A stretch of DNA of 64,000 nucleotides. Origin: Ceratodon purpureus. Its lineage: Eukaryota > Streptophyta > Bryopsida > Pseudoditrichales > Ditrichaceae. The notes under the pieces are model-generated. The model saw only the letters and a list, made by a program, of their open reading frames with translations. It was not told the origin of the DNA and made no database searches. The translations under genes and the position numbers were made by a program. The stretch spans positions 73,460,303-73,524,302 of the forward strand of contig CM026426.1 of the NCBI GenBank assembly GCA_014871385.1. Reading direction: 5' to 3'. The stretch's first letter is position 1, and every line of letters begins with the position of its first letter. Shown piece by piece: positions 1 to 64,000 of this stretch.

Positions 1-786
1 TTATGTATTTACCCTTCCTGGGATTCAATTTTTGTTCTTTCATTTATTATTTACTTTTATGCCTTTTGTTTTATATTTTATGGCTACTTTCGGTTTTTTT
101 CATATGTCCTTATTTATCACCAATTGACTTAAATTTAAAGGCTCCAACATGGCAATAGGCGTCCACCCCCCATCCATTTTCCAAGCTACCGAGGCTACCC
201 ATTTTCCTCTTGCTATCGACCCATCCATCCAGCTCTACCTGTGACTGATTCAGACTTCCAAGTTCCCACGAATAATCTCAGAGCCCATGGACCACATCTT
301 TGTTGAAGCATCCTCATCCTACGGCAGTTACTAACTTCATTTCTCATGTAATGGTACACCTCACTATTTCCCTACATTAGTGTGACTTCATGTAGACTCA
401 AACGTCCCCTCCCCATGCAATGAAGATCATGTGAATATTTTCCATGACACCACACCGTCAAGTCCCACTAATTTCACACCATGTAAATATTTGCCATGAT
501 AACAAACCGTCGAGTCCCACTAATTCCACACTTGGTACTGGCAGTGATGGAACATTGGTGGCCATGTCCGTCTCTCCACAACACCTTTATGCTTAATCGC
601 CATGTCTGGGTTTTGCTTCAGCCACATAGTCTGAGCAGGTTCACTTTGCATCCACCCTTCACATCTTGCTTGATTGCTTGGCATGCCCCTTGATTTTTCT
701 GTTTATGTTGCCGCTTGTTGTCACAGCCTCACCTAAGCTCACAGAAGTGTCACTCTTACCTTGGATTTCTCTGTTTTCTCGCTCCG
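1..786. other. no gene seen; short tandem duplication
   Basis: I see no supportable coding region here. A roughly 52-bp segment is tandemly duplicated with divergence: it begins at about 428 and again at about 480, both copies carrying CATGT.AATATTT followed by GTCCCACTAATT. The stretch ends in the presumed promoter and leader of the gene starting at 787. Confidence 0.5.
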
Positions 787-2902
787 ATGACGTCGCGTTC
801 CAAGCAGATGGCGAAGCGCACCAAGCGGAAGCCAAGCTGCAGTCCACCCCCGACTCGTCACAGTGCTCCATCACAGTATGCTTCCGATGACTCCTCTTCA
901 GAGGGCAGTAACATCGAGCCATCGAATGGGCGGGCAGTGACAATGGAGGAGTTCAATGAACTGTTTGATTTGTCTGGAATCCTCCCCGAAGTTCGTCAGC
1001 GCATGCTGGCTGCAGCACCAATGCTGCTTGGGCGTGATGCCCATTACGACCCTGAGTTCTTCATGTCTCAGGTGGGCCTCTGCGCCGAAGGTCCATTGCT
1101 GAGACATTTGCCGAAGGCCTATCCCTTCATCACCGAAGAGGAGATTGTAGCCGTGTGGAAGCCAGGTGGTCAACCAAACCGGTACGAGATCTCCAGGTGC
1201 ACAGATCTTGCTGAGCGAAAGCAATTTGCAATCCAGTACTTCAAAGTCTACGGGAACAAGCCCGACAATTCGTATTATTCCCTCCGATTCTTGAGGGCTT
1301 GCTATGCTATTTTTGGTTATGGTTTACCTGTGAATTGGCTTGCGGAAGCAATGTCCCGCATGGCGCTTCGAGTGAAGAATCAGCGCCGCAATCCTCTGAA
1401 GCTTGGGCCGGTGGCGACGCGCTGCCAAGTCGAAGGATTGTGCAAAATTATTGCACAATTGTCGTGCGGGAGCGCAACACCGGTGAACCTTGACCCTGGG
1501 GCATCCACTTCAGGTTCTTCATCTGCCTTTGCTTTATTCCACTTTGTAATATTCCACTTTCATTTCTAATTTGAGAGGATCTGTTTTGAGCCTTTATGTT
1601 GTGTGCTTACATGTTTCTCGTTTTTTGTCTTTCATTTTCCACTCTGTAACGACGACGCTCTTTACTTTTAAGGTTTCGTGAAAGTGTTGTATTCGATGTT
1701 TTTTGTTTCATCCTTTCATTGCCTCGTCCAGTCTGAACACATTTGGGATTGATTCCTACATAATCAAGATAAATATGCGGTAACAACTTCTAAACAAGTG
1801 AGTTGATTAGGGATAAGATCAAAATTAACATCGTAGCATTGAATAAATTTGCGGACTGTTTTGTTGATTCGTGCAAGGTGCTGGGGGGTATGAACCGTGA
1901 GACCACTTGATACCCGGATTGGGATTTATTTTTGAAATTTCTCAAAAGTAATAAGGAACTTTCAGAAGTTCGTGTTGGCGGATTGGAAACTAGTTCTATT
2001 TTTTGCACATTAGAAAAGTCCAATTTGTAGAAAGAATCAAAAATTGTAGAGTCCACCACCATCAGAGTCTTCAGTACTCATCTACTGAATGATACTCAAC
2101 CAATCCTTGCAATGTTTTTTTTAAGAAAAAAAAAAGATAACCACAAGCGTTTGCTTAATCATTTATGACTTTCGCCTCCATATCATTTCAGAAGAGCATT
2201 TCATTGTTTCTGATATTTGACGTCTTTGCAATTTGCTAAAAATGAGGGTGGAATTTTGTGAGCTCAAGACTAAAACATTGCCTCTGGTTTATGGGGAGTT
2301 TTCTTCTGCGGTGAATCTACGTACTGACCACGCACAATCGATTTATGAAGACCTACTTACCTCAATGTGTGCTTCCTGTTTGCAAAGCAGCGGTTACTTG
2401 CAACAAAAGCACGCAGACTCAAGATGCACTTGCTGGCGCAAAGGAGGAGGAGTTAGCGGCAGCAAAGGAGGTTGCTCAGACAGAAGCGCTTCTGAAGGAG
2501 GCGCGGATGAAGCTCGACTCCGCCTTGGAGAAGTTGCGTGAGGAGGACGACGACGCCGCGGATGCACTTCATGCAGCTTATCTTGCAGCATCAAAGGAGG
2601 CAAAGCAACTTCTGCGTGAGGGCGCTCGAGCTGCAGATTACGCAAACAAGGCCGCGGAGGTGAAGTCCTTGGCCACTGACCTTGATACTTTGCGAGCAGC
2701 AGACGCCGCTTTTCGGGAGGAGGTGCAGAGGCTCGAGTCCATCTGCGCAACACAGGGTGAAGCACACCACGCGGCAGTTGATTTGTTGACTCGTGCTCAA
2801 GCGAAGGTTGCTGATGCACGCCAGCAGTCACTCGGACTTTCTACACCGAGCCCATTACAGAATGCCATTGTGCGTTATGCAGCCACGCAGACAAGCGGGT
2901 AG
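787..2902 (+). CDS. VDWA-family coiled-coil protein (two exons)
   Basis: Likely exons are 787-1482 and about 2417-2902, giving roughly 393 aa; both junctions are phase 0 but the acceptor is an estimate, since another AG lies near 2390. The start is the ATG followed by a basic stretch (MAKRTKRK). The N-terminal half matches the gene at 48872-50380: both share RQRML.AAPML.GRD, QYFKVYGN.P and GPVATRCQVEGL. The core VDWA-type motif reads LPVNWLAEAM here. The second exon encodes an Ala/Glu-rich coiled coil (EEELAAAKEVAQ and on). The relative at 48872 continues into a Cys/His zinc finger, but this reading frame stops first, so it is either shorter or missing a last exon. I do not recognise the family; function is unknown. 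No RT, integrase or transposase lies beside it. Confidence 0.6.
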
Positions 2903-3576
2903 TACATGTTACTGCGAAAATGGGAAATTCTGAGGACTTCAACGTTTTTAGCTACATACACGTTGTTCACAGACCATAACCTTAAACTCTTCGAATTTCA
3001 GACTTACATAATGCTTTCATTTTGGTGATATTGATGGACAAAGACTTTCCTGGGCCTTGAAGTTGCAGACTAACTCAATGTTTTCCTCTTGTAAATAGAG
3101 TATCGTTTCTTTAATTGAAGAGCTCTTGCGAAAGTTCTGAACCATACAGAATGTTGTATCAGGTGGTCTGCTATATTGTATACATTGCTTGGAGGTTTGT
3201 TGGTGAGCTTGTTAAGTTTGTTAAGCTTGTTGGTTTCGTAGTAGATTTTGTGAACTTAAAATAACGTTCAAAAATTGTAGCAAGATGTTTGTAACCGCAG
3301 CCCAAGCATGCGATGCATTTGATATAAGCATGTCATTGCACACATTGTTATAATCTTTGCGGAAATTTTTATTCAAGGTTGTCAGCACGTAGTTTTGCTA
3401 CTTATCTATACTCTTGCGGCTGCAACAATGAACACTGCATTTTTGTCGATAAACTAACAAGGCTAGATCAGTGGTGAAGCACCGACGTGTAACCCAACTA
3501 TATGTTCCCGCCAATCTATTCCGCTTAATCTATTCCATCTCTCAGGACAACAAGTTCTAAAATAATGTTCACCACA
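2903..3576. other. no gene seen
   Basis: Stretch between the 787 gene and the decayed copy on the other strand. I find no coding signal, repeat array or RNA gene that I can support. Confidence 0.4.
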
Positions 3577-5743
3577 TCAAGTGGAGAATAGTTGTTTAAT
3601 CACGGTACCATCGCTACCGCACACAGCACTTTGTACTCGCAGAAATGGATGTCGAACCTGATTGGCTATGGTTCTAGTACCGGGGAGCAACGACAATGTC
3701 CCAAGCAAAGGTGGCACCCACCGTGCCAGCAAGGTTTTTGTACATTCTAAGTCCTTTCCCCGCCACAAACTTGCTGCCCCCCTGATCTTCCACAGGGCCC
3801 CTTGGAGACTCGAAAACTTTTCTAATGTCTGCAACCAAGTGTCCTTCATCACCTGCGTCCGGTCGTGCATGAATTTCATGATCAATGTCCGAGCCGGATC
3901 CGGTTGACGGGTCAAGAATGCTTGTAGACGGCGCACTGATTTGCCACATCAACCGGAAGGGCTAAGGTAGCCTTGACCTCCACAAGAGACTGGATGGCAT
4001 GGGCTGCCCGGTCACGGGCGTCCTGGAAATCCTTTTGGGCATCATGCACCTCCTGTTGGAGTTTGATGATCCTCTCCCGGTACTGATCCATCTGGTCGAC
4101 ATGCTGGGCCTGCAGGCTGGCCAGGTCCCGGTGTTTGTGTAGGACGGCAATGCATTCTTTCAACTGGTCAGTGCTTGTCAGTTGAATTACCTCCTTCACC
4201 AACCGGCTCTCGAGTTGCCTAGTCGCCTGCAGGTACTGGACATACGCCGCCATTTGTTCCGATAGGTTGAACAAGTCTTGGCACGGATCCCTGGTGTGGA
4301 CCGGTGGCCCGGTGGGTTTGAAGACTTCCGTGTTCAGGTTACGCCTAGCCGGTGTGGGAGTCCAAGGAGAACTGGACGGCTGTGCCTTCTCCGGGCTGGG
4401 CCGGGGTGTCTTAGCCGGAGTGGGTAAGACCTCTATCACATTGTCATCATCCTCGTTCTCGGACATCTCCTCCCGTTCCGCGTACCATTGGAGGCTTTTC
4501 AGTTCGTTATACTCCAAGACCTCCTTAGAAGTCAACAGCGCCTTGTGACGGTAAAGAAAAATAAGGAAAGACGGAAGGCAGGTGGCCTGCTTCTTGGTCT
4601 TCCGTAGGTTGGCTACCTGCCGGTCGACTATTGTCTTAATTATAAGACCCCAGTCCACGGAAATCTCACCGTCCATGGCTCCAGCAAAGATGGACGCCCA
4701 TTTGATGGTGATCTGTTTGGGCTTTTCCGGATGGAAATTTGGGTTCATAAACCCTATCACCCTCTTGGCTCTCGGGTCCTTGATGTCCTCCAGGTCCCAC
4801 CCCTCCTTCTTGTCTCTGGTCGTCTTGATGTAGTTTTTGACAAAATCCTGGGACGGCGGAGCCGAAACTTCCCCATCCTTGTGGAAGCCATACGTATCCC
4901 TCCAGTCCTTTGCCGTCCACTGTTCCGCCTCTCCACGGATGGTATTTCAATTGTTGGGGTTCTTGACGAGGATTTCCTGCGCCGAAAGGGCCTGCCTTCA
5001 CCCCCACGCCTTGTCCAGTAGTAACTCACAGCCCATGACCTCTAAGGAATTCCGGAGGAGCTCCTACTCTTCGTCATCTACCGGCATCAACGGCATGACC
5101 TATTGTACCTTCAACAACTGTCCCTCTTCGACCGGCTCTTTCCCCTTCCTAACCATACTGCTAAATCTTCCTCGCTGTCACTCCGGTAACACCTGCACGC
5201 ACGATCCTCACCACAATCCCTCGACTAACGGAAACACTTCCGTCTCACCGTCTCTCTCCTACCGTCATAATCCTAAATGCGAACTACGCCGAGGAGCACA
5301 AGGGTTCGGCGCTCCACAAAACGACAAAAGAAAGGAAGAGCACGGTTGCTCTTCTTCCTTTTATACCCTCACTCACCTCAAACCGTTCGTAGCTCATCGT
5401 GGCTGACAGTCGTAGCCCTTCATCATTGGACGGTCGCGGCCGGCGGCGCTTTAATTGTCGCAGCCACCTTTCCCGTGTGAATCATACCCTCCGGCTGTCA
5501 CCCTAAGTCTGCTTGGTCAGGGTTCCGTTGCGTAGACGGTGCTCTATCTCATCCGGCTTCGACGACCGGATCTAAACCGGCTGCCCTTCCGGTTCTCTTA
5601 TTTCTTCAGCCAACCGTCTTAACCGCTGTTACATTTATACACGTAATACTTTCGTGTTTCTAACACAAAATTTTTGAATTTTATCATTTTTTTCTACTGG
5701 AATTAGTATTCCGGCGTGCCAACCGTGGAAATCACTTTCCACA
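3577..5743 (-). pseudogene. decayed copy of the 12.4-kb VDWA-family gene
   Basis: Reading on the minus strand from 5743, this copies the unit that starts at 11871 on the plus strand. Both begin TGTGGAAAGTGAT, then share the palindrome-like CCGGAATACTAATTCC, a leader, a TATAAAAGG box (near 5361-5368 here) and the coding region. The best preserved block (3912-4760) carries VIGFMNP.FHPEKPK and SVDWGLIIKTIVDRQVANL. Homology ends near 3830. The copy is broken at several places and its 3' part is replaced by unrelated sequence. The domain resembles the conserved domain of putative plant transposon proteins, so it is treated as a transposon-related fossil; no RT or integrase is attached. Confidence 0.7.
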
Positions 5744-5749
5744 TATACC

Positions 5750-6050
5750 TCCGCGCTTGCGCGGGTATCAACGGGAGCGAGCGGTTCCCATGGCGGGTAT
5801 ATGACAGACGCGAGCAAGTTTTCCCGCGCATGGGCGGGTCGCAACCCGGTCTTCATCGGGCGTGAGCGGGCTTGGTCCGGGTACAGAAGGGGCGAGCGCG
5901 CAGATGTCGTAGCGGGCGCGCGGATATGGATCAGGCGATATCAAAATTGCACAGGCGCGACCGTCAGACGCGATCGCTAGATGGACGTGCGCGAGCACTG
6001 GTCTAGGACAGGCGCGCGCATTCCTGAAAACGGGCACCACCACAAACTAG
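5750..6050. repeat. CG-rich block A with degenerate GCGCGAGC words
   Basis: About 300 bp unusually rich in CpG, with repeated words such as GGCGCG, GCGCGAGC and CGGGTATATG. It shares the 16-mer GCGCGAGCACTGGTCT (5989-6004) with block B at 6807-6822 in the same orientation. It abuts the 5' end of the decayed VDWA-family copy. Confidence 0.55.
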
Positions 6051-6153
6051 AACAACGTTAAAAATCAGAGTAAACCAAAGAGAACTTGCAAATTCAGGGT
6101 TAAAAAAATTACTTTATTTATTTTGAAAATTTATCACTTCATTGTAATGTCAA

Positions 6154-6606
6154 TTACAGTGCCATGCAGTCTAGATACCGGTCCTCTAGGTCTTTCAAGT
6201 TCGTCTCAAAATGGTTTGTTTGAGCACTGGAGACAATATTTGGGGCACAAAGTATTGCCATCTCCTTCTTCAGTTCTTTGATGAGATCGCCAATCTCACA
6301 GTCAAGTTCTTTGACAGTTGCTTGGGTTGCCAACTGCTCTTCAGTGGTTGGAGGCAGAGGGCGTCCATTCTCTGCGTATGCCACCAATTTGTCTCGGCAA
6401 GAGATCCAATCCTCGAACAACTCGATCAGTTTCTGGAGTCGCTCCAGCATTGACCAAATAATTGTGTCCGTTCGCTGTGCAGTGCCCGGTGGAGTGGCAC
6501 CATTCGTTGAACTCATGTACGACTTGATTTGTTGGCAATTGCATGTGTTGGAATTCATGTTGGACGGTAGAACGATTGTTGTGAAACCCACCGTAACACT
6601 AAGCAA
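6154..6606 (-). CDS. hypothetical 150-aa protein
   Basis: Open frame of 150 aa between two CG-rich blocks. After a Ser/Asn/Thr-rich N-terminus, residues from about 50 on are rich in Leu, Glu and Lys (SMLERLQKLIELFEDW; ELDCEIGDLIKELKKEM) and look helical, probably coiled coil. A second Met (NMNSNTCNCQQIK) could be the real start. I recognise no family. Its position between two blocks that share words suggests it may be cargo of a small mobile unit, but I found no convincing terminal inverted repeats or target duplication. A chance open frame cannot be excluded. Confidence 0.35.
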   Translation of the reverse strand: MLSVTVGFTTIVLPSNMNSNTCNCQQIKSYMSSTNGATPPGTAQRTDTIIWSMLERLQKLIELFEDWISCRDKLVAYAENGRPLPPTTEEQLATQATVKELDCEIGDLIKELKKEMAILCAPNIVSSAQTNHFETNLKDLEDRYLDCMAL

Positions 6607-6639
6607 TCACAATTCGGGCTGTTGAAGGCAAAATGCACA

Positions 6640-7010
6640 AAGTGGGGAGGTGCGAATCAGGGGAGGGGGGTGGCATTTTATACTCACGGGGGCGACAGTG
6701 TGGGCGCGTGCAGGTTGGGCGCGCGCATGCTGGTACGGACGCGAGCGGATTGATCCTACACACGCATGCGGTTCAGGTAACCAGGGTACCTACCGGGTAT
6801 ATGTACGCGCGAGCACTGGTCTTGGCGAGAGAGTTTCGGGCGAGGGCGATATGCTACGGGCGCGGGCGACCCTGATCGGGCGAGGGCAATCGGGCACGAT
6901 TACTACGCGCGCGCGAGACAGACGACGGGCGCGATCAATCCCAGCTGACAGGCGCGAGCAAGTGCAGATACGCGAGCGGACGCGACGACAGGCGTCACCC
7001 ATGGTAAATA
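6640..7010. repeat. CG-rich block B with degenerate GCGCGAGC words
   Basis: Second CpG-rich block, similar in word content to block A (5750-6050) and in the same orientation where the two share CGGGTATATG and the 16-mer at 6807-6822. The blocks flank the 150-aa open frame. Confidence 0.5.
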
Positions 7011-7526
7011 GTATTAAACTGTGAGGACAGTAATTTTGCTCGCACGGGGGAGCCCGTCTGATAAGCGTCCGTCCGATAACCGACCGTCACGTCCATCACG
7101 TGACTACACGACAATTTTATGGCCCGTCCGTCTATTATGACAACCGTGCTCCATTGCCATCCAAGTCCACTGTTTAGCAGAATTGCAGGCCGTGAGTATG
7201 TGTCATACCATTTCTAGCCAAGTCGAAGGTAACGATCAGCAATTGGAAGAACACTCCAAATAAATAACATACCATTTTGATGCCCTCTGTTGCTGTACGC
7301 CGAAGCTTTCATAATAAAAAAAGTACATGAGAGGTCATAATAAATCAAGAAGATAATTAGAATAAAAGATCAAATAAAAAATAATAATAATCGACAACGG
7401 AGGCTTGGGGAGGGCAAGCTTCAAGTTGTATCCACGAATTTTGCGCTCATCCAAGGATTTTGGATTTATGTTTACCTGCCAGTCGTCAGGGGCTCCTTCT
7501 AGAACGCGCTCGTCCATATTCATATC

Positions 7527-8090
7527 CTATACCTTGTTTGCTTGCCACTTCTTGTGCTCAAGGGCACACCGGCGCTTATACTCCTTGATGGGCTGGAAGT
7601 CTTTTGTTCCGCAAGCGCACATAATTGCCGCGAAGGACGCCCAATCCACAGAGTAGCCGAGCTTCTCAGCTAACTGTCCTCGACCGAAAGCAAGTCCAAT
7701 ACATCTCTGTCTGCCAATCGGCTGTTGGTGTGTTAGCTGATAAAGTCTTTCAATCCTGTATTTGTGTCTTGGACTCTCGTCAACGCCGGGCTTTGCGTAC
7801 CAGAATGAGCCTCCACTACGTGGCCCCCATCGAGTGGTAGACATTGCTTCGGAGACTGTGTTCTTTGGTAATGAATCTGATTGGTCTGCGAGAGCTTGTG
7901 GCACATAGCCCTCGCTGATGAGAGCCTTCTCCACGTGAAACCAGTGACCATCGCCCATCGCAAGTGTGCCACAGTTCCTTTGTCTCAACGGAGCCATCTG
8001 TGAACATGTAGGCAATGCGAGGCATAGGATGAGAAATTTGATGCGCAAATAGTATGTGTTCACCAACTGGTACGCACTTACCGTTTCCAA
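7527..8090 (-). CDS. VDWA-family protein, probably partial
   Basis: The middle of this 187-aa frame aligns with the 27053 gene: SEAMSTTRWGPRS against SETTVCSYFGPKS, then the core motif GYSVDWASFAAI against GRNVNWAQFAAE. The part upstream of VEKALISEGYVPQALAD may be non-coding or a different exon. The frame closes at AACAAGGTATAG, where a splice donor (GTATAG) could lie. No coiled-coil or zinc-finger extension is visible downstream, so this is either one exon of a longer gene or a fragment. Function unknown. Confidence 0.5.
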   Translation of the reverse strand: METVSAYQLVNTYYLRIKFLILCLALPTCSQMAPLRQRNCGTLAMGDGHWFHVEKALISEGYVPQALADQSDSLPKNTVSEAMSTTRWGPRSGGSFWYAKPGVDESPRHKYRIERLYQLTHQQPIGRQRCIGLAFGRGQLAEKLGYSVDWASFAAIMCACGTKDFQPIKEYKRRCALEHKKWQANKV

Positions 8091-8130
8091 ATGATGGTCT
8101 AGTTATGTTTGTAATAGCAAATTCAATCAA

Positions 8131-10320
8131 TAAAAAATTAACACATAGTTGATAGCATGGACTTTCTTGTTCCGCGATGGAAGGAAATTGCCGAGCCTAA
8201 CACGCGCGCTCGGTATACGATGCTGATGCAAATGCAAGGAGAATTGGCCCAGATAAACCTCTGAATATCACCTGCTGGACGGCTGACTCTCCCAATGCTG
8301 CTCTGCTTACATTACACGCATAAACCGCAAAGTTTGAAGGATAAGGGCAATTTATGAAGTGGGTCGTAGTAATCAAGCTCCGTTACCACACTCTACTCAA
8401 ACAATTACAATGTCGGACAACAAATTTGTTTAAAGGTTTACTGAAATTGAAGCATAGTACAAGGAGTTACAGAAAACGTACCTCTCCGAAGGTGGGAGCG
8501 CCGCAATGTGTTTAGGGATGTATGCTGAAACGCGGAATCGCAACTCCCGTTACCGAAACAAGACGTTGTGGTCACATGGAAATGCAAGGTCGAGCAAGTA
8601 TGAACGACGGTATCAGCCAAGTACTAACGAGAAGTCTACTTGCTCCGTCTTGAGAGGAAACCAAGAAATAGAGAATAGTGAAAACCCCCATTGCAAGATC
8701 CACCCTGCTTTTTATATAGTATTAGTACACAAAACCCTCGAGGGGATGGTTTACTGCTCAGTGATGCTGATGCATTGTGGGTCCTTGACTGGGAAGATTA
8801 GGGCAAACCAATGTCAAAGTTAACAACTTGATTAGATGTTTGATGTCATGGAGTGATGACGCTGGGCTATTCTAAAGTGATATGACAAGCAACCAACCGA
8901 GGTGCATCATAGACTGTGTGCGCATTACTAGCCACGGCTGTCTCATTAGATGATATAGCAAGGGGGTTTAGATTAATGATTACCGTCCTGGATGTGAAGC
9001 GAGGCACTCCCATCCTGCTCCTGTACTTTAACCTGTGAGTTCTTTAATCTGTCATTGGTTGGAGATAACGCATTTGAGATGAAGGTCAGGTACCGTGATT
9101 CAAAGCAACCGAGACTCTGTCACAGACACATAGAGTGAAATCGGACTCTCCCTGCATTAACCCCGAATTCATAGATGTAAATGTTATTATGTGAACAAGT
9201 ACGAGCTCCATACACTCTGGAATAGAACATAGACGCTGGTCCATATAATAGCCCGTGAAATGAAACTTGAACTTTTTCAGAGCCGTGGAGCTTACCTCTA
9301 TCTACGGATCCGTTGTCCATGTGCCCTGGCTTGCAAAGGACCTTCTATCCGAACATGTGCAAACAAGGGAATCCTACGGAAGATGATAGAATTCACTCCA
9401 TAACCCTGTTAACTTCTTTGACAACGACTTCTGTAATTTATGATGGATTGACGAGGCTGGGTATAGTAACATGCTTAACCTCAAATCAAGACGGCAATCT
9501 ACATTCATATTCGTTACATGCAGTACTATGCTACTGTTATCATGGTGTTCTTCATTAGTTAATCTTTGGTGGACACATTTGCATTGTATTCTCTATAACC
9601 TGAATTGACTGTTAAGTTTATTCATATCTTAGGGCAGTATAATTGTGAGTGTGTATCTAACTTATGAGAAGGCATCCTAGATGGGCAACATCATTTAAAT
9701 TTGTTCGCTTGAAAACTCATGAACTATGGGGGGGACGTAAAAAAGGATTGTCCTCTTGCAAATCCTGAATAAAAAAGGTCCCGAATAAAGATGGTTAATT
9801 GGTCCATTAAATTCTTATACACATATACCACTCAGTATTTGCAAGGTATTCAAATCTTCTCCAACGCCTGTCTTGCCCCTTAGTGTCGCACGCGTACTGG
9901 AAGCTTACATTTTTGTAGCAACAAATCGTTTATTAAAACATTTTGAAACTTAATGAGAACCCCATACTTTCACGACCATAGTGCCGAAAACCGTGTCACA
10001 TTTGCTAAGTGGTTAGTGTCATTTACAGTCAAGTTCAGTACGGACGTTGTGACAAGGCATCTCTCAAGCAACTTTCAGCATCTAAGCACAACGACCTCAG
10101 ATCATTTTAAAACATCCAATTATTGTTCTAAAAATTAACCAAAATTGACTTCTGAAATTAGAATATCAGTTTGTATGAGATGTTTACAATGACGTGCTCT
10201 TCGACAATGTATGTCTAGGATGTCAAAATAATAATACCCCGCTAATAACGTAAACATCAATAGGAAAGGTAAAATGGCAATGTGGGATTGAGGGTTTACC
10301 TTATTAGTCCATATCACTCT
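8131..10320. other. no gene seen
   Basis: About 2.2 kb with only short, unconvincing open frames on both strands. I recognise no family, RNA gene or clear repeat. Confidence 0.4.
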
Positions 10321-11220
10321 CTATATGTTGTCGAAGAAATCTTCCTGCGCGGCCCTTGGAACAGTGGACTGATCAGCAACTGGATCCGATTCATTATCCG
10401 ACATGTCACCGTGCTCGACATTATTGTGTGTCGCCTCTTCGTCGTGTTTTGCATGTGCATCAATGTGCTCTACGTCAGCCTCTAAGACAGGCTTGGGCCG
10501 AGGTTGTCCACGCCTCCCATCGCCACCCCCTTCTATGTTTATATTCCAAGTCGCATTGAGTCGTCTTGGTGCCAAGAGAGATCGCACCGATAAGGAGTCA
10601 ACTACCCTTCTGGATCATTTATCCTTATATCGAACAACCTTCCACTTAAGATCGAGAGGGTCGTCAACGAAATAGACCTACCAGAGAAGAGTTGATCCTT
10701 GCGTTAGAGATATGAATGGTTAAATCCCACTATCAAAATAAACAGTTCAGTATGTCAGAGGATCGTACCTGCCAAGCGTGGACTGCCATCAAGTAAGGCT
10801 CCACATTAGCTGGCTACCTAGCATTATACTTCACCAGGTGGAAGCCGTCGATGTCTGTCTTGATGGTTCGTACACCCTCTAGATGTGGTTTAATCCACGA
10901 ACATTTAAGTACACATGGTTTTATATGCCCGTTATCCACTTCTAATATGTCACTTATAATCCCGATGTAGAGTAGTTCTGCTTCAACTGGGTGAAGATCC
11001 GACATCGAGGAGCGACAGGTCTGGTTTATTATTGCAACAACTCCTGCGTCAAACGTTGCAAGCTTCCGTCTATGTCGCTCTCCGCGCGAAAATGGTAACC
11101 GTAGGACCACATGGAGGGGTGGTGTTTCACGATTGGCGAAGGAGGCCTTGACATAGTTATCAAGTCCAGGGATGGATTTTCCCGTCCCTGCTCATGCATC
11201 GCACTCGGTCTTCTAGCCAT
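10321..11220 (-). pseudogene. CACTA (En/Spm) transposase relic, C-terminal part
   Basis: Three adjacent minus-strand pieces read as the C-terminal region (DUF4216-like) of CACTA transposases: SYGYHFR-type sequence (11029-11220), then FDAGVVAIINQTC, HPVEAELLYIGIISDILEV and GVRTIKTDIDGFHLV (10814-11110), then across a likely intron VYFVDDPLDLKWKVVRY (about 10607-10672), ending in an acidic tail (DMSDNESDPVADQ). The order matches the family. The frame changes between the first two pieces and there is a stop just after HLVKYNAR, so it is decayed. The catalytic TNP2 portion is absent; upstream sequence is cut by the unit that starts at 11871. Confidence 0.7.
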
Positions 11221-11870
11221 TCCTAGAACGGGGGCAACTGTCGTCGATTACGGCAGTCCTCGCCAGCTTGTAATGCGTGGTACTCATTGCCACAACAATC
11301 AGAAACAACGTCAGATCAAAAGCTGGGAGCAAATGACAAATTAAATGAGAGCAATAATAACTATTTCTCCAACTACCAGTACCTTAGGACCAAGCCATTA
11401 CATTCCGTGTTCGTTGGTGAACCATTTGCCCTCTCTCATATGACACTTCAAACTTAAAAAAAGGTACTATCAGTCATACATATTAAATGGAATAACATAT
11501 GCTCTACCTTTAACATGTATTTGCCAAACAGATGAGTCTATTACCAAGTAGACTCGGTAGGTTCTGCACGTTAATTTCAAGTGCGCAAACACAAAATAAT
11601 TAACCAAGACCATAGCAAATGAACCGTAATTAAAGAATACCATATATATTGACAATAATGTAACTGACCATAACCACTAGCTGCTTAACGTACTCGATCT
11701 CTGGTTTATCAAGTACGACATTACCTTATAGTAGATGACTATATTGAAATAACTGAATAGTGAGAATCCCTTCCAGTACATGTACACCTTGTGCATACTC
11801 ATGTGAGATATGCTTTCGTGAATGCAATCTAATACACCAAGACATATAGTACCAGTATAAGGCAGGAGAA
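11221..11870. other. no gene seen
   Basis: Upstream of the CACTA relic one would expect the rest of the transposase, but nothing recognisable remains before the GC-rich unit starts at 11871. Confidence 0.35.
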
Positions 11871-12455
11871 TGTGGAAAGTGATCTCCACGGTTGGCACAC
11901 CGGAATACTAATTCCGGTAGAAAAATGATAAAAATTAAAAAAAAATTGTGTTAAGAACACGGAAGTACTACTGAGATAAATGAAACAACCGGTTAAGACG
12001 GTTGGCTGAATAAATAAGAGAACCGGAAGGTCAACCGGGTGAGATCCGCTAGTCAAAGGAGAGGAAGCACCGTCCATGGAACAGAACCCTGACACTGCGG
12101 ACTTAAGGGTAACCGCCGGAGGGTACGATGCACGCGGGAAGAATGGCTGCAACCATTAAAGCGCCGCCGGTCGCGACCGTCCAATGATGAAAGGCTACGA
12201 CCGTCCGTCATGATGAGCTACGAACGGGCGGGAGTGAGTGCAGGTATAAAAGGAGGAAGGGTTGCCGTGCTCCTCCTTTCTTTTGTCATTTTGTGGCGCG
12301 CTCAATCCTTGTGTTCCGCGGCGAAGTGCGCAGTTAGGGTTGGGATGGTAGGAGAGAGAGACGGTGAGACGGAAGTGTTTCCGTTAGTTGAGGGATTGTG
12401 GTGAGGATCGTGCGTACAGGTGCTACCGGAGTGACGGTGAGGAGGACTTAGCAGG
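11871..12455 (+). promoter_or_regulatory. 5' region of the VDWA-family unit, with TATA box
   Basis: This 585-bp region is shared with the decayed copy ending at 5743, which defines the unit's 5' edge at TGTGGAAAGTGAT. It contains CCGGAATACTAATTCCGG (imperfect palindrome) and a strong TATA box, TATAAAAGG, at 12245-12253, about 200 bp before the ATG. Conservation in two copies on opposite strands shows the promoter belongs to the mobile or duplicated unit. A TG start would fit a long terminal repeat, but no second copy is found downstream in this window. Confidence 0.5.
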
Positions 12456-14342
12456 ATGGGTAGAAAGGGAAAAGAACCGGCGGAGGAGGGACAGTTGGTG
12501 AAGGTACAACGGGTCATGCCGTTGATGCCGGCAGACGAAGGAGAGATGGAGCTCCTCCGGGCCGCCTTAGATGTCATGGGCTGTGCGTTACCGTTGGACA
12601 AGGCGTGGGGTTGGAAACATTCCCTTCCGGCCCAGGAGATCCTCGTCAAGAACCCCGACAATCGAGGAACCATCCGGGGAGAACCGGAGCAGTGGACGGC
12701 ACAAGACTGGAGGGATACGTACGGCTTCACCAACGTTGGGGAGGTCTCAGCACCGGAGGCCCGGGAATTTGTGTGGACGTATATGGCGGGGTCCGGAGAC
12801 AGGAGAGAGGGGTGGGACCTAGATGAAATCGAGGATGCGAGGGCCCGGAGGATAGTAGGGTTTATGAACCCTATTTTCCATCCGGAAAAACCCAAACGGA
12901 TAACCATCAAGTGGGAGTCCATTTTCATTGGGGCCATGGACGGTGAGTTCTCCGTAGATTGGGGCCTCATGATAAAGACGATAGTCGATCGGCAGGTAGC
13001 CAATCTCCGGAAGACCAAGAAACAGGCCACATGCCTTCCGTCTTTCCTCGTTCACCTCTACCGTCACCGGGGGTTGTTGAACCCTAAGGAGATCCTGGAG
13101 TATGATGAACTGAAGAGCTTGCAATTGTACGCTGAACCGGAAGAAGTGTCTGATCAGGACGATGATGATGATTGTATGGAGGTCTCTCCCACGCCGGCTA
13201 AGAGACCCCGTCCCAGCCCGGAGAAGGGACAGCCGTCCGGATCACCTCGGACTCCCACCCCGACCAAGCGAACCCTGAATACGGAAGTCTTCAAACCCAC
13301 CGGACCACCGGAGCACACCGGGGACCCGTGCCAAGACTTAGTCAACCTTTCGGAGCAGGTGTCGGCGTATGCTCAGTTCCTACAGTCGACTAGGCAGCTG
13401 GAGGGCCGGTTGGCTAAGGAGGTAATTTCCCTTACGCGCTCGGACCGGTTGGAGGAGTGCCTGGGTATCCTTCGCAAGCACCGGGACTTAGCCAGTCTAC
13501 AGACCAAGCACATCGACAAGATAGAGCAGTACCGGGAGAGGATTCACAAGCTCGAGCAGGAGGTACGTGATGCCCAAAGGGATTTCAATGATGCCCGTGA
13601 CCGGGCATCCCATGCTATCCAGTCGGTCGTCGAGGTCAAGGCCACTTTAGCCCTTCCGGTGGATGTGGCCAATCAGTGCGCCGTTTACCAAGCCTTCTTG
13701 ATCCGTCAACCGGATCCGGTTCGGACGAAGATCGTGAAATTCATGCACGACCAGACGCAGGTGATGAAGGACACTTGGTTGCAGATGATGCACTTTGTGG
13801 AGATCATCAGTGCCGGAAAGGACGATCCGTCAAGACCACCAGAGCCACCGGTAGATCGGGAGGAGCCCAGACCATCGGCACCAACCGAGGGACCGGCACG
13901 GGTGCCACTTCCAGCCTCTCCGGTACCGTCGACCATCCGGCCAGTGCAACCGGAGTTAGGACAACCGCTGGAGGATCCTATCCTGGATACCTTGAACAGC
14001 TTGCACACTCTGCCCACCCTGGCTGGAATTGAGACTGTTAACCCCGGAAACATCTCTTTCGAACCGGACCAAGGCCCACCACCGGAAGACTTTGTGCCGG
14101 TACAGGGATCTCCGGAACATCTCCAGGTGGATCTCAGCGCAGTTCCGGTGGCGGCACGATCTCCTTCCCCGGCGGTTCAAGCAGGACGATCCCGGAAGGC
14201 CATCGACCAGCCGGCAGCTGATGCTTCGGAAGAAGGCCTCTCGCTAAAGAGGCTGAAGAAGGGATTACAGAAGAAGGAACGGTTGGACGGAACCCGGCAC
14301 AGTCCCCGGTTCGATAAGAACAAGGAGAAGAAGTTAGGATAA
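12456..14342 (+). CDS. VDWA-family protein, 628 aa, intact
   Basis: Single open frame with ATG after a TATA box. Order: basic N-terminus; a region with NRGTIRGEPEQWTAQDWRDTYGF (residues about 65-90, quoted in part as IRGEPEQWTAQDWRDTYGF); the core at about 130-200 with FMNPIFHPEKPKRITIKW, FSVDWGLMIKTIVDRQVANL and CLPSFLVHLYRHRGLL; an acidic patch; a Pro/Ser-rich linker; a coiled coil (about 295-410); a Pro-rich tail ending in basic residues. The core layout (P..H...P..I, VDWG..I, LPSFL..LYR..G) recalls the conserved domain of putative plant transposon proteins (Pfam Transposase_32 type); that is from memory. Codons are rich in CCGG, unlike neighbours. No protease, RT or integrase follows. It may be a gag-like or accessory protein of a transposon. 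Confidence 0.75.
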   Translation: MGRKGKEPAEEGQLVKVQRVMPLMPADEGEMELLRAALDVMGCALPLDKAWGWKHSLPAQEILVKNPDNRGTIRGEPEQWTAQDWRDTYGFTNVGEVSAPEAREFVWTYMAGSGDRREGWDLDEIEDARARRIVGFMNPIFHPEKPKRITIKWESIFIGAMDGEFSVDWGLMIKTIVDRQVANLRKTKKQATCLPSFLVHLYRHRGLLNPKEILEYDELKSLQLYAEPEEVSDQDDDDDCMEVSPTPAKRPRPSPEKGQPSGSPRTPTPTKRTLNTEVFKPTGPPEHTGDPCQDLVNLSEQVSAYAQFLQSTRQLEGRLAKEVISLTRSDRLEECLGILRKHRDLASLQTKHIDKIEQYRERIHKLEQEVRDAQRDFNDARDRASHAIQSVVEVKATLALPVDVANQCAVYQAFLIRQPDPVRTKIVKFMHDQTQVMKDTWLQMMHFVEIISAGKDDPSRPPEPPVDREEPRPSAPTEGPARVPLPASPVPSTIRPVQPELGQPLEDPILDTLNSLHTLPTLAGIETVNPGNISFEPDQGPPPEDFVPVQGSPEHLQVDLSAVPVAARSPSPAVQAGRSRKAIDQPAADASEEGLSLKRLKKGLQKKERLDGTRHSPRFDKNKEKKLG

Positions 14343-15328
14343 GGACCGGATAAAATGGCAGCGACTAACGATGGGGCTCAAGTGCACCCGGCTGCCAATT
14401 CGAATAGATAGCGGCAGTAACTAGGAATAGAAGGCGGCCACCGGTCCGGGATTCCCGGATCCAAGATCCGGAATTTCTGGATCTCGGTGGGCCACTTGGT
14501 CGCTTTAGAATCGATAGGTTTTAGTATTTAAGCTGGACGTTTTTCCAAGGCCGGGGCCTTGTTTTTGTACGCCGTTTTGTTGTTGCAATTGAGAATATAC
14601 TTTTGGATTTGTTGTGTCGACCGGCTGGCTGACAGGTCCGTTACCGTAATGGTTTGTTGGTACTATTGTCTTCAGTAGTGTTCCGGAGGAGTGTTGAACA
14701 GTGGGATAGTTTGGAGAGCGCCCGGAGAGACTGGGAAAGTGTCAAGCATCGAGTGTTGACGGTTTCCAGTCCCGGAAGGAGCCCGGAGGGGAGGAGAGAC
14801 GTACTGCAGCAGGGCTGGTAGTCTTCAGGACACGGAGGGCCGTGTGTATACCGAGATCTGGAAACGGACCGGTCGCTTCCTGTAGATGGGATAAAAGCCG
14901 GATTTCCTTCTATGAACCAATCTGGAAGGGAGACGATATAGTTAAAATGCCGTACAGCCGTAAGGTGATGTCATTGTAGTATGATTTCCGTATCCAAAAC
15001 CGGCACTGAGTAGCTATCCGGACCGGTACCTAGTCATACGGAAGGATTACTACTCCACTCTCCGGGTGGTAGATAGGAACAGTGGGGTGTCCAGCCACTT
15101 TAAGTCACGGGACGGTGGAGAATCCAGCCACTTGAAAGGATAGACGGATCAGTGTGAACCGGCCACTAGTCTATAGGCGGGAGTGTTAGGGTTTGGAGTT
15201 CCTTTTTGCGGACTGGGAGTAGAGAGTGAAAGAGCGGTGAGGTGTTTTTGTCTTTTCCGATTCACTGGCAGTTGGATTGCCGGGTTTCTTGCAGTGGGAT
15301 CGCAAAGGGAGAGAAGTGAGACGTAGCT
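14343..15328. other. spacer between two related genes
   Basis: GC-rich, CCGG-rich spacer between the intact gene and its decayed relative. It presumably holds the terminator of the first (T-rich GTTTTGTTGTTG near 14571) and the promoter and leader of the second. No coding region. Confidence 0.4.
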
Positions 15329-17578
15329 ATGTCGCACGTTCAGTGTAAGATCCTCAGCCCCGCCGCTCCGGTGAGAGAGACGGAGATGAACGAGTTGATT
15401 GACGATCTCACCCGGATGAGGTGCGAGGGTTTGTTGTCGCGACCTTGGTTGCTGAGGGATGAGGCGATGGTGGCGGAAATCCTAGAGAGGCCGGATAATA
15501 GGTGGGACAATACCATCCGGGGCAAGCCCACTCAGTGGAGTGCGGAAGTATGGGCGGAAGTTTACGACTTCGAATATAACGGACACCTTTGGGCAACCCG
15601 GACGGATAAGTACGTAAAGGATAGGTTCCACGGGAAGATCCATAAGAACAACGGATACGTGATAGACGCCTGCAAGGATAGGAGACAGAGACAAGTCCTA
15701 GCCTTCCTCGTTCCGATCCTGTATTCGTTGAAACCGGAACAGGTCACCATCACGGTCGGGAACACCATCTTCGGAGCGTACACGGAGCAGCGTCCGGTGA
15801 ATTGGGCTGCACTCATAGCAGAAACCTTGCAGAAGTTGGTACCCTCGATTGGATAGAAGCCGACCCCAATCGCCCCTTTTCTCTACCACTTCTACCACTC
15901 CGGTGGCCTGCTATTGGATAAAGAGGAGGAGAGGTATACGATTGCGAAGAATCTCCTCACCTTTTAGGAGGTTCCGGCAGGGTTTGATGTCGGACCTCAC
16001 GAGGACACCTCGGATACGGCGTCCACTGATGGGGAAGATGATACGGTGATCCTTCCGAATCCCAGCGCTACGAAGGCCCATTTTAAGTCACGGTCGGAAC
16101 GCGCTACGTTGCAGCAAGCAAAGCCCTCCACGGCCCGAGATGACACGGCACGGAAGGAGGTCAGTTCCGAGCGAGGATTTCCGGTTGACCCGTTCCGGGC
16201 ACTAAGGGCAGAAACTCATGGGGCGCAGGCCTCTTACGATCGGATTGAGACGCTATTCCGGAGAGTCTGCACATCGCTAGGGGGCTGTTTACCGGAAGAG
16301 GTGATCCGAGAGGTGGAGCTTTTGAAGGACGCCCTGAAGCTTCGGAGCGAGAAGAAGGAGTTGGAGTTTCAGCTTAAGGAGCTTACTTCGGAACTGGCAA
16401 TGAAGAGCGAGGAGATCCGTAAGTTCTATGTCCATCAGGACGAGACTTTTGTTGAGATCCGGAAGTTGGTGGGAGTTTCGGATGACGTAGTCAACAAAGC
16501 CAGGTTGTTCGACGAGAATGTGATGCAGCCGGCTGAGTTGGAGAATAGGGAGAAGATTATCACGATCCTTTCCAAATGCGAGCACTCGATGAACGAGATC
16601 CTGAAGCAGATTCGGAAGTTGCTCAATCCGGGAGTAGGAAGTCCCAGCGTCGGAACCAGACTTCCCGGATCTCCCTCTCGGACCGTGGTAGGGGAATCTC
16701 GCTGTGCGGGGTTCAGGACCCCAATGGAGCGCAACCTCCGGTTTGAGGAGCAAATGGCGGTTGACTCGGACATCTTCGCAACGGCTCGGACGATTGCGGA
16801 CCTGATCCGGGAAGTTCAGGCCAAGAAGGCGTCACCCGGAGCCAATACGGCTTAGCAGGGCTGCGCGATTCCCACCGGACAGGCAGAGGTGACGGAGACT
16901 ACAGTCACTGTCAGGCTATCCGAGGAGCAGACGGTTACGGAAGAGGTGACCCGGTCCGTGCACCCGGTTGTTCCCCCAGCGCTAGGTTCGTCGGTGATTA
17001 TTCCGGTTCACCAAGGAGAGGTAGCCGGAGCGCTATGGAGGAGGTCCATTTCACCTACTGGACGTACCCAAGTGACTCAGGAGGGGGCACTCACCCCTTC
17101 ACCCACAGCCCGGACCGGGACTGTGACTCCTACACCAACCGGGATGCTTGTAGTGGAATCTCCCGCTGACAGTTCCGGTGCTTGGATGGTTTTGAGGAAG
17201 AGGAAGGAACCAGAGGAGAAGGGGCCAATTACGATTTCCGGGTCCGACTTGGATACTCACGCTAGCTCCCCGGTAGACACAGCCGGAAATGAGACTCGGA
17301 CCCTGACATCCGGAACCCCTCTTCCGAGGATGTTGCCTAAGTCTCCCAAGTCTCCAAAGACCCGGGTCGTTACCCGGCTTTCCCTGGAGACCAAGTCGAA
17401 GGAGTCAAAGGAGGAACGGAGTGCTAGGCGTCAGGCGGAGCGCGCAGCAAAGGCAGGAGGATCCGAGCCGCGGATGACCCGGTCAAAGGAGAAGGACCGA
17501 GAGCAGGAGAGCCATAAGAAGACGAAGACGGGATTGATTCCTCACACAGAAACTGTCAGTCACTTTTCGGATTTATAG
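15329..17578 (+). pseudogene. decayed paralogue of the 12456 gene
   Basis: The first block (15329-15856) parallels the 12456 protein: PDNRWDNTIRGKPTQWS, NNGYVIDACKDRRQRQVLA, then the core RPVNWAALIAETLQKL, followed in another frame by LYHFYHSGGLLLDKEEE, which matches LYRHRGLLNPKE. The second block (16046-16855) is a coiled coil; the third (16889-17578) is Ser/Thr/Pro-rich with a basic end (RQAERAAKAGG; RMTRSKEKDREQES). The order domain, coiled coil, disordered basic tail is the same as in the intact gene, so this looks like an old tandem copy broken in a few places. Treated as a transposon-related fossil. Confidence 0.65.
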
Positions 17579-18462
17579 CAGTAGATTTCGGATCAGGATA
17601 GATCCGGTTTCACCGTAAAGTAGTGTTCTAGGTAGATACTTAGGAATTAGGGTTTTTGATTGAACTTCTGGCGCCGCGGCCTTTGTGGAAGTCCTTGCTT
17701 ACTTAAACGGGGAAGGCGATGTAGTCCGGGTCTTCGTTTTGCATGTTTTCTCCCTATATTCCTTATCAGTAAAGTATTCGTGTTTTTTGCAAGTACGGTG
17801 CGTGGTTTTTAGTTAAGTGTAAATGATCCGGGAAGGATTTGAGAGTTCCACTGTAGCTCGGATAGGAAGGTGACGGGAGTTGTGACGAGACCCGAACCGG
17901 AATGGTACTGGGATTGAGCAGAAAGATTTAGCGGGTTGTCGTAGGAGTGAAGCCTCACTGTTCCATCCCCAACCCAACCTCACGCGGAATAGCCGTCGCT
18001 AGGGTCGAAGCGGATCGAGGGGTATTTGATCAGGCTCCCTAAACTTCTGAAGAGGTTCCGCACTCAGTGAGAGGGGGATTCGGAACGTGGCAGGGGTCGC
18101 CTAGGGATAATCGGATCTTGGTTCTCTTAGATCCGGATTGGTTTGTCGTTGTAGTCTCACGGATCGGAAGTGGTCGTCTGTGTGACCTGCTGACCAGAGT
18201 GCTCTAAGTCAGTTGTGAGGCGGTCTCCTTTCCGAAACGTTGGGGTTTGTGGACGAAACACCTGCTGTAATAGAGAGAGAGAGTCGAAGAGATACGTTCT
18301 GGAAACACTATCCGAGCAGTGGCAAGGCTCGGAACTATTGTGAGTAACTACTTGGTGAAGCACTATTGAATCCCTGGACGATACTCGGAACCTAGTGACA
18401 ATACGGAAGTTTACGCTCATTTTGAGTGCTATCCGGATGTTGGTTGCGTTTCCGTGTTCCGA
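17579..18462. other. spacer, GC-rich
   Basis: CCGG-rich sequence continuing the composition of the unit; contains T-rich GTTTTGCATGTTTTCTCCC near 17735, a possible 3' end signal for the preceding gene. No clear coding region until the MULE scrap. Confidence 0.35.
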
Positions 18463-18613
18463 CATTCCGCTCCTTCAACAGCTTGCAAAGGCGCGTGGGT
18501 CAAAAAACATTTTGAAAAAGATAGACTATTCCACTATTAGACACGAGAGAGTTGAGTACTTGCCTGCGAAGTTTGATGGTCCTGTTCTTTTTGATAAAAC
18601 CATAATCTCGTAG
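18463..18613 (+). pseudogene. fragment of a MULE transposase N-terminus
   Basis: The frame reads LLQQLAKARGSKNILKKIDY followed by S.IRHERVEYLPAKFDGPVLFD. This is near-identical in pattern to the transposase inside the giant element (NILKKIDYSRVRHEKVEYLP, then FDGPVVFE). It is a related element, truncated after about 50 residues; the catalytic part is missing. Its place directly after the VDWA-family pair, in the same orientation, links the two families a second time. Confidence 0.7.
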
Positions 18614-19254
18614 CAGTACTTCACAGACGTAGTCTAACAATATGATCCATTCATGCGATCTGACTTTCTCTAAACACTAAATTTTTGGACTGCTATGAAT
18701 TCCTCTTATCCGAACTTCTTTGAACTCTAAATGTAACTGAAAACCTTCTCTGTTATGTCTCACGGAGCAGATTGATTTGTGTGGATGAATGGGCCGTCCT
18801 TGTAGCAAGTTGTATGCACTCGTTCATATGGATACCCGGCCTCGTATTGTCAATAATTTTAAATTTTACTGAGTAATGTTGAAATGAACAGTACTGTCAT
18901 TCACCGCAGCCCCGAAGGATGATAAAGTAACAGTTCGGTAACTGCCATAGAGATTTACACTGCAAAATTCACCGAATCAATAACACGCGATTAACCACAT
19001 GCAATCAGAGAGAGAATCGCGGCCTCATGACATGTCCCAAAAAGGGAAAACGAACCTGATTCGTTCAGTAACGCGCGGCTCATCATCTACAGTGTTACCA
19101 CAGACCCAACACCCAAGGGTAACGGAACATGAACACCAATAAAACAACTTGACCAATCAGGGGACTCGGAATTTTTAAGGATTAATACCAATGTGTTTTT
19201 TCAGTGTTCTCTCTTGGTGCACTTATGGCCTGTTTGCACTAGTGGTGTTCCTTA
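18614..19254. other. no gene seen
   Basis: No supportable coding sequence or RNA gene. Ends at the TTA target duplication of the MITE. Confidence 0.4.
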
Positions 19255-19521
19255 GAGCATCCCCAGTAAGCCTGTAAACCTGTAAGTCTGTAATCATGAG
19301 AACGTCATTCTCCCAAACCTGAGTGCCTTTCCGAAGCAAAACATTCCAAAACCGTTTACAGGTTTACAAATTTGCCCCTAAAAAACCTTCCAAAACTTGC
19401 TAGAAACCTGTAAATTACAGGTTTTCAGGCTTGATTCCTCTGCTGGCCTGAACCGCAAATCACGTCTTTCCTCATCTTTCCGCTTTTCGCTTTCAGGTTT
19501 AGCGTACTACTGGGGATGCTC
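19255..19521. mobile_element. Tourist-type MITE (PIF/Harbinger-like), 267 bp
   Basis: The left end reads GAGCATCCCCAGTA and the right end is its inverse, TACTGGGGATGCTC; partial inverted similarity continues inward (CCTGTAAACCTG against CAGGTTTAGCG). A TTA trinucleotide flanks both sides (19252-19254 and 19522-19524), the target duplication expected of PIF/Harbinger elements. Size, ends and target fit a Tourist-like non-autonomous element. Internal sequence repeats CCTGTAA and ACAGGTTT. No coding capacity. Confidence 0.8.
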
Positions 19522-19524
19522 TTA

Positions 19525-20542
19525 CATATGTCTCCAATCAAATTTAAAAAAGTCATCACCAATTATTTTTAATAAAAGATATTGTAAATTCACAAAAATT
19601 GGCTTTAAAAGTCGACCAAGTTTTAGAAATTTACTTTATTGAAACTCAAACTTGGTATGCTTGAATGGGATTGGGTAAGAATTAAGTGATTGTTTTGCGA
19701 GATAACATGGACTGCTTTTATTGTTTGTTGTATACAAATATTTGAATGCCTCAAAAAGGCATCACATAGCTTTGTTGTAGGCAAGTGTGCTGTACTATGG
19801 TTCTCTCCAATGGCTCTTTGATGTCATACGATTAATAAACCTTGCTTGAGAATGATGACAGACACAGACTTTGAATTACTGTAAAAAATGTATCATGTCT
19901 TTGTTTTGTACGTCTGCATCCTACTTGGGCAATCCATTGGAGTGCATAGATGTCAATCATGTGAATGTTGCAAAAGCAGATCTGAAATATGGGGAAAACA
20001 TGGAACAAGAGCACAGGAGGTCAAGAAACTTAAATCTGCAAACTACCTCAAGATTTAAAAAAAAAAAAACTATCTCATGTTTCCATGGGTCTTTTCCCTA
20101 TGAGCATGGCTCGGATGCCAAGTTTGGTGGGGGTCAATTTTCTGCCACTACCATTTTGGGGCCTTGGGGCTTTTTTTGGCTAAATTTGGGGCCGTTAGCC
20201 CCGAATTACCCTATGGAGGCCCCCTAAGATCAGTAGGGCCCCACCCAAGCATAATAATAGGGGCAGATATTTACCCCCACCCCTCCCGCCCCTCCCGCCC
20301 CCTCCCGAACCTGGCCTTTGAGCCACGCTCGTAGGGGGTATTTCAGACCAAAATAGCAAGCTTCTGAGTGTATGCATCAAAGGGAATCATGCATGCACTC
20401 ACAGAGTCAAGAAATATGAATCTTCTCCTGCTGTTTTGTTCCCCTCGTTGTAGCAGGTCTTCAAGAAAACATCTCCTTCCAATGCCAAACTCGACTAGCT
20501 TTCTAATGGAGAATGGCCATAAGGTTGCGCAGATAGTTCAGC
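19525..20542. other. no gene; possible small foldback at 20128-20279
   Basis: No coding region. TGGGGGTCAATTTTCTGCC near 20128 and GGGGCAGATATTTACCCCCA near 20260 are imperfect inverse copies about 150 bp apart, with G/C-run-rich sequence between them, so a small foldback or MITE is possible. I see no target duplication. Confidence 0.3.
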
Positions 20543-23536
20543 TCAACCTAAACTTCGACTTGATCTGACTTGTGCATCATCAAGCTTAATTCTTTTGTGA
20601 CTCTCGTGGGCATCTCGCACACCCTCTTCAGTTATCACATATGGTGCTGTACCAACTGGTAACGATGGGGACTTTGCCAAATGGGCATACCGTTGACCAT
20701 CCATCCAGTAGACCATCAGCCGGTTGGTACATACGTGAGACCAACTCTCCCCTGAGCACCGAAGCCCGAAATCATCCACAGATGGTCAGATAATTTTGCT
20801 TAGTCAAACTTCCATTGCGAAATTCCAGTCAAAATTGACCATTGGACATTGTGATTGGACCACATTAATTGACCACTATTGCTACTCGTTGAAAAAAGAG
20901 GACGGTACACACCTAGAGCTGGAACAGTTCTGAAGCCTTCGCTTGTAACTTTGTGTGTAACTTGGTTGACGAGGACAATCTGCACAACAAATGCACATAC
21001 ACGAGTGACATTATGGGACTTGAGGACATTTAGCGCACTAAGATGATCTCTGTACACAAACAGTATCATACATCTACTTGCAGCAAGGAACGAAATATTT
21101 ATCTAGGAGTCCTTTCCGATTTCCGTTGTATATCAATTTCTAATCGATGACAATAGTTACTTCCCAGTATGTTGAAAAGACTCTTTAGGATAGTTAGAAT
21201 CCGATAATGAACACACGCTATCCATATCTTTTCCTTCTCACGGTGTCATAACTCGCTTGTCACAAAAGGGTTTCAGAAGGCAATCAAAAAAATCTAGACA
21301 CTGATCGTTTAGAGTGGTCTTCTACTTATCTTCTAAAACATTTCTTTCTAAAATTCAGACACGCGTCAACAAGTTTAAGATAAGTTTCTAACTTACAGCG
21401 ACATCGTAAATTTCAGCAACCGCCATCAGCTTCTGGGCCATACTAGCTAAAAGTCTAGTTCTTTCTCTCATGTTTTCGAAATCCTGCCGAAAGTTGAAGG
21501 TGATACTATCAAAGACTATGAGCTTCACCTGGAACATCCCACGGCTTTGTCTCAATCACATTCGAGCGGGATACATAGTTAACAGAAAAAATAAAATAAA
21601 ATACCAACACATCATGTTCCACAGAAGCTCGAAGTCTTAATTCCCGTCACATTTTGTACCTCCTGCCAACAACCAGACATCCTGAAACTTCCCAAAAATC
21701 CGAAATTATTCTTCAGAAGAATTCATACTCAGAAACATTCTCCCATTATATGTAATCTGATTGATCCATATCTCAATGCAAATATCACAGGCTGACTCAC
21801 CTCCTTGTGCTGGTCAAGAAGAGTGGGCAAGTTGTTGACAGCAGCAAGTTGCTCAAGTGGATCATGAACCCGCAGAAGGTACATATGTGAGAGAAAGTCT
21901 TCGGCAGTTAAAGGTGCTGCAGAAAATCCTGGTGACTTGATTCGAAGACTGTCAATGACAGCTTCTGTTATCTGCAACACACGTTCCATCATGAAGCTCC
22001 CTTCTGTATCTGAAACGTGAAATTAAAGGTCGTTAGTTACCGTTTCACTCCATCAGAGATACTTGAAGTGAGATCAACTCAGTTCAGAGAGAAAATCATG
22101 AAGCTAAGTACTCTGGCCTGAGAGATTCAACTTACCTATGTAAATAGCATGACCTCCAACCCCACCAAATTTCACTGGAATTTGCACATTTACAGCCAAC
22201 TGCATGCTAGCAACAAACATGCCAAACAAGGGGGTTTCAGGTGAAGCTGGTGCACGAATAAACTATCAGACCAGGACGATGCATCACCCTTCCATCCCAC
22301 CAAATCATAACAAGATTGAGGTGATACACCATTACTCGTACGGATTTCAAAACGCATAATGCAAGGTCTGAAACCAGAACTTCAATATCCATCTCTAATT
22401 ACAAAAGCAAAGGAATATGTTAGAAAAACTACGCAGTACCTGAGCTGTGTCTTGCCAACACCAGGTACACCACCTAACCCCACAGATCCAACAGTCATCC
22501 TTAAAACTCTCAGATGCTGAAGTTATAAACTAACAGATCTATTGACACTGCCCTGATACATTCAAATGATTTCAAGACATAATCACATAGACGTTCTAAA
22601 ACAACTAGTGACAAAAGGTCCAATGTCTAGAGTCTTACATATCTCAGTCAGCTCCTTGGACAAGATCCCCCCGCCAAGAATCTTATCCACTTCTACACTA
22701 CCTGTTTCGATTCTCCCCCTCTCATTCTTCATGAGAAGATCCCATGCTGTCGTTGAGCCTAAATTTCCACGTCCACTAATCAGCAGCAGCACATGGTAAG
22801 TTTCACAAACCGATTTGAATGCAAATCATGGAACGGCTAAACTATAAGATAATTGCAAGCTCGATAAAATCGAAAAATGTATGAAAGGGTAAAGCGATGT
22901 ATACAAGCGAAAGTAGGAATACCAGCAACAGGACCGCCAGTGTGATCGCTGCAAGTCCGTGGCACTAAGCTCAGCACAGCTAGCGCCTCTTCTAACGTAA
23001 TGCTAGCCTCTGCAAAAAAAAGAAACCAACGACATTGCTCCAAAAATTCCAAAAACTCTTATAGATCATCTACAGAATTGACATGCAGAATTAAAACTAA
23101 ATGCGTCGTTCAACACGGCCAGCGTCTCTTCTAACAAAACCCCAACCTCTAGAAAAGAAAAACTGGCCTCCCTCTCTTCAAGACTTTCAGAAACGCTTAT
23201 AAAGTTCACACGGGAGATCATCCAAAGGATTGATATGCAGGATTGAACCTGATTGCGTAGTTCAGCACGGCCAGCGCCTCCTCTTACGTAACCGCAACCC
23301 CTCAAAAAGAAAACTCGCCGTCCTTACTTCAGGCTCTTTCGATCAACAAGTAATAAAGTTCACACGAGCGACCATCTAAGCACGTAAAAGATTTACTAAA
23401 ACGAAACTGGCGCTAGTGACTCACCGCGTGCAAGCTGGAAAGGAGCAACGGAGACGAGAGCAGTCGTGGTGCAAAATCCTGTCGCGAGGAGCTTGGATCG
23501 CAGCGATGGCGGCAATGCAAGCGTCACAACGTCCAT
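20543..23536 (-). CDS. RAD51C: RAD51C recombinase paralogue, nine exons
   Basis: RAD51C is a RAD51 paralogue acting in homologous recombination in the nucleus, in BCDX2 and CX3 complexes with RAD51B/XRCC2 and XRCC3. Exons on the minus strand: 23425-23536, 22923-23009, 22639-22758, 22440-22473, 22136-22206, 21801-22009, 21397-21528, 20913-20979, 20543-20751. All phases agree and give 346 aa, close to the plant protein's length. Visible marks: N-terminal LPPSLRSKLLATGF; GSVEVDKILGGGI; Walker A GVPGVGKT (residues 108-115); DTEGSFMMERV; Walker B LIVFDS (about 214-219); LVNQVTHKV; C-terminal ESWSHVCTNRLMVYW and AKSPSLP, as in plant RAD51C. Splice sites are canonical; the first intron holds duplicated exon-2 copies. 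It looks functional. The start is the ATG in MDVVTLALPP; an upstream in-frame Met would add 31 residues of no known homology. Confidence 0.93.
22970..23310 (-). repeat. exon 2 of RAD51C, tandemly triplicated
   Basis: RAD51C exon 2 with its flanking intron occurs three times in a row with a period near 145-153 bp. The working exon (22923-23009) encodes SITLEEALAVLSL; copy 2 (about 23110-23150) reads GVLLEETLAVLND; copy 3 (about 23265-23305) retains EEALAVLN. Each is followed on the plus strand by the same pattern (AAAGTTCACACG, then GATCATC or GACCATC, then a GATTGA-type word). Copies 2 and 3 lie in intron 1 and lost their splice sites or carry stops, so they are non-coding relics. Confidence 0.7.
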
Positions 23537-24186
23537 GGTAGATGATAATTCACTCCAGGAGCTCCATAGATGCCGATGGCAATGGCGTGCCTCCTGAGAG
23601 GACAGCGCTTCGACGCGGGAGAGCTCCACCGAGCGAGCGCACGCTCTTGATCAAATGGACCCGGGAAGGATAAGGCGGGACGGCGCGTCTCGGCGCCCAC
23701 CGTGGCTCGCCACCGTGGACGGCCCGTTTTCCCCGCGCTTCCCCTCCCGGGTAACTCCGCGCCCTGTAATTTCGAACCCCGCGTTACACTGTGACATAAC
23801 CACAACTCCAGTGACACTAAACACTGAATGTGCCTGTGACACTAAATTTCTCTACTGACCGTGATCCAGAAAAAGTGACGTCACGCCAAGTCAGTCGTCT
23901 CTCACCTCCCACGGGCGACTAGGGTTTTGAATGCGACTAGGGTTCCAGTGTTATGCTTGTTCGGGGAGCTTTGTTCTATGTTTTTTCCAATGTGAATCTA
24001 AACGATCTACTTCTGGTGCCATAACTTCTTAGTTCGTGTTAGGGTTTGTTCTTCCGTGCTTCTCGACCTACAATGTATACTGATTGGAAACGGTTAATGT
24101 CACCTACGGCTTGCAGTATTCCTGTACGATTCTTTTCCTAGGTTTTACATGTTTAGGATTTAGATTGATGGTTTTATGTTGGGGTG

Positions 24187-24977
24187 GTTGTCAATATAGA
24201 GATCGAGGATTGGAAGAATACGCAGTCCCCCACTGTCGACCTAGGTTTACACGATGGCATCGACATAGACGTTGGTGTTCACGACATTCACAAGCTCCAA
24301 GTGCAGGCCATTGAGTAACGTGTTCAGATTCCGCCCCGAGGCACTTTCAGTCCAAGCGATTTGAGATGGGAGCTGGAATATCGACCGCCTAGGGGTCTGC
24401 ACAAGAAGTCCCTCATTGTGCAGCAATGTTATGTGCCTACAAGTCGTGTCCATGATTTTATAGAGGGTATGCAGTGCGGTCGAGAGGGAGTGCAAATTTT
24501 GATCTAGCAAAGAGAATCGACGTTCCAATCAGAGTCGAGAAGGACACAAGACTGCTCTCGATTTCACCCGGTAAGTCAATCATGTACTGTCAGAGTGTAT
24601 TGTATGTGGCGTTATTTTCAATTCCTATGTTCTGAAGGGTTAAGGGGTTCTTATGGAACGTTTAGTACCTCTGCAGATATAGATGCGAGTATGGGCCAAA
24701 GGATTTCTTGCACATTGTGAAGCCAATTTCGGAGGAACTATTGCCCAAGCCGAGGAAGAAGAAGCGTACTCCCGATTGCGCTCCAAATGGAAACTCCATT
24801 GCGCCCACACGTAAAGCACGTGCAAAAAGAGTCAAAGACCTAGACCGGAGAAACCACCACGAAGATTTAAGTCCAAGACTCCTGGGTGTGCTGCGGATGC
24901 GATGGCCTCGATGCTGTCTGGTCCCCTTGCATTGCCAAAGAAGCGACGAGGTAAGAAAACGCTACCAGATAGCGTGA
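24187..24977 (+). pseudogene. decayed multi-exon coding sequence, unknown family
   Basis: One frame stays protein-like for long stretches: VNIEIEDWKNTQSPTVDLGL, then after a stop RGTFSPSDLRWELEYRPPRG, QQCYVPTSRVHDFIEGMQ; a frame change gives DLAKRIDVPIRVEKDTRLLS, and a later exon gives YRCEYGPKDFLHIVKPISEE with a basic tail (KPRKKKRTP). Likely introns at about 24571-24678 (donor GTAAGTC) and after 24950 (GTAAGAA). The style, an N-terminal DNA-binding-like region plus basic linker, recalls transposon-derived plant proteins, but I cannot name the family. At least one stop and one frame change make it non-functional as it stands. Confidence 0.4.
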
Positions 24978-27052
24978 TTAAGCATTCTATTAGAGACACT
25001 GTCTAGCCACCTTCTGTACTATATAGTACTGTCCAAATTGATCCCTTCATAGCGTGGACTCTAGTACACCATTGACTACCTTGAAGACTACATTTTCATA
25101 TCTTCATCCAGTTTCGATGCCATGTTTAATCTTGTGTTTTTTAAATTAGAATGGGCACTACTCTCTTTTAAAATTTCAGGAATCACGTACGTAAGAGGAA
25201 TCCTAAAATTGTGACGGAATGCAACAATATATTCCCAATTGATTCATACATAAAAAAGAAGAACGAAATTTACTTGATACTGCTTCGCATTCAAAGTGCA
25301 ATAAACAAATTGAGCCACGCAATTAAATGGAAAATTCTCCGGCTTCATACCGTCGAGCGTGTCCGTAGAGTCCCCGTCAGATGACACAGACAAGGTGCTC
25401 TCTGATGACGTCATTTTAGAAAGCTTCTTACGATCACGTCTGCACAGGCTCAAAAGCACAACACTCTCAAAATCCCAGGGCGTACTACGGTCATACACGC
25501 AGCTACCGAAAACAACATCCCCGCGGACGCTAAACTGCCTACGTGTGAGGAAATGAGAGAGGATGCTCTAACGTTTGAAGAACAAGATCTCACCATTCCG
25601 TACTGGTACACATAAACCATGTTGTGTTAGATCAAATTTAGCCCCGTACTCTAGATAATGATCATCTTCTCACGATATACAACTGTAATGACTATCCTGA
25701 CATAGTGGCTGGGGAATACTTGTTCTATGCGATCTTCAGCACGGCTGTACCCCTGTTCAAGCCTGTTCTAGAGCACCTTCAGAAACCTCTCGATAATTCA
25801 TTATCCACATGGATTTACAAGTTATTGTCATTATCCTCTTCACCTTCACAATTTCGGATTATCCAAGCTCGGCTAAGAGGACACATAAGACCAACATATG
25901 ACATGTGCACAGCAACGCATACCACTAGAGAGCAAATATCCTGTGAACAAACCGCAATTATAACAGGCTCCCAGAGATCCCCCCCCCCCCCCCCGACAAC
26001 CAACAACCCCCCACCCCAAACCGAAGCAACTCCATTTCAAACAACAACCACCAGCGTCGACATTGGGCCCCTTCCCCGTCGTCGCACCCCCAAAAAATTT
26101 ACGACAACAAACTTTCTTCTACTGGTTCAATGAACTACTGTCGAAATTAATACAAGAAACCGACATGCGTTAGGCGTAGTATCTTTTGAACTAGTTCTTC
26201 GAGAAGAACTCAACGTGGACATGGTGCTCTCCAACAAACTGAGATATCACAAAACAGAGTAACGCTTGCAAGTCCATGCTATGAACAGAAGGTAAAACAA
26301 TAAAGAGTTTGATAAACAATTTCTCGGATCATTTAAAGGTGGTAGACAACACTCATTCAACATGCGCATATCTCACCTTGATCAAATGACTATGCTTTAC
26401 CTCAGACACTGATGACCTCGACCAGGGGAACAATTGGGGATGGCGGAGCAACCGGTCCTGAATCGGATGCGGAAAGACACTCTTCATTGGAGAATTGGAA
26501 AACTGATATGGCGCACTCTTACCGACATACGACGTACAGTGGAGTTGCAAAACATTGCCGCACTGCCAACACTCGGTTAATGTATGTGCTCCAGACAATC
26601 CTGTGTATTTAGGGGCATTTACAAGTGAAAACTTAGATGAAGGCACAAATATGGAGGGGTGATGGCCCGATCAGGGTATCCCCTGCCGGACATGGGGAGT
26701 CCTGGACAGGATGTCGCTTCTTGAGATTGTATAGTAGGGTTTCGAGCCGTTTCCTGATCCGGAGTGGAGAAGGTGAAGCGCCAACATGGATTTCCCGCGA
26801 GAATTCTGCTGGCTGGAAATGGCGCCAACGGATCTGATGAAATGGCACGGTGGTTGCTCGCATCCAGCAGTTTTACACTTTCCCGCAATTCTCTCTCGCA
26901 CGCGTGTACTGGCAGTGCACAGGCTCCCCCGCGAATCTTGTGTCAGCCCTTGTAAGTCGCTTCCTGCTTTGCCATTAAGTCATCGTCCTTTCCAATTTCG
27001 TTGTTTCTTGGCATCTTTCTTGTTTCTGAATTGATTTCTTGATGTTTCGTAG
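24978..27052. other. no gene supported
   Basis: Several open frames exist but none resembles a protein I know. The 142-aa plus frame at 25705-26133 crosses a run of 16 C residues near 25979 and is low complexity at its end. The last part (26900-27052), T-rich with GTAAGTCGC near 26952 and ending TTTCGTAG, could be a leader intron of the next gene. Confidence 0.35.
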
Positions 27053-30000
27053 ATGGCACAGTCTCGGTATAGTTGCGAGGGGCTTCCTACAGGGGACCTC
27101 CTAATAAGTGACATCCGTGAGGAAGTTTCGGAGACGACTGTGTGCAGTTACTTCGGCCCCAAGAGCTCGAAATCGGGGTGGAAGTATACCGCAAAGTGCT
27201 CGGATGAGGAACAAGCCCAGATTCTAAGTCTCTACCGCAGAGTGTATGAGACTGATGAACCCCCTAACAAGGAGATAACCCTTTCTTTTGCGAGGGGTTT
27301 GATTTGTATGTCATTGGGGCGAAATGTGAACTGGGCGCAGTTCGCCGCGGAGAGGAGAAAGGTCAGAGAGGCGTTGAGGAGGAAGTCCGAGGATAGGAAG
27401 GAGAAGAGAGAGAGAGAGAGGGAGGGTGATGAGAGAAAGGGAAATTTTGTGTCTGTTCTTGGCAAGAAGAGATGTACCGTAGGGAAGGAGGGCCTAGGGT
27501 TTCCAGAGTCGCTTACACTTTCTGTGAAATCAGAGGGGATTGTGAAGTCTGAGGGCGTAGCCATGGCCAAGAAAGGCAGTAAGGGTAGGTCAAGAGTTTG
27601 TGGTCCGTGTTGGGGGAGAGACGAGATTGAGAGCATGGTGAGGGCCATTAAAAACCACGAAGTAATAGCCCAAGAGAGCAAGACTGAGTTGGCCGAGAGT
27701 CGTGCTAAATTGTTAGCCTTGGAAGATAAACTTCGAAGAGAGAAACTGCTCTTAGGTGATCGGGAGCTTATGCTGGGTGAGGTTCAAATGCGGCTCGAGC
27801 GGTTGAGTGAAGAGGAGCTTCCATTGCAGTGTTCTATAGAAGCAAAGAAACGTAACCTTGTAGAGTTTGAGCAGAACAGTGACCTTGCCACTTAAACCTC
27901 CGTAATTAAAGAAGAAATTGCTAAGCTCTTGTCAGAGAGGGACGCACTGTCTTTCAGTAAGGCTTCTGATCAACTGACGGTCCCGCTTTGCGGCGAGGCG
28001 ATAGTAGGTTGTAATGGAGCGATCAAAGAATTGCACTGTAGGGTGCTAAGAAGCTCTGAGAAGAATGCCCTGATAGAGACAAGGGTATCATCTTTAGATA
28101 GTGTACTGATGTCAATGCGAGAACAGTTGAGTAGGATGCATGTTGGTGACGGCGCTGCTTTGTATCCTCGACCCCTTGAAAGTAGTCCGCAACTGCCTGT
28201 TTCCGAGAATCACACTCTTAACGCTTGTCCTGTTTGTTCGTTATGGTACGAGTGTTTCGACTATGCATCTTTGGCATGCGGTCACACGTATCATCCTTAC
28301 TGTCTTTACGAGTATGCTCAGAAGGCAGAGGTGTGTCTCTTTGGCGATTGCCACGAGCCGTTTGCGGCAAAGACTTTGACAGCACTAGGAATTTGACCTA
28401 GTGCTCGTCTGGACGTTGCTACAAAGTTGATGCGGTCTGTGAAGGAGGAGGTTGCCGGAAAGAGCAGTGAAGCCACAAGATCAGGTAACTCTCTGGAGTG
28501 CAGAGCGTCCGGATTTTTTTGCCTGTGATTCCTGTTCCAGTCGTGCTTGTGCACCCGGTTCTGTTATCTTGCACTAACTGATCCTTCGCTTTTGTTGTGT
28601 TTTTACTTCATGACCAAGATCTTTTGCTTCCGGTTTGTATATTCCAGTTTAGAGTTTCCTGTCGTCTTTTCTAGTATACCAACTGATCGCAGAGAACTGT
28701 TCGGAGATCCTTTGTCTGGCGTTTCCGTCCTCATTTTCCTCTGAAGTGGTCCAAAACTGTGTTGCGTTCTTCCTTGCCTATAACTTAGGATTTAAGTAAT
28801 CCGTCTTTCCTTTTGTTTGAACTCTGTATCCTCGTGGTTCTGCATTTCCTTCTTGTCCTTTTTTTTATTTCCCTTGTTCTTTAGTACTTCCTTTTTTTCC
28901 AAACTCAGATTCCTTTATCACCGTTCAGTTTTCTAGTTTTTTTTTTTTTTTTTTTCCAGACTCTCGATTTCCTTTGTTCCGTTCCTGTTGTCTTTTATCA
29001 CCTAGGTTTTTAAGTCCTTTATTTTTTTCATATCTCTCAGAGATTCCTTTATTCCGTTCCTTTTCTCACTCATCAAGCAGTCCTTTCTTAGTCCTTTTTT
29101 TTCAAGACTTTCCCAGTTTCCTTTAATCCTCTAGAATCGCCCTTCCTAAACTTCAGGTTTTCCTTCAGTCCTTTCATGATTCCTTTTTGCTTTTCATGCC
29201 TTCAGTTTTTCTTTATTCCTTTCATCTGCTTTGTCGATGCAGTTGAGGTGTTCACTGTGCTAGTGTTTTGTAGCAGGAGCAACAACTGATGCTACGACAT
29301 CTCCGACTTTGTCATGGGGGAAAGATAGTCCCGAGAAGATCACGCCTCTGTCCCAATCAAGTCAAACAGACGTTACTTCTAAGCAGCTCTGTTTTGTAGA
29401 GCCGGCTGAGAAAACAGCCTCCACCCCAACATGTGAAGTATGCAAAACAAGAGACGCCTCTGTATATATCAAGGTAATTCGTCTGGGTTTTTCATCTCCC
29501 TTTGTATTTGTTGATGGTGAAAAGTGCATGCAACATTGTGCTTGGACAAGGTACTCATACGGTGTGCTCTGTTTGTTTAAATTTCTGGTGGATTGTTAAC
29601 ATTGGACAATGTATGGACTGCTTTTGCCCCCTCAGGCTTGCGGGCATGACGTGTTCTGCTTCGTCTGCATCCAAGGGCTCCAATCTTGTCCAGTATGCGC
29701 CGGCCGTGTTACAGGATGGGGGCGTAACAACGCTAAGTCAACGCTGACCCCCTTGCTGGACTTAACTGATGATCGCGTTGAGAGAAACACTGAGTCGATT
29801 GTAGAACCATCGAAAGAGGATGTCGATGAGGTTCAGATCACTGTAGCCGAGGGGAGAGAGGATGAATTAGAGGCTTGTATTGAGGATTTGAGCTCTGGAA
29901 GCGACACTGATAATGGCTTAGTGAAGTGGTGTGGCCCTGAAGAGTTTCGTAACGGGGGAACACGATCACGGCAACATATTGAGGAGGCTGAAGAGGATCA

Positions 30001-30481
30001 GAGTGAAGGGGAGTTTGATCGACCTGCCACGCCCGGACCTCGAAATTCTAAGCGATTTTCAGCTGTCTCGACACTTCTGGAGTCAGGGGGAATAGATGCG
30101 GAGTTGGAATCAACCAGCGTGGGGCGCAAACGTAGTCGATCTAAGCATCCGACAGCTGGCCACATGCATAAGTTTAAGAAGATAGTAGAGATGGCAGCCG
30201 AAGAGATTCTCGGACCTGTACCAGGTGCGGATATGTCGGGGACGGGTGGAGCTACTGACATCGAACCCACTCCAAAGCCGCGGAAAAGAAATGTGGGTCG
30301 CCCCCCTAGTGCTTCCAAGTTGCAAGGTCAGAGGAATTTAAAGGGTGCTGCACCTGCAACAAAGATACCTGCTGATCCAGCTTCAACGACATTAGCATTA
30401 CAAAAAGTAGTGCAACTACGGAGCACTCTAAGACGGCGCGAAGTTCAAGAGACAGTTCCAGTGAAATTCAGGGGTATGTAA
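27053..30481 (+). CDS. VDWA-family protein with zinc finger, RING and AT-hook
   Basis: Three phase-compatible exons: 27053-28484, 29277-29473, 29636-30481. In order: the VDWA domain (DEPPNKEITLSFARG, GRNVNWAQFAAE), charged and coiled-coil regions, a Cys/His finger like that of the 48872 protein (CPVCSLWYECF, CGHTYHPYC), then a RING-HC finger assembled across the second intron (CEVCK, ACGHDVFCFVC, CPVC), an acidic stretch, and an AT-hook (KRNVGRPP). RING fingers usually give ubiquitin-ligase activity; an AT-hook binds AT-rich DNA; both point to the nucleus, by inference. The first exon is interrupted by two in-frame stops, one between coiled coil and finger and one after the finger, yet the frame and splice phases are kept. 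It may be a recently damaged gene, two genes, or differently spliced. Confidence 0.55.
28485..29276 (+). repeat. T-rich intron with reiterated TTCCTTTATTCC words
   Basis: Intron of the RING gene. From about 28740 the sense strand repeats variants of TTCCTTT(A)TTCC(G)TTCC. The stretch 28954-29068 (CCAGACTCTCGATTTCC, CACCTAGGTTTTTAAGTCC) matches the two flanks of the giant transposon (32690-32757 joined to 51215-51250), so it is a dispersed repeat that also shows the element's empty site. Confidence 0.6.
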
Positions 30482-32748
30482 TTGTGCAGGAATGGGGTAG
30501 GATTGACGGACGCTCTCTCATCAAATTCTGTTGCTTATGTTCAGTTAGAAAAGTAGGAGTTATAAGGTGATTTGAGATTTGAGGATTATTTATTATTCCA
30601 TCCAGTTGCACTGTGTGATATTTTGAGCAATCAGAGTGCCGTGGTGGATTTCTGCCGGCTATGTATGTTGTTTCCAAATTATATCTATCGTTGGTTTAGT
30701 TTTTTTCATACGTTTCATCTGATTACCTAGGTTTAAGGGTCACAACGTTGATCTGGTTTACAGTGTGTGGTGGTCGCCTTTCATTTTTGTTGTTCCTAGT
30801 CTTGTTTTCATGATCTACACAGAATTAGTGATTTTTTTCAGATTCTTTTTAGTGATTAGGGGTCGAGATTTTGTTAATAATGTGAGATGATTATGAGTTT
30901 TATCATAAGAAATAGATCTTTTGTATGCTCATTTGTTAAACAAAACTCGTAACACATTTCAGCAAGTCACATACAGAAAAACTGGCTGCAGCTCCAAGGG
31001 TGTGACTACCTCGTCTTCCCATTTACGCGTTGCTAATTAGTTGCTAATCAGTAATGGTCTAGGAGTTTTCCAAATGGACCTTCATCTAGTGCGTCATTTC
31101 TGAATCTGCACGTCCCAGGAATAGTGTTTTAATGTGGAGCCTAGCCATGACAAACAAAGTAGTAACGTAACGTATGGTAGGTATAAAACTTGATGTGTAT
31201 GACATAAAGTTCATAACCAAATGACCACTTAGGTGATTTAGCAGTAAGAGCCAACATGTGTAGCTGCATCTAGTTAGCAACTCATGTGCAGCATAAGCTA
31301 GAAAGAGTTCAAGTGCTCTAGGTCTTCAACTGCTTCAAACAACATACCAGGCCCGTTAATACAGCGAGATGATTCAAAAGCCAAGTGCTTATGTCAGCCT
31401 CCATATTTATATAGATCATTATGTCTGAACATGCGAAAGACAGGCGGACAAGGCCTCGCTGCAGCAATAAAAAGAGGCCCTGTACTAATTTTCTCGTGAA
31501 TACATGCGACCATAATATTCTCGTGAATCCGTAGTGTAGAGACTAGTGCCCCCCTACTGAAATGAAGAGTTAAGGTTGATTAGTACCTACTCCTTGGTCT
31601 GTCTCGTCCAGCCGGAATTCTGTTCAATGGAAGTGATGTCTTAAGCTAAGGCATCGAGTCATGAGTGGGCGATGCCATTATGGCTAGACATAAAGATGGG
31701 AACGGACTAGCTAGGAGGGACACGCTATGGTGTATGGCATGGGGAGGGACCATTACAGTGTTAGAGAGGGATACCTAGCGTCTTGATAGTTGCTGGATCT
31801 AGCATGCTTACTAACTGTGTCGTGAGTTGTATCCGGGGCGACACTCTGTGTAAGTACCGCAGTTTGCTAGGCCCGCGTCATATACTGTAAGAAGCACCTA
31901 GATTGTAATGCAAGGTTACAGTACTTATTGGTTTATGAACTTTTTGAGGAGTGTTGGTGCAAACTTCTGGGGCAAGGTTCGTAATTCACAAACTGTGTGT
32001 TTCATTGTCGGGACTCGGAGCTGATGAGTTGAGCTCTGGAGTGAATGCAGGAAATGGTGTGAATTTGGTAAATCTGCCGCTAGCGCAGATCTCTTGCGAC
32101 GTTACCATCGCTGCTAAGTTTGGAGGAACCCGCCTTCTGCGAGTGTGGCGCACCAACAGCCTCGCTGCTGCTGCCGTGACATTGTTGATTGCCTAAGTAC
32201 GTGCTCCTCACCTTTCACTACTTACGGTGAGTTATCGCACTATCATGTTGCTGAGGATGTTCATTCGGCGGTGTACTTTAGAGTAGCCCATGTATCTTCA
32301 ACTCTCTACGACGTCCGCTTCCATTCCAGTTGCTAGACTCCATTCCCGGGCTTGCTGTTCATGTTGAATGATGCGCCAATTTGCCATAGCTGATTGATGT
32401 CATTGATTGATCACATTCTCGATTTATGCTCTGTTTTCTCTTAGACATGCAACTTCATATGCTGAGCACCATAAACTAATTGTCCAACTGTAGAAAATGC
32501 GGCCTCCGTGAAAGTTAATGCTCGTACTATTGATCAGATCCTTGCTATGAGCTAGACATATTCTTTTTTTTTGCCACTATGAGCAGCTGGCAGTGGTTCT
32601 CTCGGAAAAGTTAAGCGTCGGTGATTTAGAAATTTAAATTGTTCAGTCTATAGTCAGTTCCATAGTCAGACTTTCCCGATTACTTTTTTTCCAGACTATC
32701 CCGATTTCCTTTATTCCATTCCTTTTGCCTGTTATCACCTAGGTTTTT
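30482..32748. other. no gene supported; T-rich repeat at its end
   Basis: I recognise no coding sequence. Short open frames at 31951-32336 are not convincing. The last 60-70 bp are the T-rich dispersed repeat into which the giant element inserted. Confidence 0.4.
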
Positions 32749-32758
32749 TAGTCCTTTC
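32749..32758 (+). repeat. left target-site duplication TAGTCCTTTC
   Basis: Ten bases, identical to 51205-51214, directly bordering the giant element. MULEs typically duplicate 8-11 bp. The flanks beyond both copies form one continuous sequence similar to 28954-29068. Confidence 0.85.
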
Positions 32759-32834
32759 GGGCGAGACTTGTATGCGAGCGGTGAGCGGTGAGCGGAGAGC
32801 GGTGAGCGGAGATTTGGAGAGCGGTGAGCAGAGA
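32759..32834 (+). repeat. left terminal inverted repeat and GAGCGG array
   Basis: Starts GGGCGAGACTTGTATGCGAG, followed by alternating GAGCGGT and GAGCGGA units up to about 32834. Inverse of the right end at 51136-51204, with the last 17 bases (ATGCGAGCGGTGAGCGG) identical. Confidence 0.85.
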
Positions 32835-32941
32835 ATGAGGTCTTAAATCTAAAAACAGTAATTTTTTTACTAAAAATAAATTCTATAATTAAAAAAGTGG
32901 AATATTCCAAGAATATTCTCTGCCTGTTTTTAATTTTAGCG

Positions 32942-33038
32942 ACCCTATTACCGTGGACGCAGTTCCAGTTTTAATACATTTCTACCCCATTACCGTGGAT
33001 TTAGATACTTTAAAAAAATTATTACCCTATATCCGTGG
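32942..33038 (+). repeat. subterminal motif ACCCTATTACCGTGG, three copies
   Basis: Copies at 32942-32956 (perfect), 32984-32998 (ACCCCATTACCGTGG) and 33024-33038 (ACCCTATATCCGTGG). The inverse copy lies at 51087-51101 and a half-site (CCACGGAAAT) at 51024-51033. Placement at both ends in mirror orientation suggests transposase or accessory protein binding sites. Confidence 0.6.
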
Positions 33039-33429
33039 TCCTAATCAGGGTTCATTAATAATTGTTAAGTACCTCATATGTTCATATGTGCGTGTTGTTG
33101 GAAGTGAGTACGATAGATTAACTAACTTTTATTGTCATACGTCCATTTTAATATATTTCTTAAATTCTTTCATTTCATTCTTCGTTATGATCATAATTTT
33201 TATTTATTTATTTATTTATAAGTATTGAATTTGTTACCCTCCCCATGATCTTTCAATCTACCTATCTTTTCAATTCCACCTCTATTCGTCTATTCTATTA
33301 CTCTATTGTATCTTTCTTTCATCGATGAATTTTATCCCCTTTTCGTCTTCCAATTTGGTTGCTCGTTTTCTTCTTCATTATTCTTTGTTCATTCTTAATT
33401 GTAAGATTTCTTCCCATTCCAATTTATTT

Positions 33430-33949
33430 TTTTGGTTCTGTTATCCCTTGTTTTAAGAACACCCCTATTCAGTTGCCTTTCTTGATTTTCATTTTCAACC
33501 TTTAGTTTTTATTTTCCTTTTTAATATATATATATATATATATATTTTTATTAACTTCATTTGAATCTATTTTTGCGAACTTTCTTTACATCCATCTCTA
33601 GTATCTTTTTTCTTTTTCAACTGAAAACATGTTTTCACATTTCAATTTTCTTTTTTGGCCCTCTTTCTCTCTTGGTGTACAAACACCCTCCTTGAGTTGC
33701 CTTTCTTAATTTTAATTTTCAACCTTTGACTTTTTTTTTTTTTTTTTTTTTAATTTTAAATTTTTATTAATTTCGTTTAAATCTATTTTTGCGAACTTTC
33801 TTTACATCCATCTCTAGTATCTTTTTTCTTTTTCAACTGAAAACATGTTTTCACATTTCAATTTTCTTTTTTGGCCCTGTTTTTTTCTTGGTGTACAAAC
33901 ACCCTCCTTGAGTTGCCTTTCTTAATTTTAATTTTCAACCTTTGACTTT

Positions 33950-33984
<35 letters not shown>

Positions 33985-34010
33985 TTTTTTTGGTCTTTTT
34001 TTTTTCTTCA
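33430..34010 (+). repeat. tandem repeat of about 216 bp, T-rich
   Basis: Two near-identical units (for example GCGAACTTTCTTTACATCC at 33575 and at 33791) plus a diverged partial unit before 33540. Joints are simple repeats: (TA)n near 33523, a T run near 33731, and (TTTA)n near 33949. Non-coding; lies between the left end and the first cargo gene. Confidence 0.75.
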
Positions 34011-34276
34011 TTTTCCTTTGATAATTCTAAACGATCTTTAAATACCGACGCCTGTGCTTTTGCTTAATTTTTCTTTGTTTCCTTATCGAGGAATGTAATG
34101 TGGCCTATCCAAGTCACCCCATTTAGTAGGATGAAATCCGTTAAACAATATATTTTCCAGCTTTCAAGGGCGCCAAGCACCTACCTCATGGATATTTAAG
34201 TGGTGGCAACGCAAGGTCTCTTCCTCTTTGTTCATTGTCATCTCCAAGCAATTTCCTGAAGGAAGGTGTTTAGGCT

Positions 34277-34717
34277 ATGGAAGATGCCGGGGATACTGCT
34301 CTCTCCCTGGATGATGTGGAAGGCCCATTTCATCCGTTTGTGGAGGTTGAGGAAGCTGAGGAGAATGGGTGCAATGAAGATCATACTAGAAATGGTGACT
34401 TCGATGTAGCATTAGACGTGGTAGGAGAACCATTGGCTGTTGTAGAGCCAAGTTGTCTCGTAGTACTTGAAGAGGAGCCGGTTGTGCCATTGCCACCTCA
34501 TGCATATTCCAAGGTTGGGAAGATTCCACCTGGGACTTATTCTAGGGAAGCATTGCAAAGAAAGAGTGTAGCTCGTCCATTGTTGAAGCGTCCCCAAGTG
34601 CCAAGAGGGGAACAAAGTGTGAACGTGGATGTAGCTTGTCCTGTAGCACAGCTGGAGTTTGGTAATTATGCTGAAAATGCAAATGGGACACCTAAACGCA
34701 TTAAGTTCAAAGAATAA
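34277..34717 (+). CDS. small acidic protein, giant-element cargo
   Basis: Open frame of 146 aa with ATG at 34277, about 80 bp after an AT-rich TATA-like word (ATATTTAAG near 34191). The first 80 residues are strongly acidic (VEVEEAEENGCNEDH; LEEEPVVPLPPHAY); the rest is neutral to basic, with VGKIPPGTYSREALQRKS and a basic end (GTPKRIKFKE) that could be a nuclear signal. I recognise no family. MuDR has a second gene of unknown role (mudrB); by analogy this could be an accessory protein, but nothing shows homology. It converges with the transposase gene, whose stop lies 261 bp away. Confidence 0.55.
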   Translation: MEDAGDTALSLDDVEGPFHPFVEVEEAEENGCNEDHTRNGDFDVALDVVGEPLAVVEPSCLVVLEEEPVVPLPPHAYSKVGKIPPGTYSREALQRKSVARPLLKRPQVPRGEQSVNVDVACPVAQLEFGNYAENANGTPKRIKFKE

Positions 34718-34977
34718 AAGAGTTATTAATAAGTATTGATGGCATTAGTACAGTGCAACTGTAGTGGATAGAAAGAACAGAGGGCACTTGTCCAATGCAA
34801 AAGCTATTGTTACACAATGTAATAAATGTGAATGACAAAACCTTTATATTGGAATAGGCAATACGAGATTTGTATTGCTGACTCAGTACAAGGAAAAATT
34901 CAATCACAAAAGACATGGCCTCACCCTATACCACCGTCCACTAGGTGAATACCTGTCCAGAAAAAGTACTCTCATTA

Positions 34978-37900
34978 CTATTTCTTTGCCAAAGGGTGAG
35001 TCAAGATTCCACTCTCTAGAACTATCTTGACCTCGTTGAAACTAAAGGTGGGCGCATGGATGAAAAGATCGGCGTCCGGGTCACGATTGCAGACCTTCAA
35101 TAGAATGTAATAAAGGTGCTTGCAATAAGAGAATTGCGTCCGTCCTCTGAACTTCGTCATGGTCTTTCTGAATGCAGGGCAAGTGCAAGCTGGGTAGGAG
35201 CTGATGGTGATGTGGTATTGTGTGATGGCTGGAGCAACGCCGGAATCTAGCCCGATGATGCAACCATGGCCCGGGTGAGGTATCATAGTGACAGAGCGCA
35301 AGCGAGCTTTGAGTGAGTCGGATGAGCCCATTGAGAGTCGCTGCGCCGGATTTGGACGAGTGGCAGTGCGTTTCACCATCTTGCCGTCTCTCTTACCAGG
35401 GTAGCGGTCAGCTTCTGCAGGAACAAGTACTGATCTCAGATTTGCAGGAGGAGGGGCAGCAGAGAAGAGGCGTCTCGGGGAGACGGGGATCTTCTTTGGG
35501 AGTTGAAACCCTGCCGCTTCGAGTGCTCGAATTTCCGTGAGATTTAGGTTTGTACCTAGCTTGACCGGCCAAACCTCTGGAATCGGAGGCATCTCTTGGT
35601 CCTTAGAGTATTTGGCAACCCACCTGCGTCTCGTACCCTTTACACACCTCTCGATGTCGTCGGAGCTGAAAAAGAACTCTGTCTTCTCAGCTATGTTTCT
35701 GCGAAAGTTAGTCCAGACTCCGGTGTAGGTAGGTGCTGCAGTTGAATTAGCACCCCTTACAATCCTCTCGGTACACTTCTTCTTCGTAACTGCTCTCTGT
35801 GCCCAGCAACACTTGGCGGAAGTCTTGAGCAGTCTTGAAATGTGCCACTCCTTGACATTTACCCTGGTTTCTTCAACTGCATTGACATGACGAACCCCCT
35901 TCTCGTTCACAGGTGATGATGGGGTATCCTCGGATGATGCTGCCGTAGGTTGAACTTCAACTACCTCTGTCTCATCTTCGATGTCATCTTCAACTATGAC
36001 AGGCATTGTCATAGTGCGAGCCCTGACAGAACGTCCTGAACCTTTAGGATGAGAATAGTTTACCTTGTCCGGACGATGTGATTCTTCTTCTGCTCCAATA
36101 GGAAGGTCTGCCTTCCGCTTGATAGACCCAAACACTTCTTCTCCTGGCATGTGAGGCAGTCTTGTGCAGAACTCATGTGCACCGGGCATCTCCAACATCG
36201 CATCCTCTAGCAGTATGGGGTTTCCTGTCTTTTTTGCCCTGCGTTCAGCGTTCCTTAGCTTGAGTTCCTTCTTGGATGGTCCCGTTCCGCCCACGTCACC
36301 TTTCAGGAACTGGTAAAAGTTGACGACCTGTAGAAATGCACGGACGAAGTCGTCCACAGTAGCAACATACAAATCCTGGCCATTGTTCCCTGAAGCTTGG
36401 AGCCATTTGTTGTGGACAGTTTCGGCCAGGTTGCATGAAGGCATCTCTGAGAATTCTTCTTCTGTAAATTTCTGCAAGGGGGGCACACAAAGTTTTAGAA
36501 TTGATAAATAAATCTTGACGAGAGAGCTTAATTTGAAGAAGTAGGCCAATAAGTTACATAGGAATTATCATACCTGAGTCATGAAGCCTCCCCACTGTCG
36601 AATACGGTAATGCCAGAATGCAAGCCAGAGCTCAAGCTTGTTCAGGGCCTTCTCCGACACTATTCCTGCGGATACTCACCAAGCGCGAAGGGCGTTGTAC
36701 AAGGTATCCGCTTCTTCCATACTCTGCGCTTTTCTGTACTAGTGACACATTTTCTTGTGCTGTTCCCACAACTCCTCTGGGATGTGCTTCTCCGTGTGAT
36801 TGACCATGGATTGTGTCCAATGGAACAGGCAAGTTCTCTCTCTGTCCACCATCGGGTCCTCCTTATTGCCATTTCCATACACAACTCGAACTGCGTTCCA
36901 GTTGGCTTGAGCGCTGTCCGCCATGAAGCCCTTAAAGTTTGGCACCTTGACGCCATTCCTTTCCATGACCAGGTTGAGGTTCTGCCAAAATAGAATTTGG
37001 GCTTGGCTATCCTCGGACTGCATGTCACATGTGGCAATCGTCATGACACGACAGTAGGTCGAGTCGTACACGTGGCACGCCATCGTGGTCCAGTACTTTA
37101 CTCTTTTCACATGATCAAACATGACCCATGCGTTCTGCAGATCTTCACCGGGCTGCATTCTTCTCACCAAGTCGACGCCACTTCCAGGTCCAACTTCAGA
37201 CATCTTGAAGAGGAACACCTTGTCAAGATCAGCCCCCTGCCCTGGAAACTTGTTCTCTTGGACATAGGCCCAAAGACTGATACCACGGAGCTTGGTGATG
37301 GCGTCCATGACTCCGTACCTTCTCAGCAGCCTGAATGTCATCACCTTGTTGCGGATATTTGGGGAAGCCATGTCCTTGCACCGGTCAAGTACGGGAACAA
37401 GCTCCTCCATCGTCAGTTTCCTCGGGGGTGCATCTTCTGGCTGAAGAAGATAACTGCCAATCAGGACCTTGCTCGCCTCCAACACGACGGCACTCTTCTT
37501 AGCTCCAGGAGTATTCTCAACTTGTTCCTCGATCAGGTTATTGATCTCTGTCTTAGAGTCCCTATAGTCCCCTACCTTGACTGGGTGATCATGAGTCCCA
37601 ACATGGATACATGCCCTAGTCTGATTTAGTTTGCCATAAACATAATAAATCTTAGCTCCACATGTAGCAATACATGCAGGAGGTTCCTTACATACCTTGC
37701 AGACCAGTGTTGAACTTGTTGGGGGTGGCTGACCCACCAGAAACGCTTGAAGGGTACATCCTTCAAACTCCGTCTCGTTGACCTTGGCGATTCGAGGCTG
37801 ACGGTTCAGAAAGTCACAGTCTTTGTTGTTGCATCGCAGCCAACCAGCGCAGACTGAGTAGCGAAACGAAAGGCCAACGTCGTTAGTGATGTTGGTGGTC

Positions 37901-38734
37901 TTCGTCTTGGTCCAGACATGGCCATCGTAACGCTTGTCCATTCCTTGCATTGCCTTGGCCTGCAACTTCGCAGCTCCTTTAACAATTGGGGGAAGCTCAA
38001 AAACTACAGGACCGTCGAACACTGCAGGCAAGTACTCAACCTTCTCGTGTCTCACTCTTGAATAATCTATTTTTTTGAGAATGTTTTTTCTTTCCAGGTC
38101 TCTCCGCAAGTTTCCTAATAAGCGGAATTACACTAACAGCCTCCTCTTCTACGGATTGGGAGGTACTGGCACATTTGTCTGGAAGTGTAGTTGGCAAGCT
38201 AGATTCTACAGCCTGTCTTGGAACATCAGGTGATGCTTTCAGAGGACTACTCTCCTCGTCTGAGGAAAGGGATATGACAGGCGTCACAGCTGGAGTATCT
38301 AAGCCAGGCTCTACCTTCACCTTGACATCACGAGGGAGAGGAGTCTGAATAGTACAAGTAGATGACCGACGAGGAGTTAGAATCTCAGTGGACGCCTGCA
38401 TCTGGGACTCTGTGAGACCATAAACTCTGTACCTACCAGGATAAAGGTTCCAGAACCTGTTATCATCATCATCTTTCTCAGAAACCTGATCTTGGGTATG
38501 TGTGATCACATGAGTGATCTCAATTGTCTCATTGTCATAAATCTCTTCCTCTACACTAATTGTTTCCTCTCTGAAGTGAAATCTGAGGCTAAGGCGTTGT
38601 GCCGTCACAAATGCCAAGCCATCCTCATCTACACGTACTGTAAGTGGAATTCCAACACCATGTGCCCTGAGCACGGCCATGCCTAACACTCTGTCTGCAG
38701 GGAGATGAGCCATCGCAGGGAGGGAGGAAAGCAC
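34978..38734 (-). CDS. MULE transposase with N-terminal zinc finger and SWIM finger
   Basis: Cut-and-paste transposase of the giant element. N-terminal acidic Ser/Pro-rich region (38734-38036); then NILKKIDYSRVRHEKVEYLP; a Cys/His region ending RACIHVGTHDHPVK, like WRKY-GCM1/FLYWCH fingers; the MULE core with WVMFDHVKRVKYWTTMACHV, FKGFMADSAQANWNAV and CLFHWTQSM; an intron 36472-36573; and a C-terminal SWIM finger (CTCPAF then YCKHLYYILL). Damage: the N-terminal frame and the core frame differ by one base at a run of six T (38084-38089, plus strand), and two in-frame stops occur (TAG, plus 36739-36741; TGA, plus 36676-36678) while sequence beyond them still reads as transposase. I judge it recently inactivated. 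The remnant at 18463 is a relative. Confidence 0.85.
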
Positions 38735-39229
38735 TTGAGTAAAGAATTCAAAACTCTAGAATGAGAGGAATGTTGCTTCGATTGTCATCAATTTATGCAA
38801 TAGTGTAACTGTCAGGACCCACCTAATTTTCAAAAAATACATCAATGGACGAATGTAGTTCGTTAGGTTATCTGGCATGAAAATTTATTTTTATCATGTA
38901 GCCGCCCATTCTAATCGGGACATCATGCTAAGAAGTCTACTTGCTCACCAAATTCTCTATGATTAGGATTAGCCGTCTTTCCAAGCGGAAAGTAGACGAA
39001 TGTTCTGAATATAGAATGAATCATGAATTCTAACTATTTAGTGGTTTATTTCTAGGCCTAAGCTATTTAATATAGATCTAGTAGGCATTTAGGTTTCGGG
39101 TGCGAAGCATTTTGGGTTTATATACCTTTGGCAGGTTCCACTGTAAGTCTTTAGAGCTGAGGAGTGAGGGCTGGTACTGGGTCTGCGTTTACGTACTGGG
39201 TCGCAATCTGGTTTTGGTTTCTGAGTGTC
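38735..39229. promoter_or_regulatory. shared upstream region of two head-to-head genes
   Basis: About 0.5 kb separates the start of the transposase (minus, at or just below 38734) from the first ATG of the ParB-methyltransferase gene (plus, 39230; in-frame upstream Met at 39164). TATTTAATATAG near 39063 and TTTATATACC near 39117 are candidate TATA words for the plus gene. The arrangement suggests a bidirectional promoter, by inference. Confidence 0.45.
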
Positions 39230-42200
39230 ATGCAGGCAGAGGCCAAGAAGAAGAGAAAGAGAAGGACTACGCATTATAGTAACCGGAAGGCACTAGTTAG
39301 TAGTAGAATGGCAAAGGTTAAGAAACTTAATCAGAGGTTTGAAAAGAGTGGAATAACTAGAGTATTGGAGTTTCAAGAGACGCGAGGTGTAGATAGAGAA
39401 GAACCTAAGGAGAACACAAAGCAGTACGAGCGTCGTGGGAGGAACGCGAGGATTGTGATGTCTGAGAAAAGTGTCACAAACGAAACAGAGGTGAGCTTTA
39501 TTTAACATCTTTTCATTCTGCAAAGATCGAAATTGTTCTGGATAATTCTCTTTAAAGTGTTGTTTGGATATTTCGTTATGATATGTTCATTCTGATTGAA
39601 AATGGAAGCCATTGCAATTTGATCATACCAGGAGTCTAGGTAATCGTCGACTGTGTCACAATCATTAGTATGACGGCGCCCGCATTTTTATTGGAGGCAA
39701 GTCACATCAAGCATTACAAACTTATTATAACAATTCATTCACATAAAGGATTATGATTGGAGACTTCGTATGGTGATTCCCTAGTTAGACAGTGACAAGT
39801 TAGTGGAAATGGTTAGACTAGGTCGGCTAAAGTTACTTGGGCACATTATTCTATCCTTTATAGCTCATTTTAATAGTTTTCATCCAAGCTTCTTTGATAC
39901 GAGACATTCAGTACTTCTGAATATTTAAAGTCGAGCCTCGGTTGTCACATCTTCGCCATAGCTTCTTGTTCTTTATCTAATATTCGAGTTGCTGAAATGG
40001 TATGCTTTGAGTCCCCTTCTCCCAAAGTTTCGCTTAAGGGTTTAGGTCGTATGCTACCTCAGTAGTTTCTGAACAGCACTCTTGTGTCTGCAGGTGCGAA
40101 ATCGCATCTCACCCACCAATTCTGGATCCATGGAGGTGAACAAGGGCCAGCGTTCGGGAAGCGCAATGCACGCCGGTGAGGCCCAGGGCGAGGCATTGCA
40201 GATTGCTGGGGCTGAGGATGACACATGGGGCGGAGCGGAGGACGCAGCCACGCAAGGAGGCGATGGGGAGGATAATTTAGGTGATGCTGAGGACGACGGA
40301 ACCGACATCCGAATGACACAGCAGGACACTAGTGGTAAGTTTAATCAATATTTTTCGATTACTTTGGTTGCTCTCTGATGCAATGCTTAGGCGATGCCGG
40401 CGCCGGCATCGAGTTTAAGGTCGCTGTCTCTTAACGGAATTCCTAGGTCAGTTTCGGGTGGGGGTGAGTTCTATTAAATCTCTGGTATGATAGTTGGCTT
40501 CGAGAGGGTAGATACAGTCTAGAGGTTACGTGTCTTTATGGGATGATGCCTGGTATGCTTGGTATGCTTGGTCTGGAGTTAGCCATTAGCTTGAGTGAGT
40601 GCATCCGCAATGACTTGTTGGCATTCTAAGTGTCGAATCTACTTCTCGCAAAAAACTGTCCGAACCAATGCCGCTGCCGGCATCACTTAAAGCGTGCTAT
40701 TTTTCTTGAGTCCAGGGTCTTGAGATTGCCGAATTTAGTCTTGTTAATTAACCGAAATGTTATCATTCTTGCGTAGCCGGTTTTTTCATATGAGATATGT
40801 TCATATCGAAAGAGTGGACTTGGCCCAATGCCGGCAACGGCATTACCATTTCGTTGAATTCTGGTAACTATATATGCCAGAGTTATTGCCGGCTGCGCCC
40901 AAGATTTCTTTTTGTTTGGTAAAATGGACTTGCTTTAAGCAATGCCGGCAACGGCATCACTTGTAGACTGAAATTTTATTTGAGATAATCTTAACAAATA
41001 TTACCTTCTAAAACCGAACTGTCCTGGGAAACTCTTATAATGCATTTCTAAATTCTAAGTCTGAACCTTTGCTGTTGACGGCATCTCTCAGATGGCCTTG
41101 TTTTTATTTTTCAAAGAAGTCATTTTATTAATGTTCCAAGTATTGCCGGTAACGGCATGTACATTTTCGTATGCCTTTGAATATCTTAGAAGCACAGTTT
41201 TATTCAATGCGGTGAGCACAATTAACAGAAATTACTAAGTAATATGTCGAATAAATAGAGAAAAACCGTTGCCTGTGCCGGCAAGGCTCATTTTGATGTC
41301 AGATTGGCCCCTTATGCTAACTTCCGGCTTCGGATCGCCTCCTTAAGGGCCTGCCTGCACCGGCAGGGGCATCAAGATGGATATTGTATAAGTTTTTCTT
41401 GAGATTTTAATTCAACATAGGTGTCGATCAACAGTATTGCCGGTAACGGCGTTGGTCTTTCAGAATGATTTGACTGTGAGTAAGCTGATGTAGACGGCTC
41501 TGCCGGTGCCGGCATCGAATATCCACTGTCTTATTTAAGATTATTTGTTATGCTGACGATGATGCCGGCAACGGCAGCAGCAATGAGGTGTTTTTATTCT
41601 AGTGTATATTCGAAGCTTCCTAGTGTAAGTTGCTCCTCGGTACCATAGACTGAAATGGAAAATGCGAATGGATTTAAGTTCTTACTTCCAACTGTGCCTT
41701 TGCAAAATCCTCATTCAGTTTTGGTTGACCTGTTCGCATTACTATGAATGCTTATATAAAATGCTTGTTACTCACGATATTTTGTGATGCCGGTGACGGC
41801 AATGGTTAATTCATTGATTTTTGAGAACCGAAATGTGAATTTTACTTGGCACATTAAAGTCTTTCTAATAGGCTGAATTTTTGGATCACCAATTTTTTTG
41901 CAGAGCCAGACCCGATTCAGCTCACCCGGAGTGAAGTTAATTCCAAACTTCATGATCTTGTTGGTGCTGCAACTGGCAATACGGCTTCTCGTTTGGACGC
42001 CCTGAAGTGGGAGCCAAAGTCCAAGAGTAGACTTAGAATTCCCCTTTGCAGGATGATTTCGCTCCCCGTTGTTCGACTGTACCTCAAGAGTGATGTCTCT
42101 CACCTAGCTTCATATTTTATCGCCAGTGGGTATATGGAGGGGAACGGATTCTTCTATGTGTCTGTTGTGGATAACAACGGACACTCAACTGAGATTACCA

Positions 42201-45200
42201 GAGAGATAGCAGAATCGTGGAGTCCAGAGTGGCGGCAGGTGAACGACGAATTTGAGAGAATGCTTCAAGCAGACGAAGACTTGTGTGTTTTTTCCAATTT
42301 GATGTTTATGGTTTGGGACGGCAATCACCGATTGCAGGCTTGGATGCCACTAATCAACGAGTACCATAAGGGTGATATATCATGGCATTATGCCGTGGAT
42401 AGTATCATCCTGGATCCTAAGGGTGATGTACCAGCGGTTGTAGCGGTACTTCATGACGTAAACTGGTAATATCTTCAACCACTTAAATAATGAGTTGGTT
42501 ATTGCTTGATAGTGATTTAGAATTGTTGATTGCTTTCGAAATCTTGCTGTTATTAATAACCAAGGCCTTACTGTGAACAGGGGAAATCAAAAATCGCATG
42601 TCAAGGCAAACATAGTTCACAAACTATACCGAATTCAGTGCATAGCGCCCCAACCAATATCCTACTTCGAGGGACTTGTCTCCAGCGCTGCTCTAGAAGC
42701 TGCTAAGATTAAGCAGGCAGGAAGGACGCGGACATGGTATACCTTGACTCTGGAATCTCTGAACTCAGTTCTCAATCAGGTAAGATTTCTTTTCTGATTT
42801 GATTTCATATAATCGATATTTCGTAACAGATAGAGAGACTAACATAGTTGGTTTTGAACTCGACTTTTGTAGCAAGAGCTCGCTGAGGCCGCAGCTATGG
42901 CTGAGCGAAAGTTCTATGAGAAATACCCTGAAGAACGACAGTGGACAAACAAGTCAGTTGATGACTGGGTCAACCAGGCCGTGAAGAAGGTGGAGAACGG
43001 TCAGCAGTCGGACTTAAGAAAATTATTGCCAATTGCGGACCCTGAGCTCGGGCCCGAATTTCTTCAGGAAATAAAGTTCCATTATGAGAAGTATGATGAC
43101 AACGCTGAGATGCTTAAAGAGAAGCTCTGGATGTTTGCAACATCTGCTATGCCGAATAAAATGAAGATCAAATGGCTTCAAAGGTGGAATTCCTCGTATG
43201 CCATTAGGGAGTCGCACAAGTTCCCGAAGAAGAATTTCTCTGACGTAGTCTTTGGGGTTTGGCTACAGAAAGCTAGATGGTGGGCACAGGTATGCTAATT
43301 GAGTTTTCCATTGTATTTGATTTCGGGTTTAGAGATGAGGGTTTTGAGTTTTCCATTATATTTGATTTCGGAATTCGAAACCACCATGACGTTTTGCATC
43401 AAGCTCATCCTTGTGTACGTGGGCAACCTCGTGGAGGCCTTTGTGGGATGGTGGCGGTTACTCCTGATGCAATGCCGTTGCCGGCAGGGTACAAGAACGA
43501 TATCCGTCCAAGGTACCGGATACGGATGAGGGTACCGGTACGGAACTTAGAAGGGTATAGATAGGTGGTCAAAGGGTGTTGCCGGTGTCCATAGGGGTGT
43601 TGCCGGTGCCGGCATTGCCCCGTAGAGCTGCGACGGGTGCTTGGGGAACGGGGTCTGGGGAAGTTGGTGGACGGGATGGGGTCCCTTGATGCGCTGCCGT
43701 TGCCGGCAGTGCTTCAGAAGGCACCGACAGGGCATGGAGAACCGTGTTAGGGGCAGGGGTGAGGGACGATCTGAATGGTGAGGTGGGGTGGGGTGGGGTT
43801 GGGTGATGTCTCTCTTCCTTTATTATTTGACTGCTGCTGCTGAGCCATGGTGGGGTGAGGTGGGGCTTTATATGGTATATTTCCTTGGCCTTCGGATGGA
43901 AGGGATCCCCACAGTAGGATTGTCTCTGATTGAGATGCATGTGACTGATTAAGGTGGATATTGTGTATAATGCCCAATTCCTTCCTCCTTTTCTCATTTT
44001 TTTATTATCATTTCTTTACCAGACAGTTGTATACATTCGTAAATCATGGGTTGGGAGGAATGAGATGCTCAGTTCGTTCTTCTAATTTGGTTGTAATTTG
44101 ATTATCCTAATTTCAAATATACTATTTGTCCTAATTTCGGAAACAGATGGAAGATTATCCCAGTGTAGGAGTTACGTCAGAATGAACAGCTCTAAACTAG
44201 CTTACATAATGATATTGAGTTTTTATTCTTCTTATCAGTGAGTACTGTTTGAGTATTTTGATGTTGTTGTATTGGAGACTCTGGTACTCGGGATTGATAT
44301 ATAGATTTGTGGAAATAGATGTGGAGTGAATTCTGGAAGGATTGGCAATCAGATGAAGTTACCGGCTTGATCTGCGAGTATGGGTGGTTTTAAAGGGTGC
44401 TGAGGTGATATTATTTAACGTTATTAATTTATTTCATATTGATTGCATTACAGTTGGCTGTCGAAGCCGAGGAGCACTTCAAAAACGTTATTGACGACAT
44501 GGGGGTTCAGATTCAATACAACCCGGATGGGCAGGACCCAGTGGAGAAAATCTTTGATTACGTAGATTCAATGCGATGCAACCTATGGGAAACTGCCTTC
44601 TTCCGCGAATTTAAGGGCCAGGATCCAGTGCACAAAAATAAACCTGCGAAAAATCAGCCCAACTTCTATCCTGCACTTCGAAGGGTCATCTACAGGTATT
44701 TTAAATACATCCTTTTTCCAAGGAAGGCAATATCCAAGGTGCCGGCATTCTTCCCAAATTATCTGGATATAAATGGGACTGAATGCATGTATACTCCAGC
44801 CATCTTGAAGGCATGGGACGCATGCCATTATGAGCGATGTGGTTGGTATCTGGACTGCCCACCTGCGAAACCGCCATCGTTTGACATAGCTCTCAGAGAC
44901 TCCTTGCAGCCAGCGCTGTCCTCGCTTCCGGCCTCTACACCAACGCGACGTTCAGCAGGTTCTCCTCAAGAATCAACACCAAAGGGCAAAGCCACGGCAA
45001 AACCGGTAACGTCACGTGCAGGAAAGCGCAAAGCACCGGAAGTAGGCGTCGATGAAGATGACGAAGACATCCCAGCCCTGAATGTTGCTAACGCGAAGGT
45101 AGGCGAGGCAGGTGCAAGAACAGGAACGAACACTGCCATCACGGTCAACCAGGAACCGCAACCAAAGAAGCGGGGGGGTCAAGCTCCGCGAGCGGAGGGG

Positions 45201-47203
45201 GCAGCAAAACCTCATGCAGTGGCAGAGACCGACAGTCGCGTAATGGATTTTACTCCACCTTCAGTTAAGTCAATGTCACAAGCTCAAGGTGGCTCCACTT
45301 CGACTGCATCCTCTGAAGTACTTATCCTAAACGATTCCGTGCATGGAATGCTAGCCTATAAAGCCAAGCATGGAAAGTTTCCACCAGCATTCGAAGAAAT
45401 GAATGCTTTCCTTACCAAGGCAAGTAAATAATGTCGTACCTACTTTTCTGAAACTCAATTCTGCTTTTAAATTTCTTTTCTTATTTATTCCTTCCTTAAC
45501 ACTTCTAACACCTTATTTGTAAATGGACTTAACGCCCTGAGCGGAGGTGCCATTGAGTACATCAATACTTCTTTTTAATTGCCCTTGTAGTTTTATCCTC
45601 CCTCGGCCCAAGTTATTAGAGGTCCAGCTTCTTCTTGGCACTGCCGACAACGGCATACCTTCAGTTAGTACAAAAATATTAAATCTACCTCACCCACTCA
45701 GTAACTCACCTTATCGGCTTGTCAAGTGTATCAGGGTCTGCCTAATATCAGTCCCATTTTCTCTTAATTTTTGCTCTCTCCAATTCAGTATTTCGTACTT
45801 GTTTTTGATGTAGTTTGGATTTGTTTATTTGAGTACTGCCGGCAATATCTGAGGCACATGAGATTCTATTGTCGCCTCTTCCAGATTCTTACAAGCCGTG
45901 TTTTATGTTTTTTAGGTTGCCGGCGGAAAAGAGTTTTACTTTCTGGGACGACTCCTACTGAAACCAGCTGCGGACCTTATCATTGTTGAGTTTCCAGATG
46001 GACTACCTGTTCCTGGACTTTCCAGTGACCCTCCGACAGTGCCAAGTTGGAATAGGAGTGTAAAGGATTTCCTCAAATTTATAATTGGATTTTGTGGGGG
46101 TTACTTGCACGACGATGGAGCTCTTCTAATTTTTTATCCAGAGAACTCTCAGATAAGGAGGGAGATCGAGTCATACCTTAAGAACAACGATCTCAAGGTC
46201 AAGGACGAGTGGACAATTATCAATTCGATGCACCTTACTCATCCCACCAACCCGTCCAAATATGTAAGCAAAAGTCCTGAACTTCTTGGTTATATTGTTT
46301 TTTTCTGGTTAATGTTCTTACTAAACTACCCTTGAATTGCAGACCCTGAAGTTTCGAGCTATTCTGATGGTCCGAACCATTGCAGTATCATTGAGACAGC
46401 CTAAGGAGTTAGTCATTAAGACTAATCCACGCTTCGGAAAGGTGAAACTCGAAAAGGATGACTGCATTAACAATGTCGTCACCGAGGATTCGGCTCTGAA
46501 GGTCCTGAAGGATGGGACACTTTGGAGAGGTCCAAAGGAGAAGGCAGTATCCTTCATGGAGTTGCTTATTACGGGCCTCAGCCCAGTCAATGGCATTGTA
46601 ATTGACCTTATCGCTGGAACAGGTATCCTACCGAAACAAAATAATTTTTGAATTTATTATTCTAGTTAGTATTGAATTTGTGTAACTGCTATTTAGCATT
46701 TGTTTGTATTTAACAGGAGCTTCTATTCGAGCCGCAAAGAACACTGGAAGGCACATTCTTGCGCTAGAGGCTGACACAAGCCTCTACAACGAGGTGCTAG
46801 TGCCACTTCTGCCTGCCCCTCCTACACTGACTACAGAGGTTTCCACGCTGGATGACGATGATGAACCCCTACCGGACGTTGATCGCATCAATATTTGTAA
46901 GTAAGTCCTTTATTGTTTGAGTCTAAAATTTGTCTTACGTACACATCCAAATTTTTACCATATGAACTGACTCTACAACTGTATGGCAGTTTAAGCCCGA
47001 GTGGCTCTTGGCTTGGATGGCAGTCACCATCGACTTCAGACCTCGTGCTCCCCTGTTATGCAGAAAGTGCGGCCAGAGAGATGGCCGAGAATTCCTCTCA
47101 AAGCTCTAGCGCCTCATCTTCACCATTTGGTAGATTTGACCCTAGGGCCCGCATTTTTCTAGATTTAAGTGCTTCAGAATGCAAAGACGAGTACAGCCTT
47201 TAA
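39230..47203 (+). CDS. ParB-like / DNA methyltransferase-like fusion, ten exons
   Basis: Exons: 39230-39490, 40094-40334, 41904-42465, 42581-42779, 42873-43289, 44454-45419, 45916-46263, 46343-46622, 46717-46900, 46990-47203; every junction keeps phase, giving about 1,223 aa. Order: basic N-terminus (KKKRKRR, residues 6-12); acidic Gly/Asp region; ParB/Srx-like domain (about 207-355) with LRIPLCRMISLPVVR and DGNHRLQA (306-313); charged middle with a KRKAPE basic patch; a class-beta N6/N4 methyltransferase-like domain (about 883-1120). There the SAM motif reads DLIAGTG (1086-1092) with HILALEAD after it, preceded by RGPKEKAVSFMELL. The catalytic DPPY position reads EFPD (907-910), so activity is doubtful. 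ParB-methyltransferase fusions are known from phages and bacteria. One intron is GC-AG (donor at 45420). Likely nuclear. Confidence 0.8.
40395..45655 (+). repeat. intronic hairpin motif TGCCG-N4-CGGCA, twelve perfect copies
   Basis: Perfect copies start at 40395, 40669, 40829, 40943, 41144, 41501, 41563, 41788 (intron 2), 43473, 43601, 43695 (intron 5) and 45642 (intron 6). Loops are GCGC, CTGC, GCAA, GCAA, GTAA, GTGC, GCAA, GTGA, TTGC, GTGC, TTGC and ACAA; five are GNRA tetraloops. Imperfect copies occur at 41070, 41271, 41352, 41438 and a half copy at 45837. All perfect copies are intronic. In RNA each would fold into a 5-bp GC-rich stem. Confidence 0.8.
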
Positions 47204-48540
47204 GCACTTAGTTTAATTTTTATTTGATTTTTACACTTTTAATTTGAGGATTATACATGTACTGGATTAATGTGTATTCTGGTAATTGATGATTTTCATT
47301 TTTTTTCCATTTATCCCATCTATATCTTTTCATACTTATACTCTTTATTCATACTTTCTATCTATTCACAATCACTTTTTGTCTTTCACTCTACTACCTC
47401 GCGATCAATCTCTCTGTCCATGTCGCTTTACCCCGACTCCCTGTGCATGTTGGTTTTCCCTTATACCTCCCTCACCCCCACTCCCTATCCCTCCCTAACC
47501 CCAAGTCCCTGTCCCTCCCTCACCCCCGCTCCCTATTTCTCCCTCACCCCATCTCCCTGTCCCTACTTCCTCCCTCACCGTCACTCCCTGTCCCTACTCC
47601 CTTACCCCTCGCTCACCCCCACTCCCTTTCCCCTCCCTCACCCCCACTCCCTATCCCTCCCTGACCCTCACTCCCTGTCCCTACTCCCTTACCCCTCGCT
47701 CCCAGTCCCTACTCCCTTACCCCTCGCTCACCCCCACTCCCTTACCCCTCCCTCACCGTCTCTCCCTGTCCCTACTCCCTCCCGCACCGTCACTCCCTGT
47801 CCCTACTCCTTTCCTCTCCCTCACCCCCACTCCCTATCCCTCCCTCACCCCCACTCCCTATCCCTCATTTACCCTCACTCCCTGTCCCTACTCTTTTACC
47901 CCTCCCTTACCCCTAATCCCCGTCCCACCCTGACCCCCACTCCCTACCCCTCCCTAACCCCCACTCCCTGTCTCTTCCTCACCCCCGCTCCCTATTTCTC
48001 CCTCATCCCATCTCCCTATCCCTACTCCCTCCCTCACCGTCACTCCCTGTCCCTACTCCCTTACCCCTCGCTCACCCCCACTCCCTCACCCCTCCCTCAC
48101 CCCCACTCCCTATCCCTCCCTGACCCTCACTCCCTGTCCCTACTCCCTTACCCCTCGCTCCCAGTCCCTACTCCCTTACCCCTCGCTCACCCCCACTCCC
48201 TTACCCCTCCCTCACCGTCTCTCCCTGTCCCTACTCCCTCCCTCACCGTCACTCCATGTCCCTACTCCTTACCTCTCCCTCACCCCCACTCACTTACCCC
48301 TCCCTGATCCTCACTCCCTGTCCCTACTCTCCTACCTCTCCCTCACCATTACTCCCTATAACTCTCTCACCCCTGCTCCCTGTCCCTACTCCCTTACCTG
48401 TCCCTCACTTCTTCACCCTGTCCCTTCTCCCTTCATCTTACCCCCCCTTCTACTCCATATCCCTCCCCTTACCACTCCCTCTTCGTCACTCCCTGTCCCT
48501 CCCATTACCCCTCCCTCACGAGAGTCATAAATTATACTCA
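47204..48540. repeat. C-rich minisatellite (CCCTCACCCCCACTCCCTGT-type)
   Basis: From about 47443 to 48535 the plus strand is an array of variants of CCCTCACCCCCACTCCCTAT and CCCTGTCCCTACTCCCTTAC. A higher-order duplication of about 460 bp is visible: the block beginning CACCCCCGCTCCCTATTTCT occurs at 47521 and 47981. The long open frame through it is an artefact of the repeat. The minus strand has many GGG/GGGG runs and could form G-quadruplexes. It sits between two convergent genes. Confidence 0.85.
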
Positions 48541-48871
48541 AAACAGTGGCATGGAACAGTTTTAAACAAATAAACAATCTATAGTAAGATCAAATTGTTC
48601 TAGTGGTGTGGTGTGCATCGCACCCAATCAAACAATACTTTTTAATCAAAAGCATACATGAAAGTCTGAAGTTATCCTTAGTCACTTCAATGTTAACTGA
48701 CCATAGGAGTTACCGATATGCTTAGATTTAAACTATTGAAATGCTCGTAAGTAAACCAAAATTTCTGCCTCAATATGTCCTTAGTGCTGCTCCTATAATA
48801 CTACTTACATCTAGAAGAAAAATAAAATAAAGCCGCCGTTTCAAAATCTATGTTAAGTCGTGGTTGTATTT
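48541..48871. other. 3' spacer, no gene seen
   Basis: AT-rich spacer between the minisatellite and the stop of the convergent gene at 48872; nothing recognisable. Confidence 0.4.
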
Positions 48872-50380
48872 TCAACTCTTGGTACGAGTGATTGCTGACG
48901 CATTGTTGCTATCACTTGCAGCCTTCAAAACTGCCTGGAAACTGGTAACCTCTACTTCCTGCTGTGTGTCTAATTCGCCACCAAACTGGGCAACCCATGG
49001 TTCCGCAAGGTGAATTGGAGACGATGCTAAGAGCAGGTCTTTGCAAACTTTGCAACGATAGTTACGGCAAGATATCATTTCTGCTGCACACGGAGGGTGG
49101 AGAAAACAACCACAAGATGATAGAACCGCAGCTTTCCATATGAAACCCAAACCACAGTAAGCACAAACATTCTTACCTGGGTAACCCAATGGAGGAATTG
49201 ATTGCTGCTTCGGATACTGAAACCTTCTAGGTGTTTTTAGGCTAAGCATCTGTGCTCTTGCCACTTTGACTGCTGCCTGACTCTCATGTAACTCCTCGAT
49301 AGCTCCCTCCAAGGCTCTTGCTTCGATACCCATAGCTACTTCCAATTGAATAACATTCTCGCGGATTTGTGCTTCAGACTCCCTCATGTCAGACAGTTCT
49401 TTGAGCAATGCCTCTGATTCTTGGATTGTTCGCTTGTACAATACTGTGGCACCCTTTGAACGTAGAACTTGACGCGCCTCTTTGAGTTTGGAGACGTATT
49501 TGTTGTTAAGATCTTCTTCTGCAATATCAGTAGATTCAGCACTCATCCTTGCGAGACAAGTATTGTACCTCTCTCGCAATTGATGAAGAGGTTCTTCGAC
49601 AACCTTCAGAACTTCAATCTTCTTCTGCTCCACCTCCAGTGCTGCCTGGAGCTCACGAATCAGGAGATCAGGTTCTCCCCCACCCCTACTTGTGTTGCAC
49701 AAATCCTTGATGATGGTGATGAGGCCCTCAACCTGACATCTAGTGGCGACTGGTCCTAGCTTAGTCGGATTTCTCCATGCGTTCTTCAGTCGAGCTTCAT
49801 GGCGGTCCAATGCCTCAGCGCACCAATTCACTGATTTTCCGTGAACAAAAGTAGCAAAGCATGCCTTGAGAAAACGAAGGCAGAAATAGTTGTTGTGGGG
49901 TCTATTACCGTAAACCTTGAAATACTGCTGACCAAAAATCTTGAGTTGCTCCTCGTCTTCGCACCTAGAGAAGTCGTATCGCCCCTTGGAAACTCCTTCC
50001 TTCCACACTGCCGTGACTTCTTCATCAGAGATAAAGCTATAGCACTTGGAAACATCACGTAGAAGCGGCCCCTGATCCGAAAGGCCCACCACAGTTGTAA
50101 AGAACTCCTTTCCATACACACCATCACGACCCATCAACATAGGAGCAGCCACAAGCATCCGTTGACGCACCCCTATCTCAATTTCTCCAAGTTCAAAAGG
50201 GTCGGAGAACTCTTCGGTGCTGAAGACTCGGTCACTGCCGCCTTCTCCATCACTTCTACTTGCTGTGTTGTCGTCACTAACCTCTTGGGCATCAGGAGCA
50301 CGCTGGGTTGCACAATGCTGTCTAGTTATATGTTGCTTAGTCCCTTTCCTCCTCTTCCCTGTCATTTTAGTATCTAACAC
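48872..50380 (-). CDS. VDWA-family coiled-coil protein with RING-like finger, 502 aa
   Basis: Single intact frame near the right end of the giant element. In order: a basic N-terminus (TGKRRKGTKQH); a region shared with the 787 gene (RQRMLVAAPMLMGRDGVYGK; QQYFKVYGNRPHNN); the core motif GKSVNWCAEALDRHEARLKN; GPVATRCQVEGL; a long coiled coil (about residues 230-390); and a Cys/His finger near residues 415-460 (CAYCGLGF, CGCFLHPPC, CRNYRCKVC), RING-like in spacing. The initiator could be the first Met or the second (MTGKRRKG, five codons on). The finger suggests protein or DNA contact; a ubiquitin-ligase role is possible but unproven. It is the only VDWA-family member clearly inside a bounded transposon here. 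Confidence 0.8.
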   Translation of the reverse strand: MLDTKMTGKRRKGTKQHITRQHCATQRAPDAQEVSDDNTASRSDGEGGSDRVFSTEEFSDPFELGEIEIGVRQRMLVAAPMLMGRDGVYGKEFFTTVVGLSDQGPLLRDVSKCYSFISDEEVTAVWKEGVSKGRYDFSRCEDEEQLKIFGQQYFKVYGNRPHNNYFCLRFLKACFATFVHGKSVNWCAEALDRHEARLKNAWRNPTKLGPVATRCQVEGLITIIKDLCNTSRGGGEPDLLIRELQAALEVEQKKIEVLKVVEEPLHQLRERYNTCLARMSAESTDIAEEDLNNKYVSKLKEARQVLRSKGATVLYKRTIQESEALLKELSDMRESEAQIRENVIQLEVAMGIEARALEGAIEELHESQAAVKVARAQMLSLKTPRRFQYPKQQSIPPLGYPGKNVCAYCGLGFIWKAAVLSSCGCFLHPPCAAEMISCRNYRCKVCKDLLLASSPIHLAEPWVAQFGGELDTQQEVEVTSFQAVLKAASDSNNASAITRTKS

Positions 50381-51135
50381 ACAACCTACCCTGACCGCTC
50401 TCTAAGTTTGTTAACAAAATCTCTCAAAAACTCTGCACTACCAAAGAAGGAAGACAGAAAAACCATATCTCTATTGTTAACAAGCGAACAAAACGTGAGC
50501 CCAGTAAGAAATGATGCTCTGTGCTAATCCAAGCCGCAACCACATGACCATATTAAACATTCCCATTATGAATGTGTGAAAACATTGATATGTAGAAGGC
50601 ACATTCATTTGAAATAAAGAACAACATCATTTGAATTGAACTTCTCGACGCTAAATAGTTATGAGCAGAGTACATATTGGCTTGGAGTATAATAAAACGC
50701 CTTAAGAAGTTGTAAACATAGATTACATCTATTGATCTCAACCCCTAATCTCTAATTCTCAGAACCTCTACTAAAACAGTAATAGTCTTAAGTTTTACAT
50801 TTATTTTTTTCTAAATAATATCCACAGTTTCATCGTTTCAGTAAACATATAAAAAATATGGATGCTTGTTGTCAATCGGGAAAGTATATGAAACAGATGA
50901 AAAAATAGGATTTTAAAAAGCGCAATGGGTCTATAAACAGACATGACGTCATCATGACGTCAGCCCTAATTTTAACACAAGAAAGTATATTAGGATTAAT
51001 ATTATTGTTATTGATAATTATTTCCACGGAAATACATCCACTTAGTTTATAAATTCTTAAAATAGAAGTATAATTTTAGAAACTTCCCACGGTAATAGGG
51101 TACATAGTTTTATAAAATAATTGATGAAAAGTCAA
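50381..51135. other. right inner flank of the giant element
   Basis: AT-rich sequence between the last cargo gene and the right end; no gene. It includes TGACGTCATCATGACGTCA at 50944-50962, two overlapping CRE/TGA-type TGACGTCA palindromes that could act as bZIP sites upstream of the minus-strand gene, and the inverse subterminal motif at 51087-51101. Confidence 0.5.
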
Positions 51136-51204
51136 ATCTCTGCTCGCCAATTGCCGCTCTCCGCTCTCCGCTCTCCGCTCACCGCTCGCATGCTAACTTT
51201 CCCC
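51136..51204 (-). repeat. right terminal inverted repeat and GAGCGG array
   Basis: Read inward on the minus strand: GGGGAAAGTTAGCATGCGAG, then GAGCGGTGAGCGGAGAGCGG and more units. Inverse of the left end at 32759-32834. Confidence 0.85.
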
Positions 51205-51214
51205 TAGTCCTTTC
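51205..51214 (+). repeat. right target-site duplication TAGTCCTTTC
   Basis: Identical to 32749-32758. The sequence after it (TATTTTTCCGGACTCTCCC) continues the T-rich dispersed repeat interrupted at 32748. Confidence 0.85.
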
Positions 51215-51616
51215 TATTTTTCCGGACTCTCCCAGATTCCTTTACTTGAATGGTATTGACATAGAAGGTTGAACAGTGGCTTTTGCACAGCAGGTCATTC
51301 ACAGCTAACTTCGAGGTTTCCTCGTAGCTCCGGCTTCTGGGTTTGAAATCCGTTTCCATTACCCAATCCAAGTATCGTGATACTGTTTCACTTCTAGAAT
51401 GTTCTAGATTGTGGTTGTCATTCTTCGACCCTGAGCTTGTATGTCTCATTTTGCCATTCAATCAAAGCTGGCCATGACACATGAGCAGTGCACAAGGGTC
51501 CACTTGCTGCGTCCGTGATTTACCTAGACGTAGGTATGGACACTGTAAAGTCGTCAAATTGCTTAAACTGAAATAATGCTAATGAATATGTTCTCAGGGG
51601 AACCAAAATCAGGATC

Positions 51617-53467
51617 ATGGAGACGTTTTATTATCCAGAGAAACCTTGGTTCAAGTACGTCTGCAAGCTTAACGACAATGGACTCGTCCCCGGTGGATCT
51701 CTGACTCAGGAGCACGTCAGCAAAGAAGAATGCCGCCAGATGTTTGTATACGCGGGAGATCGTTCTAACAATGGCTACAGACTTAATGCTAACACAACGT
51801 TCTTCAACGAAAGACTTCAGTGGATATGGCTTCGAGTTCACCAGGTGGAGAAACCACCAAACAACGACTTCGGATATAGCTTTGCTCAAGCTATTCTGTA
51901 CGAGTACAAGACCGGAGAGGAGGTGGATTGGGCGGAGTTGGCAAGTCGCACCATCAACCGTTACAGCCGCACACGTGGAGTGAAGCAAGTGCATCCTCTG
52001 TGGGCTTGGGCTTACCCGTCTGTGACCATAGACATCGCGACCGGTCTGCCTGTTGGCACAAACTACCACTTTCCGAAATCTCTTGGCTCTCGACCAATTC
52101 GAAGGTCTCTACTGTCCCCTGAACAGGTGCTCATTCTGACCTATATTTCTCTGAATGCTCTGTCTAGATTGATGCATCTGATTTATTGCCACTTGAATTC
52201 TTAGAAATATTTGTGGAATGACGTGGCTTATATGTACAGTTTGGCATGCCGTGGGGGGTATTCTAGTTGTGAGTGTAGTTGTATTCAGGTTACAAGGCCC
52301 ACTGGTATTGAAGTCAGCTGCTTGCACTATACTGAATCAGAGTTTCTAGGGGTTGCTGAAGTTAGTGTGTTTGAAAGTTTTTGGTAACCGTAACTACTTA
52401 TTGTAGGAGGTTGTTACAAGTTAGAGAAATTGGACAGTAACTGAATTTGACTATTCTCTTTCTTTATTTTGGTAGGTTCTTCACATGCCGAGACCTGAAA
52501 CTCGGTCTACGCGTAAATTAAAGCTTGAAGAGCGCTCGTGCTCCTCAGACAGCTACACCGAGAACAGCGGAATTACAGAGAAAAAGAAAAGACGGAAGTC
52601 AGCGGTCTATGTGGAAGCACCGAAGATTACAATGTCTAGAGCTCATATGGGGATTGAAGTTGGGACCACATCAACTCCCACGACCCTTTCACAGGTCCAA
52701 ACATCCCCCAACCGCATGGCAAATGACACGGTAGAGCCACCACAGAAGCCGACTGAGACCGATTCTGCCGGGTGAGATGGCAGCTTCCTTTAATTGTACA
52801 CATGCTTGTTGTCACTTCCGTCGTCATACTTTTGAATTTTGCTCGATTCATGAATTGACTTCTTCTCTAGTACTGAGCGGATAAGATCTATTTCTACGCA
52901 GACCCGCCAATGTCGGTTTGATCCCAGTTCAAGCATCCTATCCGCGAGAAGTTATCGGTGCTTTGATGCATTTTGCACGTGACATTCCGAAGATGTGTGA
53001 AGGTATTCTCTCCAACCTTGAGCTTCGTAAAGCCAAGCTTCTGGTCGCGTACGACGGTGCCAAACAAAAAAGATCATTTGCATTCTCCACCAAGGCTGCC
53101 CTGTTCACGGAACTGCTACAAGCAAAACAAGCTTTTCTAGACAACAACGATGATAAGACTCAAGGTGAAGTTCGTTACGCCCAGACTGCCTTGAAATGCG
53201 CAGAAGAGAAGCAGGAGATTGCTGCGAAGGAAGAAAATGATGCGTTATCTGCATTGCAAAGTGTCTGTGACAATATTACAGAAGGGCGTAAGGCTCACAG
53301 GGTACTGGAGAAACATTTCATCTTCAACAACGGATCAGGTATGTATAGTTCCTTTCACAAATTCCTTTAATAACAGATGCTATAATTTCCAGTCTGACTT
53401 ATGCTACTTTTCTTAATTTATACGTATTTGACTCTAAGTTGTGGTACTTTCTGCAGATTTTCCTTGA
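51617..53467 (+). CDS. VDWA-family protein, four exons, 417 aa
   Basis: Exons 51617-52126, 52476-52771, 52902-53338 and 53457-53467 join in phase (0, 2, 1). The first exon carries the domain: NNGYRLNANTTFFNERLQWI, then KPPNNDFGYSFAQAILYEYK and TGEEVDWAELASRTINRYS. The second is Ser/Thr-rich with a basic patch (EKKKRRKSA). The third is helical (RDIPKMCEGILSNLELRKAK; YAQTALKCAEEKQEIAAKEE), probably coiled coil, and the last adds a few residues. The NNGY start of the domain is shared with the decayed 15329 copy (NNGYVIDACKDRRQRQ). The frame is intact. It begins 400 bp outside the giant element, which may have separated it from upstream exons. Function unknown. Confidence 0.7.
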
Positions 53468-53898
53468 AGATGAACTTCAGTCAAGTTCACGGGTGAGAAC
53501 TAAGAGTACTCGGGGGTTGGATTGGTGGGAACTGAAATTTCTGCAACTCCGAAGAAACACTTGTCGATCATTAGTTTTCATTGGGTCTACGCAGCTGCAA
53601 TGAACTTCGAGGTTTTGAAGACTTAGAGTTCGAAGGAGATCCGAGAACAGGTAGTCACTTGCAGCACTAGATGCGGATATAAAAGACATAAAAGCAGGAT
53701 GGTTTAAATACGATGTGATTACACTTGAGAACCAAGGATGTCCTACAAACTGAAGCTAGTAAATATGTCACTATACAGCTGACACCAAGCTATAACCCTC
53801 ATGATCAAAGACTCATCTGACATGAGCAAGTTTTTGTGAAGAACAATATATTTGAAACACAAAGATCTGATTAAATTCGCTTATCTAAGCCTGTGAAC
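53468..53898. other. no gene seen
   Basis: Spacer after the VDWA-family gene; no coding sequence I can support on either strand. Confidence 0.4.
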
Positions 53899-54062
53899 CT
53901 GATCCTTCAGAATTTGAATCTCCCCACTTTCCTTGTTACTTCGAGCAGCACCAAGCTCCACTGTCGCAACTCTTTCAGCAAATTTTAGGGTGCTCATTGT
54001 CTCTCCAAATGAGTCTGCATCCGGACTTATATGTACAAACATCAAGGTCTTCGCTTGACCCC
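53899..54062 (-). pseudogene. captured kinesin-14 exon
   Basis: Minus-strand reading gives GGQAKTLMFVHISPDADSFG followed by ETMSTLKFAERVATVELGAA and RSNKESGEIQILKDQ. This is the end of the kinesin motor domain (the LKFA.R element before the neck) in the form found in plant kinesin-14 proteins. It is bounded by an acceptor (ATCCGAACAG) and a GT, so it is a whole exon, but no other motor exon is near. It looks like a host exon carried by or left beside the transposon at 54.8-59.1 kb. Confidence 0.75.
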
Positions 54063-54208
54063 CTGTTCGGATAAGATCACAACAGAGAACAGGTAAATCC
54101 AGAGAAGATAACCAAATAGAGACTTCAGTCTAGAAAAAGTAGACTTCAGTTCTTCAAGCTCTATGCGCTTCTCCTTGACCTGCACATACAAAGTTCAGCG
54201 TTCAGAAA

Positions 54209-54278
54209 TACACATCTGGAACTTGGAACGCCATACACATCTGGAACTTGGAACGCCATACACATCTGGAACTTGAAA
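54209..54278 (-). repeat. 25-bp tandem repeat in an OST48-like piece
   Basis: Minus strand: CAAGTTCCAGATGTGTATGG with GCGTTC, period 25 bp, about 2.7 units. One unit reads FQVPDVYGV, which matches the F.VPDVYGV element of the OST48 (DDOST/WBP1) subunit of oligosaccharyltransferase. The period is not a multiple of three, so expansion destroyed the frame. Confidence 0.6.
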
Positions 54279-54508
54279 ACACTACTTAAAAATTGAATTT
54301 CATCGAAAAAAGAAATCAATGCTTCGATCATATCAAAGAAACCTTCAAAATATGGGACCACTGTTGGAAAAAGATCGACCCTGCATTAATAGACTGAAAT
54401 ACTCTATAAATGTATCCTAAAAGTAAACCGGAGAACAATGAAGAGCTCCGAATTCAGAATAGAAACAAGCGCTTAAAATATAGTCGTCTTTATGCAGGAC
54501 AAACATAC

Positions 54509-54584
54509 CTTGAGATGGCCTCTTTCATGAAAGGTCCATTTGGTGAGCTCAACAGCAAATTGCTGGTTGCCTGACTTCTCATAC
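54509..54584 (-). pseudogene. captured OST48 (oligosaccharyltransferase) exon
   Basis: Minus-strand reading gives [20 protein letters not shown] then RGHLK, matching the plant OST48/DGL1 subunit segment that ends in W.FHERGHLK. Acceptor (TTGGCCAG) and donor (GTATGT) are intact on both sides. The VPDVYGV piece 230 bp downstream comes from the same host gene. The intact OST48 gene must be elsewhere; this is a fragment. Confidence 0.75.
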
Positions 54585-54852
54585 CTGGCCAAGAATAGAA
54601 AAATGAGTAAACTTTTAATCAAAAACAAGGATCTATCCGAAAAAAACTGTGAATGAAGGTAAGTCCAGGTTAGTAACGGGCCTAATCTCTGCTCATAACA
54701 TGGAAACAGTTAATTAGATTCCAAAAAGAGAGAAAATTCAGAATGTCTATTGCATTGCCATCAAATTTACAGAGGAAAGCAAAGAGGCAAGAAAAATTGC
54801 ACAAACATCACTCACTTGTTCTCGCTGCCAAACTGCTGTACGAAAACTCAAA

Positions 54853-57800
54853 TTATTCTGAATCACTACACTCGGATTCAGTCTCTAAATCGTCTTCATC
54901 TGTGCCTAATTCGTCGTCAGACTTTAAGGCAGCAACACGTTCCCGATCTCGAAGAACACGTGCTATTTTATCCAACGCGGCATCGCTTAGGGAATACACA
55001 GATTTGTTAGATTTTTGCCTGTGTCTAGCTAACTTCATGGAAAACTTACTCGCACACACTAAATGGGAATAGACCCTAGCTGGCCCAGCTGCCTCGAGCA
55101 AGATATACGAGTTAGGCTTTTTTCCATGCTGCTCGTAGTATAGACCTTCGACCACTTCGTCAGTCCTCTCGACTACACCGCCCCATGCGTCCGTAAGCTG
55201 TTCCTCCTCTACTACATACATCTTTTTAGTACAGATCAGTACAAAAAATTCTGCTCCCTTAGACTGCGGGTCGTCAGGGTCTGCGAGAATTGCGAAGTGG
55301 TCGCCAATTTCTAGACCCAACGCAATATCATTGCTATCATCCTGTACCACCCAGTCCTGTTCCAGGTCTTCGTCTTCCTGTATTGCCTCGTCAGTTGAAG
55401 TGGGCACCAGTGTACAGACCCTCCACGGCTTCACAAACAATGCATTAGTGCATGAGTCGCCTTCGCTGTGAAGACAGTAATTACAGAAGCAGGAAAAATC
55501 CCTGACCTGTAGAAGCACGTTATTTTGAGGACCCACACTCCGGATGGAGTGCATACTTCGGCTACCTGGGACTGTCGCACATCCCATCGTCAATCTCTTG
55601 CTAACTTCTGTCTTGCCGATGAGGGTGAAATGCCTGTCCACAACTCTCCTGGCTCCCGGGTATGCTCCATTTGGTCGGCTCATGGATGTCTTCAAGTAGT
55701 TAACTACGTCTTCTGCGCCATGTAACCTCCTAGAATCGGGGCGTAGCTGTTCCTTTCTTATGGACTGTTTCAGACAGGCACCTGCCCCGTCATGAGGACC
55801 CTTTCCATGTCCGGTACCCCAGAAGTGCCAATCAAGTGCACAGCCTTCTGGGGTGTCATCGGACACGGTTAGAGAGGGATACCTGTATGAATCGGCAACA
55901 CGTTAGTTCCATTTTTGACGAAATTGGAAAAAGCTGCAACATGTGACAATAATACGCACACGGTCATTGAGTCTTAACTACAGCATGTAGTCGTCACATC
56001 TCATTTTAATCACTGTTACCTAGTCGCCAAGGGGAGTGACCTCGTATGCATCTAATAAAATGCAAAACGCAAATAACGAAACAAAGTCAGGTTTGCGGAA
56101 AATTACCTGGCTACATAAAACCAAGCTGTTGATCCTTTAAACTGAGCGACACACCCGTCAGACCAAACGGTGTGCCGCGTTGGTTTTTTTCCCCACCCCG
56201 TTAGCATGTTCTAGTGCAGCGTTAGACAATGCTGCACAAATAATGAATCATGCTTGGGGTCGTCTGAAATATAATAAAAATAATCTGTCTTCAAACGTTT
56301 TGAGTTGGGATCACAAGGATTCCAATTTTCGTTTAAGGTGTACATTATATGGACTAGAATTGTTATTTGGAAATTGTACCAATGCATGCTTTGAATTTCA
56401 TCTTGCCCTTTAAACGAGTAATTTTCAGCAAAGTCAATCAAAGAAAATACTTCCCCTGGCTGCAGCTTGAGTAGGCTGTCCCGAAACTGTGAATCCTGCC
56501 AACGTGCAACGTGTTGGTGACGTACGAAGCGAGGCATTACTGAAGCAGCGTATTGGAGAAAATACCGTGCTGTGGTCTGCTTGTATTCCAGTCGTATGAC
56601 TTTTTTCGGTTCGCCCTTCTTCGTCCTCCCGTTTGCAGGGACATTCTCAAATCGGCGCCACTCCATCAGTTTCTTGTTTGTCGGATCAGATTCTTGCTCA
56701 CAGACAGGAATCAGATGAAATCCACATCGTGGACACTCTCCTAGAAAACAGTTCAGGAAGCTCAGAACTTAACGGCGCAGACTCTTTAATATGGTTCACT
56801 TCCATCGACCATTATTCTAACAATCACCTACATTTATGCTTACAATCAATTGCAGAACAGACGTGATAACTAGTGAATTGAAACCTTACATTCAGCGTTT
56901 GCAGATCACTCACCTAGAACGCACTTTAAATCGTGCCATTCGCTCCCTGGAGGCCTCGGGCATAGGCTCTGCTCCCAAAGCTCCGTTGCGCGACGGTAGG
57001 TATGATGATTTACCTGACAGACCACCGGACCTTCCACTTCTCTTCCGGACAGAATGTTACAGCAGAGGCTCTCACAACCGCAACTACAACAGAGTAGATC
57101 GTCATCAAAGTGGAACTTCGAGGCCCTCATGTTGTTAAATCCTATAGTTATTTCCGCCATCTCCTGATGGTAACGGCAGCAGCAGCTATTGAAGTCACGT
57201 AACCGCCTTACAAAAAAGGGACGCAACCTCCGAAACGAGACAAACGAAACCTTGAGCTGGTCGTGAGTGGCTTTGAAGCTGGTGTGGAAGTCCAGCTGAG
57301 CCACAAATTGAAAAACAAAACCGAAAAAAAAAATTAAAAATAAAAGCTGCCATGTTAGTTCGCTACCAGTCTGGAAGTACCGAAACTCCGGACAGGACAT
57401 CTCTCGGATCCTTTTCCGAATTCATTAAAGGAAAATCATAAAGGATCTAAGGATCTAATTAAAGGAATAACGGAAAACATGTACTCAACGATACAAAACA
57501 GTCCAGGAATAACGGAATACAGTAGGGAATAAGGCTAGAGACTGAAGGAATTCATGAAAACAATTACAGACTAAAGGACACAATAAAGGAAAGGAAGTTT
57601 ACGCCTCATTAAAGGAAGTCCACATTTCTCAGAATCGAGAGATTGGGAACTAATGAAAAATCGCTAAAGGAAAAAATCGAGGGCACCATTATGGAAAGGA
57701 ACAGAATGAAGGAAAATTTAAAACGATCCAAGGATAAAATAGCCAAAGGAAATCAAGGATAAAGATATGGAAATAGGGAAATAATGACGCAATTGAAAGA

Positions 57801-59108
57801 ACTGAGAAATACAGAGGGAAAAAAAATGAGGGGGTGAATTAAGGAACTCAGTTGTTGAACTTCGACCAAGACATCAAGGAAACCTCAAGGACTTTAGCTT
57901 CCGGACTTCGCTACTCTAAAACACCTATGTAGTACTAAACAGGTCTTGGTTAAGTAATTAGGATACCTATCAGTCGACATTGAACAAATCCGTAGTGGCC
58001 ATTCCGGAAGTCCTAATGCAGTATCCCAGCGTACACTCAATGAGCCGAAACTACAGAGTCACTAATACTCTCAGGACAGAGTTCTTGCAAGACACCAAGA
58101 CGAAACTTGTTAACGGTGAGTTCCTTTCTCGGTACAACTATTTAAGCAGCACTATCTCGCAAGAAAAAGCACGATCTGAAACATTCGTAACCCCAAAGGA
58201 ACATACCGTACATCCCAATGCAAATAGCACATGACTTCAAGATTTACCTAAGAATCTTCGAGCCAGTGGCCTGCGTGAGAAATGAACTGTCAGACTCCAA
58301 CCCTCTTGCGACGTACGTCTTTCTTTGATGGGCTCACACGCGTTTCTTCAGTCCACCACCGAACAATAGCATCGACGTTTTGCTGAGTCAAAGCATCCTT
58401 CCTTCTCTTACGGTCACTCTTTGCCCAAAGAACCCCCTTCTCTCCAGAGTTCAACAATTGTCTCCGTTGAACCGCCCTCCGCAGTGTGCGACGATTCATC
58501 CCGATACAACGCGCTGCTGCTTGCACACTCCTAGAGTCTCCCACCGAAATAACAGCTGCCTCAATCACATTCCGCGCCTGGTACTTGTCTTTGCCCACCC
58601 CATACTTCAACTCAGACCAGGCATCTTTGATTCCATTACACACCACTCTACACTGCACTCCCTCGTCTCTCTTTACAATAGATGCCGGAAGAGCCGGTTG
58701 AAGCAACGGTTGTTCGAGCAACTTCTCGAGAACAACACGTTGATACTCCAAACCTCTGCCGGAAGTCAAATCGTTAACGGTGTAAGCAAGCTCGCGAGCA
58801 TCACGAGCCACTGCCACTCGGTAGTTCTCGGAACACGATCTTGACTCCCTCACTTCAGCACCCTCATCAAAACACGCTTGCTGCTGAGATCGCGCAGCAT
58901 CAAGTCTCGCTTCTTGGTTTTTTCTACTCCGTGCCCTAACTTTCCTGCTTCTCTCTCTATCGCGTCTTACCCGAAGTGCTTCGCACTTCTCACGCCGCTT
59001 GGCCCACTCAGACCTGCTGTGACCCATTCCTACTCCAACAGCAAACAATCTTTGTCTCAGACTCACCCCTCCGAAACTCAAAGAACTCAAACTTCTGCAG
59101 GGACGCAT
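54853..59108 (-). CDS. DDE-type transposase of an unnamed family, four exon blocks
   Basis: Exon blocks: 59108 to about 58305, 57295-56915, 56740-56107, 55882-54853. First block: basic coiled region, then an HTH-like part (SVQAAARCIGMNRRTLRRAV) and QNVDAIVRWWTEETRVSPSK. Second: SFRRLRPFFVRRLRDFNSCC and CRYHQEM. Third: a zinc ribbon across the junction (KCVLGECPRCGF), LIDFAENYSF, ISDDPKHDSLF, WSDGCVAQFKG. Fourth: WHFWGTGHGKGPHDGAGACL and a C-terminal acidic tail. The DFAENY, SDG and HGKGP.DG motifs look like the acidic catalytic triad of a cut-and-paste transposase family that I know from uncharacterised eukaryotic proteins but cannot name. One in-frame TAG (plus 56211-56213) lies between the second and third motifs; otherwise frames and phases hold. 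I found no terminal repeats. Confidence 0.65.
57400..57930 (-). repeat. intron block with reiterated TTCCTTTA words
   Basis: Within the first intron of the DDE transposase. The plus strand repeats AAAGGAATAACGGAA, AAAGGA and similar; on the transcribed (minus) strand this is TTCCTTT and TTCCGTTATTCC. It is the same vocabulary as the RING-gene intron at 28740-29240 and the target site of the giant element. Confidence 0.55.
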
Positions 59109-62100
59109 GCACAGACACTGTTCCCTCTCGGAAATGGCGCCGATCCAGCTTCACATTCTCAATCCATCCTAACTGTTCAATCATCCCAATCGTGTGGTTC
59201 AGAGTGCATTGGTCTATGAAATCCGCCCACCTGGAACATCAGTCTTAATCATTCATCTCATGTACATGGTTCACCTTACCCTACTTGGAAACAGTAGATA
59301 GTTTTAAAACCCTGGAAAACCTACAAAACCCTGCACCTACTAAACCAGAACCTTCCCTTTACATTTTTCTTCGTATATGTTTTTAAAGAATTTGTTTATC
59401 TTTTGCTCAATTTTTAATAATTATCAAACAATCATTTTACTTCACAGTTCTCATATTGAAATACAATACCACAAAACTTACGTATTTGTTTCAATCCTTG
59501 TTGGCCCTTTAAGTGTTTGATTTCTTTTTTTTCTGTTCCCTTTATCATTTTCGAATTTGCTAATTTCCTTATTCAAGAAATGAATAAAAGTTTAATATCA
59601 AACTATAAAAATAAATATTATGATGGATAAAATCAATTGTAATGGAGTATGAATTTTAAAGGGTCTATTTTATTGATAATAGCTTAAAATGGGTTCAAAT
59701 ATCTCAGTATATTTAATACAGTTCCTTCATATATTCATTTAATGTGCTTTCATGTATTAACTTTTTTGAATAGCACTATTAATTCCACTTTTCCCTATTT
59801 TTTAAACTCCATTATTTCTATGATTTTTAATTATCAAATATTAATTGATTATATAAATCCCCAACATATTATTTACTGATTTTCTATTGTCTTGCCAATT
59901 TCTAATTTTTTTATTAAAATTGTTTAAAGCATGTTTAAAAATTAATCACTAATTAATGTTTAAAAATGTGTTGTGATTAAAATGGGCTATTAATTGTAAA
60001 AAGAACATTAATTGGACAATTAATTATTCTTTAAAAAGGCTTCTTGCTTTAATGAAAAAAATAAAATAATAATATTCAATGATATGGGCATCTCATTTTA
60101 TAGAAAAAACCGGAACTTGGAGAATTAATCGTTGGACAACGTTGCATACAATGGACTTTGAATTAGGAAAAAATTAATACTCACTAAAATGGGCTTTTTA
60201 TTTGTTTAAAAAAAAATCGGGAATCGACCAATTACCGTAATCTTTCAATGAAATATAGTTTTTTAATTAATTAAAACAAAAACAATAAAATGGGCTTTTA
60301 ATTGTTTTAAACAAAATCTGAAATTGGGCAATTTATCATTCAATACAAAGGGGTTAAAAACGCCCACAAAAAAAATTAAAAATAACATGCGCTTTTAATT
60401 GAAAAAAATAAAAAAATAAAAAAATGGGAATCAGACGAGTAATCATTCAATAATATGGGCTTCCAATTTATTTATCATTAATTCAATTAAAAAATGGTCT
60501 TCTAATTATAAAAAAATTGGGACATGGACAATTAATCATTTAACAAAATGGTCTTTTATTTGTACAAAAGAATCAGAGATTAGACAATTCATCAAGTCAC
60601 AGCATTTCAAAAATTAAATTACAAAATTCAAATTGATCACAACAGAAATTTCAGTCCAATTATTCAGAAATGTTACATTATAAGTAAAGATAACTGAAAA
60701 ACATTAAAAAGCGAAGTACTCAAATGTAAGATGACGATATTTACGGATCATATCTTCATTGTTAAACAATAGATCAGCTTCCACTCAAGATCTTCAACAT
60801 ATGAGCTTCCGCTCAAGATCTGCAACAGTTTACATGATAGTTGGATTCATGATACAGTGATGAACTCCGATTATACATGATACTGCTTCTTGCAGCTTGT
60901 ATACTTACGAAATATTTGAAATTCGGATCTTCAAGGTCAACATCTTCTAGTAACTTGGTTTGGCCAACATATCTGGACAAAGAAGTGCACACTTAGTGGA
61001 TATTCTTATGGTTCAAACGGTCGGGAGACTGCAATGAGTCTTTTAGAAGTTAAAACCTCCAAAAAAATTGCGAATTGGAATTGAGAAGTTCATTTTAATG
61101 GACAAGATAGAGAATTAACAGCATAACTAAAAAAAAAAAAATCACAAAGACATATTATAGGTGCATGATTAAATTAAAAATTCTCTTACCATTATTTGAA
61201 AATAAATAGCTTCAAAAGCATCAAACGCTCCCTTAAAAATGTCAAAAGCATGTTTAAACGGTAATCACTAAAAATTATTGAAAAAGGCATATACGATAAA
61301 ATAAAAGAATTTTTAACTTGGAAATAATATTCTTAATTGTAAATAAGAAATAAACAATCATTGACTGATTGAAGAGAATAATTAAAAAAACTTAAAACCA
61401 TATCGAACCTTTAAAATCCAAATTAATCTATTGAATAGTGAATTTAAATTAATAGCATGTTTAAATATTTTTAAATGTTTTTTAACAAATAAAGTTTTTC
61501 TTGGCATTAAAAGATGCCTATAGGATAAAATAAAAGGACTTTTAATGGAAAAATAATATTCTTAGTTGTAAATAAATTAAAAACAATCATTGAGTGATTA
61601 AAAAAAAAAAAAAAAAAAAACTTAAAAGCATCTCGATACTTTAAAATCCAATTTAATCTATTGAATAGTGCATTTTTATTAATAGCATGCATCAAATATT
61701 TATAATGTTTAAACAAGCTATTGAAATGTGCATGTTTACATTTTTGTTATTATTTGCATCTGCTGGTGACTCTGACTTGATTCATGGTTGGTTGTTAATT
61801 TTAAATTTAAAGAATACTTTAAATTAAAAAATAATTTAAAGTTCTTATAGGTTATTCAAAAGTTTCAATAATTACATTTAAAAATGATTCACTAAATAAT
61901 ATTAAAAGGGTGTCCATTTTGTCAAATGAAATTTAAATATTTCACAGTAAAGAGAAAAAATATCAAAAGCATCAAAGGTTGTTTAAAAATGTCAAAAGCA
62001 TGATTAAAACTTTAGCACAAGATAATATTTATAAACGCATACAGGTTACAATAAAAGAATGTTCCCTAAAAATTTATATTCTTAGTTGTAAAAATAATAT

Positions 62101-64000
62101 AAACAATCATTGAATGATAGAAAAGAATATTCCAAAATGCTGCCCAATATTGATTTTATTTTTAAATTCATTTTTCCACAATCTTCAATTTATTCTCTTT
62201 TGTTACTAACTTCACACTTTATTTTTACTTACTAATTCTATTATTCTGAATTTACCGGTTTTTATAATTAAATACCAAAACCATCCACAATACCCACATT
62301 CTTATTGTTATTGCACACTTCCAAGAAATGAATTCAGTCTGTTAGATCCACCATAACACTTAATGTGCAATTCCAACGAAGCTGGATTTCCATTCAGTTC
62401 ACAAACATAATAGTGGATTAGGACATTTGATAGCTCCATACAAAAAATCACTAAGAACCAATGGGGTCCGCCTGACGTGGTTGGACAATTTTTAAATAAA
62501 AAATGCTGACTCAACCATATACATATAAGTGTAGCATCGCCGCAGGCTTGGATCGCCTGGGATCGGACGGTGGGTGGGGGTCGGGCGAAGGGGGGGAATT
62601 TCCGCGTCGGAACCGCCTGGCCGCTTGACGCGTGGGCCGGGGCGTGGCCGCGCAAGGAGGGAGGGCCGTTGGATGGGAGGGGATGGACGGCAAGGGATGG
62701 GAGGGGATGGATGGATAGGATGTAGTCGCCATTTTGAAAATGGCTGGCACCAAAACAGCCCACCATCACAAATGATGACCACCGCAGGTTCCCTTGTGTC
62801 CCCACGTGTCCCACCCCCCTACACTTCCCTCCACTCCCTCCCCACCATCTTCACCAATCATCTCGTTTCCCTCCATTTTCTCCCTCAAGTCAAGAAATTC
62901 TCCTACACTTCCCACCATTCCTTTTTCCATATTTCCTTTTTCACTCCTTTCCGGATTACATATGCACTATCACTATGTAATGTGCATTATTGCGAATTTG
63001 AGTATTTGAGGCCTACGAGCACCTATATATGGTAGTGGTTTTGTGTTATTGTTTAAAAAAATTACTTAAAGTGGTATTTTCAAACACATTATAAGTTGTG
63101 TAAATTAAGCTGAAAATATGCACTTTCAAAAATTCCTACTAGAACACCACTTTCTACTTTATACTTGGGATTCATAAAAATATGTTCCTTACACATTTGT
63201 TAAATCATACCCCAATTTTCATAAGATTAGCATAAAAATGACGTGTCCGAAAGTGTTCTTTTAGCCACATTTTAAAAAGAGGACAGTTCTGGACATTTTA
63301 TTAAAAGGACACTTTTAGAAAGCAACATTGTCAAAATTTCATTTTTTTTTTTTTCGGAAGTATACTAGACGAATAAGATCAACTAATTTTCATGATGATG
63401 ACATTCAATTTGTGCATTAAGGAGTATGAAGGGGGGGAGAGAATGTCCCCTTGGACAGTCCTTTTGGACACCCCAAGGGGACCATCACCCGGAGCTCCCT
63501 CTGAAAATGACAGGTTGCAACACTCACCTGATAATTCCGAGACTAACATCTCATACATTTCACTCTAGGTGGTTTGATGGCACTGTCCGTATTAATGATC
63601 ACCCACTTAACCTATCTTGTCTGTGCTTGCCACCCAAAAACCCACGCTCCCGGGTGGGAACGCATTAGTCCACATGTACTCTAGGATCGGGTACCTGAGG
63701 AAGGACTTTTAACTAAAACCTTCAGCTAAACCTCGCGTTTGAACAGTGGCATTTGACACTCACAACTAAAAACTGAAATTTGTACCGAGATCATTGGTGT
63801 TTACTTGGATAGAAACATATAAAATGGCACCCATTACCCAGTGCATGACGTAGTATGTAATGGTCCATACTTCGGGTGCTCAGTCTAATAGAAATAATAG
63901 AAAGAATAGTGACTTGGATTAACCTAATCTACACGGTCTAATACATGGAAACACATCAAGGCTCGACCAAAGTGGACTATGATCCTCTTTCAATATTCAC
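59109..64000. other. AT-rich intergenic sequence with degenerate repeats
   Basis: No gene I can support. 59980-60600 holds about eight diverged units built on AAAATGGGCTTTTAATTG, then GGACAATTAATCATTCAA, spaced roughly 75-85 bp. 61295-61750 holds two units with a 229-bp offset (GATAAAATAAAAG at 61295 and 61524), with a third diverged unit near 62045. 62550-62720 is a GC-rich patch rich in GGGAGGG and GGATGG words. Beyond 63000 I see nothing recognisable. Confidence 0.5.

Follow-up and report, generated by a model that had tools for sequence, protein, structure and literature searches.

The segment 32749-51214 of the window (the whole stretch of DNA that was analysed, 64 kb) is a single insertion of a DNA transposon with 10-bp target-site duplications. 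What is new here is an array of 16 copies of a short palindrome in introns of one of its genes, which codes for a ParB-methyltransferase-like protein. Such palindrome-studded introns suggest self-recognition and self-control of the element. In our opinion, the ParB-methyltransferase may bind these palindromes and control the chromatin of its own element, perhaps as a binder and not as a writer, and we give this explanation about an even chance of being correct.

The ParB-methyltransferase-like gene (39230-47203, plus strand) comprises 10 exons coding for 1223 aa and occupies 7,974 bp, of which nine introns account for 4,302 bp. The exon ends were picked by hand for an open frame, with GT-AG borders in eight introns and GC-AG borders in one, and the open frame of this model is partly a matter of construction. 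The sequence-only reading of a ParB-methyltransferase-like gene at this place holds in so far as both the motif WDGNHR (42314-42331, plus strand) and an N6/N4-type domain are present. The motif is the only basis of the ParB/Srx-type assignment, so the ParB label is to be understood at the motif level: no ParB-type family or structure was found in this part by Pfam and PDB searches up to E 10 or by PHROGs and NCBIfam searches up to E 1, and the AlphaFold single-sequence model of the ParB-type exon (mean pLDDT 44.7) was unusable. When the ParB-type part (254 aa) was used as a query, tblastn against plasmids found no convincing match, the best E value being 0.4 among the listed 20 of 29 records. 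The methyltransferase domain, encoded by exons 7-9 (45916-46900, plus strand), was matched by Pfam PF01555 (E 2.5e-5; its score of 24.8 bits is slightly below the curated cut-off, 26.7) and by PHROG 3008 (E 7.1e-8), and its best match in PDB was DpnA (E 0.054). A row for Crypto_dsRNA_S (E 0.029) in the N-terminal part of the spliced protein was below the Pfam cut-off and was not believed.

In the methyltransferase domain, SAM-binding motif I is kept (DLIAGTG against D-x-x-x-G-S-G in all six aligned enzymes) and motif X is kept in part. At the catalytic D-P/L-P-Y/F column of motif IV, the protein has EFPD (45988-45999, plus strand), whereas the six enzymes have DPPY (four), DPPF (one) and DLPY (one), as aligned by one alignment program. 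The tetrapeptide (D/N/S)PP(Y/F/W), required of active N6/N4 methyltransferases, was thus not found at this place in the alignment with the six enzymes. A DPPT tetrapeptide lies 13 residues past EFPD and is without an aromatic residue. The claim that the protein is an enzyme is weakened by the lack of a recognisable catalytic tetrapeptide in motif IV.

These data bear directly on the idea of an active N4C or N6A methyltransferase that writes a mark on the element, with the palindromes as its targets or unrelated to it. The idea is favoured by the preserved motifs I and X and by several precedents: adenine methyltransferases are carried by DIRS elements (PMC5890265), bdelloid N4CMT writes 4mC on transposons (PMC8885841), and the same function was proposed for the Ectocarpus protein by the authors of PMC12477816. 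The state of motif IV speaks against it, as do the nearby DPPT lacking an aromatic residue and the report that Ala in place of the catalytic Ser and Tyr of SPPY abolished the activity of N4CMT (PMC8885841), and we consider an active writer fairly unlikely.

The palindrome TGCCG-NYRN-CGGCA is present in 16 copies (12 exact), all within three introns of the ParB-methyltransferase gene. By pattern count, intron 2 contains 12 of them (40395-41801; eight exact and four with one mismatch), intron 5 three exact copies (43473-43708) and intron 6 one exact copy (45642-45655). Counted with up to one mismatch, TGCCGNYRNCGGCA occurs 17 times in the window against 0.14 expected, namely the 16 copies in the element and one at 14143; no exact copies occur elsewhere in the window, and the element's other non-coding DNA is free of the palindromes. 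The YR centre was entered into TGCCGNYRNCGGCA only after inspection of the sites. If the centre is left free, 12 exact copies are counted in the region 40380-45860 (0.00 expected) and 16 copies when one mismatch is allowed (0.08 expected), while the rest of the window has none and two, respectively. In an open count of palindromes with 5-bp arms and spacers of 0-10, TGCCG/CGGCA was the commonest in the element (12 copies; the next, AT-rich, had 7), against a maximum of 4 over 60 shuffles. A pyrimidine-purine step forms the centre of all 12 exact copies (background 0.23) and of all four inexact ones, and the outer bases of the spacer are paired in just 3 of the 12 exact copies. Some copies may derive from local duplication, since the flanks of the palindromes are slightly more alike than random ones (0.305 against 0.256). 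The CpG observed/expected ratio of introns 2, 5 and 6 is 0.79 with the sites and 0.68 without them, and that of exons is 0.75; CpG protection of the palindromes was set aside, as these ratios give no clear sign.

Confinement of the palindromes to the introns of one gene would also fit sites of another factor, such as a host transcription factor, the RING-like or the acidic protein of the element or a hairpin in pre-mRNA, which would regulate the ParB-methyltransferase gene only. As RNA, each site would form a GC-rich stem of 5 bp with a 4-base loop, and five of the 12 exact sense-strand loops fit GNRA (GCAA three times, GTAA and GTGA). The other seven loops are outside GNRA, however, and GCAA occurs along with its complement TTGC, as is expected of a site in double-stranded DNA. 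The RNA hairpin as the main explanation was set aside on this loop pattern. No evidence speaks against a host factor, and action of another factor as a whole is regarded by us as unlikely.

According to the preferred explanation, the ParB-methyltransferase protein would bind the candidate palindrome as a dimer and in this way recognise its own element. When bound, it would keep the chromatin of the element open or mark the element, in a VANC-like manner. Somewhat more tentatively, the methyltransferase domain may act as a fold for binding SAM or DNA and not as a writer, because its catalytic motif IV is unrecognisable. An extended version of this explanation is a 'parS-like' self-recognition in a eukaryotic Mutator-type transposon, where a bacterial-derived ParB-methyltransferase, a writer turned reader, would load on the intronic array and protect or autoregulate its own family only. 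We find this version possible, if doubtful; if true, sequence-specific anti-silencing of the VANC kind would have been invented a second time, independently. The alternatives considered in this work overlap with one another and with the preferred explanation, and their probabilities need not total one.

Giant transposons of brown, red and green algae are already known to carry ParB-methyltransferase proteins, and binding and modification of the carrier element were proposed for these proteins, no binding site being named in the accessible text (PMC12477816). A Mutator-type carrier of such a protein was not found in the literature searched. The protein under study likewise has an N6/N4-type domain and is located inside a giant DNA transposon, and the palindrome array is a concrete candidate site for the proposed self-binding of these transposon proteins. 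If the binding is true, eukaryotic transposons would have taken over parts of prokaryotic partition or methylase systems for the purpose of self-recognition, as a parallel to Arabidopsis VANC.

The 21.5-kb element Sola1-1_Ec32 of the brown alga Ectocarpus is, like the present one, a giant DNA transposon with a protein of ParB type (here by motif) and N6/N4 type, whose gene is on the strand opposite to the transposase (PMC12477816). The two proteins, likened by description, have 1,104 aa in Sola1-1_Ec32 and 1,223 aa here. The carrier is a Sola element in Ectocarpus and a putative Mutator-type one here; the intronic palindrome array is present here, whereas the accessible text mentions none for Sola1-1_Ec32, nor does it state the condition of the catalytic motif, which is unrecognisable here (PMC12477816). 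An anti-silencing gene with sequence specificity is present in VANDAL elements (PMC5735166), and VANDAL21/Hiun of Arabidopsis is Mutator-like and has accessory genes, as the present element does (PMC5735166, PMC10398659). In both, a short motif is dense and enriched in non-coding parts of the element, among them the introns of accessory genes (PMC5735166). VANC21 motifs were described in the introns of VANC21 and VANB21 and also upstream of the transposase gene, whereas the palindromes are found only in the ParB-methyltransferase introns; in addition, the VANC21 motif YAGTATTAY is non-palindromic and often in tandem repeats, unlike the palindromic motif of the present element (PMC5735166). Binding of VANC21 was demonstrated (PMC5735166), while the present element is likened to it by its motif array, known from sequence alone and from one copy of the element. 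Judged against the 64-kb window, this array is enriched in non-coding DNA of the element, as would be expected of a VANC-like system.

Fusions of ParB and methylase in phages, prophages and bacteria (PMC12704722, PMC5512222) resemble the present gene by description: on mobile DNA, a methyltransferase of N6/N4 or adenine type is joined to a ParB/Srx-type part, the latter being assigned here by motif; the gene of the element differs from them in its nine introns and long middle part. Bdelloid N4CMT is also a bacterial-type amino-methyltransferase in a eukaryote and acts on transposons, but it is a captured host gene with a chromodomain and SPPY, not described as transposon-borne in the accessible text (PMC8885841), whereas the present gene is carried by a transposon. 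Element-encoded methyltransferases are known in DIRS elements (adenine-specific) and in retrotransposons of charophytes and dinoflagellates (cytosine-specific); all these systems are retrotransposons with Dam-like or C5 enzymes, unlike the DNA transposon considered here (PMC5890265). By analogy, the pairing of DNA-modification-type and accessory genes in the element is supported by precedents in algal giant transposons and VANDAL.

In database searches with the methyltransferase part, tblastn against phages and plasmids matched mostly the motif X-I end, 43 of the 45 listed matches (285 records) lying within residues 166-235. All seven matches of a second search fell in the same interval, and in a further one the 20 listed matches (of 264 records) spanned residues 93-234. 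A scan for ParB domains in four of the eight fetched methyltransferases gave no match. In a separate search for ParB_N in six records, one proved to be a plasmid ParB. In IMG/VR, no relatives were found for the ParB-type part, for exon 2 of the transposase, for the middle and methyltransferase part or for the RING-like gene, and a search of GTDB contigs with 791 aa of the spliced protein was likewise negative; these searches find close relatives only, in collections not meant for eukaryotes.

Besides this gene and the transposase, the element carries two others, and all four are located between the termini just where they had been placed earlier. An intronless gene of 497 aa (48872-50365, minus strand) is of coiled-coil type, as judged by eye. 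It had been described as RING-like, and its Cys/His cluster (49040-49165, minus strand) departs from the RING consensus, with no RING family found by Pfam up to E 1 and then up to E 10; BREX_BrxC_helical (E 0.097) was below the Pfam cut-off and was not believed. A small ORF (34277-34717, plus strand) codes for an acidic protein of 146 aa with a net charge of -13 and without a family match. Just downstream of the ParB-methyltransferase gene, there is a C-rich minisatellite with a 459-bp higher-order repeat (47443-48426). The RING-like gene has a relative at 853-1461 (54% over 203 aa) and a weaker one at 27092-27367, and a marginal match to the acidic ORF (E 0.025) was found at 28118-28282, all three places being outside the element. 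Pfam searches of 20 of the 28 flanking ORFs of at least 150 aa revealed no clear host gene, the best match being zf-C3HC4_3 (E 1.1e-4, below its own cut-off), and no tRNA and no Rfam match at the gathering score were found in the window.

These outside relatives are in favour of the cargo being mere passengers, i.e. genes of the host or of another element captured by or nested in a Mutator-type element and having no role in transposition, and gene capture is common in Mutator-like elements (PMC13317346). On the other hand, three cargo frames are open, one of them through splicing made by hand, against the broken frame of the transposase; none of the 25 longest inverted repeats (46 in all) is a second pair of terminal repeats around the ParB-methyltransferase gene; and the RING relative differs too much to have been captured recently. 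A passenger origin of the cargo seems improbable to us. Exclusive ownership of the cargo by the element is nevertheless weakened because of the relatives of the RING-like gene outside it.

The borders of the element agree with the sequence-only reading of identical direct repeats next to imperfect inverted termini. The duplication TAGTCCTTTC occurs exactly twice in the window (32749-32758 and 51205-51214, plus strand), the left copy directly outside the terminus GGGCGAGACTTGTATGCGAGCGG and the right one outside GGGGAAAGTTAGCATGCGAGCGG (read inward), and it is the sole identical pair of 10-mers among 58,081 pairs when 250 bp are taken per border. The left terminus (32759-32835, plus strand) starts with GGG and includes ATGCGAGCGG and six GAGCGG units; the right one (51149-51204, minus strand) has five inverted GAGCGG units, CCGCTCGCAT and the end TTTCCCC. 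Arms of 43 nt (32772-32814 and 51149-51191) are 91% complementary. The inverted GAGCGG arrays were also confirmed: six units are in the first 100 bp of the element (the whole window has 17 on this strand) and five inverted ones in the last 100 bp (the window has 11). As for the mirrored subterminal motifs, exact TTACCGTGG occurs three times in the window, twice at the left end (32948-32956 and 32990-32998, plus strand) and once at the right (51087-51095, minus strand), always within 250 bp of the ends, but with one mismatch allowed its count of 14 against 9.44 expected, reached in 10 of 100 shuffles, is not above chance. It is highly improbable that unrelated termini flank a gene-rich stretch by chance and do not form one element: the flanks are pyrimidine-rich and 11 forward 10-mers in the window, both duplications included, differ from TAGTCCTTTC by one base at most, with four lying near 29 kb, but the exact repeat is found only at the two borders, adjoining matching inverted termini and mirrored arrays, and ATGCGAGCGG is present once per end and absent from the rest of the window.

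The exact 10-bp duplication is within the 8-11 bp of MULE target sites, and inverted terminal repeats, another feature of MULEs, are present in imperfect form. The gene reported earlier as a MULE transposase is indeed at its place (34978-38713, minus strand), but its frame is broken by a change near 38090 and by in-frame stop codons at 36739-36741 and 36676-36678; a 102-nt intron was proposed at 36472-36573. Two motifs were recognised, CxxH (CLFH; 36820-36831, minus strand), which we take to be that of a MULE-type DDE transposase, and CxC...CxH (35116-35187, minus strand), presumably of a C-terminal SWIM zinc finger. Pfam detected no MULE or SWIM family, with a limit of E 10 for exons 2 and 3 and of E 1 for exon 1, rows for DUF6283 (E 0.06) and AMP-binding (E 0.2) being below the cut-off and not believed, and the AlphaFold single-sequence model of exon 2 (mean pLDDT 32.3) was unusable. 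The Mutator label of the element is a putative one, taken from the duplication length and motifs. Of the broader claim that the element carries its own DNA-modification-type and accessory genes, the single unit with its own duplication and the precedents stand, while the notions of an enzyme, of autonomy and of exclusive cargo are weakened, autonomy because the transposase of the present copy is broken. For movement, this copy would need a transposase from another one. In giant algal transposon families, the transposase is often pseudogenised, too (PMC12477816).

The borders of the element (32749-51214) are real: the 10-bp target-site duplication TAGTCCTTTC, claimed in the sequence-only reading as direct repeats flanking inverted termini, occurs just twice within the window, at 32749-32758 and 51205-51214, and both copies adjoin a terminus, the left one being GGGCGAGACTTGTATGCGAGCGG and the right one, read inward, GGGGAAAGTTAGCATGCGAGCGG. 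When 250 bp were taken per border, it was the single identical pair among 58,081 10-mer pairs. The imperfect inverted termini and inverted GAGCGG arrays of the same reading were confirmed, with 43-nt terminal arms that are 91% complementary and GAGCGG repeated six times at the left end and five times, inverted, at the right one. Its mirrored subterminal motifs were upheld in part: three exact copies of TTACCGTGG lie mirrored close to the ends, but the window count at one mismatch (14 vs 9.44) is not above chance. A 216-bp tandem duplication, 92% identical, was found at 33518-33949, inside a T-rich stretch close to the left end.

The ParB-methyltransferase gene (39230-47203, plus strand) consists of ten exons encoding 1,223 aa, with nine introns, eight of them GT-AG and the other GC-AG; its splice sites were picked by hand for open frames, and its intactness is partly by construction. 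Twelve exact and four one-mismatch copies of the palindrome TGCCG-NYRN-CGGCA are situated from 40395 to 45655, all 16 of them in introns 2, 5 and 6 of this gene in the one element copy analysed. In the rest of the window, exact copies are absent and a single one-mismatch copy occurs (two with a free centre), and shuffling gave an expectation of 0.14 in the whole window for this pattern, whose YR centre was introduced post hoc, after the sites had been seen. In an open count of all palindromes with 5-bp arms and spacers of 0-10, TGCCG/CGGCA was at the top with 12, followed by an AT-rich palindrome with 7, and 60 shuffles of the element never gave a count above 4. All 16 palindromes have the central pyrimidine-purine step, the outer spacer bases are paired in just 3 of the 12 exact ones, and the flanks are only slightly more similar than random (0.305 vs 0.256). 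With this constant step, rare outer pairing and only slightly similar flanks, the palindromes look like sites for a dimeric DNA-binding protein, and we infer that the binder may be the product of the surrounding gene.

In its C-terminal part, this protein is similar to N6_N4_Mtase (Pfam E 2.5e-5; 24.8 bits, below the curated cut-off of 26.7) and PHROG 3008 (E 7.1e-8), with a weak PDB match to the adenine methyltransferase DpnA (E 0.054). The methyltransferase half of the earlier gene name is backed by family matches, but the ParB half comes solely from WDGNHR: searches of Pfam, PHROG, NCBIfam and PDB matched the ParB-type part to no ParB-type family or entry, and the structure model of its exon was unusable. 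The ParB-type assignment is plausible since the identical pairing has a published precedent, this cargo class being already described from giant algal transposons (PMC12477816). An alignment was made with six phage or plasmid enzymes, excluding two more that have long inserts and both contain TDPPY. Motif I is retained in the element (DLIAGTG), whereas the motif IV column reads EFPD vs DPPY (four enzymes), DPPF (one) and DLPY (one); DPPT, lacking an aromatic residue, follows 13 residues past EFPD. The DNA-modifying enzyme proposed earlier keeps its methyltransferase matches and motif I but not a recognisable motif IV, which suggests a role in binding more than in writing.

VANC21 of Arabidopsis VANDAL elements binds a nine-base motif that is found at high density in the non-coding DNA of its own family, among it the introns of VANC21 and VANB21 (PMC5735166), and VANC-type proteins cause loss of silencing (PMC5735166, PMC10398659). 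The layout of our element, with its own motif dense in accessory-gene introns, is similar, although the protein type and the palindromic character of the motif are different. In view of this resemblance, we propose that the ParB-methyltransferase protein could recognise its own element through the palindromes and so control the element's chromatin. In the literature searched, which did not cover the primary red and green algal papers, no Mutator-type carrier of a ParB-methyltransferase, no named binding-site array for such proteins and no form without motif IV were found.

Mutator membership is likely, judging from the 10-bp duplication and motifs. The transposase gene (38713-34978, minus strand, one proposed short intron) suggested earlier as a MULE transposase possesses a CxxH motif and a C-terminal SWIM-type CxC...CxH motif. 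Neither MULE nor SWIM was among the families listed for it by Pfam, and its frame is interrupted by a frame change near 38090 and stop codons at 36739-36741 and 36676-36678. A related fragment outside the element, 18464-18595 (+), is 67% identical to the transposase over 42 aa, and a net one-base length difference near 38090 is seen against it (18470-18595). Because of these interruptions, this copy is probably non-autonomous, barring assembly error at them. The structure model of transposase exon 2 was unusable.

The intronless RING-like gene (50365-48872, minus strand) encodes 497 aa; by eye the protein looks coiled-coil-like, and its RING-like Cys/His cluster deviates from the RING consensus. 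Within the window, to which this search was confined, a relative at 853-1461 shows 54% identity over 203 aa; it spans 694-1566 and 2315-2899 (+) and seems to lack the RING-like end. A second, weaker relative at 27092-27367 (29%, E 3e-4) is in turn linked to 51764-51946, immediately beyond the right end of the element. Since relatives sit outside, the family is, by these similarities, not private to the element. The small acidic gene was also verified as a 146-aa ORF (34277-34717, plus strand); it matches 28118-28282 marginally (E 0.025). At 27053-30478 (+), an ORF with weak RING similarity (E 1.1e-4, below cut-off) comes after a distant relative of the N-terminal part of the RING-like gene; this region, with its RING-like relative and acidic-ORF match, may be an older relative of the element.

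Elsewhere in the window, two inverted copies of a long ORF (3828-5744 and 11870-13785), 81-92% alike in pieces, have on visual inspection the appearance of a coiled-coil, gag-type protein; a third, distant relative lies at 15338-15970. A MITE-like element at 19255-19521, with GAGCATCCCC termini flanked by TTA duplications (19252-19254 and 19522-19524), resembles plant MITEs, which is no more than a hint at a green-lineage host. Two ORFs without clear family, 54856-55902 and 58293-59150 (-), the latter with a weak helix-turn-helix match (E 0.0035, below cut-off), may be part of another mobile element. The region 60001-62000 is very AT-rich (GC 0.255 vs about 0.40 on both sides).
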